Shown in pieces: positions 1 to 51,801 of a DNA stretch of 51,801 nucleotides. The stretch's first letter is position 1, and each line of letters begins with the position of its first letter. The stretch is taken from assembly GCF_000380185.1 (NCBI RefSeq), contig NZ_KB904769.1, forward strand, positions 1-51,801. The letters run 5' to 3'. This stretch comes from Thiofilum flexile DSM 14609. Its GTDB lineage: Bacteria; Pseudomonadota; Gammaproteobacteria; Thiotrichales; Thiotrichaceae. A program made the position numbers and the translations under genes. The notes under the pieces were generated by a model. The model was given only the letters and a program-made list of their open reading frames with translations. It had not been told where the DNA came from and did not search any database.

Positions 1-422
1 AAAGCGTAAGGGATAACCTAATGCATCGGTTAACACATGGATTTTACAACTAAAGCCGCCAACCGAGCGCCCTAGAGCTTCGGCCTCGGCACTACTTTTT
101 TTGCCCCTGCTGCACACGCATGGGCGCGTACCACCGTGCTGTCAATGCAGCCTTCTTGTAGATCTGGTTCGACCTGAACCGCTTGAAAGAGAGCCTCCCA
201 TACCCCTAAGGCCGCCCAGCGGTTATAACGCTTAAACACGCTATTCCAGTGACCGTACTCTGGTGGTAAGCTACGCCATTGACTACCTGATCGTAGAATC
301 CACAACACCGCATTCAAAAACAAGCGACAGTGATCAGGGCGTCCGACATAGACACGTGGGTGGTCTTGGAGGACTTGATGAAGTACTTCCCATTGCTCAT
401 CGGTCAAAACGTAACGACTCAT
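1..422 (-). mobile_element. IS5-family transposase, 5' part, cut by window edge
   Basis: The N-terminal 116 residues read from the ATG at 422 and match the DUF4096-type start of IS5-family transposases (early motif LTDEQW, then a GSQWRSLP-type motif). The first catalytic Asp lies in CIDSTVVRAH. This frame stops at about 72, but the -1 frame continues from the A-run at 96-102 with a typical transposase stretch (GGFSCKIHVLTDA), which carries the second catalytic Asp, and is open to base 1. The element is therefore probably an IS427-type IS5 member made by programmed -1 frameshifting, not a broken gene. The rest of the IS lies outside the window. I could not define its terminal inverted repeat between 423 and 584. 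Confidence 0.85.
96..102 (-). other. Probable programmed -1 frameshift slippery site
   Basis: Seven consecutive A residues on the minus strand (A AAA AAG type context) sit exactly where the upstream transposase frame must pass to the -1 frame to keep the DDE domain. The upstream frame terminates shortly after; the -1 frame stays open. A-runs of this kind are the usual slippery sites of IS5/IS427 elements. Confidence 0.7.
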
Positions 423-575
423 CTTAACTAACTGAAATTCAGTGCTTTTAGCAAATGATCGTTATAAATGTCAACAGAACCTAGCACTAGGCAGCTTGAG
501 ACCGAGCACTACGTTATTATGGCTCTCATTACCTAACAGCAATTATTCTGCTGATTTATTCAATCTACCTATTGA

Positions 576-2618
<2,043 letters not shown>

Positions 2619-2634
2619 TTTTTTGAGTAGGTGC

Positions 2635-2663
2635 TTGACAGGTCAGAAGGGCTTCTCTATTAT
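2635..2663 (+). promoter_or_regulatory. Strong sigma70 promoter of the tRNA cluster
   Basis: TTGACA at 2635-2640 and TATTAT at 2658-2663 are separated by exactly 17 bp, close to the sigma70 consensus. Transcription would start near 2670, just before the first tRNA. The bases after the -10 box (TCGCAGCC) are GC-rich, as in the discriminators of stringently controlled stable-RNA promoters. Confidence 0.8.
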
Positions 2664-2677
2664 TCGCAGCCTGTTCA

Positions 2678-2753
<76 letters not shown>

Positions 2754-2787
2754 AGTCAAATTGGATTGAACATTTAACACATTATGT

Positions 2788-2863
<76 letters not shown>

Positions 2864-2899
2864 CTTAAATAGTTGTTTAAGTAGATAGTTCTGTGTTAC

Positions 2900-2973
2900 G
2901 GCTGAATGGCAGAATGGTGATGCAACGGATTGCAAATCCGTCAATTCCGGTTCGATTCCGGACTCAGCCTCCA
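2900..2973 (+). tRNA. cysT: tRNA-Cys(GCA)
   Basis: A 74-base cloverleaf starting GGCTGAA and ending with encoded CCA. The anticodon stem ACGGA/TCCGT encloses a loop with GCA. It is 36 bp downstream of the second tRNA-Gly, in the classical Gly-Cys-Leu order. Confidence 0.96.
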
Positions 2974-2993
2974 ATCAAACAAAGCCCCTCAAT

Positions 2994-3079
2994 GCCCAGG
3001 TGGCGAAATAGGTAGACGCAAGGGACTTAAAATCCCTCGGGTGGTGACACCCGTGCCGGTTCGACTCCGGCTCTGGGCA
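2994..3079 (+). tRNA. leuZ: tRNA-Leu(TAA)
   Basis: A class II tRNA with a long variable arm. Acceptor GCCCAGG pairs with the 3' arm ending GGGC, the discriminator base is A3079, and the anticodon loop CTTAAAA contains TAA. CCA is not encoded (CTT follows), unlike the three tRNAs upstream, so it must be added after transcription. Confidence 0.95.
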
Positions 3080-3203
3080 CTTCTTATTCGTAGTTCGATC
3101 AACTATTTAGCTCTAAATATATCCTTTAAAAAATCTGACTGGTTAGTCAGTTTCGGGTAGAAATATTATTCTGATGTATTCTGATGTTTAGAGTGAAATA
3201 GCG

Positions 3204-3467
3204 CTAAAGATCCAATTCACTATGACTCCCTAAACGTATTAATTGCAACCTTTGAGCATCTGGCTTGCGGTAGATTAACAATAAATCAGGGTGAATGTGA
3301 CACTCTCGAAAATCCACCCAATCGCCTGTTAAGGCATGATCACGATAGGATTCTTGCAGGAGTTCATCATTGGCTAACCTCCAGAGCACTTCGATTAACG
3401 CATTATCGAGTTCACCATGCCGTCTAAAGTCGCGTTTAAAGGCATTAGTACGTTCAATCTTTCTCAT
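3204..3467 (-). CDS. YafQ-like mRNA-interferase toxin (RelE superfamily)
   Basis: An 87-residue RelE/ParE-fold protein with YafQ hallmarks: HALTGDWVDFRECHI then LLLIYR and a C-terminal GSHSEL. YafQ cleaves mRNA on the ribosome. Likely active-site counterparts are His44, His57/His59, Asp61 and His82. The Trp that follows the Asp in E. coli YafQ is Leu here, and the final aromatic residue is missing, so activity may differ. It overlaps the antitoxin gene upstream by 14 bp, typical of translational coupling in a type II pair. The family call is strong; activity is inferred. Confidence 0.88.
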   Translation of the reverse strand: MRKIERTNAFKRDFRRHGELDNALIEVLWRLANDELLQESYRDHALTGDWVDFRECHIHPDLLLIYRKPDAQRLQLIRLGSHSELDL

Positions 3468-3717
3468 TCAAGTCAGCCATTAAGTCATTAATACTATTAA
3501 AGGCTTTTAATTTACCTTCACGCGCCTCTAACATCGCTTGTATGGTTTCAGCATTAGGCTCGTGTAATTCAAAAGGAAAACGATGCTCACGCGCAATCTT
3601 GGTCAGCATCAAGCGTACTGCATCAGAGACAGTCAAACCCATAGTAGCGAGTACTTGAGAGGCTTCTTGCTTGATATTTTCATCAATGCGAGTGGTGACA
3701 AGAGCATTAGCAGTCAT
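3454..3717 (-). CDS. RelB/DinJ-family antitoxin
   Basis: An 87-residue protein with an N-terminal ribbon-helix-helix stretch (VTTRIDENIKQEASQVL, then MGLTVSDAVRLML) that should dimerise and bind the operon operator, and a C-terminal tail that would wrap the toxin. In this family the antitoxin neutralises the YafQ partner and represses the shared promoter. It is the first gene of the two-gene operon, so the promoter lies between 3718 and about 3800. Confidence 0.9.
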   Translation of the reverse strand: MTANALVTTRIDENIKQEASQVLATMGLTVSDAVRLMLTKIAREHRFPFELHEPNAETIQAMLEAREGKLKAFNSINDLMADLNEKD

Positions 3718-3852
3718 AAGTGTATATCATGTGATTAACAATAATAGAGAGTTTAGCATAATCTGCATACTTTTATAAATTACCTTGTACGCAATTGATT
3801 CTCCAGTTCTGAGCCGTTATCTTCTCCTGTATAAATAATCAAGGAGTAGAAC

Positions 3853-5328
3853 ATGCCAAATCTGACCCGCCGTGGGTTCATCAAAATCAGCTCAATGGCT
3901 GGGGCTGTATTGGCTGGTATTATCGCCGTAGGACAAGCAGGGAAAGTGCAGGCTGCGGGTAACGGTTTGACCGCCGCTAGTTCGGCTATGGAAGACAATA
4001 ATAGCGGTGTACCAAAGACACCCGGTATTCAGGCGGTTTATGCACTTTGTGAAGTCACGGGCGGCGGGCAGAAGGTTTACGGGATTGCTGTAAAATACGA
4101 TACCGTGATTGATCCGGCGAGTCTCGCGCTGGATACCTACAACGCTGGGGTAGTGCCTGCTGCCAAAGGTTTCATGCCCGGTATGCCACAGTCTGCCGAT
4201 AAAAATTCAGGTTCAGAAGCACCCGTTACCCGTCTAGTAGCTACCATCTATACCAATGCTGCCCCTGCCTTACTCAGTAACCAGCAAAGTGTAGCGGGGC
4301 AGTATGTGATTGCCGAATTTGCCCATGACCCTGATCTCAGCATTCCGACCACTGACAGTGACAAGGTAGCGATTACCCAAAGCAAGGATATCAAAACGGC
4401 TGAAGGTGCCGTTTATGCTGCCAACAATACGGTGTGGGATAATGCTGGGCGACGTGGTAATAATGTGGTGATTCGTGGTGTTGACGATTGGGAGCAAAAT
4501 CACTGGTGGTGGGATGATGCTCGTGCCACTACCCTCGAATACAGTATTTATCTACCCAAGTCCTTTTTAGCCGCAGGGGGCGAAAATAAAGAATATCCGC
4601 TGGTAATAGCCATTACCCATTCAGGGACTAGTTATGACGGTACTTGTGCTGAAACCCTGACCGAGCAATGTATTGCCAGCATTTGGGGTATGCCAGAGCA
4701 GCAGGCCGAACATGAATGTGTGGTGATTACCCCGCGCTATGAGCGCACCACTATGAATGACTATTGGGAGCATACTTACGATGTCGAGAATACCTACCGA
4801 CTGGTAGAGTCCATGCTCAAGAATACTTGGAATTTCGGCAATCCCAATCTAGAAGATCGACGTGACAAGGTGCTGAAGATTGATCCTAAACGGGTCTATT
4901 GTACAGGCTGGTCGATGGGGGCAATGACTTCACTTTGGATGATGGCTAAGCATCCTGATACCTTTGCAGCCGGACTGATTATTGCCGGTCAGCAGCGCCC
5001 TGCCGATATGGTAGGGCTAGCCAAACAAAAGGCGCTCATCATCACGGGCAGCAAGGACGACAAAGCCACACCTTGGAATGAAAAATGTGTGCCGGTCTGG
5101 GAGCAGGCAGGTGCTAAAGTTACTCGTCCGGCTAACTATCTTGATCCGGCTCTTATCTTCCCATTGGATAATCAAAAACAACTCACCGAGCAGGTCAATG
5201 GCTATCTCGCGGAGGGCGGGAATATTACCTTCCTGACCTTTGAAGGGATTGATCACATGGCCTCAGCACGTAAGTTTTTCTATATTAAAGCCGCGCGTGA
5301 TTGGCTATTTAATCAGGTAAAGGCATGA
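3853..5328 (+). CDS. Tat-exported esterase/PHB-depolymerase-like hydrolase
   Basis: A 491-residue alpha/beta hydrolase. The N terminus is a twin-arginine signal (Arg6-Arg7 in TRRGFIK, a hydrophobic stretch, cleavage near VQA), so it is exported folded. The nucleophile elbow GWSMG is at about residue 354, the acid is likely in the SKDD segment near 398, and the His is in GIDHMA near 467. The layout resembles secreted polyester or peptide esterases of the COG4099 type. A ribosome binding site AAGGAG precedes the ATG. The stop overlaps the start of the DUF1653 gene (ATGA). Substrate unknown; a role in extracellular polyester use is only a guess prompted by phaC elsewhere in the window. Confidence 0.75.
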   Translation: MPNLTRRGFIKISSMAGAVLAGIIAVGQAGKVQAAGNGLTAASSAMEDNNSGVPKTPGIQAVYALCEVTGGGQKVYGIAVKYDTVIDPASLALDTYNAGVVPAAKGFMPGMPQSADKNSGSEAPVTRLVATIYTNAAPALLSNQQSVAGQYVIAEFAHDPDLSIPTTDSDKVAITQSKDIKTAEGAVYAANNTVWDNAGRRGNNVVIRGVDDWEQNHWWWDDARATTLEYSIYLPKSFLAAGGENKEYPLVIAITHSGTSYDGTCAETLTEQCIASIWGMPEQQAEHECVVITPRYERTTMNDYWEHTYDVENTYRLVESMLKNTWNFGNPNLEDRRDKVLKIDPKRVYCTGWSMGAMTSLWMMAKHPDTFAAGLIIAGQQRPADMVGLAKQKALIITGSKDDKATPWNEKCVPVWEQAGAKVTRPANYLDPALIFPLDNQKQLTEQVNGYLAEGGNITFLTFEGIDHMASARKFFYIKAARDWLFNQVKA

Positions 5329-5564
5329 GTACATTAGATCCTCTGCCAACGATTGAGTGTGGTTACTATCAACACTACAAAATGGGTTTATATGAAGTGT
5401 TAGGTGTGGCTCGTCACAGTGAAACCTATGAGCCATTGGTTTTGTACCGCCCCTTGTATAATGACTCTGGTCTATGGGTTCGTCCTTATGCAATGTTCTG
5501 TAGCACCGTAGAAATTGAAGGAAAAACTGTCCCGCGTTTCAGGCGGGTTGAGGATGGAGTGTAG
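5325..5564 (+). CDS. DUF1653 family protein
   Basis: A 79-residue protein with the DUF1653 pattern: GYYQHYKMGLYEVLGVARHSET, PLVLYRPLY and a C-terminal FRRVE. The family is small, widespread and of unknown biochemical role. The start overlaps the preceding stop as ATGA, so it is probably translationally coupled to the esterase. Confidence 0.85.
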   Translation: MSTLDPLPTIECGYYQHYKMGLYEVLGVARHSETYEPLVLYRPLYNDSGLWVRPYAMFCSTVEIEGKTVPRFRRVEDGV

Positions 5565-5573
5565 AATTTTGGC

Positions 5574-5897
5574 ATGCTGACGCTACTAGTTTTACGTTGC
5601 GAAGATATTGATAAAACTAAACACTTTTATGAGCAATTAGGGCTGAGCTTTAGGGAAGAAAAGCATGGTACAGGGGCTAGGCATTTTTCTACTATTCTCA
5701 ACGGTATAGTGCTGGAGTTTTATCCCGCTAGTAGCCACTACTCTGTGGATAAAGCTAGATTAGGTTTTAATCTGCCTAATCTAGCGCAATTACCTTGTTA
5801 TAACCCAGACCTACTTATTCATAGGGATGAACAGATACTACTAATCATTAAAGACCCCGACGGTAGAACCTTGGAGCTAGGCGATACTATGCACTGA
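5574..5897 (+). CDS. VOC-superfamily (glyoxalase-like) protein
   Basis: A 107-residue single-domain protein of the vicinal-oxygen-chelate fold: an opening strand LLVLRCEDIDKTKHFYEQLGL and a closing strand LIIKDPDGRTLELGDT with a metal-ligand-type Glu. Such proteins include glyoxalases, dioxygenases and drug-binding proteins; the substrate cannot be told from sequence. It abuts the convergent hemerythrin gene with no intergenic space. Confidence 0.8.
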   Translation: MLTLLVLRCEDIDKTKHFYEQLGLSFREEKHGTGARHFSTILNGIVLEFYPASSHYSVDKARLGFNLPNLAQLPCYNPDLLIHRDEQILLIIKDPDGRTLELGDTMH

Positions 5898-6845
5898 TTA
5901 ATAAGGCAATGGTTCGGCAAGCTCTATCCGTCCCTCACCTTGGCGGGGCAGGCGCACTAGCTCAAGGTCACAAATCTGTGCAGATTCATCCGGTGCGTCG
6001 GCCTGAAATAAGGTTAGCGGAATAACGACTAGATGAGGCCAATCGGCTGCAACAAATTGCTGTAACCATGCCCGCCGCTCGGCTTCTGGTTTGCAGGCTA
6101 GCAGTGCTTCGGCATTATGGCAGACTAGTCCGCGCTGTTGAGAGCGCTCCCGTAGAATTTGCATCATTTGCTCTAGGCCGAGTTGATCCGCCTGCTCGCG
6201 TAGATCTGCCATGATTTCACGGCGAAAATCTAAAAAGCTTAGATTCAGATGCTCAGCTAATTGTTTGATTAGCTCCGGCTGATAGCGGGGAAATAGTACC
6301 AGATGACCATTGCTTCTACTTTTGCCCTGAAAATGGGCATCCACTTCATCCAACCAGCCTGCGCGTGAGGCACTAGAGCGCCGCGATGCACGAGCATCTG
6401 GAATGGGCTGCTTGCCCAGTGGTTTGAAATCCCGCACTGTTTCCCATTGTTCTGGTGTGAGTACCCCTTCTAAAGCAGGAAACAATTGTTTATCTTCTAG
6501 CAGCGTATGATTGCGTAATACCTGAGCAAATTCTGCCAGATCTTCTCTAGCATCGGTTTCACTCAGATTTTCCACTAGGGTACGCAGCAGGCCATGCTCC
6601 TTGCCTAACTGAATACACAAAGCGACTTGCTGTTTTTGCTCCAATAGGGGGATAAAAAGAGTCTGCTCCTCGTGCTGCAAATGGGGTTCTAGCTCTCTGA
6701 TATTATAATCACGCAGCCATTGTACGGTAGTCGCCAGTTCAGCACTGTCGTCACGCTGAACAATCCCGTCCAGCCGGTCGGCTAGTTGCAGGCATTCCAC
6801 ATGTTCCTGTTCAAGTTTCTGCATTGGTCGCTTGCTCACAGCCAT
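5898..6845 (-). CDS. Hemerythrin-like protein with a C-terminal domain of unknown function
   Basis: A 315-residue cytoplasmic protein. The first 145 residues are a four-helix hemerythrin domain with His/Glu ligand motifs (LEQEHVEC, HLQHEEQTLF, KEHGLL, NHTLLEDKQLFP), likely holding a diiron site that senses or stores O2, NO or iron. A basic linker (about residues 150-160) leads to a 150-residue C-terminal region that I do not recognise. The gene faces away from nasA, about 350 bp off. A role in NO or nitrite stress next to nitrate assimilation is inference from position. Confidence 0.75.
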   Translation of the reverse strand: MAVSKRPMQKLEQEHVECLQLADRLDGIVQRDDSAELATTVQWLRDYNIRELEPHLQHEEQTLFIPLLEQKQQVALCIQLGKEHGLLRTLVENLSETDAREDLAEFAQVLRNHTLLEDKQLFPALEGVLTPEQWETVRDFKPLGKQPIPDARASRRSSASRAGWLDEVDAHFQGKSRSNGHLVLFPRYQPELIKQLAEHLNLSFLDFRREIMADLREQADQLGLEQMMQILRERSQQRGLVCHNAEALLACKPEAERRAWLQQFVAADWPHLVVIPLTLFQADAPDESAQICDLELVRLPRQGEGRIELAEPLPY

Positions 6846-6991
6846 CCTCCCTACATTATTACTAATCCATCATCGATACAGCTAGCACATTACGCCCCAT
6901 AAAGAAGCAGTATGCATCAAGGCAGTACTACAAAATACGGCTAAAACACGATTTAAGCATGGAGAAAACGCAAAAAATATTGTTTTTTATC

Positions 6992-7007
6992 TGGCATCTT
7001 ATTTGCA
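6992..7007 (+). promoter_or_regulatory. Sigma54 promoter of nasA
   Basis: TGGCATCTTATTTGCA has GG at 6993-6994 and GC at 7005-7006 with exactly 10 bp between, near the -24/-12 consensus. It places the transcript start near 7018, immediately before the two leader hairpins. It implies activation by an NtrC-class protein under nitrogen limitation. The same box precedes nrtA. Confidence 0.85.
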
Positions 7008-7035
7008 TTGTTAATAGTAGCAGGCTGTTCTTGGT

Positions 7036-7080
7036 TGTCAAAGTTGATACTAAGAGCAGATTAATACGCATCGCTGTGTA
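7036..7080 (+). promoter_or_regulatory. ANTAR-target hairpin pair in nasA leader
   Basis: Two small hairpins with six-base loops lie 15 bases apart. P1 pairs 7036-7039 with 7046-7049 around loop AAAGTT; P2 pairs 7065-7069 with 7076-7080 around loop ATCGCT. Both loops have A at position 1 and G at position 4, the signature recognised by ANTAR antiterminators. NasT, encoded downstream at 9925, is the obvious ligand. Binding should disfavour the terminator at 7098. Confidence 0.75.
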
Positions 7081-7097
7081 GCCTGTTGGGTAATGAA

Positions 7098-7149
7098 GCC
7101 TTGGATCTCGTGTTCTCCCTCCTCAGCCACGAGATTCAGGGCTTTTTTT
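7098..7149 (+). terminator. Regulated leader terminator of nasA
   Basis: A 15-bp stem (7098-7112 with 7128-7142, two G-U pairs) is followed by seven T residues, 45 bp before the nasA start. An intrinsic terminator between promoter and gene means constitutive attenuation, relieved by antitermination. The loop carries the C-rich string CTCCCTCCTC, and a similar CTCCTC loop occurs in the nrtA leader. Confidence 0.9.
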
Positions 7150-7194
7150 GTTTTTGTAAGCCAGAGTTGGAAAAAGCGATAACAGGTTAATGCT

Positions 7195-9879
7195 ATGCAA
7201 GTAACTAAAACCACCTGTCCTTACTGCGGCGTGGGTTGTGGCGTATTGGTTCGGCAGGACAAGAATCATACGTTTAGTGTCAGCCCCGACCCTGACCACC
7301 CCGCCAATCAGGGGCGACTATGTTCTAAAGGGACGGCACTCGCGGAAACGCTAGCGCACCCAGAGCGCCTGCTATATCCCGAAATCGGTACCCAGCGGGT
7401 TAGTTGGGATGAGGCTATTGATACAGTCGCAACTCGCTTCCAGAGTATTATCCGTGAGCATGGTGCGGATGCTGTGGCATTTTATGTCTCCGGTCAGCTT
7501 CTGACTGAGGATTATTATGTTGCCAATAAGCTAATGAAAGGGTTTATCGGCTCCGCCAATATTGATACCAACTCACGCCTCTGTATGGCTTCGGCAGTAG
7601 CTGCTCATAAGCGTGCTTTTGGTGAGGATCTAGTGCCTTGTACTTATGCGGATTTGGACGAGGCTGAGCTGATTGTATTGGTGGGGAGTAATGCCGCATG
7701 GTGTCATCCAGTACTGTTTCAGCGCATGGTTAGGGCAAAAAAGGCTAATCCAGCATTGAAGGTCATTAATATCGACCCACGCCGCACCCAGACCAGCGAT
7801 CTAGCCGATCTACATCTGGGATTAGCCCCAGGTTCTGATACTAGTCTATTCAATGGTCTACTGGTGTGGTTGGCAGATAATGGGCAGATGGCAACCGATT
7901 TTATCACCCAAAGCACGAATGGTATTGAGGATGCACTCGCCGCAGCTAGAGATAGTACTCCGCATATCCAAGCGGTGGCAGAACAGTGTCAACTTGATAC
8001 TGAGCAGCTTGAGCAGTTTTTCCGGTTATTTGGCAGTACGGAAAAGGTAGTAACCGTTTTTTCTCAGGGCATTAACCAATCCTCTAGTGGGACAGATAAG
8101 GCCAATGCCATTATCAACTGCCACCTATTAACAGGACGTATTGGTAAGCCCGGTAGGGGGCCGTTTTCCTTTACGGGCCAACCTAATGCTATGGGGGGGC
8201 GTGAAGTGGGCGGCCTTGCCAATCAGCTTGCGGCTCACATGGCACTGGAAAACCCAGCTCAGCGTGATTTAGTACAACGCTTCTGGCAATCTCCGCACAT
8301 AGCGCAAAAGTCGGGTCTTAAAGCGGTGGATCTGTTTGATGCCATTTATGAAGGGCGGGTCAAAGCGGTCTGGATCATGGCCACCAATCCAGCGGTAAGC
8401 ATGCCAGATAGTACACGAGTAAGAGAGGCATTGGCTCGTTGTGAATGCGTGGTCGTGTCTGATTGTGTGCGCCATACCGATACGGCTGACCTCGCTCATA
8501 TTCGTCTGCCTGCATTAGGCTGGGGCGAACGTGATGGCACAGTTACCAATTCTGATCGTACCATTTCGCGCCAGCGTCCGTTCTTATCAGCCCCCGGTGA
8601 GGCGCGGCAGGACTGGGAAATTCTCACCCAAGTGGCGCAAGAGCTGGGTTTTGGCACTCACTTTCGTTATCAATCTGCCCATGAAGTTTTCTGTGAACAT
8701 GCTGCGCTATCGGCGTTTGAGAATAATGGTACGCGTTGCTTTGATATTGGCGCTTGGCAGCATTTGAGTCAGGCAGACTACGATGCGCTGTCACCAACAC
8801 CATGGCCTCTGGATAAAACCAGACAAGGTACACTCCGTCTGTTTAGTGATGGGCATTTTTTTACTCCTTCTGGTAAGGCGCAGTTTGTGAGTGTCACACC
8901 ACGCTTGCCGCAATCGGTACGCACGCCAGATTATCCTTTTGTGCTTAATACCGGGCGGGTGCGTGATCACTGGCATACTCTGACGCGTACGGGTATTAGC
9001 GCACGTCTATCCGCTCACAGCTCTGAGCCTTATGTGGAAATCCATCCCTGTGATGCACGTGACCAAAAGCTTGCTGATGGCGCATTGGCACGACTTTATA
9101 ATGACAGGGGCGAGTTGCTGCTACGGGTCAAGACTAGTCGTAATCAGCAGCGTGGTAGCCTGTTTGTGCCTATGCACTGGAGTCAGCAATTCAGCACAGG
9201 AGCCACCGTAGGACAACTGATTCCACCTATTACCGATCCCGTTTCTGGGCAGCCAGAAAGCAAACATGCCACGGTTGCCATAGCCCCCTATACGCCTAAT
9301 TGGCATGGTTTTGTGGTTTCAAAACGCAAACTGATATCGGGACTAGCCTCCTCTTTGTCTGAGCGATCAACCCCTATACCCGATCCTATCTATGCTAGCG
9401 CGTTCCGGGTTGAGCAGGGTTGGTGCCATGAACTTGCGGGGGTTGGAACTATTGCCGATTGGTCAGTCTTGGCGCGGACTCTGTTCTGCCAAACCGATAG
9501 TATGGGGAGCTGGAGCGAATATTCAGATACTGCCTTACAGACCTACCGTGCTGCTCGCTTTGTTAATGATCAGCTTGAAAGCTGCCTGTTTATTAGTACG
9601 ATTACCCGACCACTACCAGAACGCGCTTGGATTATTAGCCTCTTGGCACAAGACAGTCTGCAACCTGCTGAGCGTATGAACCTGCTAGCGGGCAAAGCAC
9701 TGCAACCCGGCGAAGATCAGGGACGCACCGTCTGCGCCTGTTTCAATGTGGGGGAAAAACGTATTCGTCGGGCTATTAAGGAGCAGAGTCTCACTACCGT
9801 GGAAAGTATTGGTCAGTGCCTACAGGCCGGAACGAATTGTGGTTCTTGTGTGCCGGAGCTTAAGGCCATGCTGGACTGA
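7195..9879 (+). CDS. nasA: Assimilatory nitrate reductase catalytic subunit NasA
   Basis: An 894-residue cytoplasmic molybdopterin enzyme reducing nitrate to nitrite for nitrogen assimilation. The [4Fe-4S] ligands are Cys8, Cys11, Cys15 and Cys43 (CPYCGVGC then RLCSKG), followed by the molybdopterin oxidoreductase and dinucleotide-binding domains. The last 50 residues form a Bfd-like [2Fe-2S] domain (VCACFNVGE, then TNCGSC), as in NasA/NarB enzymes taking electrons from a separate flavoprotein or ferredoxin. No NasB or nitrite reductase gene is in the window. Expression is governed by the sigma54 promoter and attenuator upstream. nasT follows after 45 bp. Confidence 0.95.
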   Translation: MQVTKTTCPYCGVGCGVLVRQDKNHTFSVSPDPDHPANQGRLCSKGTALAETLAHPERLLYPEIGTQRVSWDEAIDTVATRFQSIIREHGADAVAFYVSGQLLTEDYYVANKLMKGFIGSANIDTNSRLCMASAVAAHKRAFGEDLVPCTYADLDEAELIVLVGSNAAWCHPVLFQRMVRAKKANPALKVINIDPRRTQTSDLADLHLGLAPGSDTSLFNGLLVWLADNGQMATDFITQSTNGIEDALAAARDSTPHIQAVAEQCQLDTEQLEQFFRLFGSTEKVVTVFSQGINQSSSGTDKANAIINCHLLTGRIGKPGRGPFSFTGQPNAMGGREVGGLANQLAAHMALENPAQRDLVQRFWQSPHIAQKSGLKAVDLFDAIYEGRVKAVWIMATNPAVSMPDSTRVREALARCECVVVSDCVRHTDTADLAHIRLPALGWGERDGTVTNSDRTISRQRPFLSAPGEARQDWEILTQVAQELGFGTHFRYQSAHEVFCEHAALSAFENNGTRCFDIGAWQHLSQADYDALSPTPWPLDKTRQGTLRLFSDGHFFTPSGKAQFVSVTPRLPQSVRTPDYPFVLNTGRVRDHWHTLTRTGISARLSAHSSEPYVEIHPCDARDQKLADGALARLYNDRGELLLRVKTSRNQQRGSLFVPMHWSQQFSTGATVGQLIPPITDPVSGQPESKHATVAIAPYTPNWHGFVVSKRKLISGLASSLSERSTPIPDPIYASAFRVEQGWCHELAGVGTIADWSVLARTLFCQTDSMGSWSEYSDTALQTYRAARFVNDQLESCLFISTITRPLPERAWIISLLAQDSLQPAERMNLLAGKALQPGEDQGRTVCACFNVGEKRIRRAIKEQSLTTVESIGQCLQAGTNCGSCVPELKAMLD

Positions 9880-9924
9880 TTTTTGCATGGGAATGCTTAT
9901 GGTTTATAATTTTGAAAAGTTCCC

Positions 9925-10509
9925 ATGTACAAATTGATGCTGGTTGATAATGATCCCGAACGCTCCGCCAGTCTGGAAGCGGCTTTGCTGAATGCTGGTT
10001 GTTACCCGATTATTCGGGTGGGGGCGAATGAAAAACTGCTGCACGCGATAAGCACTCACCAGCCCGATATTGTCCTAATTGATATGCAAAGCCCTGACCG
10101 CGATACCTTAGAATCCCTTCGCAGTGTCAACCGTGAAATGCCCAAGCCCATTGTATTCTTCGCAGCCCAAAGTGATATGGAAACTACTCGCGCGGCTATT
10201 AATGCGGGAGTTAGCGCCTATATCGTGGATGACCTGCCCAGTAAGCGCTTGAAGTCGGTGCTAGAAGTGGCTATTGCGCGCTTTCAAGAGCATCAGAAGC
10301 TAAAAGAAGAGCTGGAGGATTACAAAATCCGTCTACAGGATCGCAAAGATGTGGATAAAGCCAAAGGCATTCTCATGCAGCACCGTAAACTGAGCGAAGA
10401 GGAGGCCTATCAGTTGTTACGCAAAATGGCGATGGATCGCAATATGCGTATGGGTGAGGCAGCGCGTAACTTTATGGCAGCCCTAGCACTGTTGGGAGAA
10501 ATGCCATGA
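9925..10509 (+). CDS. nasT: NasT, ANTAR-domain RNA-binding antiterminator
   Basis: A 194-residue two-domain protein: a receiver-like domain (Asp53 in IVLIDMQ; a pseudo-receiver in most NasT proteins), a coiled-coil linker at about 115-135, and a C-terminal ANTAR three-helix domain at about 135-190 (DKAKGILMQ, EEAYQLLRKMAM). NasT binds paired hexaloop hairpins in nitrate-gene leaders and prevents termination. It is held inactive by NasS until nitrate or nitrite binds. Two fitting leaders exist here (7036-7149 and 11818-11948). It overlaps nasS by 4 bp, consistent with stoichiometric coupling. Confidence 0.93.
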   Translation: MYKLMLVDNDPERSASLEAALLNAGCYPIIRVGANEKLLHAISTHQPDIVLIDMQSPDRDTLESLRSVNREMPKPIVFFAAQSDMETTRAAINAGVSAYIVDDLPSKRLKSVLEVAIARFQEHQKLKEELEDYKIRLQDRKDVDKAKGILMQHRKLSEEEAYQLLRKMAMDRNMRMGEAARNFMAALALLGEMP

Positions 10510-11705
10510 AACGCGAATTACGTATTGGTTTTTTGCCGCTGACGGATTGTGCTATTTTGGTGGCGGCGCAGGAACGGGGCTTTTTTGAAAAATATGGCCT
10601 ACGGGTGACACTTCAGCGTGAAGTTTCATGGGCTAATATTCGTGATCGGGTTGCTTTTGGCGAGTTGGATGCAGCACATATGCTGGCACCTATGCCCTTG
10701 GCGGCGACATTGGGTATTGATGGCTTGGGTATTCCTATGCAGACTGCCCTGAGTCTTGGCCTTAATGGCAGTGCGATCACCTTGAGCACTAAGCTGGTGC
10801 AGGACATTCGTTCTCGCTTTCCAGAACATTTACGCAGCAGCCCCTTGCGAGCGACGGGTCTTAAAGCCTTGCTCACTCATGAGCCGGGACGGCGGTTGGT
10901 CTTGGGCTGTGTGTATCCATTTTCCCAACATCATTACTTATTGCGTGCTTGGTTACAGGATGCCGGCCTGCAAATTGGATCAGAGGTGGAAATTCAAGTC
11001 ATTCCCCCTTCGCAGATGGTCAGTGCCTTAGCTAAGGATCAGATTGATGGCTATTGTGCTGGAGAGCCTTGGAATCAGGTAGCAGTACAAAGTGGCATTG
11101 GCACGGTGGCGGCGACTAGTTATAGCCTGTGGAATAATGGGCCTGAAAAAGTCTTGGGTGTTACCAGCGCTTGGGCGGAAGCCAATCCTGCAACCTATAT
11201 GAATTTGTTGTGTGCTCTATTAGAGGCGGCACAGTGGGTGGATGCTAGGCAGCATCGCAAACAGCTAGCCGCATTATTGGCACGTCCACAATATTTGGAT
11301 ACCGCACTGGAGCTGATTTGTGCGCCATTGTTGGGGCATTACCGACATGCTGCGGATGAGCCAGAACGGTTGCTACCGGATTTTAATGTGTTTGCGCGTT
11401 ATGCGGCTAATTTTCCTTGGCACTCTCATGGGCGTTATTTCTTGCAGCAGATGCAGGCTGCCGGACAACTGCCTCACTCTGTGAAGGATGAGGCGGCCTT
11501 ATTGGCTGAGGTCTATCGCACGGATTGTTATCGAGAGGCGGCTCATAGTCTGAATTTACCTTACCCTAGTAGCGATGATATGCCGCTAGTGAATTGTACA
11601 GCGCCTTGGATATTGCACGAGGCTAGCCAGCCAATAGTTATGGGTAGCAACCATATTGCATTGCACCAATTGAGCGCTTTAGGCACAAAACCAGTGAGTT
11701 ATTAA
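10506..11705 (+). CDS. nasS: NasS, cytoplasmic nitrate/nitrite sensor
   Basis: A 399-residue NrtA/SsuA-like periplasmic-binding-protein fold with no signal peptide: the N terminus goes straight into LRIGFLPLTDCAILVAA. It shares motifs with the exported NrtA downstream, for example GEPWNQ and a [18 protein letters not shown] stretch, showing common ancestry. In known NasST systems the apo-protein sequesters NasT and ligand binding frees it. The ATGA overlap with nasT supports this. The same class is sometimes annotated as a nitrate transporter component, but the absence of an export signal argues for the sensor role. Confidence 0.92.
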   Translation: MKRELRIGFLPLTDCAILVAAQERGFFEKYGLRVTLQREVSWANIRDRVAFGELDAAHMLAPMPLAATLGIDGLGIPMQTALSLGLNGSAITLSTKLVQDIRSRFPEHLRSSPLRATGLKALLTHEPGRRLVLGCVYPFSQHHYLLRAWLQDAGLQIGSEVEIQVIPPSQMVSALAKDQIDGYCAGEPWNQVAVQSGIGTVAATSYSLWNNGPEKVLGVTSAWAEANPATYMNLLCALLEAAQWVDARQHRKQLAALLARPQYLDTALELICAPLLGHYRHAADEPERLLPDFNVFARYAANFPWHSHGRYFLQQMQAAGQLPHSVKDEAALLAEVYRTDCYREAAHSLNLPYPSSDDMPLVNCTAPWILHEASQPIVMGSNHIALHQLSALGTKPVSY

Positions 11706-11787
11706 TGGGTATAGTACCCTTATGGCATAGCTATAAATTTATAAATAATTATTTATAATCAAATATTTATATGTATTAATCTTAATG

Positions 11788-11803
11788 TGGCATACCACTT
11801 GCA
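11788..11803 (+). promoter_or_regulatory. Sigma54 promoter of nrtABC
   Basis: TGGCATACCACTTGCA has GG at 11789-11790 and GC at 11801-11802 with 10 bp between, almost the same box as before nasA. The transcript should start near 11814, four bases before the first leader hairpin. Confidence 0.87.
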
Positions 11804-11817
11804 TTATAACTTATAGA

Positions 11818-11871
11818 CAGTCAATGTGGACTGCCTGAAAGTATCTCCTCCTCCTGCACGCGGTAGTGCGG
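11818..11871 (+). promoter_or_regulatory. ANTAR-target hairpin pair in nrtA leader
   Basis: P1 is a perfect 5-bp stem (11818-11822 with 11829-11833) with loop AATGTG, having A1 and G4. P2 pairs 11854-11859 with 11866-11871 (one T-G wobble) with loop GCGGTA, which keeps G4 but has G instead of A at position 1. The hairpins are 20 bases apart. This is the expected NasT target before the nrtA terminator. The P2 loop deviation may weaken binding. Confidence 0.72.
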
Positions 11872-11887
11872 AAACTTGGGTGAAGCT

Positions 11888-11948
11888 GCCCTGGTTCTCT
11901 TGTCGGGACTCCTCCTCTCCAACCCGATAAGAGAGCCAGGGCTTTTTT
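11888..11948 (+). terminator. Regulated leader terminator of nrtABC
   Basis: A 20-bp stem (11888-11907 with 11923-11942, two G-U pairs) is followed by a T-run, 23 bp before the nrtA ATG. The loop contains CTCCTCCTC, as in the nasA attenuator. A terminator this strong inside a leader makes antitermination necessary for expression. Confidence 0.92.
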
Positions 11949-11970
11949 ATTTGGGAAAAAGGTTCTTGCA

Positions 11971-13365
11971 ATGATGATAACAGTAGATCAAATAGCACGC
12001 AGTTTCAGCCTGAAACAGGTCATGCTGGCTTTGGCTTTAAGCATGAGCCTGTTGACCCTGACAGTGGTACAGGCCGATATTGGTGCACCAGAAAAGGAAG
12101 AGTTGAAATTTGGCTTTATCAAGTTGACTGATATGGCTCCCTTAGCGATTGCCTATGAAAAGGGCTTTTTTGAGGATGAGGGCTTGTATGTCACCCTAGA
12201 AGCACAAGCTAATTGGAAGGTGTTGCTGGATGGGGTGATTGATGGTCAACTCGATGGTGCTCATATGCTAGCGGGACAGCCACTAGCAGCTACCATTGGC
12301 TTTGGTACCAAGGCGCATATTGTTACTCCCTTTTCTATGGATCTCAATGGCAATGGCATTACGGTTTCCAATACCATTTGGGAGCAGATGAAACCCAATA
12401 TTCCCATGCAGGATGGTAAGCCAGTCCACCCTATCAAAGCCGATGCCTTGAAGCCGATTGTGGAAAAATACAAAGCTGAGGGCAAGCCCTTCAATATGGG
12501 CATGGTGTTCCCCGTTTCTACCCATAACTATGAGCTACGCTACTGGCTAGCGGCAGGGGGTATCCATCCAGGTTTTTACGACCCTAAAAATGGCGATATC
12601 AAGGGGCAGCTTAAGGCGGATGCACTACTATCGGTCACTCCACCCCCGCAAATGCCCGCCACTCTAGAGGCTGGTACTATCTATGGCTATTGTGTGGGTG
12701 AGCCTTGGAATCAGCAGGCCGTATTCAAGGGCATTGGGGTGCCAGTGATTACCGACTATGAAATCTGGAAGGATAATCCAGAAAAAGTGTTCGGCCTAAC
12801 CGATGAATTTACCAAGAAATATCCCAATACTACCGCGCGTATTGTTAAGGCATTGATCCGTGCCGGACATTGGCTGGATGAAAACAATAATGCTAACCGG
12901 GCTGAGGCGGTGAAGATTTTGGCTAAGTCGGAATATGTGGGAGCAGATGCTGAAGTGATTGCTAATTCCATGACCGGCACTTTTGAATACGAAAAGGGTG
13001 ATAAGCGTGAAGTGCCCGATTTCAATGTGTTCTTCCGTTATAACGCTACTTATCCTTATTACTCCGATGCTATTTGGTATCTAACCCAGATGCGCCGTTG
13101 GGGGCAAATTGCGGAAGCGCATGATGATGCTTGGTATGAGCAGACCGCCAAGAGTGTCTATCGCCCCGATATCTATGCCATAGCTGCTAAAGAGCTGATT
13201 GAAAAAGGTACTCTTAAGGCAGAAGACTTTCCCAATTTTGCCACCGAAACGGGCTATAAGCCTGCCACCAATGCTTTTATTGACGGTAAGACCTATGACG
13301 GGCGTAAGCCAAATGAGTATTTGGAACAGTTTGACATCGGCTTGAAGAAAGACGAAAAGATTTAG
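11971..13365 (+). CDS. nrtA: Nitrate ABC transporter, substrate-binding protein NrtA
   Basis: A 464-residue periplasmic binding protein of the NrtA/NasF class. The N terminus is a Sec signal peptide (hydrophobic run [14 protein letters not shown], likely cleavage after VQA), then [23 protein letters not shown], the typical opening of the mature domain. The [10 protein letters not shown] and DFNVFFRYN motifs mark the nitrate-binding subfamily. It captures nitrate and/or nitrite and delivers it to NrtB/NrtC. The chosen ATG is the first of two adjacent ATG codons. First gene of the three-gene operon. Confidence 0.94.
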
Positions 13366-13405
13366 CAACAGAAAACTACCCACCCTAGTAATACGGGAGA
13401 TAGCC

Positions 13406-14338
13406 ATGGATACCAAACATAACTTTCAGACCTATATCGCTCCATTGCTCGGCATTCTGGTTTTTCTTGTCATCTGGCAAATCGGTGCGCCTCGCATCCA
13501 GACCTCGCTAGGTGCAGTACCAGGCCCCGTACAGGTAGCAGGACAATTTGGTCAGCTAGTCAATGAGCATTGGACTGAGCGCACAAAAGCTAAGGAATTT
13601 TATCAACGTCAGGAAGAGCGCAATGCCCAAAAGCTAGCTGAAGACCCACAGGCGGAAGTTAAAATCCGCCCCTATACCGGACGCAAAACCTTTTTCGACC
13701 AAATCCTAACCAGTCTAGTGACGGTGATGGTGGGCTTTATACTAGCGGCGCTGATTGCCATACCCTTGGGGATTGCAGCGGGGTTAAGTCCGACCATTTA
13801 TGCCGCTTTGAATCCACTCATTCAATTGTTCAAGCCCGTATCTCCGCTGGCATGGTTGCCGATTGTGACCATGATTGTCAGTGCGGTTTATTCTGGCAAT
13901 GATCCGATGCTGGATAAATCCTTTATTAATTCGGCGATTACGGTGCTGTTGTGTTGCCTATGGCCTACCCTGATTAATACCACCGTAGGGGTAGCCAATA
14001 TTAGTCCAGATCTGCAAAACGTGAGCAAGGTATTACGCCTAAATCGCTGGACTTATATACGCAAGATTGTGCTGCCCTCGGCGATTCCTATGATTTTCAC
14101 GGGGTTGCGTTTGAGCCTTGGGATTGCGTGGATGGTACTAATCGCCGCAGAAATGTTGGCACAAAATCCGGGTTTGGGAAAATTTGTTTGGGATGAATTT
14201 CAAAACGGCAGCTCTGACTCCCTTGGGCGCATTATGGTCGCTGTGCTGGTCATTGGATTGATTGGTTTTGCCCTCGATCGCGGCATGCTGATGCTTCAGC
14301 GTAAGGTATCTTGGGATAAAAGCGCGGCTCTGCGCTAA
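13406..14338 (+). CDS. nrtB: Nitrate ABC transporter permease NrtB
   Basis: A 310-residue inner-membrane permease of the BPD_transp_1 type. One N-terminal membrane segment (about 10-28) is followed by a charged cytoplasmic or periplasmic region (about 50-100) and five further segments. The EAA-like loop is near LRLNRWTYIRKIVLPSAIP, where the ATPase docks. It lies 40 bp after nrtA and 36 bp before the ATPase gene, and has a clear ribosome binding site (GGGAGA). Confidence 0.94.
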   Translation: MDTKHNFQTYIAPLLGILVFLVIWQIGAPRIQTSLGAVPGPVQVAGQFGQLVNEHWTERTKAKEFYQRQEERNAQKLAEDPQAEVKIRPYTGRKTFFDQILTSLVTVMVGFILAALIAIPLGIAAGLSPTIYAALNPLIQLFKPVSPLAWLPIVTMIVSAVYSGNDPMLDKSFINSAITVLLCCLWPTLINTTVGVANISPDLQNVSKVLRLNRWTYIRKIVLPSAIPMIFTGLRLSLGIAWMVLIAAEMLAQNPGLGKFVWDEFQNGSSDSLGRIMVAVLVIGLIGFALDRGMLMLQRKVSWDKSAALR

Positions 14339-14374
14339 CTATTTGGCACTAACCCTTACACCTGTAACGGAGTA

Positions 14375-15316
14375 ATGACTATGACACAGGAAAAAGAACA
14401 TCTGATCCTTTCACAGGTTTCTATCGACTTTCCAACACCGCAAGGTTCCTTTCGGGCATTGAACAAGGTCAACCTCAAAATCAGCAAGGGTGAATTCGTC
14501 TCCATTATCGGTCACTCTGGCTGCGGTAAGTCGACCGTGCTGAATATTGTCGCTGGCCTGTATCAGGCTACCGAAGGCGGGGTGATTTTGGATGGGCGCG
14601 AGGTCAATCAGCCAGGGCCGGAGCGAGCGGTGGTATTCCAGAATCATTCATTACTACCTTGGCTCAGTGCTTATGAAAATGTGGAGCTGGCGGTAAAGCA
14701 GGTCTTTCGGGGTAAAAAGAGCCGTGCCGAAATGAAGGATTGGATCATGCACAATCTGAAGTTGGTACATATGGATCATGCGATGCACAAGCGTCCGGCT
14801 GAAATTTCCGGCGGTATGAAGCAACGGGTCGGGATTGCCCGTGCCTTGGCAATGGAACCGCAGGTGCTGCTATTGGATGAGCCATTCGGTGCCTTGGATG
14901 CGCTGACTCGTGCCCATTTACAAGATTCCATGATGGAGATTCAGGCGAATTTGGGCAATACCGTGATTATGATTACTCATGATGTGGATGAGGCGGTACT
15001 ACTATCTGACCGTATTGTAATGATGAGTAATGGCCCTGCTGCTACCGTGGGCGAGATTCTGGAAGTGAAATTACCTCGCCCCCGTAACCGTGTCGCAATG
15101 GCGGAAGATCCAGAATACATCCGCTGTCGTCAGGCTGTACTGCGCTTCTTATATGAGCGTCACGGACGTGCAGAAAAGGCAGAGCAGCCCACGGTAGTTA
15201 CAGCAGAAACACCTGCTTCCTCCGCGACAGAGTCATCAGTAGCCGCGAGTGAGGAGCCTGCAGCGGTTGGGGCTGCTGTGATTGAAATGAAAAAAAAGCA
15301 GCCTAAAGCCGCTTGA
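14375..15316 (+). CDS. Nitrate ABC transporter ATP-binding protein (NrtC/NrtD type)
   Basis: A 313-residue ABC ATPase: Walker A GHSGCGKST at about 48-56, signature SGGMKQR near 145, Walker B LLLDEPFGALDA near 170, switch His in ITHDVDEAV. It energises NrtAB import. Residues after about 265 form an Ala/Glu/Thr-rich tail ending KKKQPKAA with no recognisable domain; it lacks the NrtA-like C-terminal domain of cyanobacterial NrtC, so it is NrtD-like in architecture. The ATG at 14375 follows GGAG; a second ATG six bases later is possible. Confidence 0.92.
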   Translation: MTMTQEKEHLILSQVSIDFPTPQGSFRALNKVNLKISKGEFVSIIGHSGCGKSTVLNIVAGLYQATEGGVILDGREVNQPGPERAVVFQNHSLLPWLSAYENVELAVKQVFRGKKSRAEMKDWIMHNLKLVHMDHAMHKRPAEISGGMKQRVGIARALAMEPQVLLLDEPFGALDALTRAHLQDSMMEIQANLGNTVIMITHDVDEAVLLSDRIVMMSNGPAATVGEILEVKLPRPRNRVAMAEDPEYIRCRQAVLRFLYERHGRAEKAEQPTVVTAETPASSATESSVAASEEPAAVGAAVIEMKKKQPKAA

Positions 15317-15357
15317 GCCATAGGTAGAATTAATAGCGTAGATATATATTAGTCACT

Positions 15358-15390
15358 GAAAAAACAGATGCTTACAGTACCTGTTTTTTC
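15358..15390. terminator. Bidirectional terminator between nrtC and the ferritin-like gene
   Basis: A 10-bp inverted repeat, GAAAAAACAG (15358-15367) and CTGTTTTTTC (15381-15390), has A and T runs on either side. It can end both the nrt operon and the convergent gene. Confidence 0.8.
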
Positions 15391-15400
15391 TTCGATCTAG

Positions 15401-16498
15401 CTACGCAATAGGGTTCCATACGGCATTTTTTAGCTGCTCAAATAGTCGGGCAGCGTCCGCATGTGCAGGTAGACCGAAAGCCTGCTGGATTTGTGAATCA
15501 CTTTCTTGTTTGAAATCCTGCATTAGATTGTGAATGGCTTCAGCTTGAGCTTCCCGAATATGGGCCTGTTCGAGAGCGCTTAATTGCGGCATGATCCATT
15601 GATAAATATCCCAAGATAGGGCGGCGTGATCCATTTCTTCATCCGTAATATGCCCGATCACTTGACGGAATACCCCTAATTCAGCCTGTTGGCTTTGCCA
15701 TAGGCCACAAGCAGCGGCAAAGGTTTCATGCACACAACCCTCTACCGCATTCTCCAGCGCAATTTCATAGAGTGAGCGTAACCGGAAATCATCAACTTGA
15801 ACACTGGCTGCGATCCCGCCATAAGCCTCGGATAATAGCCCTGCCATTTCTGCATGACGCACTTCCTCATCAGCGGCCTGATACGCCCGCGCAATCAGTT
15901 TATCCGGTGCGCCATAAGCCTCTAATTCACGTGCGAGATAACGAAAGGCGGTAATAGCAGCCGTTTCCATCGCGGTCATATCGGCGAGATATTGCCCGAT
16001 AGGATTGAAGGCAATGGGCGCTAGGGCAGAAATATGTAAGCCATGAGGGGCACGACCTGGCATGGGTCTGGGGCAGGTATAGGCGGCGTGGATGGCGGTG
16101 TAATTCACGGTGCAAGAAATCAAAGTGGACGGGGTAGGCATGCGTGGTCCGCCCATAATATCGCTAAAGGGGCGGTTTTCGGTTTTACAATCACTCGCAT
16201 TAATGCGTTCTAGTTTCGCTAAATCATTAATACCACCAATCCTTTGCTCGGCAAAAGTTTGTTTGCATAGTGCAATACACTGCGCGGCAGTGAGAGGCGT
16301 ATTGACCGCATTAATCTGAGCAGAAAAGGCTTCTTGTGCGGTTTTGCGTGTTGCCTCACCACTACGACAAGGATCGTCTATTTTAATTGGTTCATTAGTG
16401 GGGGATGGCGTGTTTGGTACGCAGGCGCTCTGACTAGCAACGGGGAGGGCAGCGATGACGGCGTAACGTAACAGTTGCTTAAAGTGGGTTGGATTCAT
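15401..16498 (-). CDS. Exported ferritin-like domain protein
   Basis: A 365-residue protein with an N-terminal export signal (hydrophobic run to about residue 25, ending SQSAC; a lipobox is possible but the -3 Gln is atypical). The first half is Cys-rich and unrecognised. The second half, from about residue 170, is a four-helix ferritin-like bundle with Glu in METAAITAFRYLA, DEEVRHAEM, ENAVEGCVHETF and DEEMDHAAL: two E-x-x-H motifs plus two Glu, the ligand set of a diiron site. Probable periplasmic diiron protein for iron or peroxide handling; function not established. Its gene is convergent with the nrt operon. Confidence 0.75.
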   Translation of the reverse strand: MNPTHFKQLLRYAVIAALPVASQSACVPNTPSPTNEPIKIDDPCRSGEATRKTAQEAFSAQINAVNTPLTAAQCIALCKQTFAEQRIGGINDLAKLERINASDCKTENRPFSDIMGGPRMPTPSTLISCTVNYTAIHAAYTCPRPMPGRAPHGLHISALAPIAFNPIGQYLADMTAMETAAITAFRYLARELEAYGAPDKLIARAYQAADEEVRHAEMAGLLSEAYGGIAASVQVDDFRLRSLYEIALENAVEGCVHETFAAACGLWQSQQAELGVFRQVIGHITDEEMDHAALSWDIYQWIMPQLSALEQAHIREAQAEAIHNLMQDFKQESDSQIQQAFGLPAHADAARLFEQLKNAVWNPIA

Positions 16499-16717
16499 AA
16501 TGAAACCTCCGGTTAGTTATTAAAGAAGCCCACCGTAGATGGTAGCTGGAGTGTGGGTAATGGGCAAATGCCGTTCAATAAATTATAAACTGGCAGTATA
16601 ATCAGAGACAGATATGGTGCCTTGGGTGGAAATGCTTGTAAGCTCAGAGTATTACTAGCTGTACCAAGGTCTGACTATCTGGAGCGATATAGTCTGTTAG
16701 ATCTATGGAGGGTATAT

Positions 16718-17521
16718 ATGCCTAGTCATTTTTCAACAATTGGATTTCCAATCGAATCTGCAGAAGAACTGTATGACATAGCTGAGAAAGTTTCTCACCA
16801 TGCTGAGAGGTTAGAATGCGCTAATGGCTATTACCTCAAATGGTCGTCACCAGAGGGGGCTGAGTTATGGCTTCAGGTCGATAAGGAGAACAACTTAGTG
16901 GGGTTGGTGCCGACCTTTAGCGGCGAGTCAAACATGAGTGTTGGTGTAATGAGCGAAATTGTTGGTTCAGATGATACTCCGTTTGACGGCTCCATTCATG
17001 GGTGGGCAGATCCGAGTGAAGATAATCCAGAAAGTGGTGCATATCCCTTTGTTTTTGATTTAGTTAACAAGGCTATATACGGTACGTTAGATTTTCCTTT
17101 TATTAGCGAAGTCTCTCTCAGTGCATTTGCCCATGAATTGACAGTTTATGATTCCGAAGCAGAATATGACTCTTCTCAAACAAAAGAACCAAAGTTTTCG
17201 GTTGAGTCATTTATCCCTTCTGGTTTATTTATTGATAAGGAAGACCCTAAGGCTACTCCACGCCCCTATGCAGTTTTTACAGGTACGGTGCTGAAAGAAA
17301 AGGAATGTACCAATCCTCTAACTAATAATAATTACCACTGGGCCTTAGTCAAAACATTGGGTGGCACTATTGATGTAGTTACGGATCTAGAGTTGGTACA
17401 GAAACCCATTAAAGTGGGGAGCGTTATTTCAGGCTCATTTTGGCTCAGTGGAAAGATTAAAAATCCAAGAGTAACAGTAAAGAAGGGGTTTTTAGGCGGT
17501 CTTTTTTCAAAAAAGACCTAA
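16718..17521 (+). CDS. Conserved-looking hypothetical protein, 267 aa
   Basis: I do not recognise this protein. The frame opens at 16622, but the ATG at 16718 has a good ribosome binding site (GGAGGG) and starts a more natural sequence (MPSHFSTIGFPIES), so I take 267 residues. It has no signal peptide or membrane segment. It is acidic in the first two thirds and ends in a basic tail (VTVKKGFLGGLFSKKT). The N-terminal part (VSHHAERLECANGYYLKWSSPEGAEL) looks like a compact alpha/beta domain. It begins a cluster of small accessory genes; an immunity or effector-partner role is possible but unsupported. Confidence 0.6.
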   Translation: MPSHFSTIGFPIESAEELYDIAEKVSHHAERLECANGYYLKWSSPEGAELWLQVDKENNLVGLVPTFSGESNMSVGVMSEIVGSDDTPFDGSIHGWADPSEDNPESGAYPFVFDLVNKAIYGTLDFPFISEVSLSAFAHELTVYDSEAEYDSSQTKEPKFSVESFIPSGLFIDKEDPKATPRPYAVFTGTVLKEKECTNPLTNNNYHWALVKTLGGTIDVVTDLELVQKPIKVGSVISGSFWLSGKIKNPRVTVKKGFLGGLFSKKT

Positions 17522-17713
17522 TGCCGTGAGTAATGCGTTAGAGGTGTTGAAAATACTTGTAGAGATCAACTCAAATCTTTTTTGAGCTTGACTTGCACCG
17601 ATGATATGAAAGTGTTTCAACTCCTTAATTGCATTACCATTGCCGCTCTCATCGAGTCCACACCCGTTATCACATCTATTTGCTTGATTAACTATTTTAT
17701 TAATATGGTTCAT
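17507..17713 (-). CDS. Possible small protein, with a decayed copy at 19045-19153
   Basis: A 68-residue frame with motif AIKELKHFHIIGASQAQKRF and no known family. Support for coding comes from the duplicate at 19045-19153. Read on this strand, differences between the copies begin with a synonymous third-base change, and the other copy carries a stop and a one-base insertion, as expected if this strand is the coding one and the second copy has decayed. It overlaps the end of the upstream convergent gene by 15 bp. No clear ribosome binding site. Confidence 0.35.
   Translation of the reverse strand: MNHINKIVNQANRCDNGCGLDESGNGNAIKELKHFHIIGASQAQKRFELISTSIFNTSNALLTALGLF
17531..17638 (-). repeat. 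Dispersed repeat A (copy 1)
   Basis: About 108 bp that is nearly identical to 19045-19153 in the same orientation, 1.5 kb away. Differences are a handful of substitutions and single-base indels. It falls inside the small minus-strand frame at 17507-17713. Confidence 0.85.
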
Positions 17714-17717
17714 AAAA

Positions 17718-17963
17718 ATGAAAATTTCAAAATATCATTCAGATGATGGATTTAAATATGAATGGGAAAATGGATTTTATATTGAAACTACAATTGATGA
17801 AAGTGTTTTTTTGATAAAAGCAAATAAAGCGGGGCTTATTTCTTTAGCTAATCATTTATTAGGTCTAGCTCAAGAAGAAGTTCCTCTTGGTTTTCATTTG
17901 CATTTTGATGAGAACAATTCATTAGAAGATGGCTCTACAGAGCTAATTTTTGAAAAAAAATGA
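17718..17963 (+). CDS. Small immunity-like protein (Imm32-like)
   Basis: An 81-residue acidic protein. The pattern ANKAGLISLANHLLGLAQEEVPLGFHLHFDENNSLEDGSTELIFEKK resembles the Imm32-type immunity proteins that accompany polymorphic toxins: an N-terminal sheet, a central helix, then HLHxDExNSLE near the end. I make this match from memory of the family. The stop overlaps the start of a decayed toxin-like frame (ATGA at 17960), so it may be an orphan left after its toxin was lost. Confidence 0.55.
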   Translation: MKISKYHSDDGFKYEWENGFYIETTIDESVFLIKANKAGLISLANHLLGLAQEEVPLGFHLHFDENNSLEDGSTELIFEKK

Positions 17964-18175
17964 GTCTGTGGGTCTATCTGCCTAAAGGAGCCAAAAGTCC
18001 CACCGTGTAACGGTCAAATTATTTTACTGCTAAACCTATACCTAAAAATAATGGTTATCAAATATTCCAGTTAGAGGGAACATTGAATGGAAAAAGTGGT
18101 ATTTTTGAAATGGGACTGACTAGCTATGGGGTAATAGACTAGCGATTTTTTAGACCTATAAAGCCTACAAGATAG
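17960..18175 (+). pseudogene. Decayed toxin-tail-like fragment
   Basis: A frame beginning with the ATG overlapping the previous stop reads through two in-frame stops (18008 and 18140) to a final stop at 18173. Between them it has a protein-like stretch (FTAKPIPKNNGYQIFQLEG, then GKSGIFEMGLTSYG) and after the second stop RFFRPIKP. Such a beta-strand-rich tail recalls C-terminal ends of polymorphic toxins, but I cannot name the family. It contains one copy of the 47-bp repeat C. Interpreted as a displaced, degraded toxin cassette. Confidence 0.45.
17984..18030 (+). repeat. Dispersed repeat C (copy 1)
   Basis: 47 bp nearly identical to 18950-18996, with five substitutions. At its centre is a short palindrome, ACCGT-GTA-ACGGT. 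No reading frame is preserved better than another between the copies, so it may be non-coding. Confidence 0.75.
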
Positions 18176-18182
18176 TTAAAAA

Positions 18183-18473
18183 ATGAAATATTTAGTAATA
18201 GATGCCTCATTAAATGGTACGGGGATAAGGGATAAGTACGAAGGAAATTATCTTGCTATCGATGAATTAGGCTTAAGTTGTGAAATAATAGATGGATTTA
18301 ATCAATGGCTATTAAAATATGAGAAGGAACAATATGGTGGGTTTATTGATAATGATATTATTACTGAGCTTGATGAGGAGGGGGGGAAACTAGCCATACT
18401 TATTAAAAATATATTGCCAGAGATAAAATTGGAGTATTTTTATAATGCACGAATGACCAGAGAAATTATATGA
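18183..18473 (+). CDS. Small acidic hypothetical protein, immunity-like
   Basis: A 96-residue acidic protein with no signal peptide: MKYLVIDASLNGTGIRD, then LDELGLS-type helices, a YGGFIDNDIITELDEEG segment and a closing KLEYFYNA. I do not recognise a family. The small size, acidity and position after a decayed toxin fragment suggest an immunity protein; this is inference from context. The sequence is AT-rich relative to the flanking housekeeping genes, in line with horizontal origin. Confidence 0.5.
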   Translation: MKYLVIDASLNGTGIRDKYEGNYLAIDELGLSCEIIDGFNQWLLKYEKEQYGGFIDNDIITELDEEGGKLAILIKNILPEIKLEYFYNARMTREII

Positions 18474-18593
18474 CAGTAAAATACTCTATCAAAGGTAGAA
18501 TGTCTTATTGACGTGGAAAATTATAAATACGCTTAAAAGATATCCTCTAAAATATGGCTTGGCTTTTGAAAGATTTTGTTTGAGAAGAGGGTT

Positions 18594-18947
18594 ATGATTA
18601 AAATGATTACTCTAAGATATGGTTTGATTTCACTTTGGTTCAGTACGATTTTAATACAATCAATCCATGTCCTAATTTCCTATACAGACCCGATTAACCA
18701 AAAAATCCAAGATGAGATTCTATTTGGTCATGGATTTGTAATGTTAGCTTTAAGTATTCCACTAGGTTGGGTAGCTCTCTTTATCGTTGGAGCTGCTTTA
18801 AGCTGGTTTGAAATTACATTGACAAGTGTATGGGATGCTGTATGTGTATCTATTGTCTGTGTGAGCATAGGGTACTTACAGTGGTTTGTACTGTTACCGT
18901 GGTTGTGGCATAAATGGAAAGCAAAATACAAATTGGAATCCTCGTAA
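18594..18947 (+). CDS. Small three-helix membrane protein
   Basis: A 117-residue inner-membrane protein with three hydrophobic segments: about 8-28 (LISLWFSTILIQSIHVLI), 45-72 (GFVMLALSIPLGWVALFIVGA) and 80-108 (VWDAVCVSIVCVSIGYLQWFVLLPW). An upstream TTG at 18576 is in frame, but ATG 18594 or 18603 lies nearer the GAGG motif. Function unknown. It is in the orphan immunity-like cluster and could protect against a membrane-active toxin, but nothing in the sequence shows this. Confidence 0.5.
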   Translation: MIKMITLRYGLISLWFSTILIQSIHVLISYTDPINQKIQDEILFGHGFVMLALSIPLGWVALFIVGAALSWFEITLTSVWDAVCVSIVCVSIGYLQWFVLLPWLWHKWKAKYKLESS

Positions 18948-18949
18948 CC

Positions 18950-18996
18950 AAGGAACCAAAAATCCCACCGTGTAACGGTCAAGTTGTTTTACTGCC
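18950..18996 (+). repeat. Dispersed repeat C (copy 2)
   Basis: The second copy of the 47-bp repeat, including the ACCGT-GTA-ACGGT palindrome. It lies directly after the membrane-protein stop codon and 48 bp before repeat A copy 2. Confidence 0.75.
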
Positions 18997-19044
18997 TTCA
19001 TTAATCATCAACCCTAGGCAGAGAATACCCGGTACTTTTACCCG

Positions 19045-19153
19045 TAATGCGTTAGATGTGTTGAAAAATACTTGTAGAGATCAACTCAAATCTTTTTTTA
19101 GCTTAACTTGCACCGATGATATGAAAGTGTTTCAACTCCTTAATCGCATTACC
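19045..19153 (-). pseudogene. Dispersed repeat A (copy 2), decayed small-protein fragment
   Basis: About 109 bp nearly identical to 17531-17638. On the minus strand it carries a TAA in place of a CAA codon and a one-base insertion relative to copy 1, so any product of that strand is destroyed. Similarity stops abruptly at 19153. Confidence 0.65.
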
Positions 19154-19228
19154 CATTTCAACCTGCGGTTTCAGGGGTTTTACTGAAATGCTAAACTGAT
19201 CGATTGTTAGTCAGTTGGGGGAAGGCAT

Positions 19229-20164
19229 ATGCCACAAGAACCAGATCAATCCTTACGCAATAACCCATTACTGTGTTACTGGTTGGCGACGCGTCCGGGC
19301 TTTCTAGCAGCAGGCCTAGTACCCGCACTATTGGGCGTGGCAGCCTTTGTTTATCAAGGTGGGCAGGTGAGTATTCTGCTCTTAGTTCTAACCCTGCTGG
19401 CAGTGGTATTGGTACAGGCTGGGGTGAATGTTTTGAATGACTATTACGATGAACTCAATGGCACTGACCGTTATAATCAGGAGCGCATTTTTCCCTTCAC
19501 AGGTGGTAGCCGCTTTATCCAGAATGAGGTGCTGAGTGCCGATGAAACGCGGCGTTTCGGATGGCTTTTAATGGGGGCGGTAGTCGTGCTGGGCATAGGG
19601 TTGACTATGCTCAGTGGAGTGGGGCTGTTGCTGATCGGGGTAGCGGGGGTATTGCTGGGCTGGGGCTATTCTGCACCGCCTTTGCGCCTTAATAGTCGAG
19701 GCTGGGGCGAACCAGCTATTGCGTTGGGATTTGGCGTGCTGATTCCGCTCGGAGCGTGGTATGTGCAGGCTAAGACCTTGGCGCTATATCCGGTGTTGGT
19801 AAGCTTGCCGCTGGGCTTGCTGTTAATGAATATTCTGTTGATTAATCAGTTCCCCGATCAAGAGGCCGATGCTGCTTGTGGTAAACATCACTGGGTCGTG
19901 CGTTATGGTGCGAAACCCATGGCGTGGGTTTATCTGGGGAGTGTGCTGATTAGTATGCTGATCTTGATGGGATTAGTGTTAGGAGGCTTGCTACCCGTAG
20001 CGGCCTTATTAGCTTTGCTACCACAGGGACTAGCATTGCGAGCGGCGTTATTATTAATAGCGAATGCTCAACAACCTACAAAACTAGAGCCAGCTATTCG
20101 CATGACCATTGCCAGCGCTTTACTGCATGGTGTGTTATTGAGTGTGGTGCTGTGGCTGGGATAA
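19229..20164 (+). CDS. menA: UbiA-family prenyltransferase, MenA-like
   Basis: A 311-residue inner-membrane protein with about eight or nine hydrophobic segments. The two Asp-rich diphosphate/Mg sites are NVLNDYYDELNGTD (about 71-84) and NQFPDQEADAACGKHH (about 209-224). The length and the FPFTGGSRFIQ segment after the first site fit MenA, which attaches a polyprenyl chain to 1,4-dihydroxy-2-naphthoate in menaquinone synthesis. No other men gene is in the window, so the substrate is inferred and another UbiA activity remains possible. Confidence 0.8.
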   Translation: MPQEPDQSLRNNPLLCYWLATRPGFLAAGLVPALLGVAAFVYQGGQVSILLLVLTLLAVVLVQAGVNVLNDYYDELNGTDRYNQERIFPFTGGSRFIQNEVLSADETRRFGWLLMGAVVVLGIGLTMLSGVGLLLIGVAGVLLGWGYSAPPLRLNSRGWGEPAIALGFGVLIPLGAWYVQAKTLALYPVLVSLPLGLLLMNILLINQFPDQEADAACGKHHWVVRYGAKPMAWVYLGSVLISMLILMGLVLGGLLPVAALLALLPQGLALRAALLLIANAQQPTKLEPAIRMTIASALLHGVLLSVVLWLG

Positions 20165-20331
20165 AACTAGATAGAAAAACGGGTTTATCACCCTGCTTCA
20201 ACAAGGGGATAGGAGGCGAATTTAATAAAATTTGTGCTATTATTGCGCCTCTCTTACAGCCATTCTGTAAAGAAAGTCAGCATACTAAAAACGATCTACC
20301 GCACGGTGCTAGCACCCAACAAGGATATGTC

Positions 20332-22239
20332 ATGATTGAAACGACTCTACAGACCGTTTTCCCCGAACTCACCTCCGATGAAACTCAACAACTTATTGCA
20401 ATTACCACCACGAAAAAATTTGCTGTTAATGATGTAGCGCTCCCCCAAGAGTTTGATATGAAAGCCGGGCAGCCGCGCCGTGTTTTAATGATTATTCAAT
20501 CGGGTGAAATCGAGATTTTTCGCCACGAAGAAGAGGGCTTTCAACAACATATTGCTTCGCGCTATGCCAATGAAATTCTAGGCGAGGAAATGATCCTAGA
20601 ACCTGAGAAGGTACATCAGCTGTCCTATCGCTCTATTATCGAAACCCAAGCACTGGTGATTCGACGCATTGATATGGAGCAGCTCCTGCTAGCACAGCCG
20701 GAAATGGCGCGTAAGATTTATCGCCAGCTTGCGATTAATGCGACGCGTAGATTAGAAAAAGAAGATCATCCGACACGTAGCCACATTGAGCGCGACTCCA
20801 TGGGCGAGGTGCAAATTCCCAATGATGCCTACTATGGCTCACAGACCGCGCGTGCGATTCAAAACTTTAAAATTACCGGCATTCCCATTTCACACTTCCC
20901 TAAGCTCATTAAAAGTCTGGCGATTATTAAAAAGGCCGCAGCGCGTGCGAATGGTAATGAGCCTAATCTGAAACGTGTCCCTAATCCTAATATGAGCCTC
21001 ACGGTAGGGGATGCGATTATTCGGGTGTGTGATGAGATTATTGAAGGCAATCAATTTTTGCATCGTCAGTTTCTCGTCGATGTGATTCAAGGGGGCGCGG
21101 GAACCTCCACCAATATGAATGCTAATGAGGTCATTGCCAAGCGGGCGCGTGAATTGCTCGGCTTTCCTAAATTTCACCCAGAGGGTAATCCGGTGGATCC
21201 CAATGATGATGTGAATATGGCGCAGTCAACCAATGACGTGTATCCCTCGGCTTTACGTTTGACTTTAATGCTCTCCTATACCGAACTCACGGCTGCTATG
21301 CAGGGCTTGATTGCGGTCTTTATGGCTAAAGGGGAGGAGTTTAGCGAAGTCATTAAAATGGGGCGCACGCAGCTACAAGACGCGGTCCCTATGACCTTAG
21401 GACAAGAGTTCCATGCCTTTGGCGTAACCTTAGAAGAAGACATCGATAAATTAGAGCGGAATGTCCCCCTCCTTGGCGAGTTAAATTTAGGTGGTACAGC
21501 GATTGGAACAGGCATTTTAGCTAGCCCTGAATATCGTGCTCGTGTCTTGGATGAGGTTAATCATATTCTACATGATGAATTAAAGCTCAGTATTGCCGTG
21601 CGTCCGGCCTTAGATCTGGTCGAAGCGAGCTGGGATACTGGGGTGTTTGTGCTCTTTTCGGGTGTCATTAAACGGATTGCAGTTAAGCTTTCTAAAATTT
21701 GTAATGACTTGCGCTTACTCAGCAGTGGGCCTTTGGCTGGATTTGGTGATATACGCCTGCCTGCCGTCCAAGCAGGCTCATCGATTATGCCGGGGAAGGT
21801 TAATCCCGTCATTCCAGAGGTAGTGAATCAGGTGGCCTTCCAAGTGATTGGTAATGACCTTGCGGTGACGATTGCAGCAGAGGGCGGACAGTTACAGCTC
21901 AATGCCTTTGAGCCGATTATTGCCTTTAACCTCTTACAATCTATGCAAATGATGACTCGTGCTATGCGCACTTTAACCACGCATGTGCAGGGTATTGTGG
22001 TCACAGAGCAAGACAAGCAACGCTTACGAGCACGAGTAGAGCAAAGCCCCGGTTTGGCAACTTTCTTAATTCCCGTCATTGGCTATCAAGCCGCTACCAA
22101 AATCGCTAAAGAAGTCATTAGTACCGGACATAGTGTGAGGGATTTAGTACTTGCACAAGGTATTATGAATGAGGCGCAGTGGGAGCAGTTTATGCAGGCC
22201 GATAATTTGACTAAGCCCTATCGTCCGGCAGCACAATAA
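20332..22239 (+). CDS. aspA: Aspartate ammonia-lyase fused to an N-terminal cNMP-binding-like domain
   Basis: A 635-residue protein starting at the ATG after AAGGA (the frame is open earlier, to 20152). Residues from about 155 are a complete aspartase/fumarase-superfamily enzyme: DSMGEVQIPNDAYYGSQT, GAGTSTNMNANEV, AQSTNDVYPSA and the signature GSSIMPGKVNPV near 481-492. Aspartases convert aspartate to fumarate and ammonia. Residues 1-150 form a Crp-like cyclic-nucleotide-binding beta-barrel (LMIIQSGEIEIFRH, ILGEEMILEPE, YRSIIETQALVIRR). The phosphate-binding cassette is imperfect, so ligand binding is uncertain. The fusion suggests allosteric control of nitrogen or carbon flux. Confidence 0.9.
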   Translation: MIETTLQTVFPELTSDETQQLIAITTTKKFAVNDVALPQEFDMKAGQPRRVLMIIQSGEIEIFRHEEEGFQQHIASRYANEILGEEMILEPEKVHQLSYRSIIETQALVIRRIDMEQLLLAQPEMARKIYRQLAINATRRLEKEDHPTRSHIERDSMGEVQIPNDAYYGSQTARAIQNFKITGIPISHFPKLIKSLAIIKKAAARANGNEPNLKRVPNPNMSLTVGDAIIRVCDEIIEGNQFLHRQFLVDVIQGGAGTSTNMNANEVIAKRARELLGFPKFHPEGNPVDPNDDVNMAQSTNDVYPSALRLTLMLSYTELTAAMQGLIAVFMAKGEEFSEVIKMGRTQLQDAVPMTLGQEFHAFGVTLEEDIDKLERNVPLLGELNLGGTAIGTGILASPEYRARVLDEVNHILHDELKLSIAVRPALDLVEASWDTGVFVLFSGVIKRIAVKLSKICNDLRLLSSGPLAGFGDIRLPAVQAGSSIMPGKVNPVIPEVVNQVAFQVIGNDLAVTIAAEGGQLQLNAFEPIIAFNLLQSMQMMTRAMRTLTTHVQGIVVTEQDKQRLRARVEQSPGLATFLIPVIGYQAATKIAKEVISTGHSVRDLVLAQGIMNEAQWEQFMQADNLTKPYRPAAQ

Positions 22240-22265
22240 AAAGTTCAAGGTGTAGAGAACTTTTT
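22238..22265 (+). terminator. Terminator of the aspartase gene
   Basis: AAAAAGTTC (22238-22246, overlapping the stop codon) pairs with GAACTTTTT (22257-22265), giving a hairpin with a T-rich 3' arm immediately after the gene. Confidence 0.75.
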
Positions 22266-22546
22266 CACCATTAGACTCCCTATATTCAGTTTTCTACTGA
22301 GTTTGGGAGTATTACTATTGAGGGTAATATTCTTCTTGTGTTCAGGCACGGAAGAATATGCCTAATTTTTCACAGGTTCTAAGTATCGAGTGGGCATCGC
22401 CTATACTATACATTTAAGCAGCGGTGCATAAATAATCTTACATCATTTCCGCTCGCTCACCTGAATACCCGCCTTGTGTGTTGCGTTAGCACTGCATGTT
22501 TGCAGCATATCAGGGTCTTGTAGCTAAAAGACTTGAGAAGTAATTA
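22266..22546. other. Intergenic region with two further inverted repeats
   Basis: No gene is visible in these 281 bp. Two hairpin-forming stretches occur: ACTCCC...GGGAGT around 22275-22310, enclosing TTCAGT/ACTGAG, and AATATTCTTC...GAAGAATAT around 22326-22358. They may be further terminator or processing structures. The promoter of the metallopeptidase gene should be in the second half. Confidence 0.45.
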
Positions 22547-23647
22547 ATGGAAATATTTCAGTGTCAGCATTGTCAGCAAATTATTTTCTTTGAAAATACT
22601 TACTGTGAAAAATGCTATAGTGCGCTGGGGTTCCTCCCCACAACAATGAGTCTTATTACCTTGACTCCCCATTTTGAGGGCGGCTTGAGTGCTTATAATA
22701 ATGCTTTTCAGCGCTTCAAATATTGTAATAATTTTACTCATGGCGTTTGTAATTGGCTGTTACCCGCAGATTCCGAGGATACCCTTTGTTTAGCGTGTGA
22801 TCTGAATGATCGTGTGCCTAATTTGGATTCAGAGCAGCATCGTGTGGCTTGGTCTGAAATAGAGGTGGCTAAACACTGGTTGGTCTATGACCTCTTACAG
22901 CTTGGCTTGCCAGTAGTGAGCAAGAATATTGATGAGGAGTCGGGATTATCATTCGATTTTCTGTCTGATGACATGATGCAGGATGGAGAGCATGTGATGA
23001 CAGGGCACATGCAGGGGCTGATTACGCTGAATATCTCTGAGGCCGACCCCGTGCAGCGCGAAAGAATGCGCGAGCAGATGGATGAGCCTTACCGTACCCT
23101 GATTGGGCATTTCCGCCATGAGGTGGGGCATTATTATTGGGATTTGCTGATCAGTCCCGATAGTGCGCGTCTGGAGGCTTTTCGTGCTCTGTTTGGTGAT
23201 GAGCGTGAGGATTATCAGGAGGCACTTGAAAAACACTATGAAGAGGGGCCACCGGGTAATTGGCAGGTGCAGTTTGTTAGCACCTATGCCTCTACTCATC
23301 CTTGGGAAGACTGGGCGGAGACTTGGGCGCACTATATGCATATGGTTTCTACGTTGCATACCGCCAAGGTTTATGGTTTAGGTATTCATCCCCAGATTGG
23401 TAGCACACCGCAGCAAGAGTCCCCCTTAGCATTAGAGCTTAGGATGGGAGATAATCTATTACTTCAACAGGATATTGATCCTATCTTATCCGCTTGGCTA
23501 AAGCTAACGATGTCCGTCAATAGCCTCAATCGGAGTATGGGACAGCCCGATCTTTATCCTTTTGTGATTTCTGCTAGGGTGAGGGAGAAGTTGGGTTTTG
23601 TGCATCAGCTTATTCTTGATCAGAGATCAGGTCTGAATATCAGCTAG
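22547..23647 (+). CDS. Zinc-ribbon putative metallopeptidase (DUF2248 type)
   Basis: A 366-residue cytoplasmic protein. An N-terminal zinc ribbon (CQHC at about 5-8, CEKC at about 24-27) and a second Cys pair (CLACDLN near 84) are followed by a catalytic-looking domain with HEVGHYYWD near residue 190, a zincin HExxH motif, and a downstream WEDWAETWAHYMHM helix that can supply the third ligand. These match the family of predicted zinc-binding metallopeptidases formerly called DUF2248. Substrate unknown. The terminator at 23679 separates it from the convergent phaC gene. Confidence 0.85.
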   Translation: MEIFQCQHCQQIIFFENTYCEKCYSALGFLPTTMSLITLTPHFEGGLSAYNNAFQRFKYCNNFTHGVCNWLLPADSEDTLCLACDLNDRVPNLDSEQHRVAWSEIEVAKHWLVYDLLQLGLPVVSKNIDEESGLSFDFLSDDMMQDGEHVMTGHMQGLITLNISEADPVQRERMREQMDEPYRTLIGHFRHEVGHYYWDLLISPDSARLEAFRALFGDEREDYQEALEKHYEEGPPGNWQVQFVSTYASTHPWEDWAETWAHYMHMVSTLHTAKVYGLGIHPQIGSTPQQESPLALELRMGDNLLLQQDIDPILSAWLKLTMSVNSLNRSMGQPDLYPFVISARVREKLGFVHQLILDQRSGLNIS

Positions 23648-23678
23648 TGTGCATTTTTGAACAGAGAACAGTTAGATG

Positions 23679-23704
23679 AAGAGACCTTCATAACAAGGTC
23701 TCTT
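23679..23704. terminator. Hairpin between convergent metallopeptidase and phaC genes
   Basis: AAGAGACCTT (23679-23688) and AAGGTCTCTT (23695-23704) form a perfect 10-bp stem with a 6-base loop. It lies between two convergent genes and can serve both, although the following T-run is short. Confidence 0.65.
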
Positions 23705-23717
23705 CTAAGTAGCCGAT

Positions 23718-25940
23718 TTAGCTAGTTTGGGTAGGATTATTAGTATCCAATACAACGGGAGCTATGTTATCAGCGGGTGCGGATGGTGTCTCTGACACAG
23801 GTGCTACTTGCTCAAACGTTACTGGAGCAGGTGCAGCAGGCTCTGGCACGACAGGTGCAGGCGCAGAGGTTAACTCTAATGGCGCTGCTTCTGGCGCTGT
23901 ATTCACAACCGCTTGGACGGGAGTAGATTCCGCTGTAACAGGTTTTACTGCTGTTGCAGGTGCGGGTTTATCAGCTTTAGGCGCTGCTTTTTTGGCTGCT
24001 GGTTTGGTTTCAGCCGCTTTAGCAGGGGCTTTTTTAGCAGCCGGTTTCGCTTCTGCTTTAGTTTCGGCTTTAGGCGCTGCTTTTTTGGCAGGTTCCGCTT
24101 TAGCTGCAGCCTTTTTCGCTGGTTTAGCCTCAAGCTGAGTGTATTCCACTACGGGAGTCGGCTCATCCAAACGTACTTTGACATAAGTCCCCGGTGCATC
24201 TTCTATGGCTTTAAGCTTGTTAGCACCCGGTTGACGGGCTGGAACCATAGTAGAATCTAACGCTTTTACCCAACGATCCCACTCAGGCCACCAAGAGCCG
24301 GTTTTAACTGCATGCTGTTCTAGCCACGTTTTAGCATCAGGGGCAGAGTTATCACCCACACGATAGCCATATTTATTCGCATTCGGTGGGTTAATAATCC
24401 CCGCAATATGACCAGAACCTCCTAAAATAAAGGTAACATCGCCACTAAAGAGTTTGGCACCTGAATAGGTGGATACCCAAGGCGCAATATGATCTTCAAT
24501 CGCAGAAACAAAGCAAGCGGGTACATCGATGCTGGTGATATCTAAAGGTACACCATCAATACTTAATACCTTAGGTTTGCAGAGGTCATTCTGCAGATAG
24601 AGATTACGCAAATACCAAGAATGCATCTTAGCCGGCATACGGGTAGAGTCTGAGTTCCAATACAGGAGATCAAACGGACGTGGATCATTACCGAGGAGGT
24701 AGTTATTCACATAGAATGACCAAATCAGATCATTAGCCCGCATTAGGTTAAAGGTTCCCGCCATATTACTGCCTTCGAGGAAGCCTTTTTCGTTCATTTT
24801 AGACTCAAGCCCTTTAATTTGCTCTTCGTCAATGAACAAGCCTAATTCACCGGGGTTAGAGAAATCTAACATCGTGGTGAAGAAGGTTGAGCTAGCAATG
24901 CGATTGTCACCTTTGGACTTTAGGTAAGCTAAAGTAGAGGTTAGTAATGTACCACCAATGCAATAACCAATCGTATTAACTTTGGTTTCGCCCGTGTCGT
25001 ACTCAATCGCATCGAGTGCCTTGATCACGCCATTAGTGACGTACTCTTCAAACCCAACATTGGCATAAGTCTCGTCAGGGTTAACCCACGACATAACATA
25101 TACTGTATGGCCTTGCTCGACTAACCACTTTAATAAGGAGTTTTTCGGTTGTAAGTCCATAATATAGAACTTATTAATCCAAGGCGGCACGACCAATAGT
25201 GGACGTTTGAGCACTTTTTCAGTGGTCGGGGTATATTGGATGAGTTGGAACATCCGATTTTGGAATACGATTTTGCCCGGCGTGACCGCTACATTTTCGC
25301 CGAGTTTAAAGGCACTGGTATCGGTCATGCGAATACGTAGTTCGCCTTTACCTGCTTCGAGGTCTTCAAGCATGTTTTTCAGGCCGTGAACTAAGTTAGC
25401 GCCCTTAGTTTCTTTAATCTTCTCTAATACGGCTGGATTCGTAAGGGCAAAATTAGTAGGGGAGGCGGCATCTAACATACGCTCAGTAAAAAACTTAACC
25501 CGCTCAGCCGTATGCTCGTCTAAGCCTTCCACATCCGTAACTAGGTTACGCATCCATTGTGAAGTGAGTAGGTAAGATTGTTTAATCATGTCGAAGGCAG
25601 GTTTTTCCATCCAATCTTCATGACTAAAACGGCGATCTGTTTTTTCTGGTGTAATCACAGGCTCTGCTTTTTGCCCCATGAGGGATAACATAGCCTGTTG
25701 CGAGAGCATAAAGGACTTTTGCCAAAATTCTAAATTGGCTTGGATGATTTTTTGTGGATCAGCACTCAGCGCTGCCCACCAATCGGTGTAGACCTTTTTA
25801 AGATTTAGCGGATCTAGATTCATTCCTTCATACGATTTGGCTAAGCCCACCATCAACTCTTCTACCTGTTTAAAGTTACTTTGTAGCTCTCGGGCGGCGG
25901 CAAAACCTAAGGCACTTTCGCCTGGTTCAGTGTTTGACAT
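23718..25940 (-). CDS. phaC: Class I poly(3-hydroxyalkanoate) synthase PhaC with a Lys/Ala/Pro-rich tail
   Basis: Polymerises (R)-3-hydroxyacyl-CoA into PHA on the granule surface. I take the ATG at 25940, which has AAGGAG upstream, giving 740 residues; the frame is open seven codons further. The class I core has the PhaC_N region (residues about 60-230) and an alpha/beta hydrolase domain with catalytic Cys327 (GYCIGG lipase-like box), Asp483 and His511 (GSGHIAG). The last 137 residues (about 604-740) are extra: first KPAKKAAAKAEPAKKA-type repeats like histone H1 or the PhaF tail, then an acidic, Ala/Pro/Val-rich end. No phaA, phaB or phasin gene lies near. Confidence 0.95.
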   Translation of the reverse strand: MSNTEPGESALGFAAARELQSNFKQVEELMVGLAKSYEGMNLDPLNLKKVYTDWWAALSADPQKIIQANLEFWQKSFMLSQQAMLSLMGQKAEPVITPEKTDRRFSHEDWMEKPAFDMIKQSYLLTSQWMRNLVTDVEGLDEHTAERVKFFTERMLDAASPTNFALTNPAVLEKIKETKGANLVHGLKNMLEDLEAGKGELRIRMTDTSAFKLGENVAVTPGKIVFQNRMFQLIQYTPTTEKVLKRPLLVVPPWINKFYIMDLQPKNSLLKWLVEQGHTVYVMSWVNPDETYANVGFEEYVTNGVIKALDAIEYDTGETKVNTIGYCIGGTLLTSTLAYLKSKGDNRIASSTFFTTMLDFSNPGELGLFIDEEQIKGLESKMNEKGFLEGSNMAGTFNLMRANDLIWSFYVNNYLLGNDPRPFDLLYWNSDSTRMPAKMHSWYLRNLYLQNDLCKPKVLSIDGVPLDITSIDVPACFVSAIEDHIAPWVSTYSGAKLFSGDVTFILGGSGHIAGIINPPNANKYGYRVGDNSAPDAKTWLEQHAVKTGSWWPEWDRWVKALDSTMVPARQPGANKLKAIEDAPGTYVKVRLDEPTPVVEYTQLEAKPAKKAAAKAEPAKKAAPKAETKAEAKPAAKKAPAKAAETKPAAKKAAPKADKPAPATAVKPVTAESTPVQAVVNTAPEAAPLELTSAPAPVVPEPAAPAPVTFEQVAPVSETPSAPADNIAPVVLDTNNPTQTS

Positions 25941-26157
25941 AAAAATTCTCCTTGCGAGCATAATTACAATCGTCCGGTTAGTTCAACACTTATGCTTCTG
26001 GGTGTTTGAGATCATTATTATAGCGAGAGATTATACTGAATCTGGCTCGATAGCGCGATGATATAGCACATTCAGCTAATTCGGAATAAAGGTTGAGTGT
26101 AATTCTCAGAATCTTTAGTATCACCACCTCTCCATAAAAGCTCCAAAGAGTAAGATT

Positions 26158-27006
26158 ATGCTGCTAGATTATCTAAAGAGTTGGCCCTTATATCTATTGC
26201 CTCATCATGCGATTTCCCGTGTGGTGTTTCGCCTAACACGGGTTCAATGTCCACGCCTAGTACCCCCAGCCATTCGCTTATTTAGTCGAATATTTAAGGT
26301 GAACCTAGCGGAGGCCGAACACTCGAATCCCGAAGATTATCAAACCTTTAATCAGTTTTTTACCCGTAGTCTAAAAGCAGGTGTCCGCACTATACAAGCG
26401 GGCGCTAAAACGTTAGTCAGTCCGGTAGATGGGCGTGTCAGTCAAGTAGGTCGTATTCAAGAGGGACGCATTTTTCAGGCTAAAGGTCATGATTATTCTG
26501 CCTTAGAATTATTGGGTGGGGATGAGGATCGCGCTAAGCCTTTTATGCACGGGCAATTTATGACGATTTACTTATCGCCACGGGATTATCACCGGATTCA
26601 TATGCCTTTGACGGGTAAATTAATCGAACAAGTCTATATTCCGGGGCGTTTGTTTAGTGTGGCGGGTCATACCGTGCGTACTGTGCCACGTCTATTTGCG
26701 CGTAATGAGCGGGTGGTGGCACTCTTTGAAACCGATCATGGTTTAATGGCGATGGTATTAGTCGGGGCGATTAATGTTGCAGCGATTGAAACCGTGTGGT
26801 CAGGTTTAGTAACCCCTCCGCCTAAATCTAGTATACAAGCCCAGACATTTATAGATACTCAACTAGCACAGGGCGCGGAGATGGGACGCTTTAATATGGG
26901 GTCAACCGTCATTTTGCTACTCGCTAATCCAGATTTAAACTGGGCAAATACTAGTCAGACTGACCAATCAGTGCAATTAGGGCAGGTATTAGCGCAGTTT
27001 TTCTGA
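26158..27006 (+). CDS. psd: Phosphatidylserine decarboxylase proenzyme
   Basis: A 282-residue membrane-associated proenzyme making phosphatidylethanolamine from phosphatidylserine. Self-cleavage occurs at a G-S bond: here Gly248-Ser249 in MGSTVILL (the usual motif is LGST), creating the pyruvoyl group on the alpha chain. The charge-relay Asp is in SPVDGRV and the His residues are in DYHRIHMP. Normal length for the bacterial short form. It is divergent from phaC; the 217 bp between them hold both promoters. Confidence 0.96.
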   Translation: MLLDYLKSWPLYLLPHHAISRVVFRLTRVQCPRLVPPAIRLFSRIFKVNLAEAEHSNPEDYQTFNQFFTRSLKAGVRTIQAGAKTLVSPVDGRVSQVGRIQEGRIFQAKGHDYSALELLGGDEDRAKPFMHGQFMTIYLSPRDYHRIHMPLTGKLIEQVYIPGRLFSVAGHTVRTVPRLFARNERVVALFETDHGLMAMVLVGAINVAAIETVWSGLVTPPPKSSIQAQTFIDTQLAQGAEMGRFNMGSTVILLLANPDLNWANTSQTDQSVQLGQVLAQFF

Positions 27007-27174
27007 CCTTTCCCGATAAGTGGCGTAAAGGCTGGGCTGAATACTCAGAAAAGCGTTTTATTAAGTTCTACACTTTAAGGCACGCCTTATCCTGAAGTCG
27101 TGATTAGTGAGGTTAGCGATGTACCCTGCTGCACTCATTTCATGGTCGTCAACAACTATACTAAGGGAGTTACT

Positions 27175-27642
27175 ATGCCTGACTTATTGGAAACGTTTTT
27201 AAGTGGTTTATTACTCATGCCAGCACCGAGTGCCTCGGTAGAAAAACCAGTCACTCTCGCCACACAAGCGAAAGCCCCAGCCTATCGTGCGGAGTCTAAT
27301 GTAAGACAACGTAACTTTGAGGGGGCCAATTTGAGTCTTGCCAATTTTAGCGGTAGTAATGCTACTAATTCTAACTTTCGCTATGCCAAGCTCGATTACG
27401 CTAATTTAAGCCTTGCCCAATTAAAAGACGCTGATCTCACGGGGGCGAGTTTGAATTATGCGTTGATTCATTTGACCGACTTGCGTGGCGTGAAAGGCCT
27501 GACGAAAGAGCAGCTTGCCCACGCTTGTCTAATGTCAACCCAAGATCAGGATAGCTTAGAAGCCATTGAGGGATTTAGTTTGCAACAGTATCAACTACCC
27601 GAAGGCTGTCAGATCTGGGAACAAACGCTCAATGTATCCTAA
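27175..27642 (+). CDS. Pentapeptide-repeat protein
   Basis: A 155-residue protein. The frame is open from 27100, but ATG 27175 has the ribosome binding site GGGAG and is preferred. About six pentapeptide repeats of the A(D/N)LxX type run from about residue 45 to 100 (FEGANLSLANFSGSNATNSN, then ANLSLAQLKDADLTGASLNYA), predicting a short quadrilateral beta-helix. The C-terminal 45 residues resemble the helical cap seen in many such proteins (LTKEQLAHACLMSTQ). There is no clear signal peptide. Function unknown. Confidence 0.8.
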   Translation: MPDLLETFLSGLLLMPAPSASVEKPVTLATQAKAPAYRAESNVRQRNFEGANLSLANFSGSNATNSNFRYAKLDYANLSLAQLKDADLTGASLNYALIHLTDLRGVKGLTKEQLAHACLMSTQDQDSLEAIEGFSLQQYQLPEGCQIWEQTLNVS

Positions 27643-27664
27643 AAATGGGTTGAGCTATAAAGTC

Positions 27665-27695
27665 ACTACCAAGCCGTATCGAGGCGCTTGGTAGT
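27665..27695 (+). terminator. Terminator after the pentapeptide-repeat gene
   Basis: A perfect 10-bp stem, ACTACCAAGC (27665-27674) with GCTTGGTAGT (27686-27695), followed by TTTC. The T-run is short, so efficiency is uncertain. Confidence 0.6.
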
Positions 27696-27759
27696 TTCGG
27701 GCAATGAATGACTAATAAATTTAAATTTCGAGCTATTATGGGGTTTCAATAGGGCTGAT

Positions 27760-29007
<1,248 letters not shown>

Positions 29008-29152
29008 TTAGCTAGGAGTTATTGTTATGAAAAGCAGAGCATAGATACATTCACTTGCTGAGCAGTTACTGGTACTTTTAATGCAGAGCGCAAGCTAGGT
29101 AGTCGGCATCAGTGAACTGGAGTCGGACTGATTAGGAAAAAGGAGGGGGGTA

Positions 29153-30085
29153 ATGATGAGCCAAACAAGGAAAACAACGATTCCTAATGTGGGACTATAT
29201 GGTGAAGTTAACCTTAAATCACAACCCGAATTTGTGCATATTGAAAATATAGCGGCTCGTAGTTTGCAATATGATTGGGTTATTAAACCTCATCGTCATG
29301 GTAAACTATTTCAGCTTTTATGCTTATATCAAGGAGGGATGGAGGTATATTTAGATGATAAGCATTTAAGCCTAACAGGTAATTGGGTAGTGAGTATACC
29401 GCCTAATTGTGTACATGGTTTTCGTTTTCCTATTGATACCCAAGGCATAGTATTAACTATTGTAGAGCCATTATTGAGTGTGGATGAGCAACAACAATTA
29501 CAGCCTTATTTTAATAGTTTATTAGCTAGTCCCCAAGCGATTGAATTTGCCGAGAGTAGTATGCTACTGATGCAATTACAGCAATTATTTCAATCTATTG
29601 AGAGAGAGCTGAGTGAACGAGTGAGCGGACATACCGTTATGTTGGGTTGGCTAGTGAAAATGGTATTCATGACGCTAAAGCGCCAACTTGATTATCAACA
29701 GCCTTTTGAATCCGAATATGAAAATAATAGTAAGCAATTAGGATTTAAATTTCGTAGTTTGCTGGATAAACACTATCGCAGCCAATGGAGTGTGCAAGAT
29801 TATGCGAATGCTCTGTATGTCTCACCCTCCACCTTAAATCGGCTTTGTACTAAACATCTAGGTATGACAGCTAAGGCATTGATTCAAAATCGTCTATTAC
29901 TGGAGATTAAGCGCAGGCTGATTTATACCACCGACTCATTAGATAATATTGCACTGACCTTGGGGTTTAAAGATTCAGCCTATTTTTCTAGGTTTTTCAA
30001 AAATTTGCAAGGTATCTCGCCTAGCTTATATCGACAAGAACAGTATCAAGCAACCGATACGCAGTGGACGAGCGCAAAAGATTAG
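29153..30085 (+). CDS. pobR: AraC-family regulator, probable PobR
   Basis: A 310-residue regulator: an N-terminal cupin-type effector domain (HRHGKLFQLLCLYQGGMEVYLD and SIPPNCVHGFRFP), then a C-terminal AraC DNA-binding domain with two helix-turn-helix motifs (about 205-295: VQDYANALYVSPSTLNRLC, and IALTLGFKDSAYFSRFFKNLQGISP). Divergence from pobA indicates activation of pobA by 4-hydroxybenzoate, as for other AraC-type PobR proteins. A GGAGG ribosome binding site precedes two adjacent ATG codons. The operator should lie in 28972-29152. Confidence 0.88.
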   Translation: MMSQTRKTTIPNVGLYGEVNLKSQPEFVHIENIAARSLQYDWVIKPHRHGKLFQLLCLYQGGMEVYLDDKHLSLTGNWVVSIPPNCVHGFRFPIDTQGIVLTIVEPLLSVDEQQQLQPYFNSLLASPQAIEFAESSMLLMQLQQLFQSIERELSERVSGHTVMLGWLVKMVFMTLKRQLDYQQPFESEYENNSKQLGFKFRSLLDKHYRSQWSVQDYANALYVSPSTLNRLCTKHLGMTAKALIQNRLLLEIKRRLIYTTDSLDNIALTLGFKDSAYFSRFFKNLQGISPSLYRQEQYQATDTQWTSAKD

Positions 30086-30404
30086 CCTAAGAAGATTTTT
30101 TGGCTCTTTGGGATTTCCCGTGGTAATGCTGAATTTTTAATCATATTAAGAGCGAAATTTAGCAGACTGAGCATCTCAACTTGTTGATTTCGTTAAGCAG
30201 AATTATCCAACAGAATAATGAGAAAGGTTCTCACCACGGAAGATCCTGAAGAGCCGATTTTTAAAATAGATCTTCTAGTTAGAGGCTATGCTGATAATGA
30301 ATGGTATAGCCTAAGTCTTGTATGAGTTATATACCAGAAATACGTATTAACTCACGTCTATAATCTAAGTCTACTCTCTTAGTAAGAGGCTTTTGTTAAT
30401 ATAA
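30086..30404. other. Intergenic region, possible gene remnants
   Basis: 319 bp without a convincing gene. A 35-codon frame at 30218-30325 (MRKVLTTEDPEEPIFKIDLL...) looks protein-like but is short and could be the end of a lost accessory gene. No strong terminator for the AraC gene was found. Confidence 0.4.
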
Positions 30405-30995
30405 ATGAAAAAGGTAACTAAAATGATTTATGCCTATAAAGCGACAGCTATGATGCTGCTATGGTTAGTTTGTTCTGTATCTGTTGGTGCAGTGTCCAAT
30501 ATTGATGGTTGGTGGGGATAGGATGAACCTAAAGAGAAAGATAAAAAAGTAGCAAGCTCTGATAAAAAAACAAAAATAAAATATACTACTTATACAAATG
30601 ATGTAGCTGAATTTGTTATTGATGTTCCCCTAGAGATTCTCTATCCACAAGGCGAGTCGGGAAATCATATGGGACAAATATTTAAATCAATTGATATGAG
30701 TGCCATACTTTATACTTCTGGAGTAGGGAACGTAGATGATAAAGGTATTGATGAGCTTTACTTTGATGCGTTAAATCCAGATGATAAAGATGAAAAGGTT
30801 TTTACTTATAAAATACTCGGCGATAACTGGTTTGTTGTAAGTGGTTATCATAATAATGATATATTTTATAAGAAAACTATATTAAGTGATAAATCTGGTC
30901 TAGTATTGTCTTTTTATTTCAAGTTTCCAAAATCAAAAAAATCATTTTATAGTGATATTACAGTAAGAATGTCAAAATCATTTAAAGCGCTTTAA
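30405..30995 (+). pseudogene. Broken, internally shortened paralogue of the secreted protein at 31481
   Basis: Reading from ATG 30405 (or 30423) gives a signal-peptide-like start (AMMLLWLVCSVSVGAVS) and IDGWWG, then an in-frame TAG at 30519, then an open frame to 30995 that closely follows the C-terminal half of the 31481 product (for example KVFTYKILGDNWFVVSGYHN and ITVRMSKSFK). About 80-85 residues of the central region present in the intact copy are missing. The downstream 108-residue frame starting at 30669 has no export signal, so it is probably not functional by itself. Confidence 0.8.
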
Positions 30996-31480
30996 AATGA
31001 TATGGTTAGTGCTTTTTAGTAGAGCTCGATAGGGGATAAAAAACTCCCTATCGAGCTGTAGCTATAAGGCTATTTAATTCAGCATCAGGTCTATTCGCCT
31101 TGTACAGATAGTTTAGTTAGAAACAATACTGCCATGATGGATATGAATAATGCTGAGTTCGGTCTTAAGCCTTACCATGGCGGTAGGATGTGTGGTAAAT
31201 AGTTGTTATGATCACCTCAGTTAGCAAAAAGCACCGCTTACCTGATCAAGAGCCTCACCTCATCTAACTCACGATCGACAAGTGAAAAAATTAAAAAAGT
31301 TACTAGATTAGCTAATCAACCTCTTGTTTGAAGACTACGCTTAATGATGTAGCTCAGGTCTGTATGAGATGGAGATCATGAAAATACCAGCAATACCCCT
31401 CAACTGGCATCTAGCTAGAATTTAAGTTCCAATACTCAAAGCCATCCTCTGAGCAGGGTGGCTTTCTATCAATATAAATA
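30996..31480. other. Intergenic region between the two paralogues
   Basis: 485 bp with no credible gene. It holds a 12-bp-stem hairpin at 31023-31057 with no T-run on either side, and a terminator-like hairpin at 31438-31465 just before the next gene. The short segment before each paralogue (TATAAATG-like context and a following lysine-rich start) is similar in both copies, so the duplication included some upstream DNA. Confidence 0.5.
31438..31465 (+). terminator. Terminator-like hairpin before the secreted-protein gene
   Basis: AAAGCCATCC (31438-31447) pairs with GGGTGGCTTT (31456-31465) with one wobble. It lies 16 bp before the ATG at 31481. Either it ends upstream transcription or it lies in the leader of the downstream gene. 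Confidence 0.5.
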
Positions 31481-32374
31481 ATGAGAAAAAGTAATAATAT
31501 GTATATCTATAAAGTGATAGCGATGATGCTTCTGTGGTTCGTTTGTTCTGTATCAGCAAGTGCGGCATCTATTAGTATTAATGGGTGGTGGGGGATTGAT
31601 GAGGAGGGATGTAGTGATACCGATAATCAAAATCGTATCGCATTAGGAAAGTGGAAGTCTAGCAAGGGTAGTATTAAATTTGGTGAGGGCAAGGAGTCCA
31701 TTGGTCTATATGATGGTAAATGTGTACTATCTAATAAAAAAGAAAGTAGTACTGAAATAACTTATCAAGCCTCCTGTGATTTAGCAGAGGAAAATTATAG
31801 TGGGGCAGCAAGAGTCAATATTAAGGATTCAAATAATATTACTTTATTCTATCCGGGGGGAGATTCAGAGGGCACTAACCTTGTTCGGTGTGATGCTACT
31901 GAGCAACCAAAAGCAAAAAATATAGCCATTGTAGAGCCTACTAAAAAAACAACAGTAGACTATTTTATCTATAAAAATAGTGAGGCAGGTTTTATTATTG
32001 ATCTGCCAGAAGATGTACTCTATCCCGAAGGAGAGTCAGAGAATGGTATGGAGCAAGCATTTAAATCAAGTGATAAAGAAACTGTACTCTTTACTTATGG
32101 GGAAGAAAATAAAGACCACAAAACAATTAAAGAGCTTTATGCAGATGGCTTAAATCCAAGTGATAAAAATGAAAAGGTCTTCACTTATAAGCGTCTAGGT
32201 AAAAGTTGGTTTGTAGTCAGTGGCTATCATAATAATAATATATTTTATCAAAAGACTATACTTAGTAAAACCACTGGATCAGTTATATCGTTTTATTTTG
32301 AGCATCCAAAATCACAGAAGCCATTTTATAACAATATAACTGTTAGAATGTCAAAATCATTTAAAGAGTTATAG
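31481..32374 (+). CDS. Secreted hypothetical protein, intact member of a paralogue pair
   Basis: A 297-residue exported protein: a signal peptide to about residue 28 (VIAMMLLWFVCSVSASA), then an N-terminal domain with four Cys (ISINGWWGIDEEGC, YDGKCVL, ASCDL, VRCDA), suggesting two disulfides, and a lipocalin- or DUF-like small beta domain that binds nothing I can name. After a Lys/Thr linker at about 150-165 comes the domain shared with the broken copy (SEAGFIIDLPEDVLYPEGES to VRMSKSFKEL). Function unknown. The close sequence of the pair indicates recent duplication. Confidence 0.65.
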   Translation: MRKSNNMYIYKVIAMMLLWFVCSVSASAASISINGWWGIDEEGCSDTDNQNRIALGKWKSSKGSIKFGEGKESIGLYDGKCVLSNKKESSTEITYQASCDLAEENYSGAARVNIKDSNNITLFYPGGDSEGTNLVRCDATEQPKAKNIAIVEPTKKTTVDYFIYKNSEAGFIIDLPEDVLYPEGESENGMEQAFKSSDKETVLFTYGEENKDHKTIKELYADGLNPSDKNEKVFTYKRLGKSWFVVSGYHNNNIFYQKTILSKTTGSVISFYFEHPKSQKPFYNNITVRMSKSFKEL

Positions 32375-32470
32375 ATTAATTTATTTAAATCAACGCTATA
32401 TACATATCATTTTAATCTATAGGTAAATAAAGTATTAGCTTTAAATAATTAAAATAATAAGGGGATATTA

Positions 32471-33349
32471 ATGAAAATAAGATGTGAAGAATGTGGTTAC
32501 TTAGAAGAAACAACAGTGAGTCTATTCGTTAAAATAATTGGCGGAGCTATGCCAGTTGGTGGATATTGGGCTTGGACGGCATACTTATTTGCAGGAACTG
32601 GATTTGCTTTACCTATTGTCGTCGCTATTATCACTGGTGGTGTAGGTATCTTAATCTTTAAGGAGGAAATAGTTCAGTGGATCATAAGTAAGGGCTATAA
32701 GTGCCCTAAATGTGGTGCTGGGAAATGGGGTGCTGTATCAGATGAAGTTGCTGAAGAGCTTAGTAAGAAAGAGTCCCATATATCTGATTTAGAGGTTGAA
32801 AATTTACGTTTCAAACAGGAAGCCTCAAAGTTGAGAGATGAGCTAAATAAAAAAGATGTTGATCTGACTAGTTTTATTAATAAACAAAACTCAAGTTTTT
32901 CTATGGAGGATATTGAGGAACTCATTACTCAGTTGGAGGAAAAGGATAGTAAAATTGAGGAGCTACTGAAAGATAATGATGATTGGAAAGCACAAAAAGA
33001 TGCTTTCTTAGCAGCACAAGAGAAGGCTATTTCTCTTTTCAGAAAGCGCTTTAAGTCGATGTACTCTTCATTAGAAATAACAGATAAGGCATTAAGGACT
33101 ATTGTTAGATTAAATGATGAGGCACAAATTAAGCTAGAGCAGCAGTTTATGCTATTGCAGCTCTCACCACAAAGGGCTAGTTTCCGAGATAATATTCATG
33201 GAGCTGATGTGAAAGAGATAGGGTTTGGTACTTCAGGACGCTTATATATCAGAAAAAAAGGTAACATATTTACCGTTGTTGTAGTTGGTGATAAAAATAG
33301 CCAAGATTTAGATATAAAATATCTAAAGCAAGCTCATAAAAATCATTAA
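32471..33349 (+). CDS. Zinc-ribbon, membrane-anchored coiled-coil protein with a RelE-like C-terminal segment
   Basis: A 292-residue protein with an unusual build. Cys pairs CEECG (5-9) and CPKCG (about 77-81) can form one zinc ribbon, interrupted by two hydrophobic segments (about 22-66). A long acidic coiled coil follows at about 95-185 (VAEELSKKESHISDLEVENL and KDSKIEELLKDNDD). The last 70 residues (RASFRDNIHGADVKEIGFGT, SGRLYIRKKGNIFTVVVVGD) look like small RelE/ParE-superfamily proteins of the type that make GRLYxR strands. That last match is from pattern memory only. Function unknown. It stands alone, with no antitoxin-like gene beside it. Confidence 0.55.
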   Translation: MKIRCEECGYLEETTVSLFVKIIGGAMPVGGYWAWTAYLFAGTGFALPIVVAIITGGVGILIFKEEIVQWIISKGYKCPKCGAGKWGAVSDEVAEELSKKESHISDLEVENLRFKQEASKLRDELNKKDVDLTSFINKQNSSFSMEDIEELITQLEEKDSKIEELLKDNDDWKAQKDAFLAAQEKAISLFRKRFKSMYSSLEITDKALRTIVRLNDEAQIKLEQQFMLLQLSPQRASFRDNIHGADVKEIGFGTSGRLYIRKKGNIFTVVVVGDKNSQDLDIKYLKQAHKNH

Positions 33350-33648
33350 AGATGAGAGATTTAATATTAAGCATTTTACTAAACTTTTGATATTTAATAT
33401 CTGATGTTATAATTTTTATCACTATAGTTGTTACAGGATTAACTACTATGAGTGCCAATAAATTTGATAGATCAGTGAACGCTATAAAAAATATATTTTT
33501 CTATCTCCAGTAGTTTAGAGTACTTGGCTAGGTAATACTCTTATAAAGTTAATTTTTTAAGAGATGGCATATATTCAGTAGATGGTAATGTTTTTTGATT
33601 GGATTTAATGAAAATATCTTGGGGGTTATTTAAAGGAGGTAATTTATC

Positions 33649-34110
33649 TTGCTTATCAAATTAGTCGCTTCTAATATTGCGCTAATTCATTGTTGGCGGC
33701 AAAGCTTCAAAGATTGTAACGATGTGGAAGTCATTGATGGCGATATCTTTGAGCAACAAGCAGATGCATTGGTGAGTCCAGCCAATAGCTTTGGATTTAT
33801 GGATGGTGGGTTAGATTTAAAGATCTCACAGAAATTAGGTTGGGATATTGAAAGGCGAGTGAGAGAAAAAATACTGCTCGAATTCTATGGTGAAGTTCCG
33901 GTGGGTAATGCTCTTATTATAGAAACGGGTGTGAATCAATTTCCCTATTTAATTTCAGCCCCTACTATGCGTGTGCCTATGGATGTGTCAAAGACGGCCA
34001 ATGCTTTTTTAGCCTTTCGCGCCATTTTAATAGCAGTGCAGAAATTTAATAGCGTGGAGCAAAAGATTGCATCCATGGTATGTCCGGGATTAGGTGAGAA
34101 TAGCGCTTAG
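33649..34110 (+). CDS. Macro-domain protein, probably truncated at the C terminus
   Basis: 153 residues of an ADP-ribose-binding macro domain: VIDGDIFEQQADALVSPANSFGFMDGGLD and a closing CPGLG. Start is TTG 33649, placed 8 bp after a near-perfect ribosome binding site (AAAGGAGGT). Macro domains bind or hydrolyse ADP-ribose derivatives. After the PGLG loop the frame stops at TAG 34108, but continuing past it gives DRARGLLSFEDYP, which resembles the usual final helix of the fold. A single premature stop is therefore likely; the binding loop itself is retained. Confidence 0.72.
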   Translation: MLIKLVASNIALIHCWRQSFKDCNDVEVIDGDIFEQQADALVSPANSFGFMDGGLDLKISQKLGWDIERRVREKILLEFYGEVPVGNALIIETGVNQFPYLISAPTMRVPMDVSKTANAFLAFRAILIAVQKFNSVEQKIASMVCPGLGENSA

Positions 34111-34151
34111 GATAGAGCTAGAGGCTTATTAAGTTTTGAAGACTATCCCAT

Positions 34152-34180
34152 AAAAAAGCCATCACAAGGATGGCTTTTTG
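34152..34180. terminator. Bidirectional terminator
   Basis: AAAAAGCCATC (34153-34163) and GATGGCTTTTT (34169-34179) form a perfect 11-bp stem with a 5-base loop and A/T runs on both sides, between convergent macro-domain and YidB-like genes. Confidence 0.88.
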
Positions 34181-34203
34181 TGGTGCTAATTAAAAGTAAT
34201 TAA

Positions 34204-34752
34204 CTAACGACCGAGGATTTTACTCGCTAAACCAATAGCGCCTGATACGCCACCTACTGAATTTAAAATGCTATTTAAATCCAAGGAGCCACTAGGTGTC
34301 GCTTGGTCCACCATTTGTGGTAGGGCTTGTTGTAAGCCTTTCACTGCTTGATCAGGGCTAATACCTAACTGTTGAGCAAAAGTAGAGAGCTGATTTTGGC
34401 CTACAAGCTGAGTGATTTGATCAGCACTAGGTGCTTGATTAGCACCTGTACCCACCCAAGATTGTACCATAGACATCAAACCACTATCTGCTTGAGCAGG
34501 AGCCGCTTGCGTGTTACTACCGAGCAATGAGGTTAGACCGCCTAATAAACCACCGCCTTGAGAGCCTTGAGCGCCACCGGCTAAAGAGGCTAAACTACCT
34601 AATAGGCCACCTTGACCTTGATTATTACTGCCACTCATTAATCCCATGAGCGCAGTTGCAATTTCAGTCATTTCCACTTGTCCATCACGGTCACTATCCA
34701 ATTGTCCTTGGAACAATTGTGCGCCTAGTTGAACGATATTACTCATATCCAT
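34204..34752 (-). CDS. YidB-like (DUF937) protein with an EF-hand-like loop
   Basis: 182 residues. An EF-hand-like loop (DSDRDGQVEMTE, about 19-30) with Asp at positions 1, 3 and 5 and Glu at 12 suggests calcium binding. The middle is Gly/Gln/Ser-rich and low complexity (about 38-85). The C terminus is the DUF937/YidB helical domain (QSWVGTGANQAPSADQITQLVG, LSTFAQQLGISPDQAVKGL). YidB-family function is unknown. It sits 34 bp after the BON-LysM gene in the same direction and is likely cotranscribed. Confidence 0.8.
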   Translation of the reverse strand: MDMSNIVQLGAQLFQGQLDSDRDGQVEMTEIATALMGLMSGSNNQGQGGLLGSLASLAGGAQGSQGGGLLGGLTSLLGSNTQAAPAQADSGLMSMVQSWVGTGANQAPSADQITQLVGQNQLSTFAQQLGISPDQAVKGLQQALPQMVDQATPSGSLDLNSILNSVGGVSGAIGLASKILGR

Positions 34753-34786
34753 TGATTGTTGCCTTTTAAACTAAAAAAGTGACAAA

Positions 34787-35245
34787 TTAGATGTTTCTAG
34801 GAATACGGATTTTTTGACCCACGAAGATTTTATCTGGATCTTCAATGACTTCACGATTAGCTTCAAATACTTGGTTATATAAATTGCCTTTGCCATACGC
34901 ACGCTCAGCAATTTTCCATAACGTATCGCCTTTTTGAATGGTGTAGTATTCATCATCAGAAACAGCGACTTGAGACTGATCAGCAGGTGTACCTGCTACC
35001 GTCATATTGTCGGCTTTAACTTCTTGAATACCCATCGCATTACCAACCATTAGCACTGCTTTTTCGAGTGCTTCAGGTGATTTTGCATCACCACTTACTG
35101 TGGCAACCCCATCTTTTACCTGAACTTGTAAATTGTCGACACCTGGGTTGTTTTGCTCAACATGTGCTTTTAATGCATCTGGAGCTTCTTCTTCGCTACC
35201 GAAAACTCGTTTACCAATATTACGTGCAAAATCAAATAGACCCAT
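34787..35245 (-). CDS. kbp: BON-LysM protein, Kbp/YgaU-like
   Basis: A 152-residue protein: a short N-terminal segment (MGLFDFARNIGKRVFG), a BON domain at about 25-85 (VQVKDGVATVSGDAKSPEAL) and a LysM domain at about 98-150 (YTIQKGDTLWKIAERAYGKG to VGQKIRIPR). This is the architecture and length of E. coli Kbp (YgaU), a cytoplasmic potassium-binding protein. No signal peptide is visible. It is first in a probable operon with the YidB-like gene. Confidence 0.9.
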   Translation of the reverse strand: MGLFDFARNIGKRVFGSEEEAPDALKAHVEQNNPGVDNLQVQVKDGVATVSGDAKSPEALEKAVLMVGNAMGIQEVKADNMTVAGTPADQSQVAVSDDEYYTIQKGDTLWKIAERAYGKGNLYNQVFEANREVIEDPDKIFVGQKIRIPRNI

Positions 35246-35394
35246 TTTGTATACTCCTCAGATTTTTAAATGAATAACGCAAGTCAAGTATAGCCAGATT
35301 TGCTCAGATTATCGAAGCCCATCTACATGCTGAGTCTGACCGTCTGGTAATTAAGTTCATATTAAGGTGGTTAAATACACGTATAATCAGTGGA

Positions 35395-36150
35395 TTAGCC
35401 TATGAAAGTTCCATATTTAACAATACGTTTTTGCCAATAGTTTTTGCTAAGATTATCCATCATCACTCGCCCTCCACCGGAGGCCGCATGGATAAAAGTA
35501 CCATTTTTCACATAAATACCAACGTGGCTGACACCGCTTCCGAAGGTATTAAAGAAAATTAAATCACCCGGACGGAGTTCGTTACGAGAAATAGTCCGGC
35601 TTGCACGGCTTTGCTCAGCCGCAGTACGTGGAATAGCGCGACCTATAGGTTTATGAGTGAGTTGTATCAAGGCACTGCAATCTAAACCTTCACGCACCGA
35701 GTTTCCGCCATATTTATATCGTACCCCTAGGACTTGATGAGCGCGTTCTAAAATAACGCGGCGAGCTGGGGTAAGTGCTTGCTGTTGAGGCGCTTGAATC
35801 ATCATGCGCTCGGTAACAGGAGGGGCATATTGAGCACTTTGCTGAAAGGGTAGGAGGGTATAGTCGGGTGGAGTTACTTCATCCGAGTATTCAGCTTGAT
35901 AACTGACTTGTTGGTATCGGGGTTGATATTGGGGCTGATACTGGGGTTGATATTGGGGCTGTTGAAAGTAGCGTTGGTTAGGGCGCTGTGCTCTATTATT
36001 GGGTTGTGGATTATAACGGACTTGGGCTGGGTAATGAGTGGGTTGATAATATTGTTGCTGATAGCCATAGGGATTAGCATGAGCACTAGGAACAGTAATA
36101 ATAGACAGCACAGTGCTTAGCCCTACAGAGATAATTGATAAGCGCAACAT
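35395..36150 (-). CDS. Exported NlpC/P60 peptidoglycan endopeptidase
   Basis: 251 residues: a signal peptide to about residue 25 (cleavage near AHA), a Gln/Tyr/Pro-rich linker with YQPQ tandem repeats (about 27-95), then an NlpC/P60 domain (about 130-250). The catalytic Cys is in LDCSALIQ, the first His in GVSHVGIYV, and the third polar residue (His) in FIHAASGGG. It should cleave stem-peptide bonds in the cell wall, acting in the periplasm. The linker repeats are coded by near-perfect 12-bp units and may vary in number. Confidence 0.9.
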   Translation of the reverse strand: MLRLSIISVGLSTVLSIITVPSAHANPYGYQQQYYQPTHYPAQVRYNPQPNNRAQRPNQRYFQQPQYQPQYQPQYQPRYQQVSYQAEYSDEVTPPDYTLLPFQQSAQYAPPVTERMMIQAPQQQALTPARRVILERAHQVLGVRYKYGGNSVREGLDCSALIQLTHKPIGRAIPRTAAEQSRASRTISRNELRPGDLIFFNTFGSGVSHVGIYVKNGTFIHAASGGGRVMMDNLSKNYWQKRIVKYGTFIG

Positions 36151-36485
36151 AAAAGTAACCTTCGTTATAGTTTTTATTATAAATGAAGTACTTATTCAGT
36201 ACTTCTACTCTCAATGAGAGCGTTTTCTATCTCAATATGAGGCCACTATAACGAGCACGCTAACATCGCGCTAAAAAAAAGGTATGAGGGGTATTGTATT
36301 ATTTATACCACACTCTATCTGAAGGGGATGTTAACTATAATTAATTTAATAAAAACAATAACTTAAAATATCACTCTGGTTGCTCAATTAATGAGCTGTT
36401 GTATTTTGTCTAATAGCTAAAATGCAGCTATCAGCGAGAGGAAGGGACTTAAGTGAAGCACCCACCTAAGTCCAACAGGAGTGGC
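36151..36485. other. Intergenic region with two inverted repeats and a 3' hairpin
   Basis: 335 bp without a gene. GAAGTACT-TATTC-AGTACTTC (36185-36205) and CTCTCA-A-TGAGAG (36209-36221) lie side by side upstream of the NlpC/P60 gene and could be operator sites. A hairpin, GGACTTA (36445-36451) with TAAGTCC (36467-36473), lies just past the lipoprotein stop and may terminate it. Confidence 0.5.
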
Positions 36486-37139
36486 TTACTTTGAAGGATT
36501 ATCAAATGTTGTCGTGATGGGACAGCCTTTTTGTTTACCCATGACGGAAAGGTCACGATAGACTGTATAGCTATTATCATTCACTAAACGATCACGTTGT
36601 GCTTTGGCCCAAGCAGAGTTATTGGTTTTAAGCTTTTGATATTGTGTATCTTTTTGCTTAATTGTGGTTTCTAGTTGATTGAGTTCGGCTTGTAATTGCT
36701 CACAGGACATAGCCTCAGGGGCAGGTTTAGGTGTAACCCGAACAAAGTTAACTTGTGTTTGTGCCAGAGTGAGCGGAGCACCTGCTGCATCCACACAGTT
36801 ACGTTGCCCCATGCTCAAGTTTTCTCCGGCAGAAGCGAGAGTCACTTGGCAGGTAATACCACGGGTATCGGTGATAGTACCAACTAAGTTATTACCTTCT
36901 AAGGTCAGAGGATAAGACTTATTGCCTTTAAACCAAATTAGGTTTTCACCCGCTATTTTAAACACAGCCGCTCCATTGTCGGAACGCCCCCACTCGCCTT
37001 GCAACTTATTGAGGGTAGGATTATTACTAACAAAAGGAGCACTGCTGCTAGTTGTGGTATTCATGGAGGACAATGATCCACCACCACAGGCGCTTAGGGT
37101 AAATGAGCAAAAAAGGGTAGGAATTAAGGTTTTCAACAT
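36486..37139 (-). CDS. Lipoprotein of unknown function
   Basis: 217 residues from ATG 37139, chosen because AAGGA precedes it and it starts a lipoprotein signal (MLKTLIPTLFCSFTLSAC, lipobox LSAC); the frame is open 24 codons further. The mature part has a small beta domain (LNKLQGEWGRSDNGAAVFKI to VTLASAGENLSMGQRNC), a Pro linker and a helical C-terminal segment (CEQLQAELNQLETTIKQKDT), ending with a Cys that could pair. Probably anchored in the outer membrane. No family recognised. Confidence 0.75.
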   Translation of the reverse strand: MLKTLIPTLFCSFTLSACGGGSLSSMNTTTSSSAPFVSNNPTLNKLQGEWGRSDNGAAVFKIAGENLIWFKGNKSYPLTLEGNNLVGTITDTRGITCQVTLASAGENLSMGQRNCVDAAGAPLTLAQTQVNFVRVTPKPAPEAMSCEQLQAELNQLETTIKQKDTQYQKLKTNNSAWAKAQRDRLVNDNSYTVYRDLSVMGKQKGCPITTTFDNPSK

Positions 37140-37302
37140 GACTAATCCTTCAGTCTGATTTATCCAATAGGCGCAGTATAGACCCTTCTCAGGAGTATCC
37201 ACAGAGGTCAAAAACTACGATTACCAGAGTATAGTATTGTGCCACTATTCATAACACGCTAGTCTATAATCTATACAATATAATAAGTGGGAGGGGTGTG
37301 TC

Positions 37303-38085
37303 ATGACATTAGGTTATACCACTATAGGCGAGGGGGCAGAACCGGTTTTGGTATTTCACAGTTGGATGAGTGACCATACCGTTTGGAGCCCTATTTTGCC
37401 AGTACTAGATGGTCAAACATTCACTTATGTTTTTCCAGATTATCGTGGTTATGGGCGCTCACGCCAGCTTAAGGGACGTTATACCCTAACAGAGATAGCC
37501 GCTGATATGATCGAGTTAATAGAACACTTAGGGTGGCGGCGGTTTCATGTCATAGGTCACTCTATGGGAGCGATGGCTATGCAGCGTTTGCTCGTGGATA
37601 TTAATGATTGGCAGCGGATTAAATCAGCCATCGCTGTAACCCCCATACCCGCTAGTGGCGCACAGCTCGATGAAAGTAATTGGGCTATATTTGAAGCATC
37701 TATTACGGATAGTGAGTGCCGTAGAATGATTTTAAATGTCATCACTGGCGAGCGTTTACCCGCAGCATGGTTAGATAATAGAGTAAAAGAATCCTACCTA
37801 ACCACGACAGAAGAAGCCTATGCAAGTTATCTAAAAGCTTGGGTTTTTGATGATTTTTCAGCTTCCGTCATGGGCTTGAATACGCCACTACTCACCTTAG
37901 TGGGGGAACATGATCGCGCTATTACAGAGTCTAGTATGGCGGACACCTATTTGAAGTGGTATCCGAATGCAACGCTAGAGATACTAGGCAATAGTGGGCA
38001 TTATCCTATGCAAGAAACTCCGCTCGCATTTGTGGCAGCGATAGAGCGCTTTATGAAGCGTTTTGTGTTAGTACCAACCTTTTAA
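37303..38085 (+). CDS. Alpha/beta hydrolase
   Basis: A 260-residue cytoplasmic hydrolase of the large esterase/haloperoxidase/HPD-type fold. The oxyanion motif is near VFHSWMSDHTVW, the nucleophile is the Ser in VIGHSMGAMAM (about residue 88), the acid is Asp in LVGEHDRAI, and the His is in GNSGHYPMQETP. Substrate unknown. It is convergent with prpE; a small 8-bp hairpin at 38093-38113 separates them. Confidence 0.85.
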   Translation: MTLGYTTIGEGAEPVLVFHSWMSDHTVWSPILPVLDGQTFTYVFPDYRGYGRSRQLKGRYTLTEIAADMIELIEHLGWRRFHVIGHSMGAMAMQRLLVDINDWQRIKSAIAVTPIPASGAQLDESNWAIFEASITDSECRRMILNVITGERLPAAWLDNRVKESYLTTTEEAYASYLKAWVFDDFSASVMGLNTPLLTLVGEHDRAITESSMADTYLKWYPNATLEILGNSGHYPMQETPLAFVAAIERFMKRFVLVPTF

Positions 38086-38123
38086 AGAGAATGGGCAATC
38101 ACTCGGATTGCCCTGACTGTGAA

Positions 38124-40019
38124 TTAGACCGTAGCACCACGGCTTTTTAGCAGTGTCTCTAACTCTGGCATAATGGCAGGATCATCAATAGTTGATGGAA
38201 CAATATATTCCTGACCATTGATCATTTGACGTAAGTTTTTACGCAAAATCTTACCTGAGCGCGTTTTCGGCAGGCGTTGCACAATGTAAGTATCTTTATA
38301 GCAAGCAATCGCACCAATCGACGCACGGATCATTTGGGCTAGTTCTTTGTTAAACTCAGCCTCATCGATTTGCACACCAGTTTTGAGTACCACTAAACCA
38401 ATTGGGATTTGACCTTTAAGATCGTCATCACGCGCAATGACCGCACATTCTGCGACCGCAGGATGGCTACCTACTACCTCTTCCATTTCGCCAGTAGATA
38501 AACGATGGCCTGCCACGTTCATAACGTCATCCACGCGCCCCATAACGAACACATAGCCGTCTTCATCGATATAGCCACCGTCGCCTGAGGCATAATAGCC
38601 TTCAAACATAGACAGATAGCTTTCTTTGAATTTTTCAACATTACCCCAAACGGTGGCTAAACAGCTAGGAGGCAGGGGGAGTTTCAGTGCGATATAGCCT
38701 TGTTGTCCGCGTGGTAATTCTTGTCCTGACTCATCCAGAATGCGTACATTAAAGCCGGGGGTCGGTACAGTAGAAGAGCCTAGCTTAATCGGCATCGGTT
38801 CAATCCCTTGCAGATTGGCGGTAATGCCCCAACCTGTTTCGGTTTGCCACCAGTGATCAATCACTGGCTTACCACTCATATCCATTAACCACTGTTGAGA
38901 AGGTGGATCGAGACGCTCACCCGCTGAGAAGATATTGGTAAGTTTGCTCAAATCATATTGCTTGAGGAAGGCACCTTCGGGATCTTCTTTTTTGATCGCG
39001 CGGAAGGCGGTAGGGGCTGTGAATAAAGCTTTGACACCATACTCAGAGCATACCCGCCAGAAGGCACCCGCATCAGGGGTCATAATGGGTTTACCTTCAT
39101 ACACAATTGTGGTGCAACCGTGTAAGAGTGGGGCGTATACGATATAGGAGTGACCTACCACCCAACCCACATCGGAAGCTGCCCAGAATACATCACCCGC
39201 TTTGAGGTTATAAATGGCATCCATACTGTAATTCAGTGCGACCGCATGACCACCATTTTCCCGTACCACACCTTTAGGTTTACCCGTTGTGCCGGAGGTA
39301 TAGAGGATATAGAGCGGGTCTGTACCTTTAACTGGAACGGGGGCAACAGGCTTAGCCTCAGCCATTAAGGTTTTCCAGTCATAATCCCGACCTTCGATGA
39401 GTGACGCGGTCGCTTCAGGACGTTGGAAAATAATACAGCTTTGTGGCTTATGACTAGAGAGATTAATCGCTTTGTCGAGTAGTGGTTTGTACTCAATCAC
39501 CCGCTTGATTTCCACACCACAAGAGGCGGAAATCATGACTTTAGGCTGGGCATCTTCAATACGTACTGCTAATTCGGGAGCCGCAAAGCCACCAAATACC
39601 ACCGAGTGAATTGCACCTAAGCGTGCCACCGCTAGCATAGAAATCAATGCCTCTGGAATCATGGGCATATAGACAATGACACGATCACCTTTAGTGACAC
39701 CAAGACCCGCGAGCATGCCGGCAGCTTTAGCGACTTCATCGCGTAATTGGTTATAGGTGTAGGTGGTTTTGGTATTGGTCACGGGTGAGTCATAGATCAT
39801 AGCGAGTTGATCGCCACGACCTTGCTCAATGTGATAATCTAAGGCCATATAGGAGGTGTTTAATTCACCATCCTCAAACCAATGATAGATACCATCTTTG
39901 TCTTGCGACAAAATCGTTTCAGGAAATTTAAACCAAGGCAAGGCTTGGGCTTTTTCACGCCAAAAGCCCTCAGGATCGTTCATAGATCGTTGATATTCAG
40001 CTTGGTAACTCATCTTCAT
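38124..40019 (-). CDS. prpE: Propionyl-CoA synthetase PrpE
   Basis: A 631-residue AMP-forming acyl-CoA ligase activating propionate for the methylcitrate cycle. Motifs: the P-loop-like YTSGTTGKPKGVV near 250, WWQTETGWG near 395, and the catalytic/regulatory Lys590 in RSGKILRKNL, the residue acetylated in this family. The N terminus (YQAEYQRSMNDPEGFWREKA) is typical. The last gene of the prp operon, 16 bp after prpF. Sequence alone favours PrpE over acetyl-CoA synthetase because of the operon. Confidence 0.93.
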   Translation of the reverse strand: MKMSYQAEYQRSMNDPEGFWREKAQALPWFKFPETILSQDKDGIYHWFEDGELNTSYMALDYHIEQGRGDQLAMIYDSPVTNTKTTYTYNQLRDEVAKAAGMLAGLGVTKGDRVIVYMPMIPEALISMLAVARLGAIHSVVFGGFAAPELAVRIEDAQPKVMISASCGVEIKRVIEYKPLLDKAINLSSHKPQSCIIFQRPEATASLIEGRDYDWKTLMAEAKPVAPVPVKGTDPLYILYTSGTTGKPKGVVRENGGHAVALNYSMDAIYNLKAGDVFWAASDVGWVVGHSYIVYAPLLHGCTTIVYEGKPIMTPDAGAFWRVCSEYGVKALFTAPTAFRAIKKEDPEGAFLKQYDLSKLTNIFSAGERLDPPSQQWLMDMSGKPVIDHWWQTETGWGITANLQGIEPMPIKLGSSTVPTPGFNVRILDESGQELPRGQQGYIALKLPLPPSCLATVWGNVEKFKESYLSMFEGYYASGDGGYIDEDGYVFVMGRVDDVMNVAGHRLSTGEMEEVVGSHPAVAECAVIARDDDLKGQIPIGLVVLKTGVQIDEAEFNKELAQMIRASIGAIACYKDTYIVQRLPKTRSGKILRKNLRQMINGQEYIVPSTIDDPAIMPELETLLKSRGATV

Positions 40020-40035
40020 CTCCTCCTGCTATCAA

Positions 40036-41223
40036 TTAAAAACTGTCACCCGGAACGCGCACAAAGCCTTCCATTAAGATACGAGCACTACGACTCATAA
40101 TCGCCTTGGTGACTTTCCATTCACCGTTTTCCAACGTCGCTTCAGCTCCTACTCGCAAAGTGCCAGAAGGATGACCAAAGCGTACTGCTTGACGTTCAAT
40201 ACCACCGGCCGCTTGATTCACTAAAGTGCCCGGAATCGCTGCCGCTGTACCAATGGCTACGGCTGCCGTACCCATCATGGCGTGGTGTAATTTGCCCATA
40301 GAGAGCGCACGCACTAATAAATCCACTTCAGAAGCCGATACTTCTTTACCACTAGCCGATTTATAAGTTTTCGCGGGGGCTATAAAGGCAATTTTAGGGG
40401 TATGTTGACGTGTGGCGGCCTCTTCTGGGGTTTTGATTAATCCCATGCGTAACGCGCCTGCAATACGGATTTGCTCAAAACGCGCTAAGGCCTGTGGGTC
40501 ACTATTGATAGCCTCACGTAACTCTGTACCGGTATAACCAATATCAGCGGCATTCACAAATACCGTGGGGATACCCGCTGTAATCATTGTGGCGGGGAAG
40601 GTGCCTATGCCGGGTACTTCTAGTTGATCGACTAGATTACCCGTAGGGAACAGGCTTCCACCTTCTTCACCTTCATCCGAGGGGTCGAGAAACTCTAATA
40701 CAATCTCAGCCGCTGGGAAGGTGACACCATCGAGTTCAAAATCACCGGTTTCTTGCACTTGTCTATTGCTAATCGGTACATGGGCAATAATGGTTTTACC
40801 AATATTGGCTTGCCAAATGCGTACAGTACACACGCCATTGTCTGGAATCCGTGCTGGATCGACATAGCCTGCATGAATAGCAAAGGCTCCTGCACCTGTG
40901 GATAAATTACCGCAGTTACCACTCCAATCGACAAAATCCTTATCAATCGAAATCTGTCCGTATAGATAATCTACATCATGATCGGGACGGGTACTTTTAG
41001 ATAAGATCACGCACTTACTGGTGCTAGAGGTCGCACCTCCCATACCGTCAGTATGAGCTGCATAAGGGTCTGGACTACCAATGACGCGCTGAAAGAGTTT
41101 GTCGCGTGCTTTGCCGGGCACTTGAGCAGCGACGGGTAGGTCTTCAAGACGGAAAAAGACGCCCTTACTAGTTCCGCCGCGCATATAAGTGGCGGGGATT
41201 TTTACTTGAGGAATAGTAGACAT
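40036..41223 (-). CDS. prpF: 2-methylaconitate cis-trans isomerase PrpF
   Basis: 395 residues of the PrpF family (N terminus IPATYMRGGTSKGVFFR, then GNLSTGAGAFAIHAG). It isomerises the 2-methylaconitate made by AcnD so that aconitase can hydrate it. It occurs only with acnD, as here. The 129 bp separating it from acnD contain a structured repeat. Confidence 0.95.
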   Translation of the reverse strand: MSTIPQVKIPATYMRGGTSKGVFFRLEDLPVAAQVPGKARDKLFQRVIGSPDPYAAHTDGMGGATSSTSKCVILSKSTRPDHDVDYLYGQISIDKDFVDWSGNCGNLSTGAGAFAIHAGYVDPARIPDNGVCTVRIWQANIGKTIIAHVPISNRQVQETGDFELDGVTFPAAEIVLEFLDPSDEGEEGGSLFPTGNLVDQLEVPGIGTFPATMITAGIPTVFVNAADIGYTGTELREAINSDPQALARFEQIRIAGALRMGLIKTPEEAATRQHTPKIAFIAPAKTYKSASGKEVSASEVDLLVRALSMGKLHHAMMGTAAVAIGTAAAIPGTLVNQAAGGIERQAVRFGHPSGTLRVGAEATLENGEWKVTKAIMSRSARILMEGFVRVPGDSF

Positions 41224-41252
41224 GGTTTTGTCTCATCAAATTGGGTAAATCC

Positions 41253-41340
41253 CTCACCCCAACGGTCTCTCCTATGTAGGATATGAGGGTTTCAGAGAGC
41301 TATTGCTCCTTTCCCAGTGCGGGAAAGGAGCAGGGGTGAG
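41253..41340. repeat. Cloverleaf-like palindromic element inside the prp operon
   Basis: An 88-bp element. The outer arms CTCACCCC (41253-41260) and GGGGTGAG (41333-41340) enclose a smaller arm (GGTCTCT near 41264 with AGAGAGC near 41294, containing the palindrome CCTATGTAGG) and an 11-bp hairpin (41305-41315 with 41321-41331). Such symmetry is typical of REP/MITE-like intergenic repeats. It lies in a transcribed spacer, so it may alter mRNA processing or expression of prpF and prpE relative to acnD. Confidence 0.75.
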
Positions 41341-41352
41341 AACACATCAAGC

Positions 41353-43962
41353 CTAAGCTGCGTTTGATTCCAAGAAGTCTTGGGCAAAGCGTTGTAAGAC
41401 ACCACCGGCTTTATACACACGGACTTCCGCTGCGGTATCTAGGCGGCATTTCACCGGAATACGCACGGTTTCACCATTTTTACGATGCATAACAACGGTT
41501 AAATCAGTCCGAGGTGCAATTTCGCCTTCGACATCAAAGGTTTCTGTACCATCAATGTTATAGGTTTTACGGGTTTCACCGGCTTTAAATTCCAGTGGTA
41601 ATACACCCATACCAACTAAGTTAGTACGATGAATGCGCTCAAAACCTTCCGCCACAATCGCCTCAACTCCCGCTAAACGGACGCCTTTAGCAGCCCAGTC
41701 ACGGCTTGAGCCTTGACCGTAGTCAGCTCCGGCAATAATGATCAGCGGTTGTTTGCGATTCATATAGGTTTCAATCGCTTCCCACATGCGCATGACTTTG
41801 CCATCTGGCTCAACACGTGCTAGGGAACCTTTCTTGACTTGACCATCCACTACTGCCATTTCATTGACTAATTGGGGATTAGCAAAGGTAGCGCGTTGTG
41901 CGGTTAAGTGATCACCACGGTGGGTGGCGTAAGAGTTAAAGTCCTCTTCGGGTAAGCCCATTTTCGCCAAATACTCACCCGCAGCACTATTGAGTAGAAT
42001 AGCATTGGAGGGTGATAAGTGATCGGTGGTGATATTGTCAGGCAATACCGCGAGGGGGCGCATCCCTTTTAAAGTACGCTCACCGGCTAAGGCACCTTCC
42101 CAGTAAGGGGGGCGACGGATATAGGTAGACTGAGGACGCCAATCGTATAAAGGACTCGCCGCTTCTTCTGCTTTGCCTAAATCGAACATCGGAATGTAAA
42201 CCTGTTTGAATTGCTCAGGTCTAACAAACTTAGCTACGATGGCATCAATTTCTTCATCAGAAGGCCAAATGTCTTTTAAGGTAATAGGCTTACCGTTTTT
42301 ATCTTTGCCGAGTGCGTCTTGTTCAATGTCTAAACGCACTGTACCTGCAATCGCATAGGCGACGACTAGAGGGGGCGAAGCTAAAAACGCTTGTTTAGCA
42401 TAAGGATGAATACGACCATCAAAGTTACGATTACCGGATAGCACGGCTGTCGTATACAGATCACGTTCAATGATTTCTTGTTGGATTTTAGGATCGAGTG
42501 CGCCTGACATACCATTACAAGTCGTACAAGCAAAGGCCACAATCCCAAAGCCTAACTTCTCTAAATCACCTAATAAACTAGCTTCTTTGAGGTATAGCTC
42601 AGCGACTTTAGAGCCGGGGGCAAACGAGGTTTTTACCCAAGGTTTGCGTACTAAACCTAATTCATTAGCCTTTTTCGCCAATAAGCCTGCTGCAACCACA
42701 TTGCGTGGGTTAGAGGTATTGGTGCAAGAGGTAATCGCCGCAATAATCACCGCGCCATCAGGTAATAAACCTTCAGCCTCTTCAGCTTTAGCCGCGTGTA
42801 GTTTCGCCTCATCTGCAATACCACGCTCTTGTAAAGCGGAGGTCGGTAGACGTTTATGCGGATTAGAAGGACCTGCCATATTACGCACTACGGTAGAGAG
42901 ATCAAACTCTAGTACCCGTGGATATTGTGCTGTTTTGAGTGCATCAGCCCAGAGTCCGGTGGTTTTCGCATAGTTTTCTACGAGCTTCACTTGCTCAGGT
43001 TCACGGCCGGTGAGTTTCAGATAGTCAATGGTTTGACCATCAATATAGAACATCGCAGCCGTAGCGCCATACTCAGGGCACATATTAGAAATAGTCGCGC
43101 GATCACCAATCGAGAGGCTATCTGCACCATCACCAAAGAACTCTACATAGGCACCGACTACACGCTCTTTACGTAAGAACTCAGTGAGTGCTAAGACGAT
43201 ATCGGTAGCTGTAATACCCGGTTGACGTTTGCCGGTGAGTTTTACCCCTACGATATCGGGTAGGCGCATCATGGAAGGATGACCGAGCATCACAGTTTCG
43301 GCTTCTAAACCACCGACACCAATGGCGATAACACCTAAAGCATCCACATGTGGCGTATGCGAGTCAGTACCGACACAAGTATCTGGGAAGGCGATACCCT
43401 CACGCACCTGAATCACCGGAGACATTTTCTCCAAATTGATTTGGTGCATAATGCCATTCCCCGCAGGGATTACATCCACATTTTTGAAGGCGGTTTTGGT
43501 CCACTCAATAAAGTGAAAACGGTCTTCATTACGACGATCTTCTACTTCACGATTTTTGCGGAAAGCGTCTGGGTCAAAGCCACCAAACTCTACTGCTAAG
43601 GAGTGGTCAACAATCAATTGCGTAGGTACGACCGGATTAACCAGCGCAGGGTTGCCCCCTTGATCGGCAATCGCATCCCGTAAGCCTGCAAGATCGACTA
43701 AGGCGGTTTGACCTAAAATATCATGGCAGACTACACGAGCGGGATACCACGGGAAATCTAGATCTTGTTTGCCTTCAATTAATTGCTTGAGTGAATCAGT
43801 TAAAGCGGCTGGCTCACAACGGCGTACTAATTGTTCGGCTAGGACACGCGAGGTATAAGGTAGCTTGTCATAGCTGCCCGGCTGGATCGCTTCTACCGCA
43901 GCACGGGTATCGAAATAATCCAGTTGAGTACCGGGAAGATTTTTACGGTATTCAGTATTCAT
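41353..43962 (-). CDS. acnD: 2-methylcitrate dehydratase AcnD (Fe-S)
   Basis: 869 residues of the aconitase superfamily, AcnD subfamily. The [4Fe-4S] Cys ligands are in the AITSCTNTSNP and ACTTCNG segments. It dehydrates 2-methylcitrate in the variant cycle that uses AcnD plus PrpF in place of PrpD. Presence of prpF immediately downstream and prpC upstream settles the subfamily. It is 18 bp from prpC. Confidence 0.95.
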   Translation of the reverse strand: MNTEYRKNLPGTQLDYFDTRAAVEAIQPGSYDKLPYTSRVLAEQLVRRCEPAALTDSLKQLIEGKQDLDFPWYPARVVCHDILGQTALVDLAGLRDAIADQGGNPALVNPVVPTQLIVDHSLAVEFGGFDPDAFRKNREVEDRRNEDRFHFIEWTKTAFKNVDVIPAGNGIMHQINLEKMSPVIQVREGIAFPDTCVGTDSHTPHVDALGVIAIGVGGLEAETVMLGHPSMMRLPDIVGVKLTGKRQPGITATDIVLALTEFLRKERVVGAYVEFFGDGADSLSIGDRATISNMCPEYGATAAMFYIDGQTIDYLKLTGREPEQVKLVENYAKTTGLWADALKTAQYPRVLEFDLSTVVRNMAGPSNPHKRLPTSALQERGIADEAKLHAAKAEEAEGLLPDGAVIIAAITSCTNTSNPRNVVAAGLLAKKANELGLVRKPWVKTSFAPGSKVAELYLKEASLLGDLEKLGFGIVAFACTTCNGMSGALDPKIQQEIIERDLYTTAVLSGNRNFDGRIHPYAKQAFLASPPLVVAYAIAGTVRLDIEQDALGKDKNGKPITLKDIWPSDEEIDAIVAKFVRPEQFKQVYIPMFDLGKAEEAASPLYDWRPQSTYIRRPPYWEGALAGERTLKGMRPLAVLPDNITTDHLSPSNAILLNSAAGEYLAKMGLPEEDFNSYATHRGDHLTAQRATFANPQLVNEMAVVDGQVKKGSLARVEPDGKVMRMWEAIETYMNRKQPLIIIAGADYGQGSSRDWAAKGVRLAGVEAIVAEGFERIHRTNLVGMGVLPLEFKAGETRKTYNIDGTETFDVEGEIAPRTDLTVVMHRKNGETVRIPVKCRLDTAAEVRVYKAGGVLQRFAQDFLESNAA

Positions 43963-43980
43963 GGTTCAGCATATCCCCTA

Positions 43981-45129
43981 TTAAGCGCGTTGTTCTAGTG
44001 GAGTCCAAGTCAAGCCCTCAGGCCCTGTGTAATGAGCACTAGGACGAATAATTTTCCCGTCTTCACGTTGCTCAATCACATGCGCCCCCCAGCCACTAGT
44101 ACGGGCAATTACAAATAGAGGCGTGAACATATCGGTAGGTACACCCATTTGGTTATAGGACACTGCTGAATACCAATCAAGATTCGGGAACATGCTTTTG
44201 ATTTCTTGCATGACCGTTTCTAAACGGGCAGCAACATTGAACATGGTCAAATCACTGTTTTCATCAGACAGTTGTTTAGCAACACGCTTAATCACTTCAT
44301 TGCGCGGGTCGGCAATGGTATAGACTGGATGACCGAAACCAATAATCACTTCTTTACGTGCTACACGCTCACGGATATCGGCTTCAGCCTGATCGGGAGT
44401 GAAATAACGGCTTTGAATACGGAAAGCAACTTCATTCGCGCCCCCGTGTTTGGAGCCGCGTAACGCACCAATAGCGCCGGTAATACAAGAGTAAACGTCT
44501 GAATTAGTACCCGCAATCACCCGTGAGGTAAAGGTAGAGGCATTAAATTCATGCTCAGCATACAAAATCAACGAGGTATGCATGGCGCGTACCCACGATT
44601 CTTTAGGCGTTTTACCATGTAATAAATGCAGGAAGTGCCCACCTACTGAGTCATCATCGGTCTCAACATCAATACGTTTACCATTGACCGCAAAATGATA
44701 CCAATACAGCAACATAGAACCGAAACTGGCAACCAAACGATCTAATATCAAACGGGTTTCAGCGACCGGATGATCTTCTTTTTCGGGTAAACATGTACCC
44801 AATACGGAGCAGCCGGTACGCATGACATCCATCGGATGAGCAGAAGGTGGTAAGGCTTCCATCGCTTGTTTTACCGCTAGGGGTAAGCCGCGCATGGATT
44901 TTAATTTGGCTTTATAGGCTTTTAATTGCGCAGCATTTGGTAATACACCATGAATCAGCAAATGGGCAATTTCTTCAAATTCGGCTTTTTCAGCAAAGTC
45001 GAGAATATCATAGCCCCGATAATGCAGATCATTACCCGTCCGTCCGACTGTACAAATAGCTGTATTACCTGCGGCAATACCCGATAAGGCAACTGATTTT
45101 TTAGTTTTAGGTAGCACTTGTTCAAGCAT
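43981..45129 (-). CDS. prpC: 2-methylcitrate synthase PrpC
   Basis: 382 residues of the citrate synthase family, short PrpC type. Catalytic His residues are in GSKHGGANE and GFGHPVYTI, with the Asp in the C-terminal DWYSA region. It condenses propionyl-CoA with oxaloacetate. Members often retain some citrate synthase activity. It lies 13 bp after prpB. Confidence 0.95.
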
Positions 45130-45142
45130 TTAACTTTACTCC

Positions 45143-46033
45143 TTATTCCGCGCCCTGTTTAGCGAATAATGCATCGAGTTTTTGCTCGTAAGCGTGATAG
45201 CCGATGGTGTCGTATAGTTCCATACGGGTTTGCATGGTATCGACCACATTCTTTTGTGAGCCATCTTTTAAGATATGGGTATAAACATTTTCAGCGGCTT
45301 TAGCCATAGCACGGAAGGCAGAGAGCGGATAGAGCACCAGCTTTACACCCACACTGGAAAGTTCTTCCGTGGTATACAGTGGGGTAGCGCCAAACTCGGT
45401 AATATTAGCTAGTACCGGAACATTAACCGCTTTAGTAAATTGAGCATATTGCTCTAATTTATTCATCGCCTCTGGGAAAATCATATCCGCACCGGCTTCC
45501 ACACAAGCCATCGCGCGGTCAATGGCAGATTGCATACCTTCCACTGCTAAAGCGTCAGTACGAGCCATAATCACAAAGCTAGGATCGGTGCGTGCATCTA
45601 CGGCAGCCTTAACACGGTCAACCATTTCTTCAAGGCTGACGATGGCTTTATTCGGGCGATGACCGCAGCGTTTTTGCATCACTTGGTCTTCAATGTGAAA
45701 ACCCGCTGCCCCTGCTTGAGCGACTTCACGGGTAGCACGCGCAATATTAAAGGCTCCACCCCAACCCGTATCGATATCGACTAATAGGGGTAGGGTAGTC
45801 ACAGCAGTGATACGTTTAATATCTTCCACCACATCATGCAGAGTAGTAATGCCCAGATCGGGAATCCCCAAGGAGGACGCTGCTACACCGCCACCGGATA
45901 GATATAAGGCTTTATGTCCTACCTTCTCAGCAATAATTGCACTATTAGCAGTGACTGCACCCACCACTTGTAAGGGGTTATTTTCAACGACCGCTTGGCG
46001 TAATTTTTGACCCGGAGTAAGTTTCTGTGTCAT
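45143..46033 (-). CDS. prpB: 2-methylisocitrate lyase PrpB
   Basis: 296 residues of the isocitrate lyase/PEP mutase superfamily. The catalytic signature is [10 protein letters not shown] near residue 120, and metal-binding Asp residues lie in [10 protein letters not shown]. It splits 2-methylisocitrate to pyruvate and succinate, the last step of the cycle. Its start overlaps the gntR stop by 4 bp, so the regulator and enzyme are translationally coupled. Confidence 0.95.
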
Positions 46034-46713
46034 GGCTTTTGTTCTTCCTCATCCATCAGTTCACTAATACTTTTCCATGCACCACTAATATGGCGGCGCA
46101 TAAGGAGTTCTGCGAGTTCACCATCGCGGTTAGCGATAGCCTCTGCAATCTGGCGATGCTGCTGTAGTGCGGGTCTGGTACGCTGTGCCATACGGCTAGT
46201 GCGATAGCGGCACATGCGTAACAGGTGGTAAAGCTCATGGGCGAGTAGATCAATCAACATTTGATTGCGACTGCCTAGAGCTATGTGGTAATGAAAGTCG
46301 AAGTCGCTTTCATTTTGTATATATTGTGTACTATCACTGGCGGTAATTTGCTGTTCATGACGATCTAACAATTCATATAACAAGCGAATTTCGCCATCAT
46401 TCATATTCTCAGCAGCCAACCGGCACGCTATGCCTTCTAATGCTTCACGCACGCGATACATTTCGCCCATTTTGGCTTTATCCAGTTTAACCACCCGCGC
46501 TCCAGCATGGGGGATGCGTTGAACTAGACGTATTCCTTCTAAGTGACGTAGTGCCTCACGTAAAGGGCCGCGACTAATGCCATAACGAGTGGCTAAGTCG
46601 GTTTCACAGAGTTTTTGGCCTTGCCTGAGCTCTCCGGTGATAATGGCCTGTGTTAAGCGCAACGACGCACGGTCGGATAGTGTTCTTTCCTCATCTAACG
46701 GTTTGGTGCTCAT
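46030..46713 (-). CDS. GntR-family (FadR/VanR subgroup) regulator of the prp operon
   Basis: 227 residues: an N-terminal winged helix (about 10-75, [25 protein letters not shown]) and an all-helical FadR/FCD-type effector domain (about 80-220) with His residues at the usual metal/ligand positions ([17 protein letters not shown]). It is the first gene of the operon and probably autoregulates it in response to a propionate-derived metabolite. Two TTGTTRACAA palindromes in the upstream region are its candidate operators. It is unrelated to the sigma54-type PrpR of enterics. Confidence 0.9.
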
Positions 46714-46733
46714 TTATTAAGGTGCCTATTTTA

Positions 46734-46810
46734 TTGTTGACAATCCTCTAGTTGAGAATACCATTTTTCTCTCTAAATGGAAGAAAAAATGTGTTTTTGT
46801 TAACAAAAAC
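46734..46810. promoter_or_regulatory. Candidate operators of the GntR-type prp regulator
   Basis: TTGTTGACAA at 46734-46743 and TTGTTAACAA at 46797-46806 share the pattern TTGTTRACAA. The second is the core of a perfect 18-bp palindrome at 46793-46810. Their centres are 63 bp apart, about six helical turns. FadR-type regulators bind TTGTnnACAA-like sites, so paired binding over the promoter is plausible. The palindrome is also followed by a T-run on the plus strand and could act as a weak terminator. Confidence 0.6.
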
Positions 46811-46969
46811 TTTTTTAAAGCTAATATTACAGCAAAACCATGTGGCTCAAATACAACGCTATTGTGGTAGTAATACAAGTGAGAAAGGCAGGGGAAAAGA
46901 AAAGCCTAACCTGAGCGGGGGCGCTAACAGGGTGAGGTCATAATGTGAGCTAGAAGGGGAATAGTGATA

Positions 46970-48322
46970 CTAAAGCGTTTCGTATTTTTTTATGAGTCGA
47001 TACACATTACGCTCACTAATATTCATTGCGCGCGCGACTTTACCGCGATGGCCTTGATATTGATCCAGCAGTAGATTGACGTATTGTTTTTCAACTACCT
47101 CTAGGGTAGGTATTTCATCAAAAGAGAGATAAAAGCCTTTACGGCTCGGCGCATTATGGGCGTTGGGTTCTGGGCTGAGGGTGAAGTGCTCTGGCTGAAT
47201 CTGCTCAGCATTGCCGGATAAAATAATGGCACGTTCCACCATATTTTTAAGCTCTCGAATATTGCCAGGCCATGAGTATTCCATGAGTTTATCGAGAGCA
47301 GCTTTGCTTAGATGCTTATTCACCCGCCGTGAAAAGTCATGGTTTTGAATAAAATGCATAACAAGGGTGAGGATATCGTTTTTGCGCTCGCGTAGCGGAG
47401 GGACATAAATAATAAACGCATTGAGGCGATAAAACAGATCGGGGCGAAAAGTTCCCTCTTGCGACATACTGAGTAAATCCCGATTAGTCGCAGCCACGAT
47501 ACGCACATTAGCACTTAAATCGCGGGTTCCACCCAAACGCCGAAAGCGCCCCGTTTCTAACACGCGCAATAGTTTGGCTTGAATCGCGGGGGTAATTTCA
47601 CCAATCTCATCAAGAAATAGGGTGCCACCTTCGGCACTTTCAATCAGTCCCTTTTTTTGCCGATCTGCTCCCGTAAATGCGCCTTTTTCATGCCCAAATA
47701 ACTCAGACTCAAACAGGTTTTCCTGCATAGTGCAACAATCTAGGGCTACATAGCCTTGTTTAGCAACTTGGCTACGTTCGTGTACTTCTCGTGCCACTAA
47801 TTCTTTGCCCACTCCGCTCTCGCCTTGAATCAGCACTGTCATCATACTAGGGGCGACTGCGCTAATCATTTTCTCGACCTCTTTCAAGGCCGGGCTATTG
47901 CCAATCATAAAGGAGTGCGGCTTAGTCACGTGCTCTTTTAGATAGAGAAACTCTTTACGCATATTATGCGTGTCTAGTGTTTTACGAATGACTAGCTCTA
48001 GCTCTTCAATATTAATGGGTTTTAATAGATACTCAGCTGCTCCGGCTCGCATGGCATTCACCGCATCTTTTACATTGCCATAGGCGGTTAGAATAATGAC
48101 CGGATAATCGGGTATGAGGAGAGGCAATAAATCCGTCCCACGGGCATCGGGTAGTTGGCAGTCGAGTAAAATTAAATGCGGATCATGTTGTTGTAGGTAA
48201 ACTTGTGCCTCTGCCCACGAGTGAACTCCCATTGCGCCATAACCCATTTTATTCAGTTGCCCCACAATCAACCGATTTAAGGTGGTGTCATCGTCAATGA
48301 CGAGTAATAGCGGTAACATCAA
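46970..48322 (-). CDS. NtrC-type sigma54-dependent response regulator
   Basis: 450 residues: a receiver domain with phospho-acceptor Asp54 (ILLDCQLPD), a sigma54-activating AAA+ domain with Walker A GESGVGKE (about 169-176), GAFTGAD (about 220, sigma54 contact) and Walker [12 protein letters not shown], and a Fis-type HTH at the C terminus ([21 protein letters not shown]). It follows the kinase gene with no gap (stop 48323, start 48322). The likely target is the divergent promoter at 50467, flanked by the TGCCA-N3-TGGCA palindromes. The presence of the GAFTGA loop shows that it is a true sigma54 activator. Confidence 0.95.
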
Positions 48323-50320
48323 TCAGTGCTCCTGTACAGCTTGATCAGCATCTGGAAACGTCAGACGAAAGATAGTGTGACCTGCTTGGTGTGCTAGAAG
48401 TTGAATAGTGCCATGGTGTTGGGTCATTAGGCTGCGTACAATGGTCAAGCCCAAGCCAGAACCCGTTTGCCCCACCCGTCGACTGAAAAAGGGATCAAAA
48501 ATATGCGGTACAATCTCGGCACTGACCCCGACCCCGGTGTCTTGTACTTCAATTTGTACCATGTCATTAATGATTTGGGTGCGTAGTGTGAGTACGCCTC
48601 CTTGTGGCATGGCATGAAAGGCGTTTTGTACTAAATTTAAAATAATCATCCGTAGATCATTATCTGCTGCCAAAATCCGTGCCCGTTGGGGGCAGAGATC
48701 AAGCACTTGCTCAATATGCTGTTGCTCGCGCTCAAAACGTAATAACGATAGTGTTTCAGTAATGACGCTATTCACCTCCACTAGCTCAATGTGATTACTC
48801 GATAAAGTACCAAGCTTCATTAGGCGATGCGTCACACTTAAGCATTGCTCCACCTGCTCATCGACCAGACGCAGATAGTCTTTTAATTCCAGTAACTCTA
48901 ATTCAGTGGCAGTTTGAGCAATAGTTGGGGTTTGATTGAGTAGGGTGTCGCTGGCTTGTAAGGCAATACGCACCGAGGCCAGTGGATTATGAATTTCATG
49001 CGCCACTCCCGCTGCTAATTCGCCTAGTGCCGAAAGCTTTTGCTCATGAGAGTAATGTACCGCTTGATCTAAATCGCGCACCGCTTCAACAACCCATTTA
49101 GCCTCAAGATTATGAGCAGGGGGCGATAGGCGCGCGGCATAGACTTCGGTATGGAGCAGGGTATGGTCGGGGCGCTGAATGGTTTCAATAAATTTTAGAC
49201 TAGCCTGTTCATCATTTAATGTTTCTAGCGGGCAGGTTCGTAAGGAAGAGGGGCAAGGTGTATCACGTTGATAGGTAATAGCATAGCAACACTGTTGGCG
49301 TAGTACTTTAGCATCACAATAACCTGTCTGTTGAGCATAAGCCTGATTCGCAATAATGATTTTGTAATCTTGATCAATCACTCGTACCCCATCCGGTACA
49401 CCATCAATAAGGCCTTGTAAGAACTGCTCGCGGTCTTGTAATTGATTATGGCTGGCTTGTAAATGCTCTGCCATTTGATTAAAGGTTTTACCTAGATGTG
49501 ATAGTTCATTATGACCCTGCACCGCAACACGTGCTTGTAGATTACCCTGTGAGAGTGAGGCGCTGGCTTGATGTAATTGTTGAATAGGTGCCAAGACATA
49601 GCGGCGCATAAACCACCAAGTAGCTCCAGCACTTAAGGCTAGGGTCGTGAAGCCTGCAACCATGAGAAATAAGAGGGTTTGCCAATTGTGTTGCTGCAGC
49701 GCACTGATCTCATGATCTACCACTAAAATGCCATTCACAGGGTGCTGGTCGATAGTGCCATGACAACCTAAACAAGCCGGCTTATTACGTACTGGATGAA
49801 ACGTGCGTAGGCGTGGATCATGATCGGGTGTGGTAATAAAGTGGCTAATCGGCTCTAAAGGTAATTGCTGAGCGCTGCACTGTGGGCAAAAGTGTTGAAT
49901 GATTTGGGCTTGTTGTTGACCAATTAGGCGCATGTCTGAGGCAAAGCGTACTTCTCCTTGGGGGTTTAGAACCATGACCCCCTTAATACCTTTTTGAGTA
50001 CCTAACTCGGAAATCATTTCCTGTAAACCCACTAAGTCACGACGCAGCATCGCTCGCTCAAGAGAAGACTTAAGCAATAAGCTAACCGAAACCGAGGCAC
50101 GGGCGCGTTCCTCAGTGAGTTGAGCATAATAAAAGTAAGAAAATAAAATCAGAAAAATGCTCGATACCCCGATCAAAATACTGAGCAAAAACACAATGAA
50201 TTGTCGGCTCAACGCAGAGGAGGGTATGGGTTGGGAGGTAGCAGATAATTGAATCATAGGACGTGTTATTCCACGTATAAAGCCACACATAATCTCTGAG
50301 TATACTGCTAAATATGACAT
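48323..50320 (-). CDS. Membrane sensor histidine kinase with a periplasmic CxxCH motif
   Basis: 665 residues from the outermost ATG; the start is uncertain and ATG 50257 (644 residues) is equally possible. Order: TM1 (about 41-65), a periplasmic domain with CPQC (145-148) and a c-type-heme-like CLGCH (183-187) preceded by FHPVRNKPA, TM2 (214-239), HAMP, a PAS domain whose end is Cys-rich (QQCCYAITYQRDTPCPS, then RTCPL), a HisKA domain (AHEIHNPL) and HATPase (NLVQNAFHAM, GSGLGLTIVR). The periplasmic motif resembles NxPxCxxCH sensors that bind heme. It pairs with the sigma54 regulator. The signal is unknown; redox, NO or a metal are candidates. Confidence 0.93.
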   Translation of the reverse strand: MSYLAVYSEIMCGFIRGITRPMIQLSATSQPIPSSALSRQFIVFLLSILIGVSSIFLILFSYFYYAQLTEERARASVSVSLLLKSSLERAMLRRDLVGLQEMISELGTQKGIKGVMVLNPQGEVRFASDMRLIGQQQAQIIQHFCPQCSAQQLPLEPISHFITTPDHDPRLRTFHPVRNKPACLGCHGTIDQHPVNGILVVDHEISALQQHNWQTLLFLMVAGFTTLALSAGATWWFMRRYVLAPIQQLHQASASLSQGNLQARVAVQGHNELSHLGKTFNQMAEHLQASHNQLQDREQFLQGLIDGVPDGVRVIDQDYKIIIANQAYAQQTGYCDAKVLRQQCCYAITYQRDTPCPSSLRTCPLETLNDEQASLKFIETIQRPDHTLLHTEVYAARLSPPAHNLEAKWVVEAVRDLDQAVHYSHEQKLSALGELAAGVAHEIHNPLASVRIALQASDTLLNQTPTIAQTATELELLELKDYLRLVDEQVEQCLSVTHRLMKLGTLSSNHIELVEVNSVITETLSLLRFEREQQHIEQVLDLCPQRARILAADNDLRMIILNLVQNAFHAMPQGGVLTLRTQIINDMVQIEVQDTGVGVSAEIVPHIFDPFFSRRVGQTGSGLGLTIVRSLMTQHHGTIQLLAHQAGHTIFRLTFPDADQAVQEH

Positions 50321-50343
50321 TTTGTCTTGGATTTATGGTTCTA

Positions 50344-50378
50344 TGCCATTTTGGCAGTATTGATATGCCAAAATGGCA
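50344..50378. promoter_or_regulatory. Paired UAS palindromes in the divergent control region
   Basis: TGCCA-TTT-TGGCA at 50344-50356 and TGCCA-AAA-TGGCA at 50366-50378 are perfect palindromes and mutual reverse complements, with centres 22 bp (two turns) apart. They lie about 105 bp upstream of the sigma54 promoter and 24 bp from the outermost kinase start. This is the classical geometry of an NtrC-class enhancer, and would also allow autoregulation of the kinase operon. Confidence 0.8.
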
Positions 50379-50466
50379 GTATAAAAATAATGATTTAAAA
50401 TAAATAAAGATTAGGTAAAAGCTATTTTTTAATAAATATCATTGGCTTAAGAGAGCTTATCCTTTC

Positions 50467-50482
50467 TGGCATGGTTAGTGCA
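50467..50482 (+). promoter_or_regulatory. Sigma54 promoter of the secreted-protein genes
   Basis: TGGCATGGTTAGTGCA has GG at 50468-50469 and GC at 50480-50481 with 10 bp between. The transcript would start near 50493, which excludes the in-frame ATG at 50491 and supports ATG 50530 for the following gene. Confidence 0.8.
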
Positions 50483-50529
50483 GTGTAGCGGTGTATGTAA
50501 GCGTTCATGTCATTAAGAGGATGAGAATT

Positions 50530-50829
50530 ATGCCGATGCGTTCTTTCATGTGGGTAGTGCTGTTAGTGGGCATAACATCAGGCTCGGTAGCACAGGCTGA
50601 GGGCTATGATTATATTGCAGGTACTCAACCCTCTCATCGCCCTGATCAAGCACCTGTACTCACTGAGGTACAGAAAAATGCTGATTGGTATCAGCACGCT
50701 CTTTATGGCGTCGAGTCTCCTTATCCTCATTCGCTGAAATTTCTGGAAGACCAAGGTAATTGGTTTACCCCTTTTAATCATCCCGGCATGACGCATCCCT
50801 ACGATTTACGTGGTTGGCATTCTAAGTAA
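50530..50829 (+). CDS. Small secreted protein of unknown function
   Basis: 99 residues from ATG 50530, chosen over the upstream in-frame ATG at 50491 because the predicted sigma54 start lies near 50493 and AAGAGG precedes it. A signal peptide (FMWVVLLVGITSGSVAQA) is cleaved before EGYDYIAG. The mature 77 residues are rich in aromatic residues, His and Pro (SHRPDQAPVL, ADWYQHALYGVESPYPHS, NWFTPFNHPGMTHPYDL) with no Cys. The six His could bind metal, but I recognise no family. It is first in the sigma54-driven unit, 52 bp before the Gly-Met-rich gene, with no terminator between. Confidence 0.75.
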   Translation: MPMRSFMWVVLLVGITSGSVAQAEGYDYIAGTQPSHRPDQAPVLTEVQKNADWYQHALYGVESPYPHSLKFLEDQGNWFTPFNHPGMTHPYDLRGWHSK

Positions 50830-50881
50830 TTTTTTCAACCACTTAAACTCGCTGTTACCCCATTTTTTTTAGGAGAGATTT

Positions 50882-51801
50882 ATGAAGACTTTATTAAAAA
50901 AAGTATTACCTTTGGTCGTAAGTACTATGTTATTTGCTCCTGTCACCTTTGCTGATCAACAAGGTATGTCAGGCATGAGTGGTATGCAGGGTATGTCAGG
51001 CATGGGTGGCATGTCCGGTATGAGTGGTATGCAAGGCATGTCAGGCATGGGTGGTATGTCCGGTATGAGTGGCATGCAAGGTATGTCAGGCATGGGTGGT
51101 CAAGCTGGCATGGTATGCATTAGATGGGCACCTGCTCAAGCAGGCATGAGCGGCATGTCCGGAATGGGTGGCATGAGCGGTATGTCCGGAATGGGTGGCA
51201 TGAGCGGTATGTCAGGCATGGGCGGCATGAGCGGTATGTCCGGAATGGGTGGCATGAGTGGTATGTCAGGCATGGGTGGCATGTCAGGCATGGGTGGCAT
51301 GGGTGGCATGGGTGGCATGAGTGGTATGTCAGGCATGGGTGGCATGTCAGGCATGGGTGGCATGGGTGGCATGAGTGGTATGTCAGGCATGGGCGGTATG
51401 TCCGGAATGGGTGGTATGTCCGGAATGGGTGGCATGAGCGGTATGTCAGGCATGGGCGGTATGTCTGGAATGTCAGGCATGGGCGGTATGTCTGGAATGT
51501 CAGGCATGGGCGGTATGTCAGGCATGAGCGGCATGCAAGGTATGGATGGCATGAGCGGCATGTCAGGCATGGGCGGAATGTCCGGAATGGGTGGCATGAG
51601 CGGTATGTCAGGCATGGGCGGAATGTCCGGAATGGGTGGCATGAGCGGTATGTCCGGAATGGGTGGCATGAGCGGTATGTCAGGCATGGGCGGTATGTCA
51701 GGCATGGGTGGCATGTCAGGCATGGGCGGTATGTCCGGAATGGGTGGCATGAGCGGCATGTCAGGCATGGGCGGTATGTCCGGAATGGGTGGCATGAGCG
51801 G
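50882..51801 (+). CDS. Secreted Gly-Met-X repeat protein, runs off the window
   Basis: At least 306 residues, open to the last base. A strong ribosome binding site (AGGAG) precedes the ATG. A signal peptide ends near TFA (residue 24), then DQQGMSGMSG begins. The mature protein is nearly all G-M-X tripeptides (X = Ser, Gly, rarely Gln or Asp), often in 9-residue units such as GMSGMSGMG, so about one residue in three is Met and one in three or more is Gly. Ser and Gly codons vary freely (TCA, TCC, TCT, AGC, AGT), so the protein pattern is kept, not just the DNA. One interruption at 51101-51145 (QAGMVCIRWAPAQAG) holds the only Cys and Trp of the repeat. Function unknown; Met-rich repeats can bind Cu(I) or quench oxidants. 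Confidence 0.85.
   Translation, partial: MKTLLKKVLPLVVSTMLFAPVTFADQQGMSGMSGMQGMSGMGGMSGMSGMQGMSGMGGMSGMSGMQGMSGMGGQAGMVCIRWAPAQAGMSGMSGMGGMSGMSGMGGMSGMSGMGGMSGMSGMGGMSGMSGMGGMSGMGGMGGMGGMSGMSGMGGMSGMGGMGGMSGMSGMGGMSGMGGMSGMGGMSGMSGMGGMSGMSGMGGMSGMSGMGGMSGMSGMQGMDGMSGMSGMGGMSGMGGMSGMSGMGGMSGMGGMSGMSGMGGMSGMSGMGGMSGMGGMSGMGGMSGMGGMSGMSGMGGMSGMGGMS

Follow-up and report, generated by a model that had tools for sequence, protein, structure and literature searches.

A Gly-Met-X repeat gene and its neighbours

The window, a stretch of 51,801 nt from Thiofilum flexile DSM 14609, represents the first 51,801 nt of a 217-kb contig and ends inside a gene that encodes a Gly-Met-X (GMX) repeat protein, hereafter the GM protein. 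The features at this end of the window, and the continuation of the GM gene in the downstream sequence (L009), are as follows.

46970-48322, − strand: sigma-54-dependent response regulator
48323-50320, − strand: histidine kinase (HAMP, PAS, HisKA and HATPase domains), divergent from p97
50344-50378, no strand assigned: two 13-bp palindromes, TGCCATTTTGGCA and TGCCAAAATGGCA, separated by 22 bp and located some 100 bp 5′ of the sigma-54 site
50467-50482, + strand: sigma-54 type -24/-12 site, TGGCATGGTTAGTGCA, upstream of p97
50536-50829, + strand: p97, a small secreted-looking protein of a conserved family, directly 5′ of the GM gene
50882-51801, + strand: GM-repeat gene, with signal peptide, GMX repeats and one CxxW-type insert, truncated at the end of the window
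L009:4003-4302: 3′ part of the GM gene after a 200-N gap, in which the repeat resumes and runs to a stop

The GM gene starts with an ATG at 50882 and its frame is open to the window end (50882-51799, + strand). The N-terminus of its product, MKTLLKKVLPLVVSTMLFAPVTFA, is by eye a signal peptide, which agrees with the preliminary description of the protein as exported. The mature part contained in the window is 282 residues long and includes 121 Gly (42.9%), 89 Met (31.6%, close to the one-third first noted) and 52 Ser, together with two Asp, a single Pro and neither His nor Glu. It comprises 89 GMX units, in which X is Ser in 52, Gly in 31, Gln in four, and Val and Asp in one each. The protein had been described as more than 270 residues of near-uninterrupted G-M-X; instead, there are two unbroken runs of 15 and 73 units, 264 residues in all, separated by one insert that contains MVCIRWAPAQ. 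The synonymous codons do vary as described, with three codons used for Gly (GGC 58, GGT 49, GGA 14) and five for Ser, and every unit of the 73-unit run retains its Gly and Met despite this variation. Nucleotide shuffles of the gene (n = 1000) produced at most five GMX units, and amino acid shuffles of the protein at most 43 units with a longest run of five. Tandem periods of 9, 18, 27 and 45 bp fit the gene; the 27-bp higher-order unit reported earlier is present (24 copies, score 411), but the 45-bp unit gives the best score (466).

The window part of the GM protein matches the Pfam Collagen model at 46.8 bits, against a cut-off of 27.2, while the 99-residue C-terminal part scores 21.0 bits, under the cut-off, and collagen-like adhesin models also remain below theirs. 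Because the protein has almost no proline, the Collagen match reflects its composition, and with one Pro in 282 mature residues we rejected a collagen-like adhesin or triple-helix protein. AlphaFold gave no confident fold (pLDDT 44.1).

The sequence runs on past the window, as had been anticipated: after 200 N directly following the window end (L009:3803-4002) the repeat resumes and contains another insert, WACLEWAPAQ. The frame closes after GMQGQNWVPPKN, and the part beyond the gap shows no C-terminal anchor. The 200 N may be a placeholder from the assembly or stand for a withheld stretch; taken literally they would shift the frame, and their number is not a reliable guide to the length of this GM protein. 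Contigs also end beside p97 or the GM repeat in four relatives (G017, G029, G041 and G045), and N runs fall within the GM gene in three others (G014, G091 and G195). Such breaks at the same place would be expected of a repeat that resists assembly. Unbroken GM genes are found in a single-contig genome (G033; L180, 309 residues) and on plasmid pEJ01 (244 residues).

These intact copies bear on whether the repeat is simply a product of tandem expansion that encodes no maintained protein. The DNA is indeed a simple tandem repeat and the gap conceals part of the window copy. However, 73 units are unbroken with varied Gly and Ser codons, the genes in the finished L180 and pEJ01 sequences are intact, and the same kind of protein is encoded in loci whose GC content ranges from 0.38 to 0.71 (10 loci). 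We consider an expansion artefact hardly credible. The preliminary description would have been overturned by a frame that ended at once after the window or was interrupted in related strains; since the finished relatives carry unbroken genes and the frame does not end at the window end, the GM gene is a real, maintained and widespread protein gene.

Elsewhere, the window contains a second molybdopterin oxidoreductase at 7393-8640 (open frame of 898 residues), a − strand segment at 38124-46713 that we take to resemble a propionate or 2-methylcitrate set (acyl-CoA ligase, AcnD-, PrpF-, PrpC- and PrpB-like proteins and a GntR-type regulator), and two short tandem repeats at 24063-24124 and 35910-35958 (30-bp and 12-bp units).

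A DmsAB-like reductase cassette

The GM gene is part of a cassette with the order p97, GM protein, five-heme cytochrome c, DmsA-like protein, DmsB-like protein, TorD-like chaperone and ferredoxin, to which the histidine kinase and the sigma-54 regulator also belong. The genes 3′ of the GM gene, from the cytochrome to the ferredoxin-like gene, are on the same strand. The p97 protein has a signal-like N-terminus, and 22 columns are invariant in an alignment of 14 sequences. None of these 14 family members matches Pfam, the window p97 has no NCBIfam match, comparison with solved structures (PDB) returned nothing under E 0.7, and the predicted structure is of low confidence (pLDDT 60.6). The cytochrome contains five CxxCH motifs in 13 of 16 relatives and six in the other three.

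The kinase carries one CxxCH heme-c motif ahead of its HAMP domain, and the motif is also found in the kinases of six relatives, those kinases being the ones recognised by script. A sigma-54 type site was found upstream of p97 at 25 of 35 loci and on the opposite strand at none (0/35), with a shuffling expectation of 0.025. Because this site precedes p97 in 25 of the 35 loci, control of the cassette operon by the neighbouring regulator is a good inference from the sequence. The two palindromes, seen in this form at 3 of 12 loci examined, are possible candidate activator sites.

The DmsA-like protein has 853 residues and a Tat-type start. Its best model is the DMSO/selenate reductase model TIGR02166, at 607 bits, which does not reach the curated cut-off of 777.7; the DmsB-like protein similarly scores 196 bits against TIGR02951 (cut-off 214.1). 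The PhsA model gives 206 bits with the DmsA-like protein, the closest solved structure is the DMSO reductase 1eu1 (8e-79) and identity to Escherichia coli DmsA is 35%. We aligned the subfamily in 19 rows, which represent 15 different genes as L181-L184 repeat L189, L190, L191 and the window gene. All 19 rows read C-x3-C-x3-H in place of the C-x3-C-x3-C of E. coli DmsA, YnfE and YnfF. The third FS0 cysteine is thus replaced by His in all 15 genes, and a search pattern with an obligatory His also hit four of them (own genome, G105, G195 and G251); the first, second and fourth cysteines are retained. A Ser that we take to be the Mo ligand is found at the aligned position in 19/19 rows, and the active-site Tyr is kept. 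The surroundings of this Ser read SVPSY (SIPSY in two), compared to GDYS in E. coli DmsA, and the SYGW motif of DorA is changed to SYAG or YAG. By these criteria the protein is an S/N-oxide-reductase-like enzyme that forms its own subfamily, and it could act on a substrate other than methionine sulfoxide, because the active-site surroundings differ from those of both DorA and E. coli DmsA.

The cassette shares with E. coli DmsABC and YnfEFGH the DmsA- and DmsB-like subunits, a TorD-family chaperone, the Tat-type signal and the aligned Ser, as well as, with DmsABC, three of the four FS0 cysteines; it differs in the His at the third. No DmsC was found among the scanned L009 ORFs or the annotated pEJ01 genes; instead there is the five-heme cytochrome, and the operon adds the Met-rich protein and p97. 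The nearest solved relatives of the enzyme are of the type of Rhodobacter DorA, whose SYGW motif it does not retain. DorA lacks the FeS N-terminus and has no DmsB partner.

Linkage of the GM protein and the cassette across distant taxa

GM proteins of this kind occur in Alpha-, Beta- and Gammaproteobacteria. We compared 25 complete entries from 24 different genes (L012 and L180 are one gene, and the genome in question also carries L178). Met accounts for 26-33% of residues in all 25, counted from the first GM unit onwards. The constant feature of the family is Gly-Met at every third residue; X varies, most often among S, G, N, Q, D, R, A and Y, and protein length differs widely between species. 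Inserts recur (WVCTQW, VCTKWAPVQ, WVPxQ and WVWVPDQ) and 10 of the 25 entries have a W-x-P-P tail; the L070 and L169 proteins have no insert. One relative (G091) carries a GMYGMRGMG version (L174:5422-6600) beside the same cassette genes; its p97 homologue (L174:11911-12390) is positioned after TorD and bears a Met/Tyr-rich C-terminal extension.

GM-rich linkers or tails are present on other periplasmic-looking proteins in G033 (L178:3480-4124 and 4549-5412) and G017 (L175:2691-3128 and L176:2865-4130). By eye these include a lipoprotein cytochrome of the c type, encoded next to a second GM protein, as well as a small c-type cytochrome with GM units and a TPR-like protein. A dehydrogenase-like protein (by eye) of Paracoccus sanguinis has a GMS-repeat stretch near its end (L114:2579-4816), and Clostridium uliginosum encodes a 170-residue protein with 32% Met and GMQGMN-type repeats but no clear signal peptide (L126:2117-2629). 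In Thiodiazotropha endolucinida the GM gene is convergent with a lipoprotein MsrA-like gene (by eye; L156:268-1422 and 1712-2326), whose product belongs to another type of methionine sulfoxide (MetO) reductase.

To relate the GM protein to its neighbours we used several searches. Among 95 relatives, p97 was found in 17 and a (GMX)6 pattern in 19, with no match for the backward-pattern control. Two of the 19 were left out, as the match in G008 is a GML run antisense to another gene and that in G019 is a simple repeat, GGGATGCTT. In all 17 remaining carriers p97 and/or a cytochrome or DmsA gene adjoins the repeat in the loci examined. Two genomes have p97 without a GM match: G045, where the contig ends just past p97, and G058, an 85%-complete genome with p97, DmsA and cytochrome and no GM protein either in the 4.8-kb contig or by pattern, which on this coverage is a genuine exception.

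A DNA-only (GMX)8 scan with one genome per species gave at least 117 loci, 28 of which encode secreted GM proteins as judged by eye. Among the matches listed, p97, the cytochrome or DmsA is present in the examined flank of 20 of these 28 and of none of the 89 other GMX loci, which by script include 46 GroEL and 8 Ffh genes with a mixed remainder. Two of the 28 (L095 and L171) have only the kinase and regulator beside the GM gene, and six have no cassette gene in the examined flank, again among the matches listed. At five of those six the contig breaks off within or close to the locus on one side (3′ for L094, L150 and L153, 5′ for L165; L152 has 0.8 kb upstream); at the sixth, L156, both flanks are visible. 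Kinase or regulator matches listed for the 89 other loci are L072, L096 and L151 (E 6e-78, strong), as expected for such common families.

We also performed the reverse test, querying 397 genomes of the phylum with the DmsA signature C-A-H-N-C-G-x-R-H-M alone. Four matched, the own genome and three of other classes (G105, G195 and G251), and each of these three encodes a GM protein together with p97, the cytochrome and a DmsB-like protein. The whole cassette, kinase and regulator included, lies on one strand of the conjugative plasmid pEJ01 of Rhodobacter xanthinilyticus. With the low-complexity filter on, a GM/p97 DNA query matched one of 72,556 plasmid records, pEJ01. Among the matches listed for 1003 plasmid records, pEJ01 alone has a DmsA homologue of at least 60% identity; the other 39 plasmid DmsA homologues listed are about 33-35% identical. 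The sampled genomes are interrelated, and the genome counts are therefore not counts of independent events. Our data demonstrate a linkage of the GM protein and the cassette across distant taxa; the cassette occurs in three classes of Proteobacteria and is also carried by a conjugative plasmid.

Carriers include Thiothrix, Thiodiazotropha, a Lamellibrachia symbiont, Ruthturnera and Chromatiaceae, and further Hyphomicrobium, Rhodobacterales, Marimonas and a betaproteobacterium. Many belong to sulfur-oxidising groups, as Thiothrix, Thiodiazotropha and the tubeworm symbiont are sulfur oxidisers, which would fit a repetitive periplasmic protein that coats sulfur globules or a sulfur surface and keeps elemental sulfur near a sulfur or polysulfide reductase. 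Opposed to this is the presence of carriers among Rhodobacterales and Hyphomicrobium and on a marine Rhodobacter plasmid, hosts that are not known to form globules. A report that predicts six sgp genes in T. caldifontis characterises sulfur-globule proteins as hydrophobic, secreted and of repetitive sequence (PMC10386293); the regularly spaced Pro that it describes is absent from the GM protein. The enzyme, moreover, fits the DMSO-reductase model far better than PhsA (607 compared to 206 bits). We therefore regard a sulfur coat as quite improbable.

The recurrent inserts (WVCTQW, CTKWAPVQ, WVPxQ) and W-x-P-P tails would be expected of a scaffold or docking polymer, in which the GM chain, its CxxW-type inserts and its tail organise the reductase, cytochrome and p97 outside the cell or at its outer face and Met provides flexible hydrophobic contacts rather than a redox substrate. 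GM stretches likewise look like linkers or tails in other proteins of periplasmic appearance, cytochromes among them, and the Gly/Met tails of GroEL are reported, in the excerpt available, to form polyproline-II helices and to bind clients (PMC12571646). However, about 30% Met is kept in each lineage compared, which would be costly for a spacer, and we judge the scaffold to be unlikely.

The GM protein as a possible methionine reservoir

We favour a reading in which the GM protein is a periplasmic Met sink, oxidised and then re-reduced as the dedicated partner of the new DmsAB-like reductase, although we would call it an even bet. That its Met residues are meant for oxidation and re-reduction is suggested by the S-oxide-type Mo enzyme in the cassette. 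In this scheme oxidants such as peroxide or hypohalous acids would convert the roughly one hundred exposed Met of the chain to MetO. The DmsA-like subunit would return this MetO to Met with respiratory-chain electrons that reach it through the five-heme cytochrome and the FeS proteins. The heme-motif sensor kinase and the sigma-54 regulator would turn the cassette on. The chain may adopt an extended, polyproline-II-like shape with three residues per turn, which would place Met on one exposed face; the Gly-Met repeat chemistry that it shares with GroEL C-terminal tails suggests this shape, although those tails are short and belong to a cytosolic chaperonin and the GM protein is secreted-looking. 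We infer each of these steps, from the Met as substrate to the oxidant, electron route, regulator and shape.

Protein-bound MetO is a known substrate of related enzymes. In the accessible parts of these papers, DorA reduces protein-bound MetO with a preference for the peptide QWGAGM(O)QAEED (PMC7402097), Campylobacter concisus BisA repairs MetO on casein (PMC10653797), and E. coli DmsABC reduces MetO, with dmsA expression raised by HOCl or H2O2 (PMC12096835). The DorA authors suggested in 2020 that organisms may use undiscovered enzyme systems that regulate protein oxidation states (PMC7402097).

The one pair of genes for a Met-rich protein and a Mo-dependent MetO reductase that our literature search returned is MrpX with MsrPQ; MrpX and YedYZ cycle Met against hypochlorite in perchlorate-reducing bacteria (PMC4623255). 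As far as the available text describes it, that system likewise pairs an exported Met-rich protein (here with a signal assigned by eye) with a molybdenum reductase. It differs in that the partner of MrpX is of the MsrP family and here is DmsAB-type with a five-heme cytochrome, that its control is by SigF/NrsF and here looks two-component and sigma-54 dependent, and that a long, nearly pure GMX repeat and an extra p97 are found only here. By analogy, the cassette may work like MrpX with MsrPQ, using another Mo-enzyme family.

Several observations count against a dedicated role. The own genome encodes MsrA (L198) and MsrB (L200) with export-like N-termini; G058 has the enzyme and p97 with no GM protein visible; and GM proteins also occur outside the cassette, as do L177 and L178, additional GM proteins away from the cassettes of their genomes, with GM stretches found on cytochromes. 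At E <= 0.001 the own genome contains no recognisable MsrP. We also considered that the cassette replaces MsrP and rejected this, because MsrP is equally common in carriers (12/19) and non-carriers (48/76; hand tally).

We scanned the flanks in 37 of 66 ORFs from 16 loci, antisense-looking ORFs having been dropped by eye. Among the 25 of 56 families listed, none was an oxidant-defence family and only integrase/transposase-type families occurred in more than one member.

The same scan bears on a copper role, which was implied by the Cu(I) titration proposed in the preliminary description and in which the GM protein would buffer copper or silver by binding periplasmic or external Cu(I), perhaps shielding the FeS/Mo enzyme. 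M-x-x-M-x-x-M spacing is a Mets-type copper motif, and Met takes part in copper binding in CopM and similar proteins. The three-residue thioether spacing of the GM repeat fits this motif, short GM runs are seen by eye in copper-oxidase- or efflux-like proteins (L096, L139 and L172), and periplasmic CopM of Synechocystis binds Cu(I), as stated in the available part of the source (PMC4335983). The GM protein resembles CopM-type proteins, by description only, in being periplasmic or secreted, but differs in its operon context, which for those proteins is one of copper. The 25 of 56 families listed for the 37 flanking ORFs include none connected with copper, the mature GM part has no His or Glu and only two Asp, and the linked genes encode an S-oxide-reductase-like enzyme and a sensor with a heme motif. 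With no copper family among those listed and conserved neighbours that point to S-oxide reduction, we consider copper buffering distinctly unlikely.

Returning to the Met sink, a bolder version, which we hold to be rather unlikely, is that of a mobile respiratory module in which the secreted poly-(Gly-Met-X) is a solid-phase substrate that would trap diffusible oxidants as MetO, this MetO then being respired by the new, His-ligated DmsAB-like enzyme via the cytochrome. Our literature search, judged by titles and the starts of abstracts, returned no description of the cassette, and the strings GMSGMG, MSGMSGM and GMGGMSG gave only an unrelated-looking match in the text available. The cassette provides a candidate natural, dedicated protein substrate for a DMSO-reductase-type enzyme, and it gives a genetic setting to a DmsA subfamily that is apparently undescribed and to the p97 family, which has no Pfam entry. 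In the bolder version of the Met sink, the polymer would double as an antioxidant and a rechargeable store of electron acceptor for bacteria living at the margin of oxygen.
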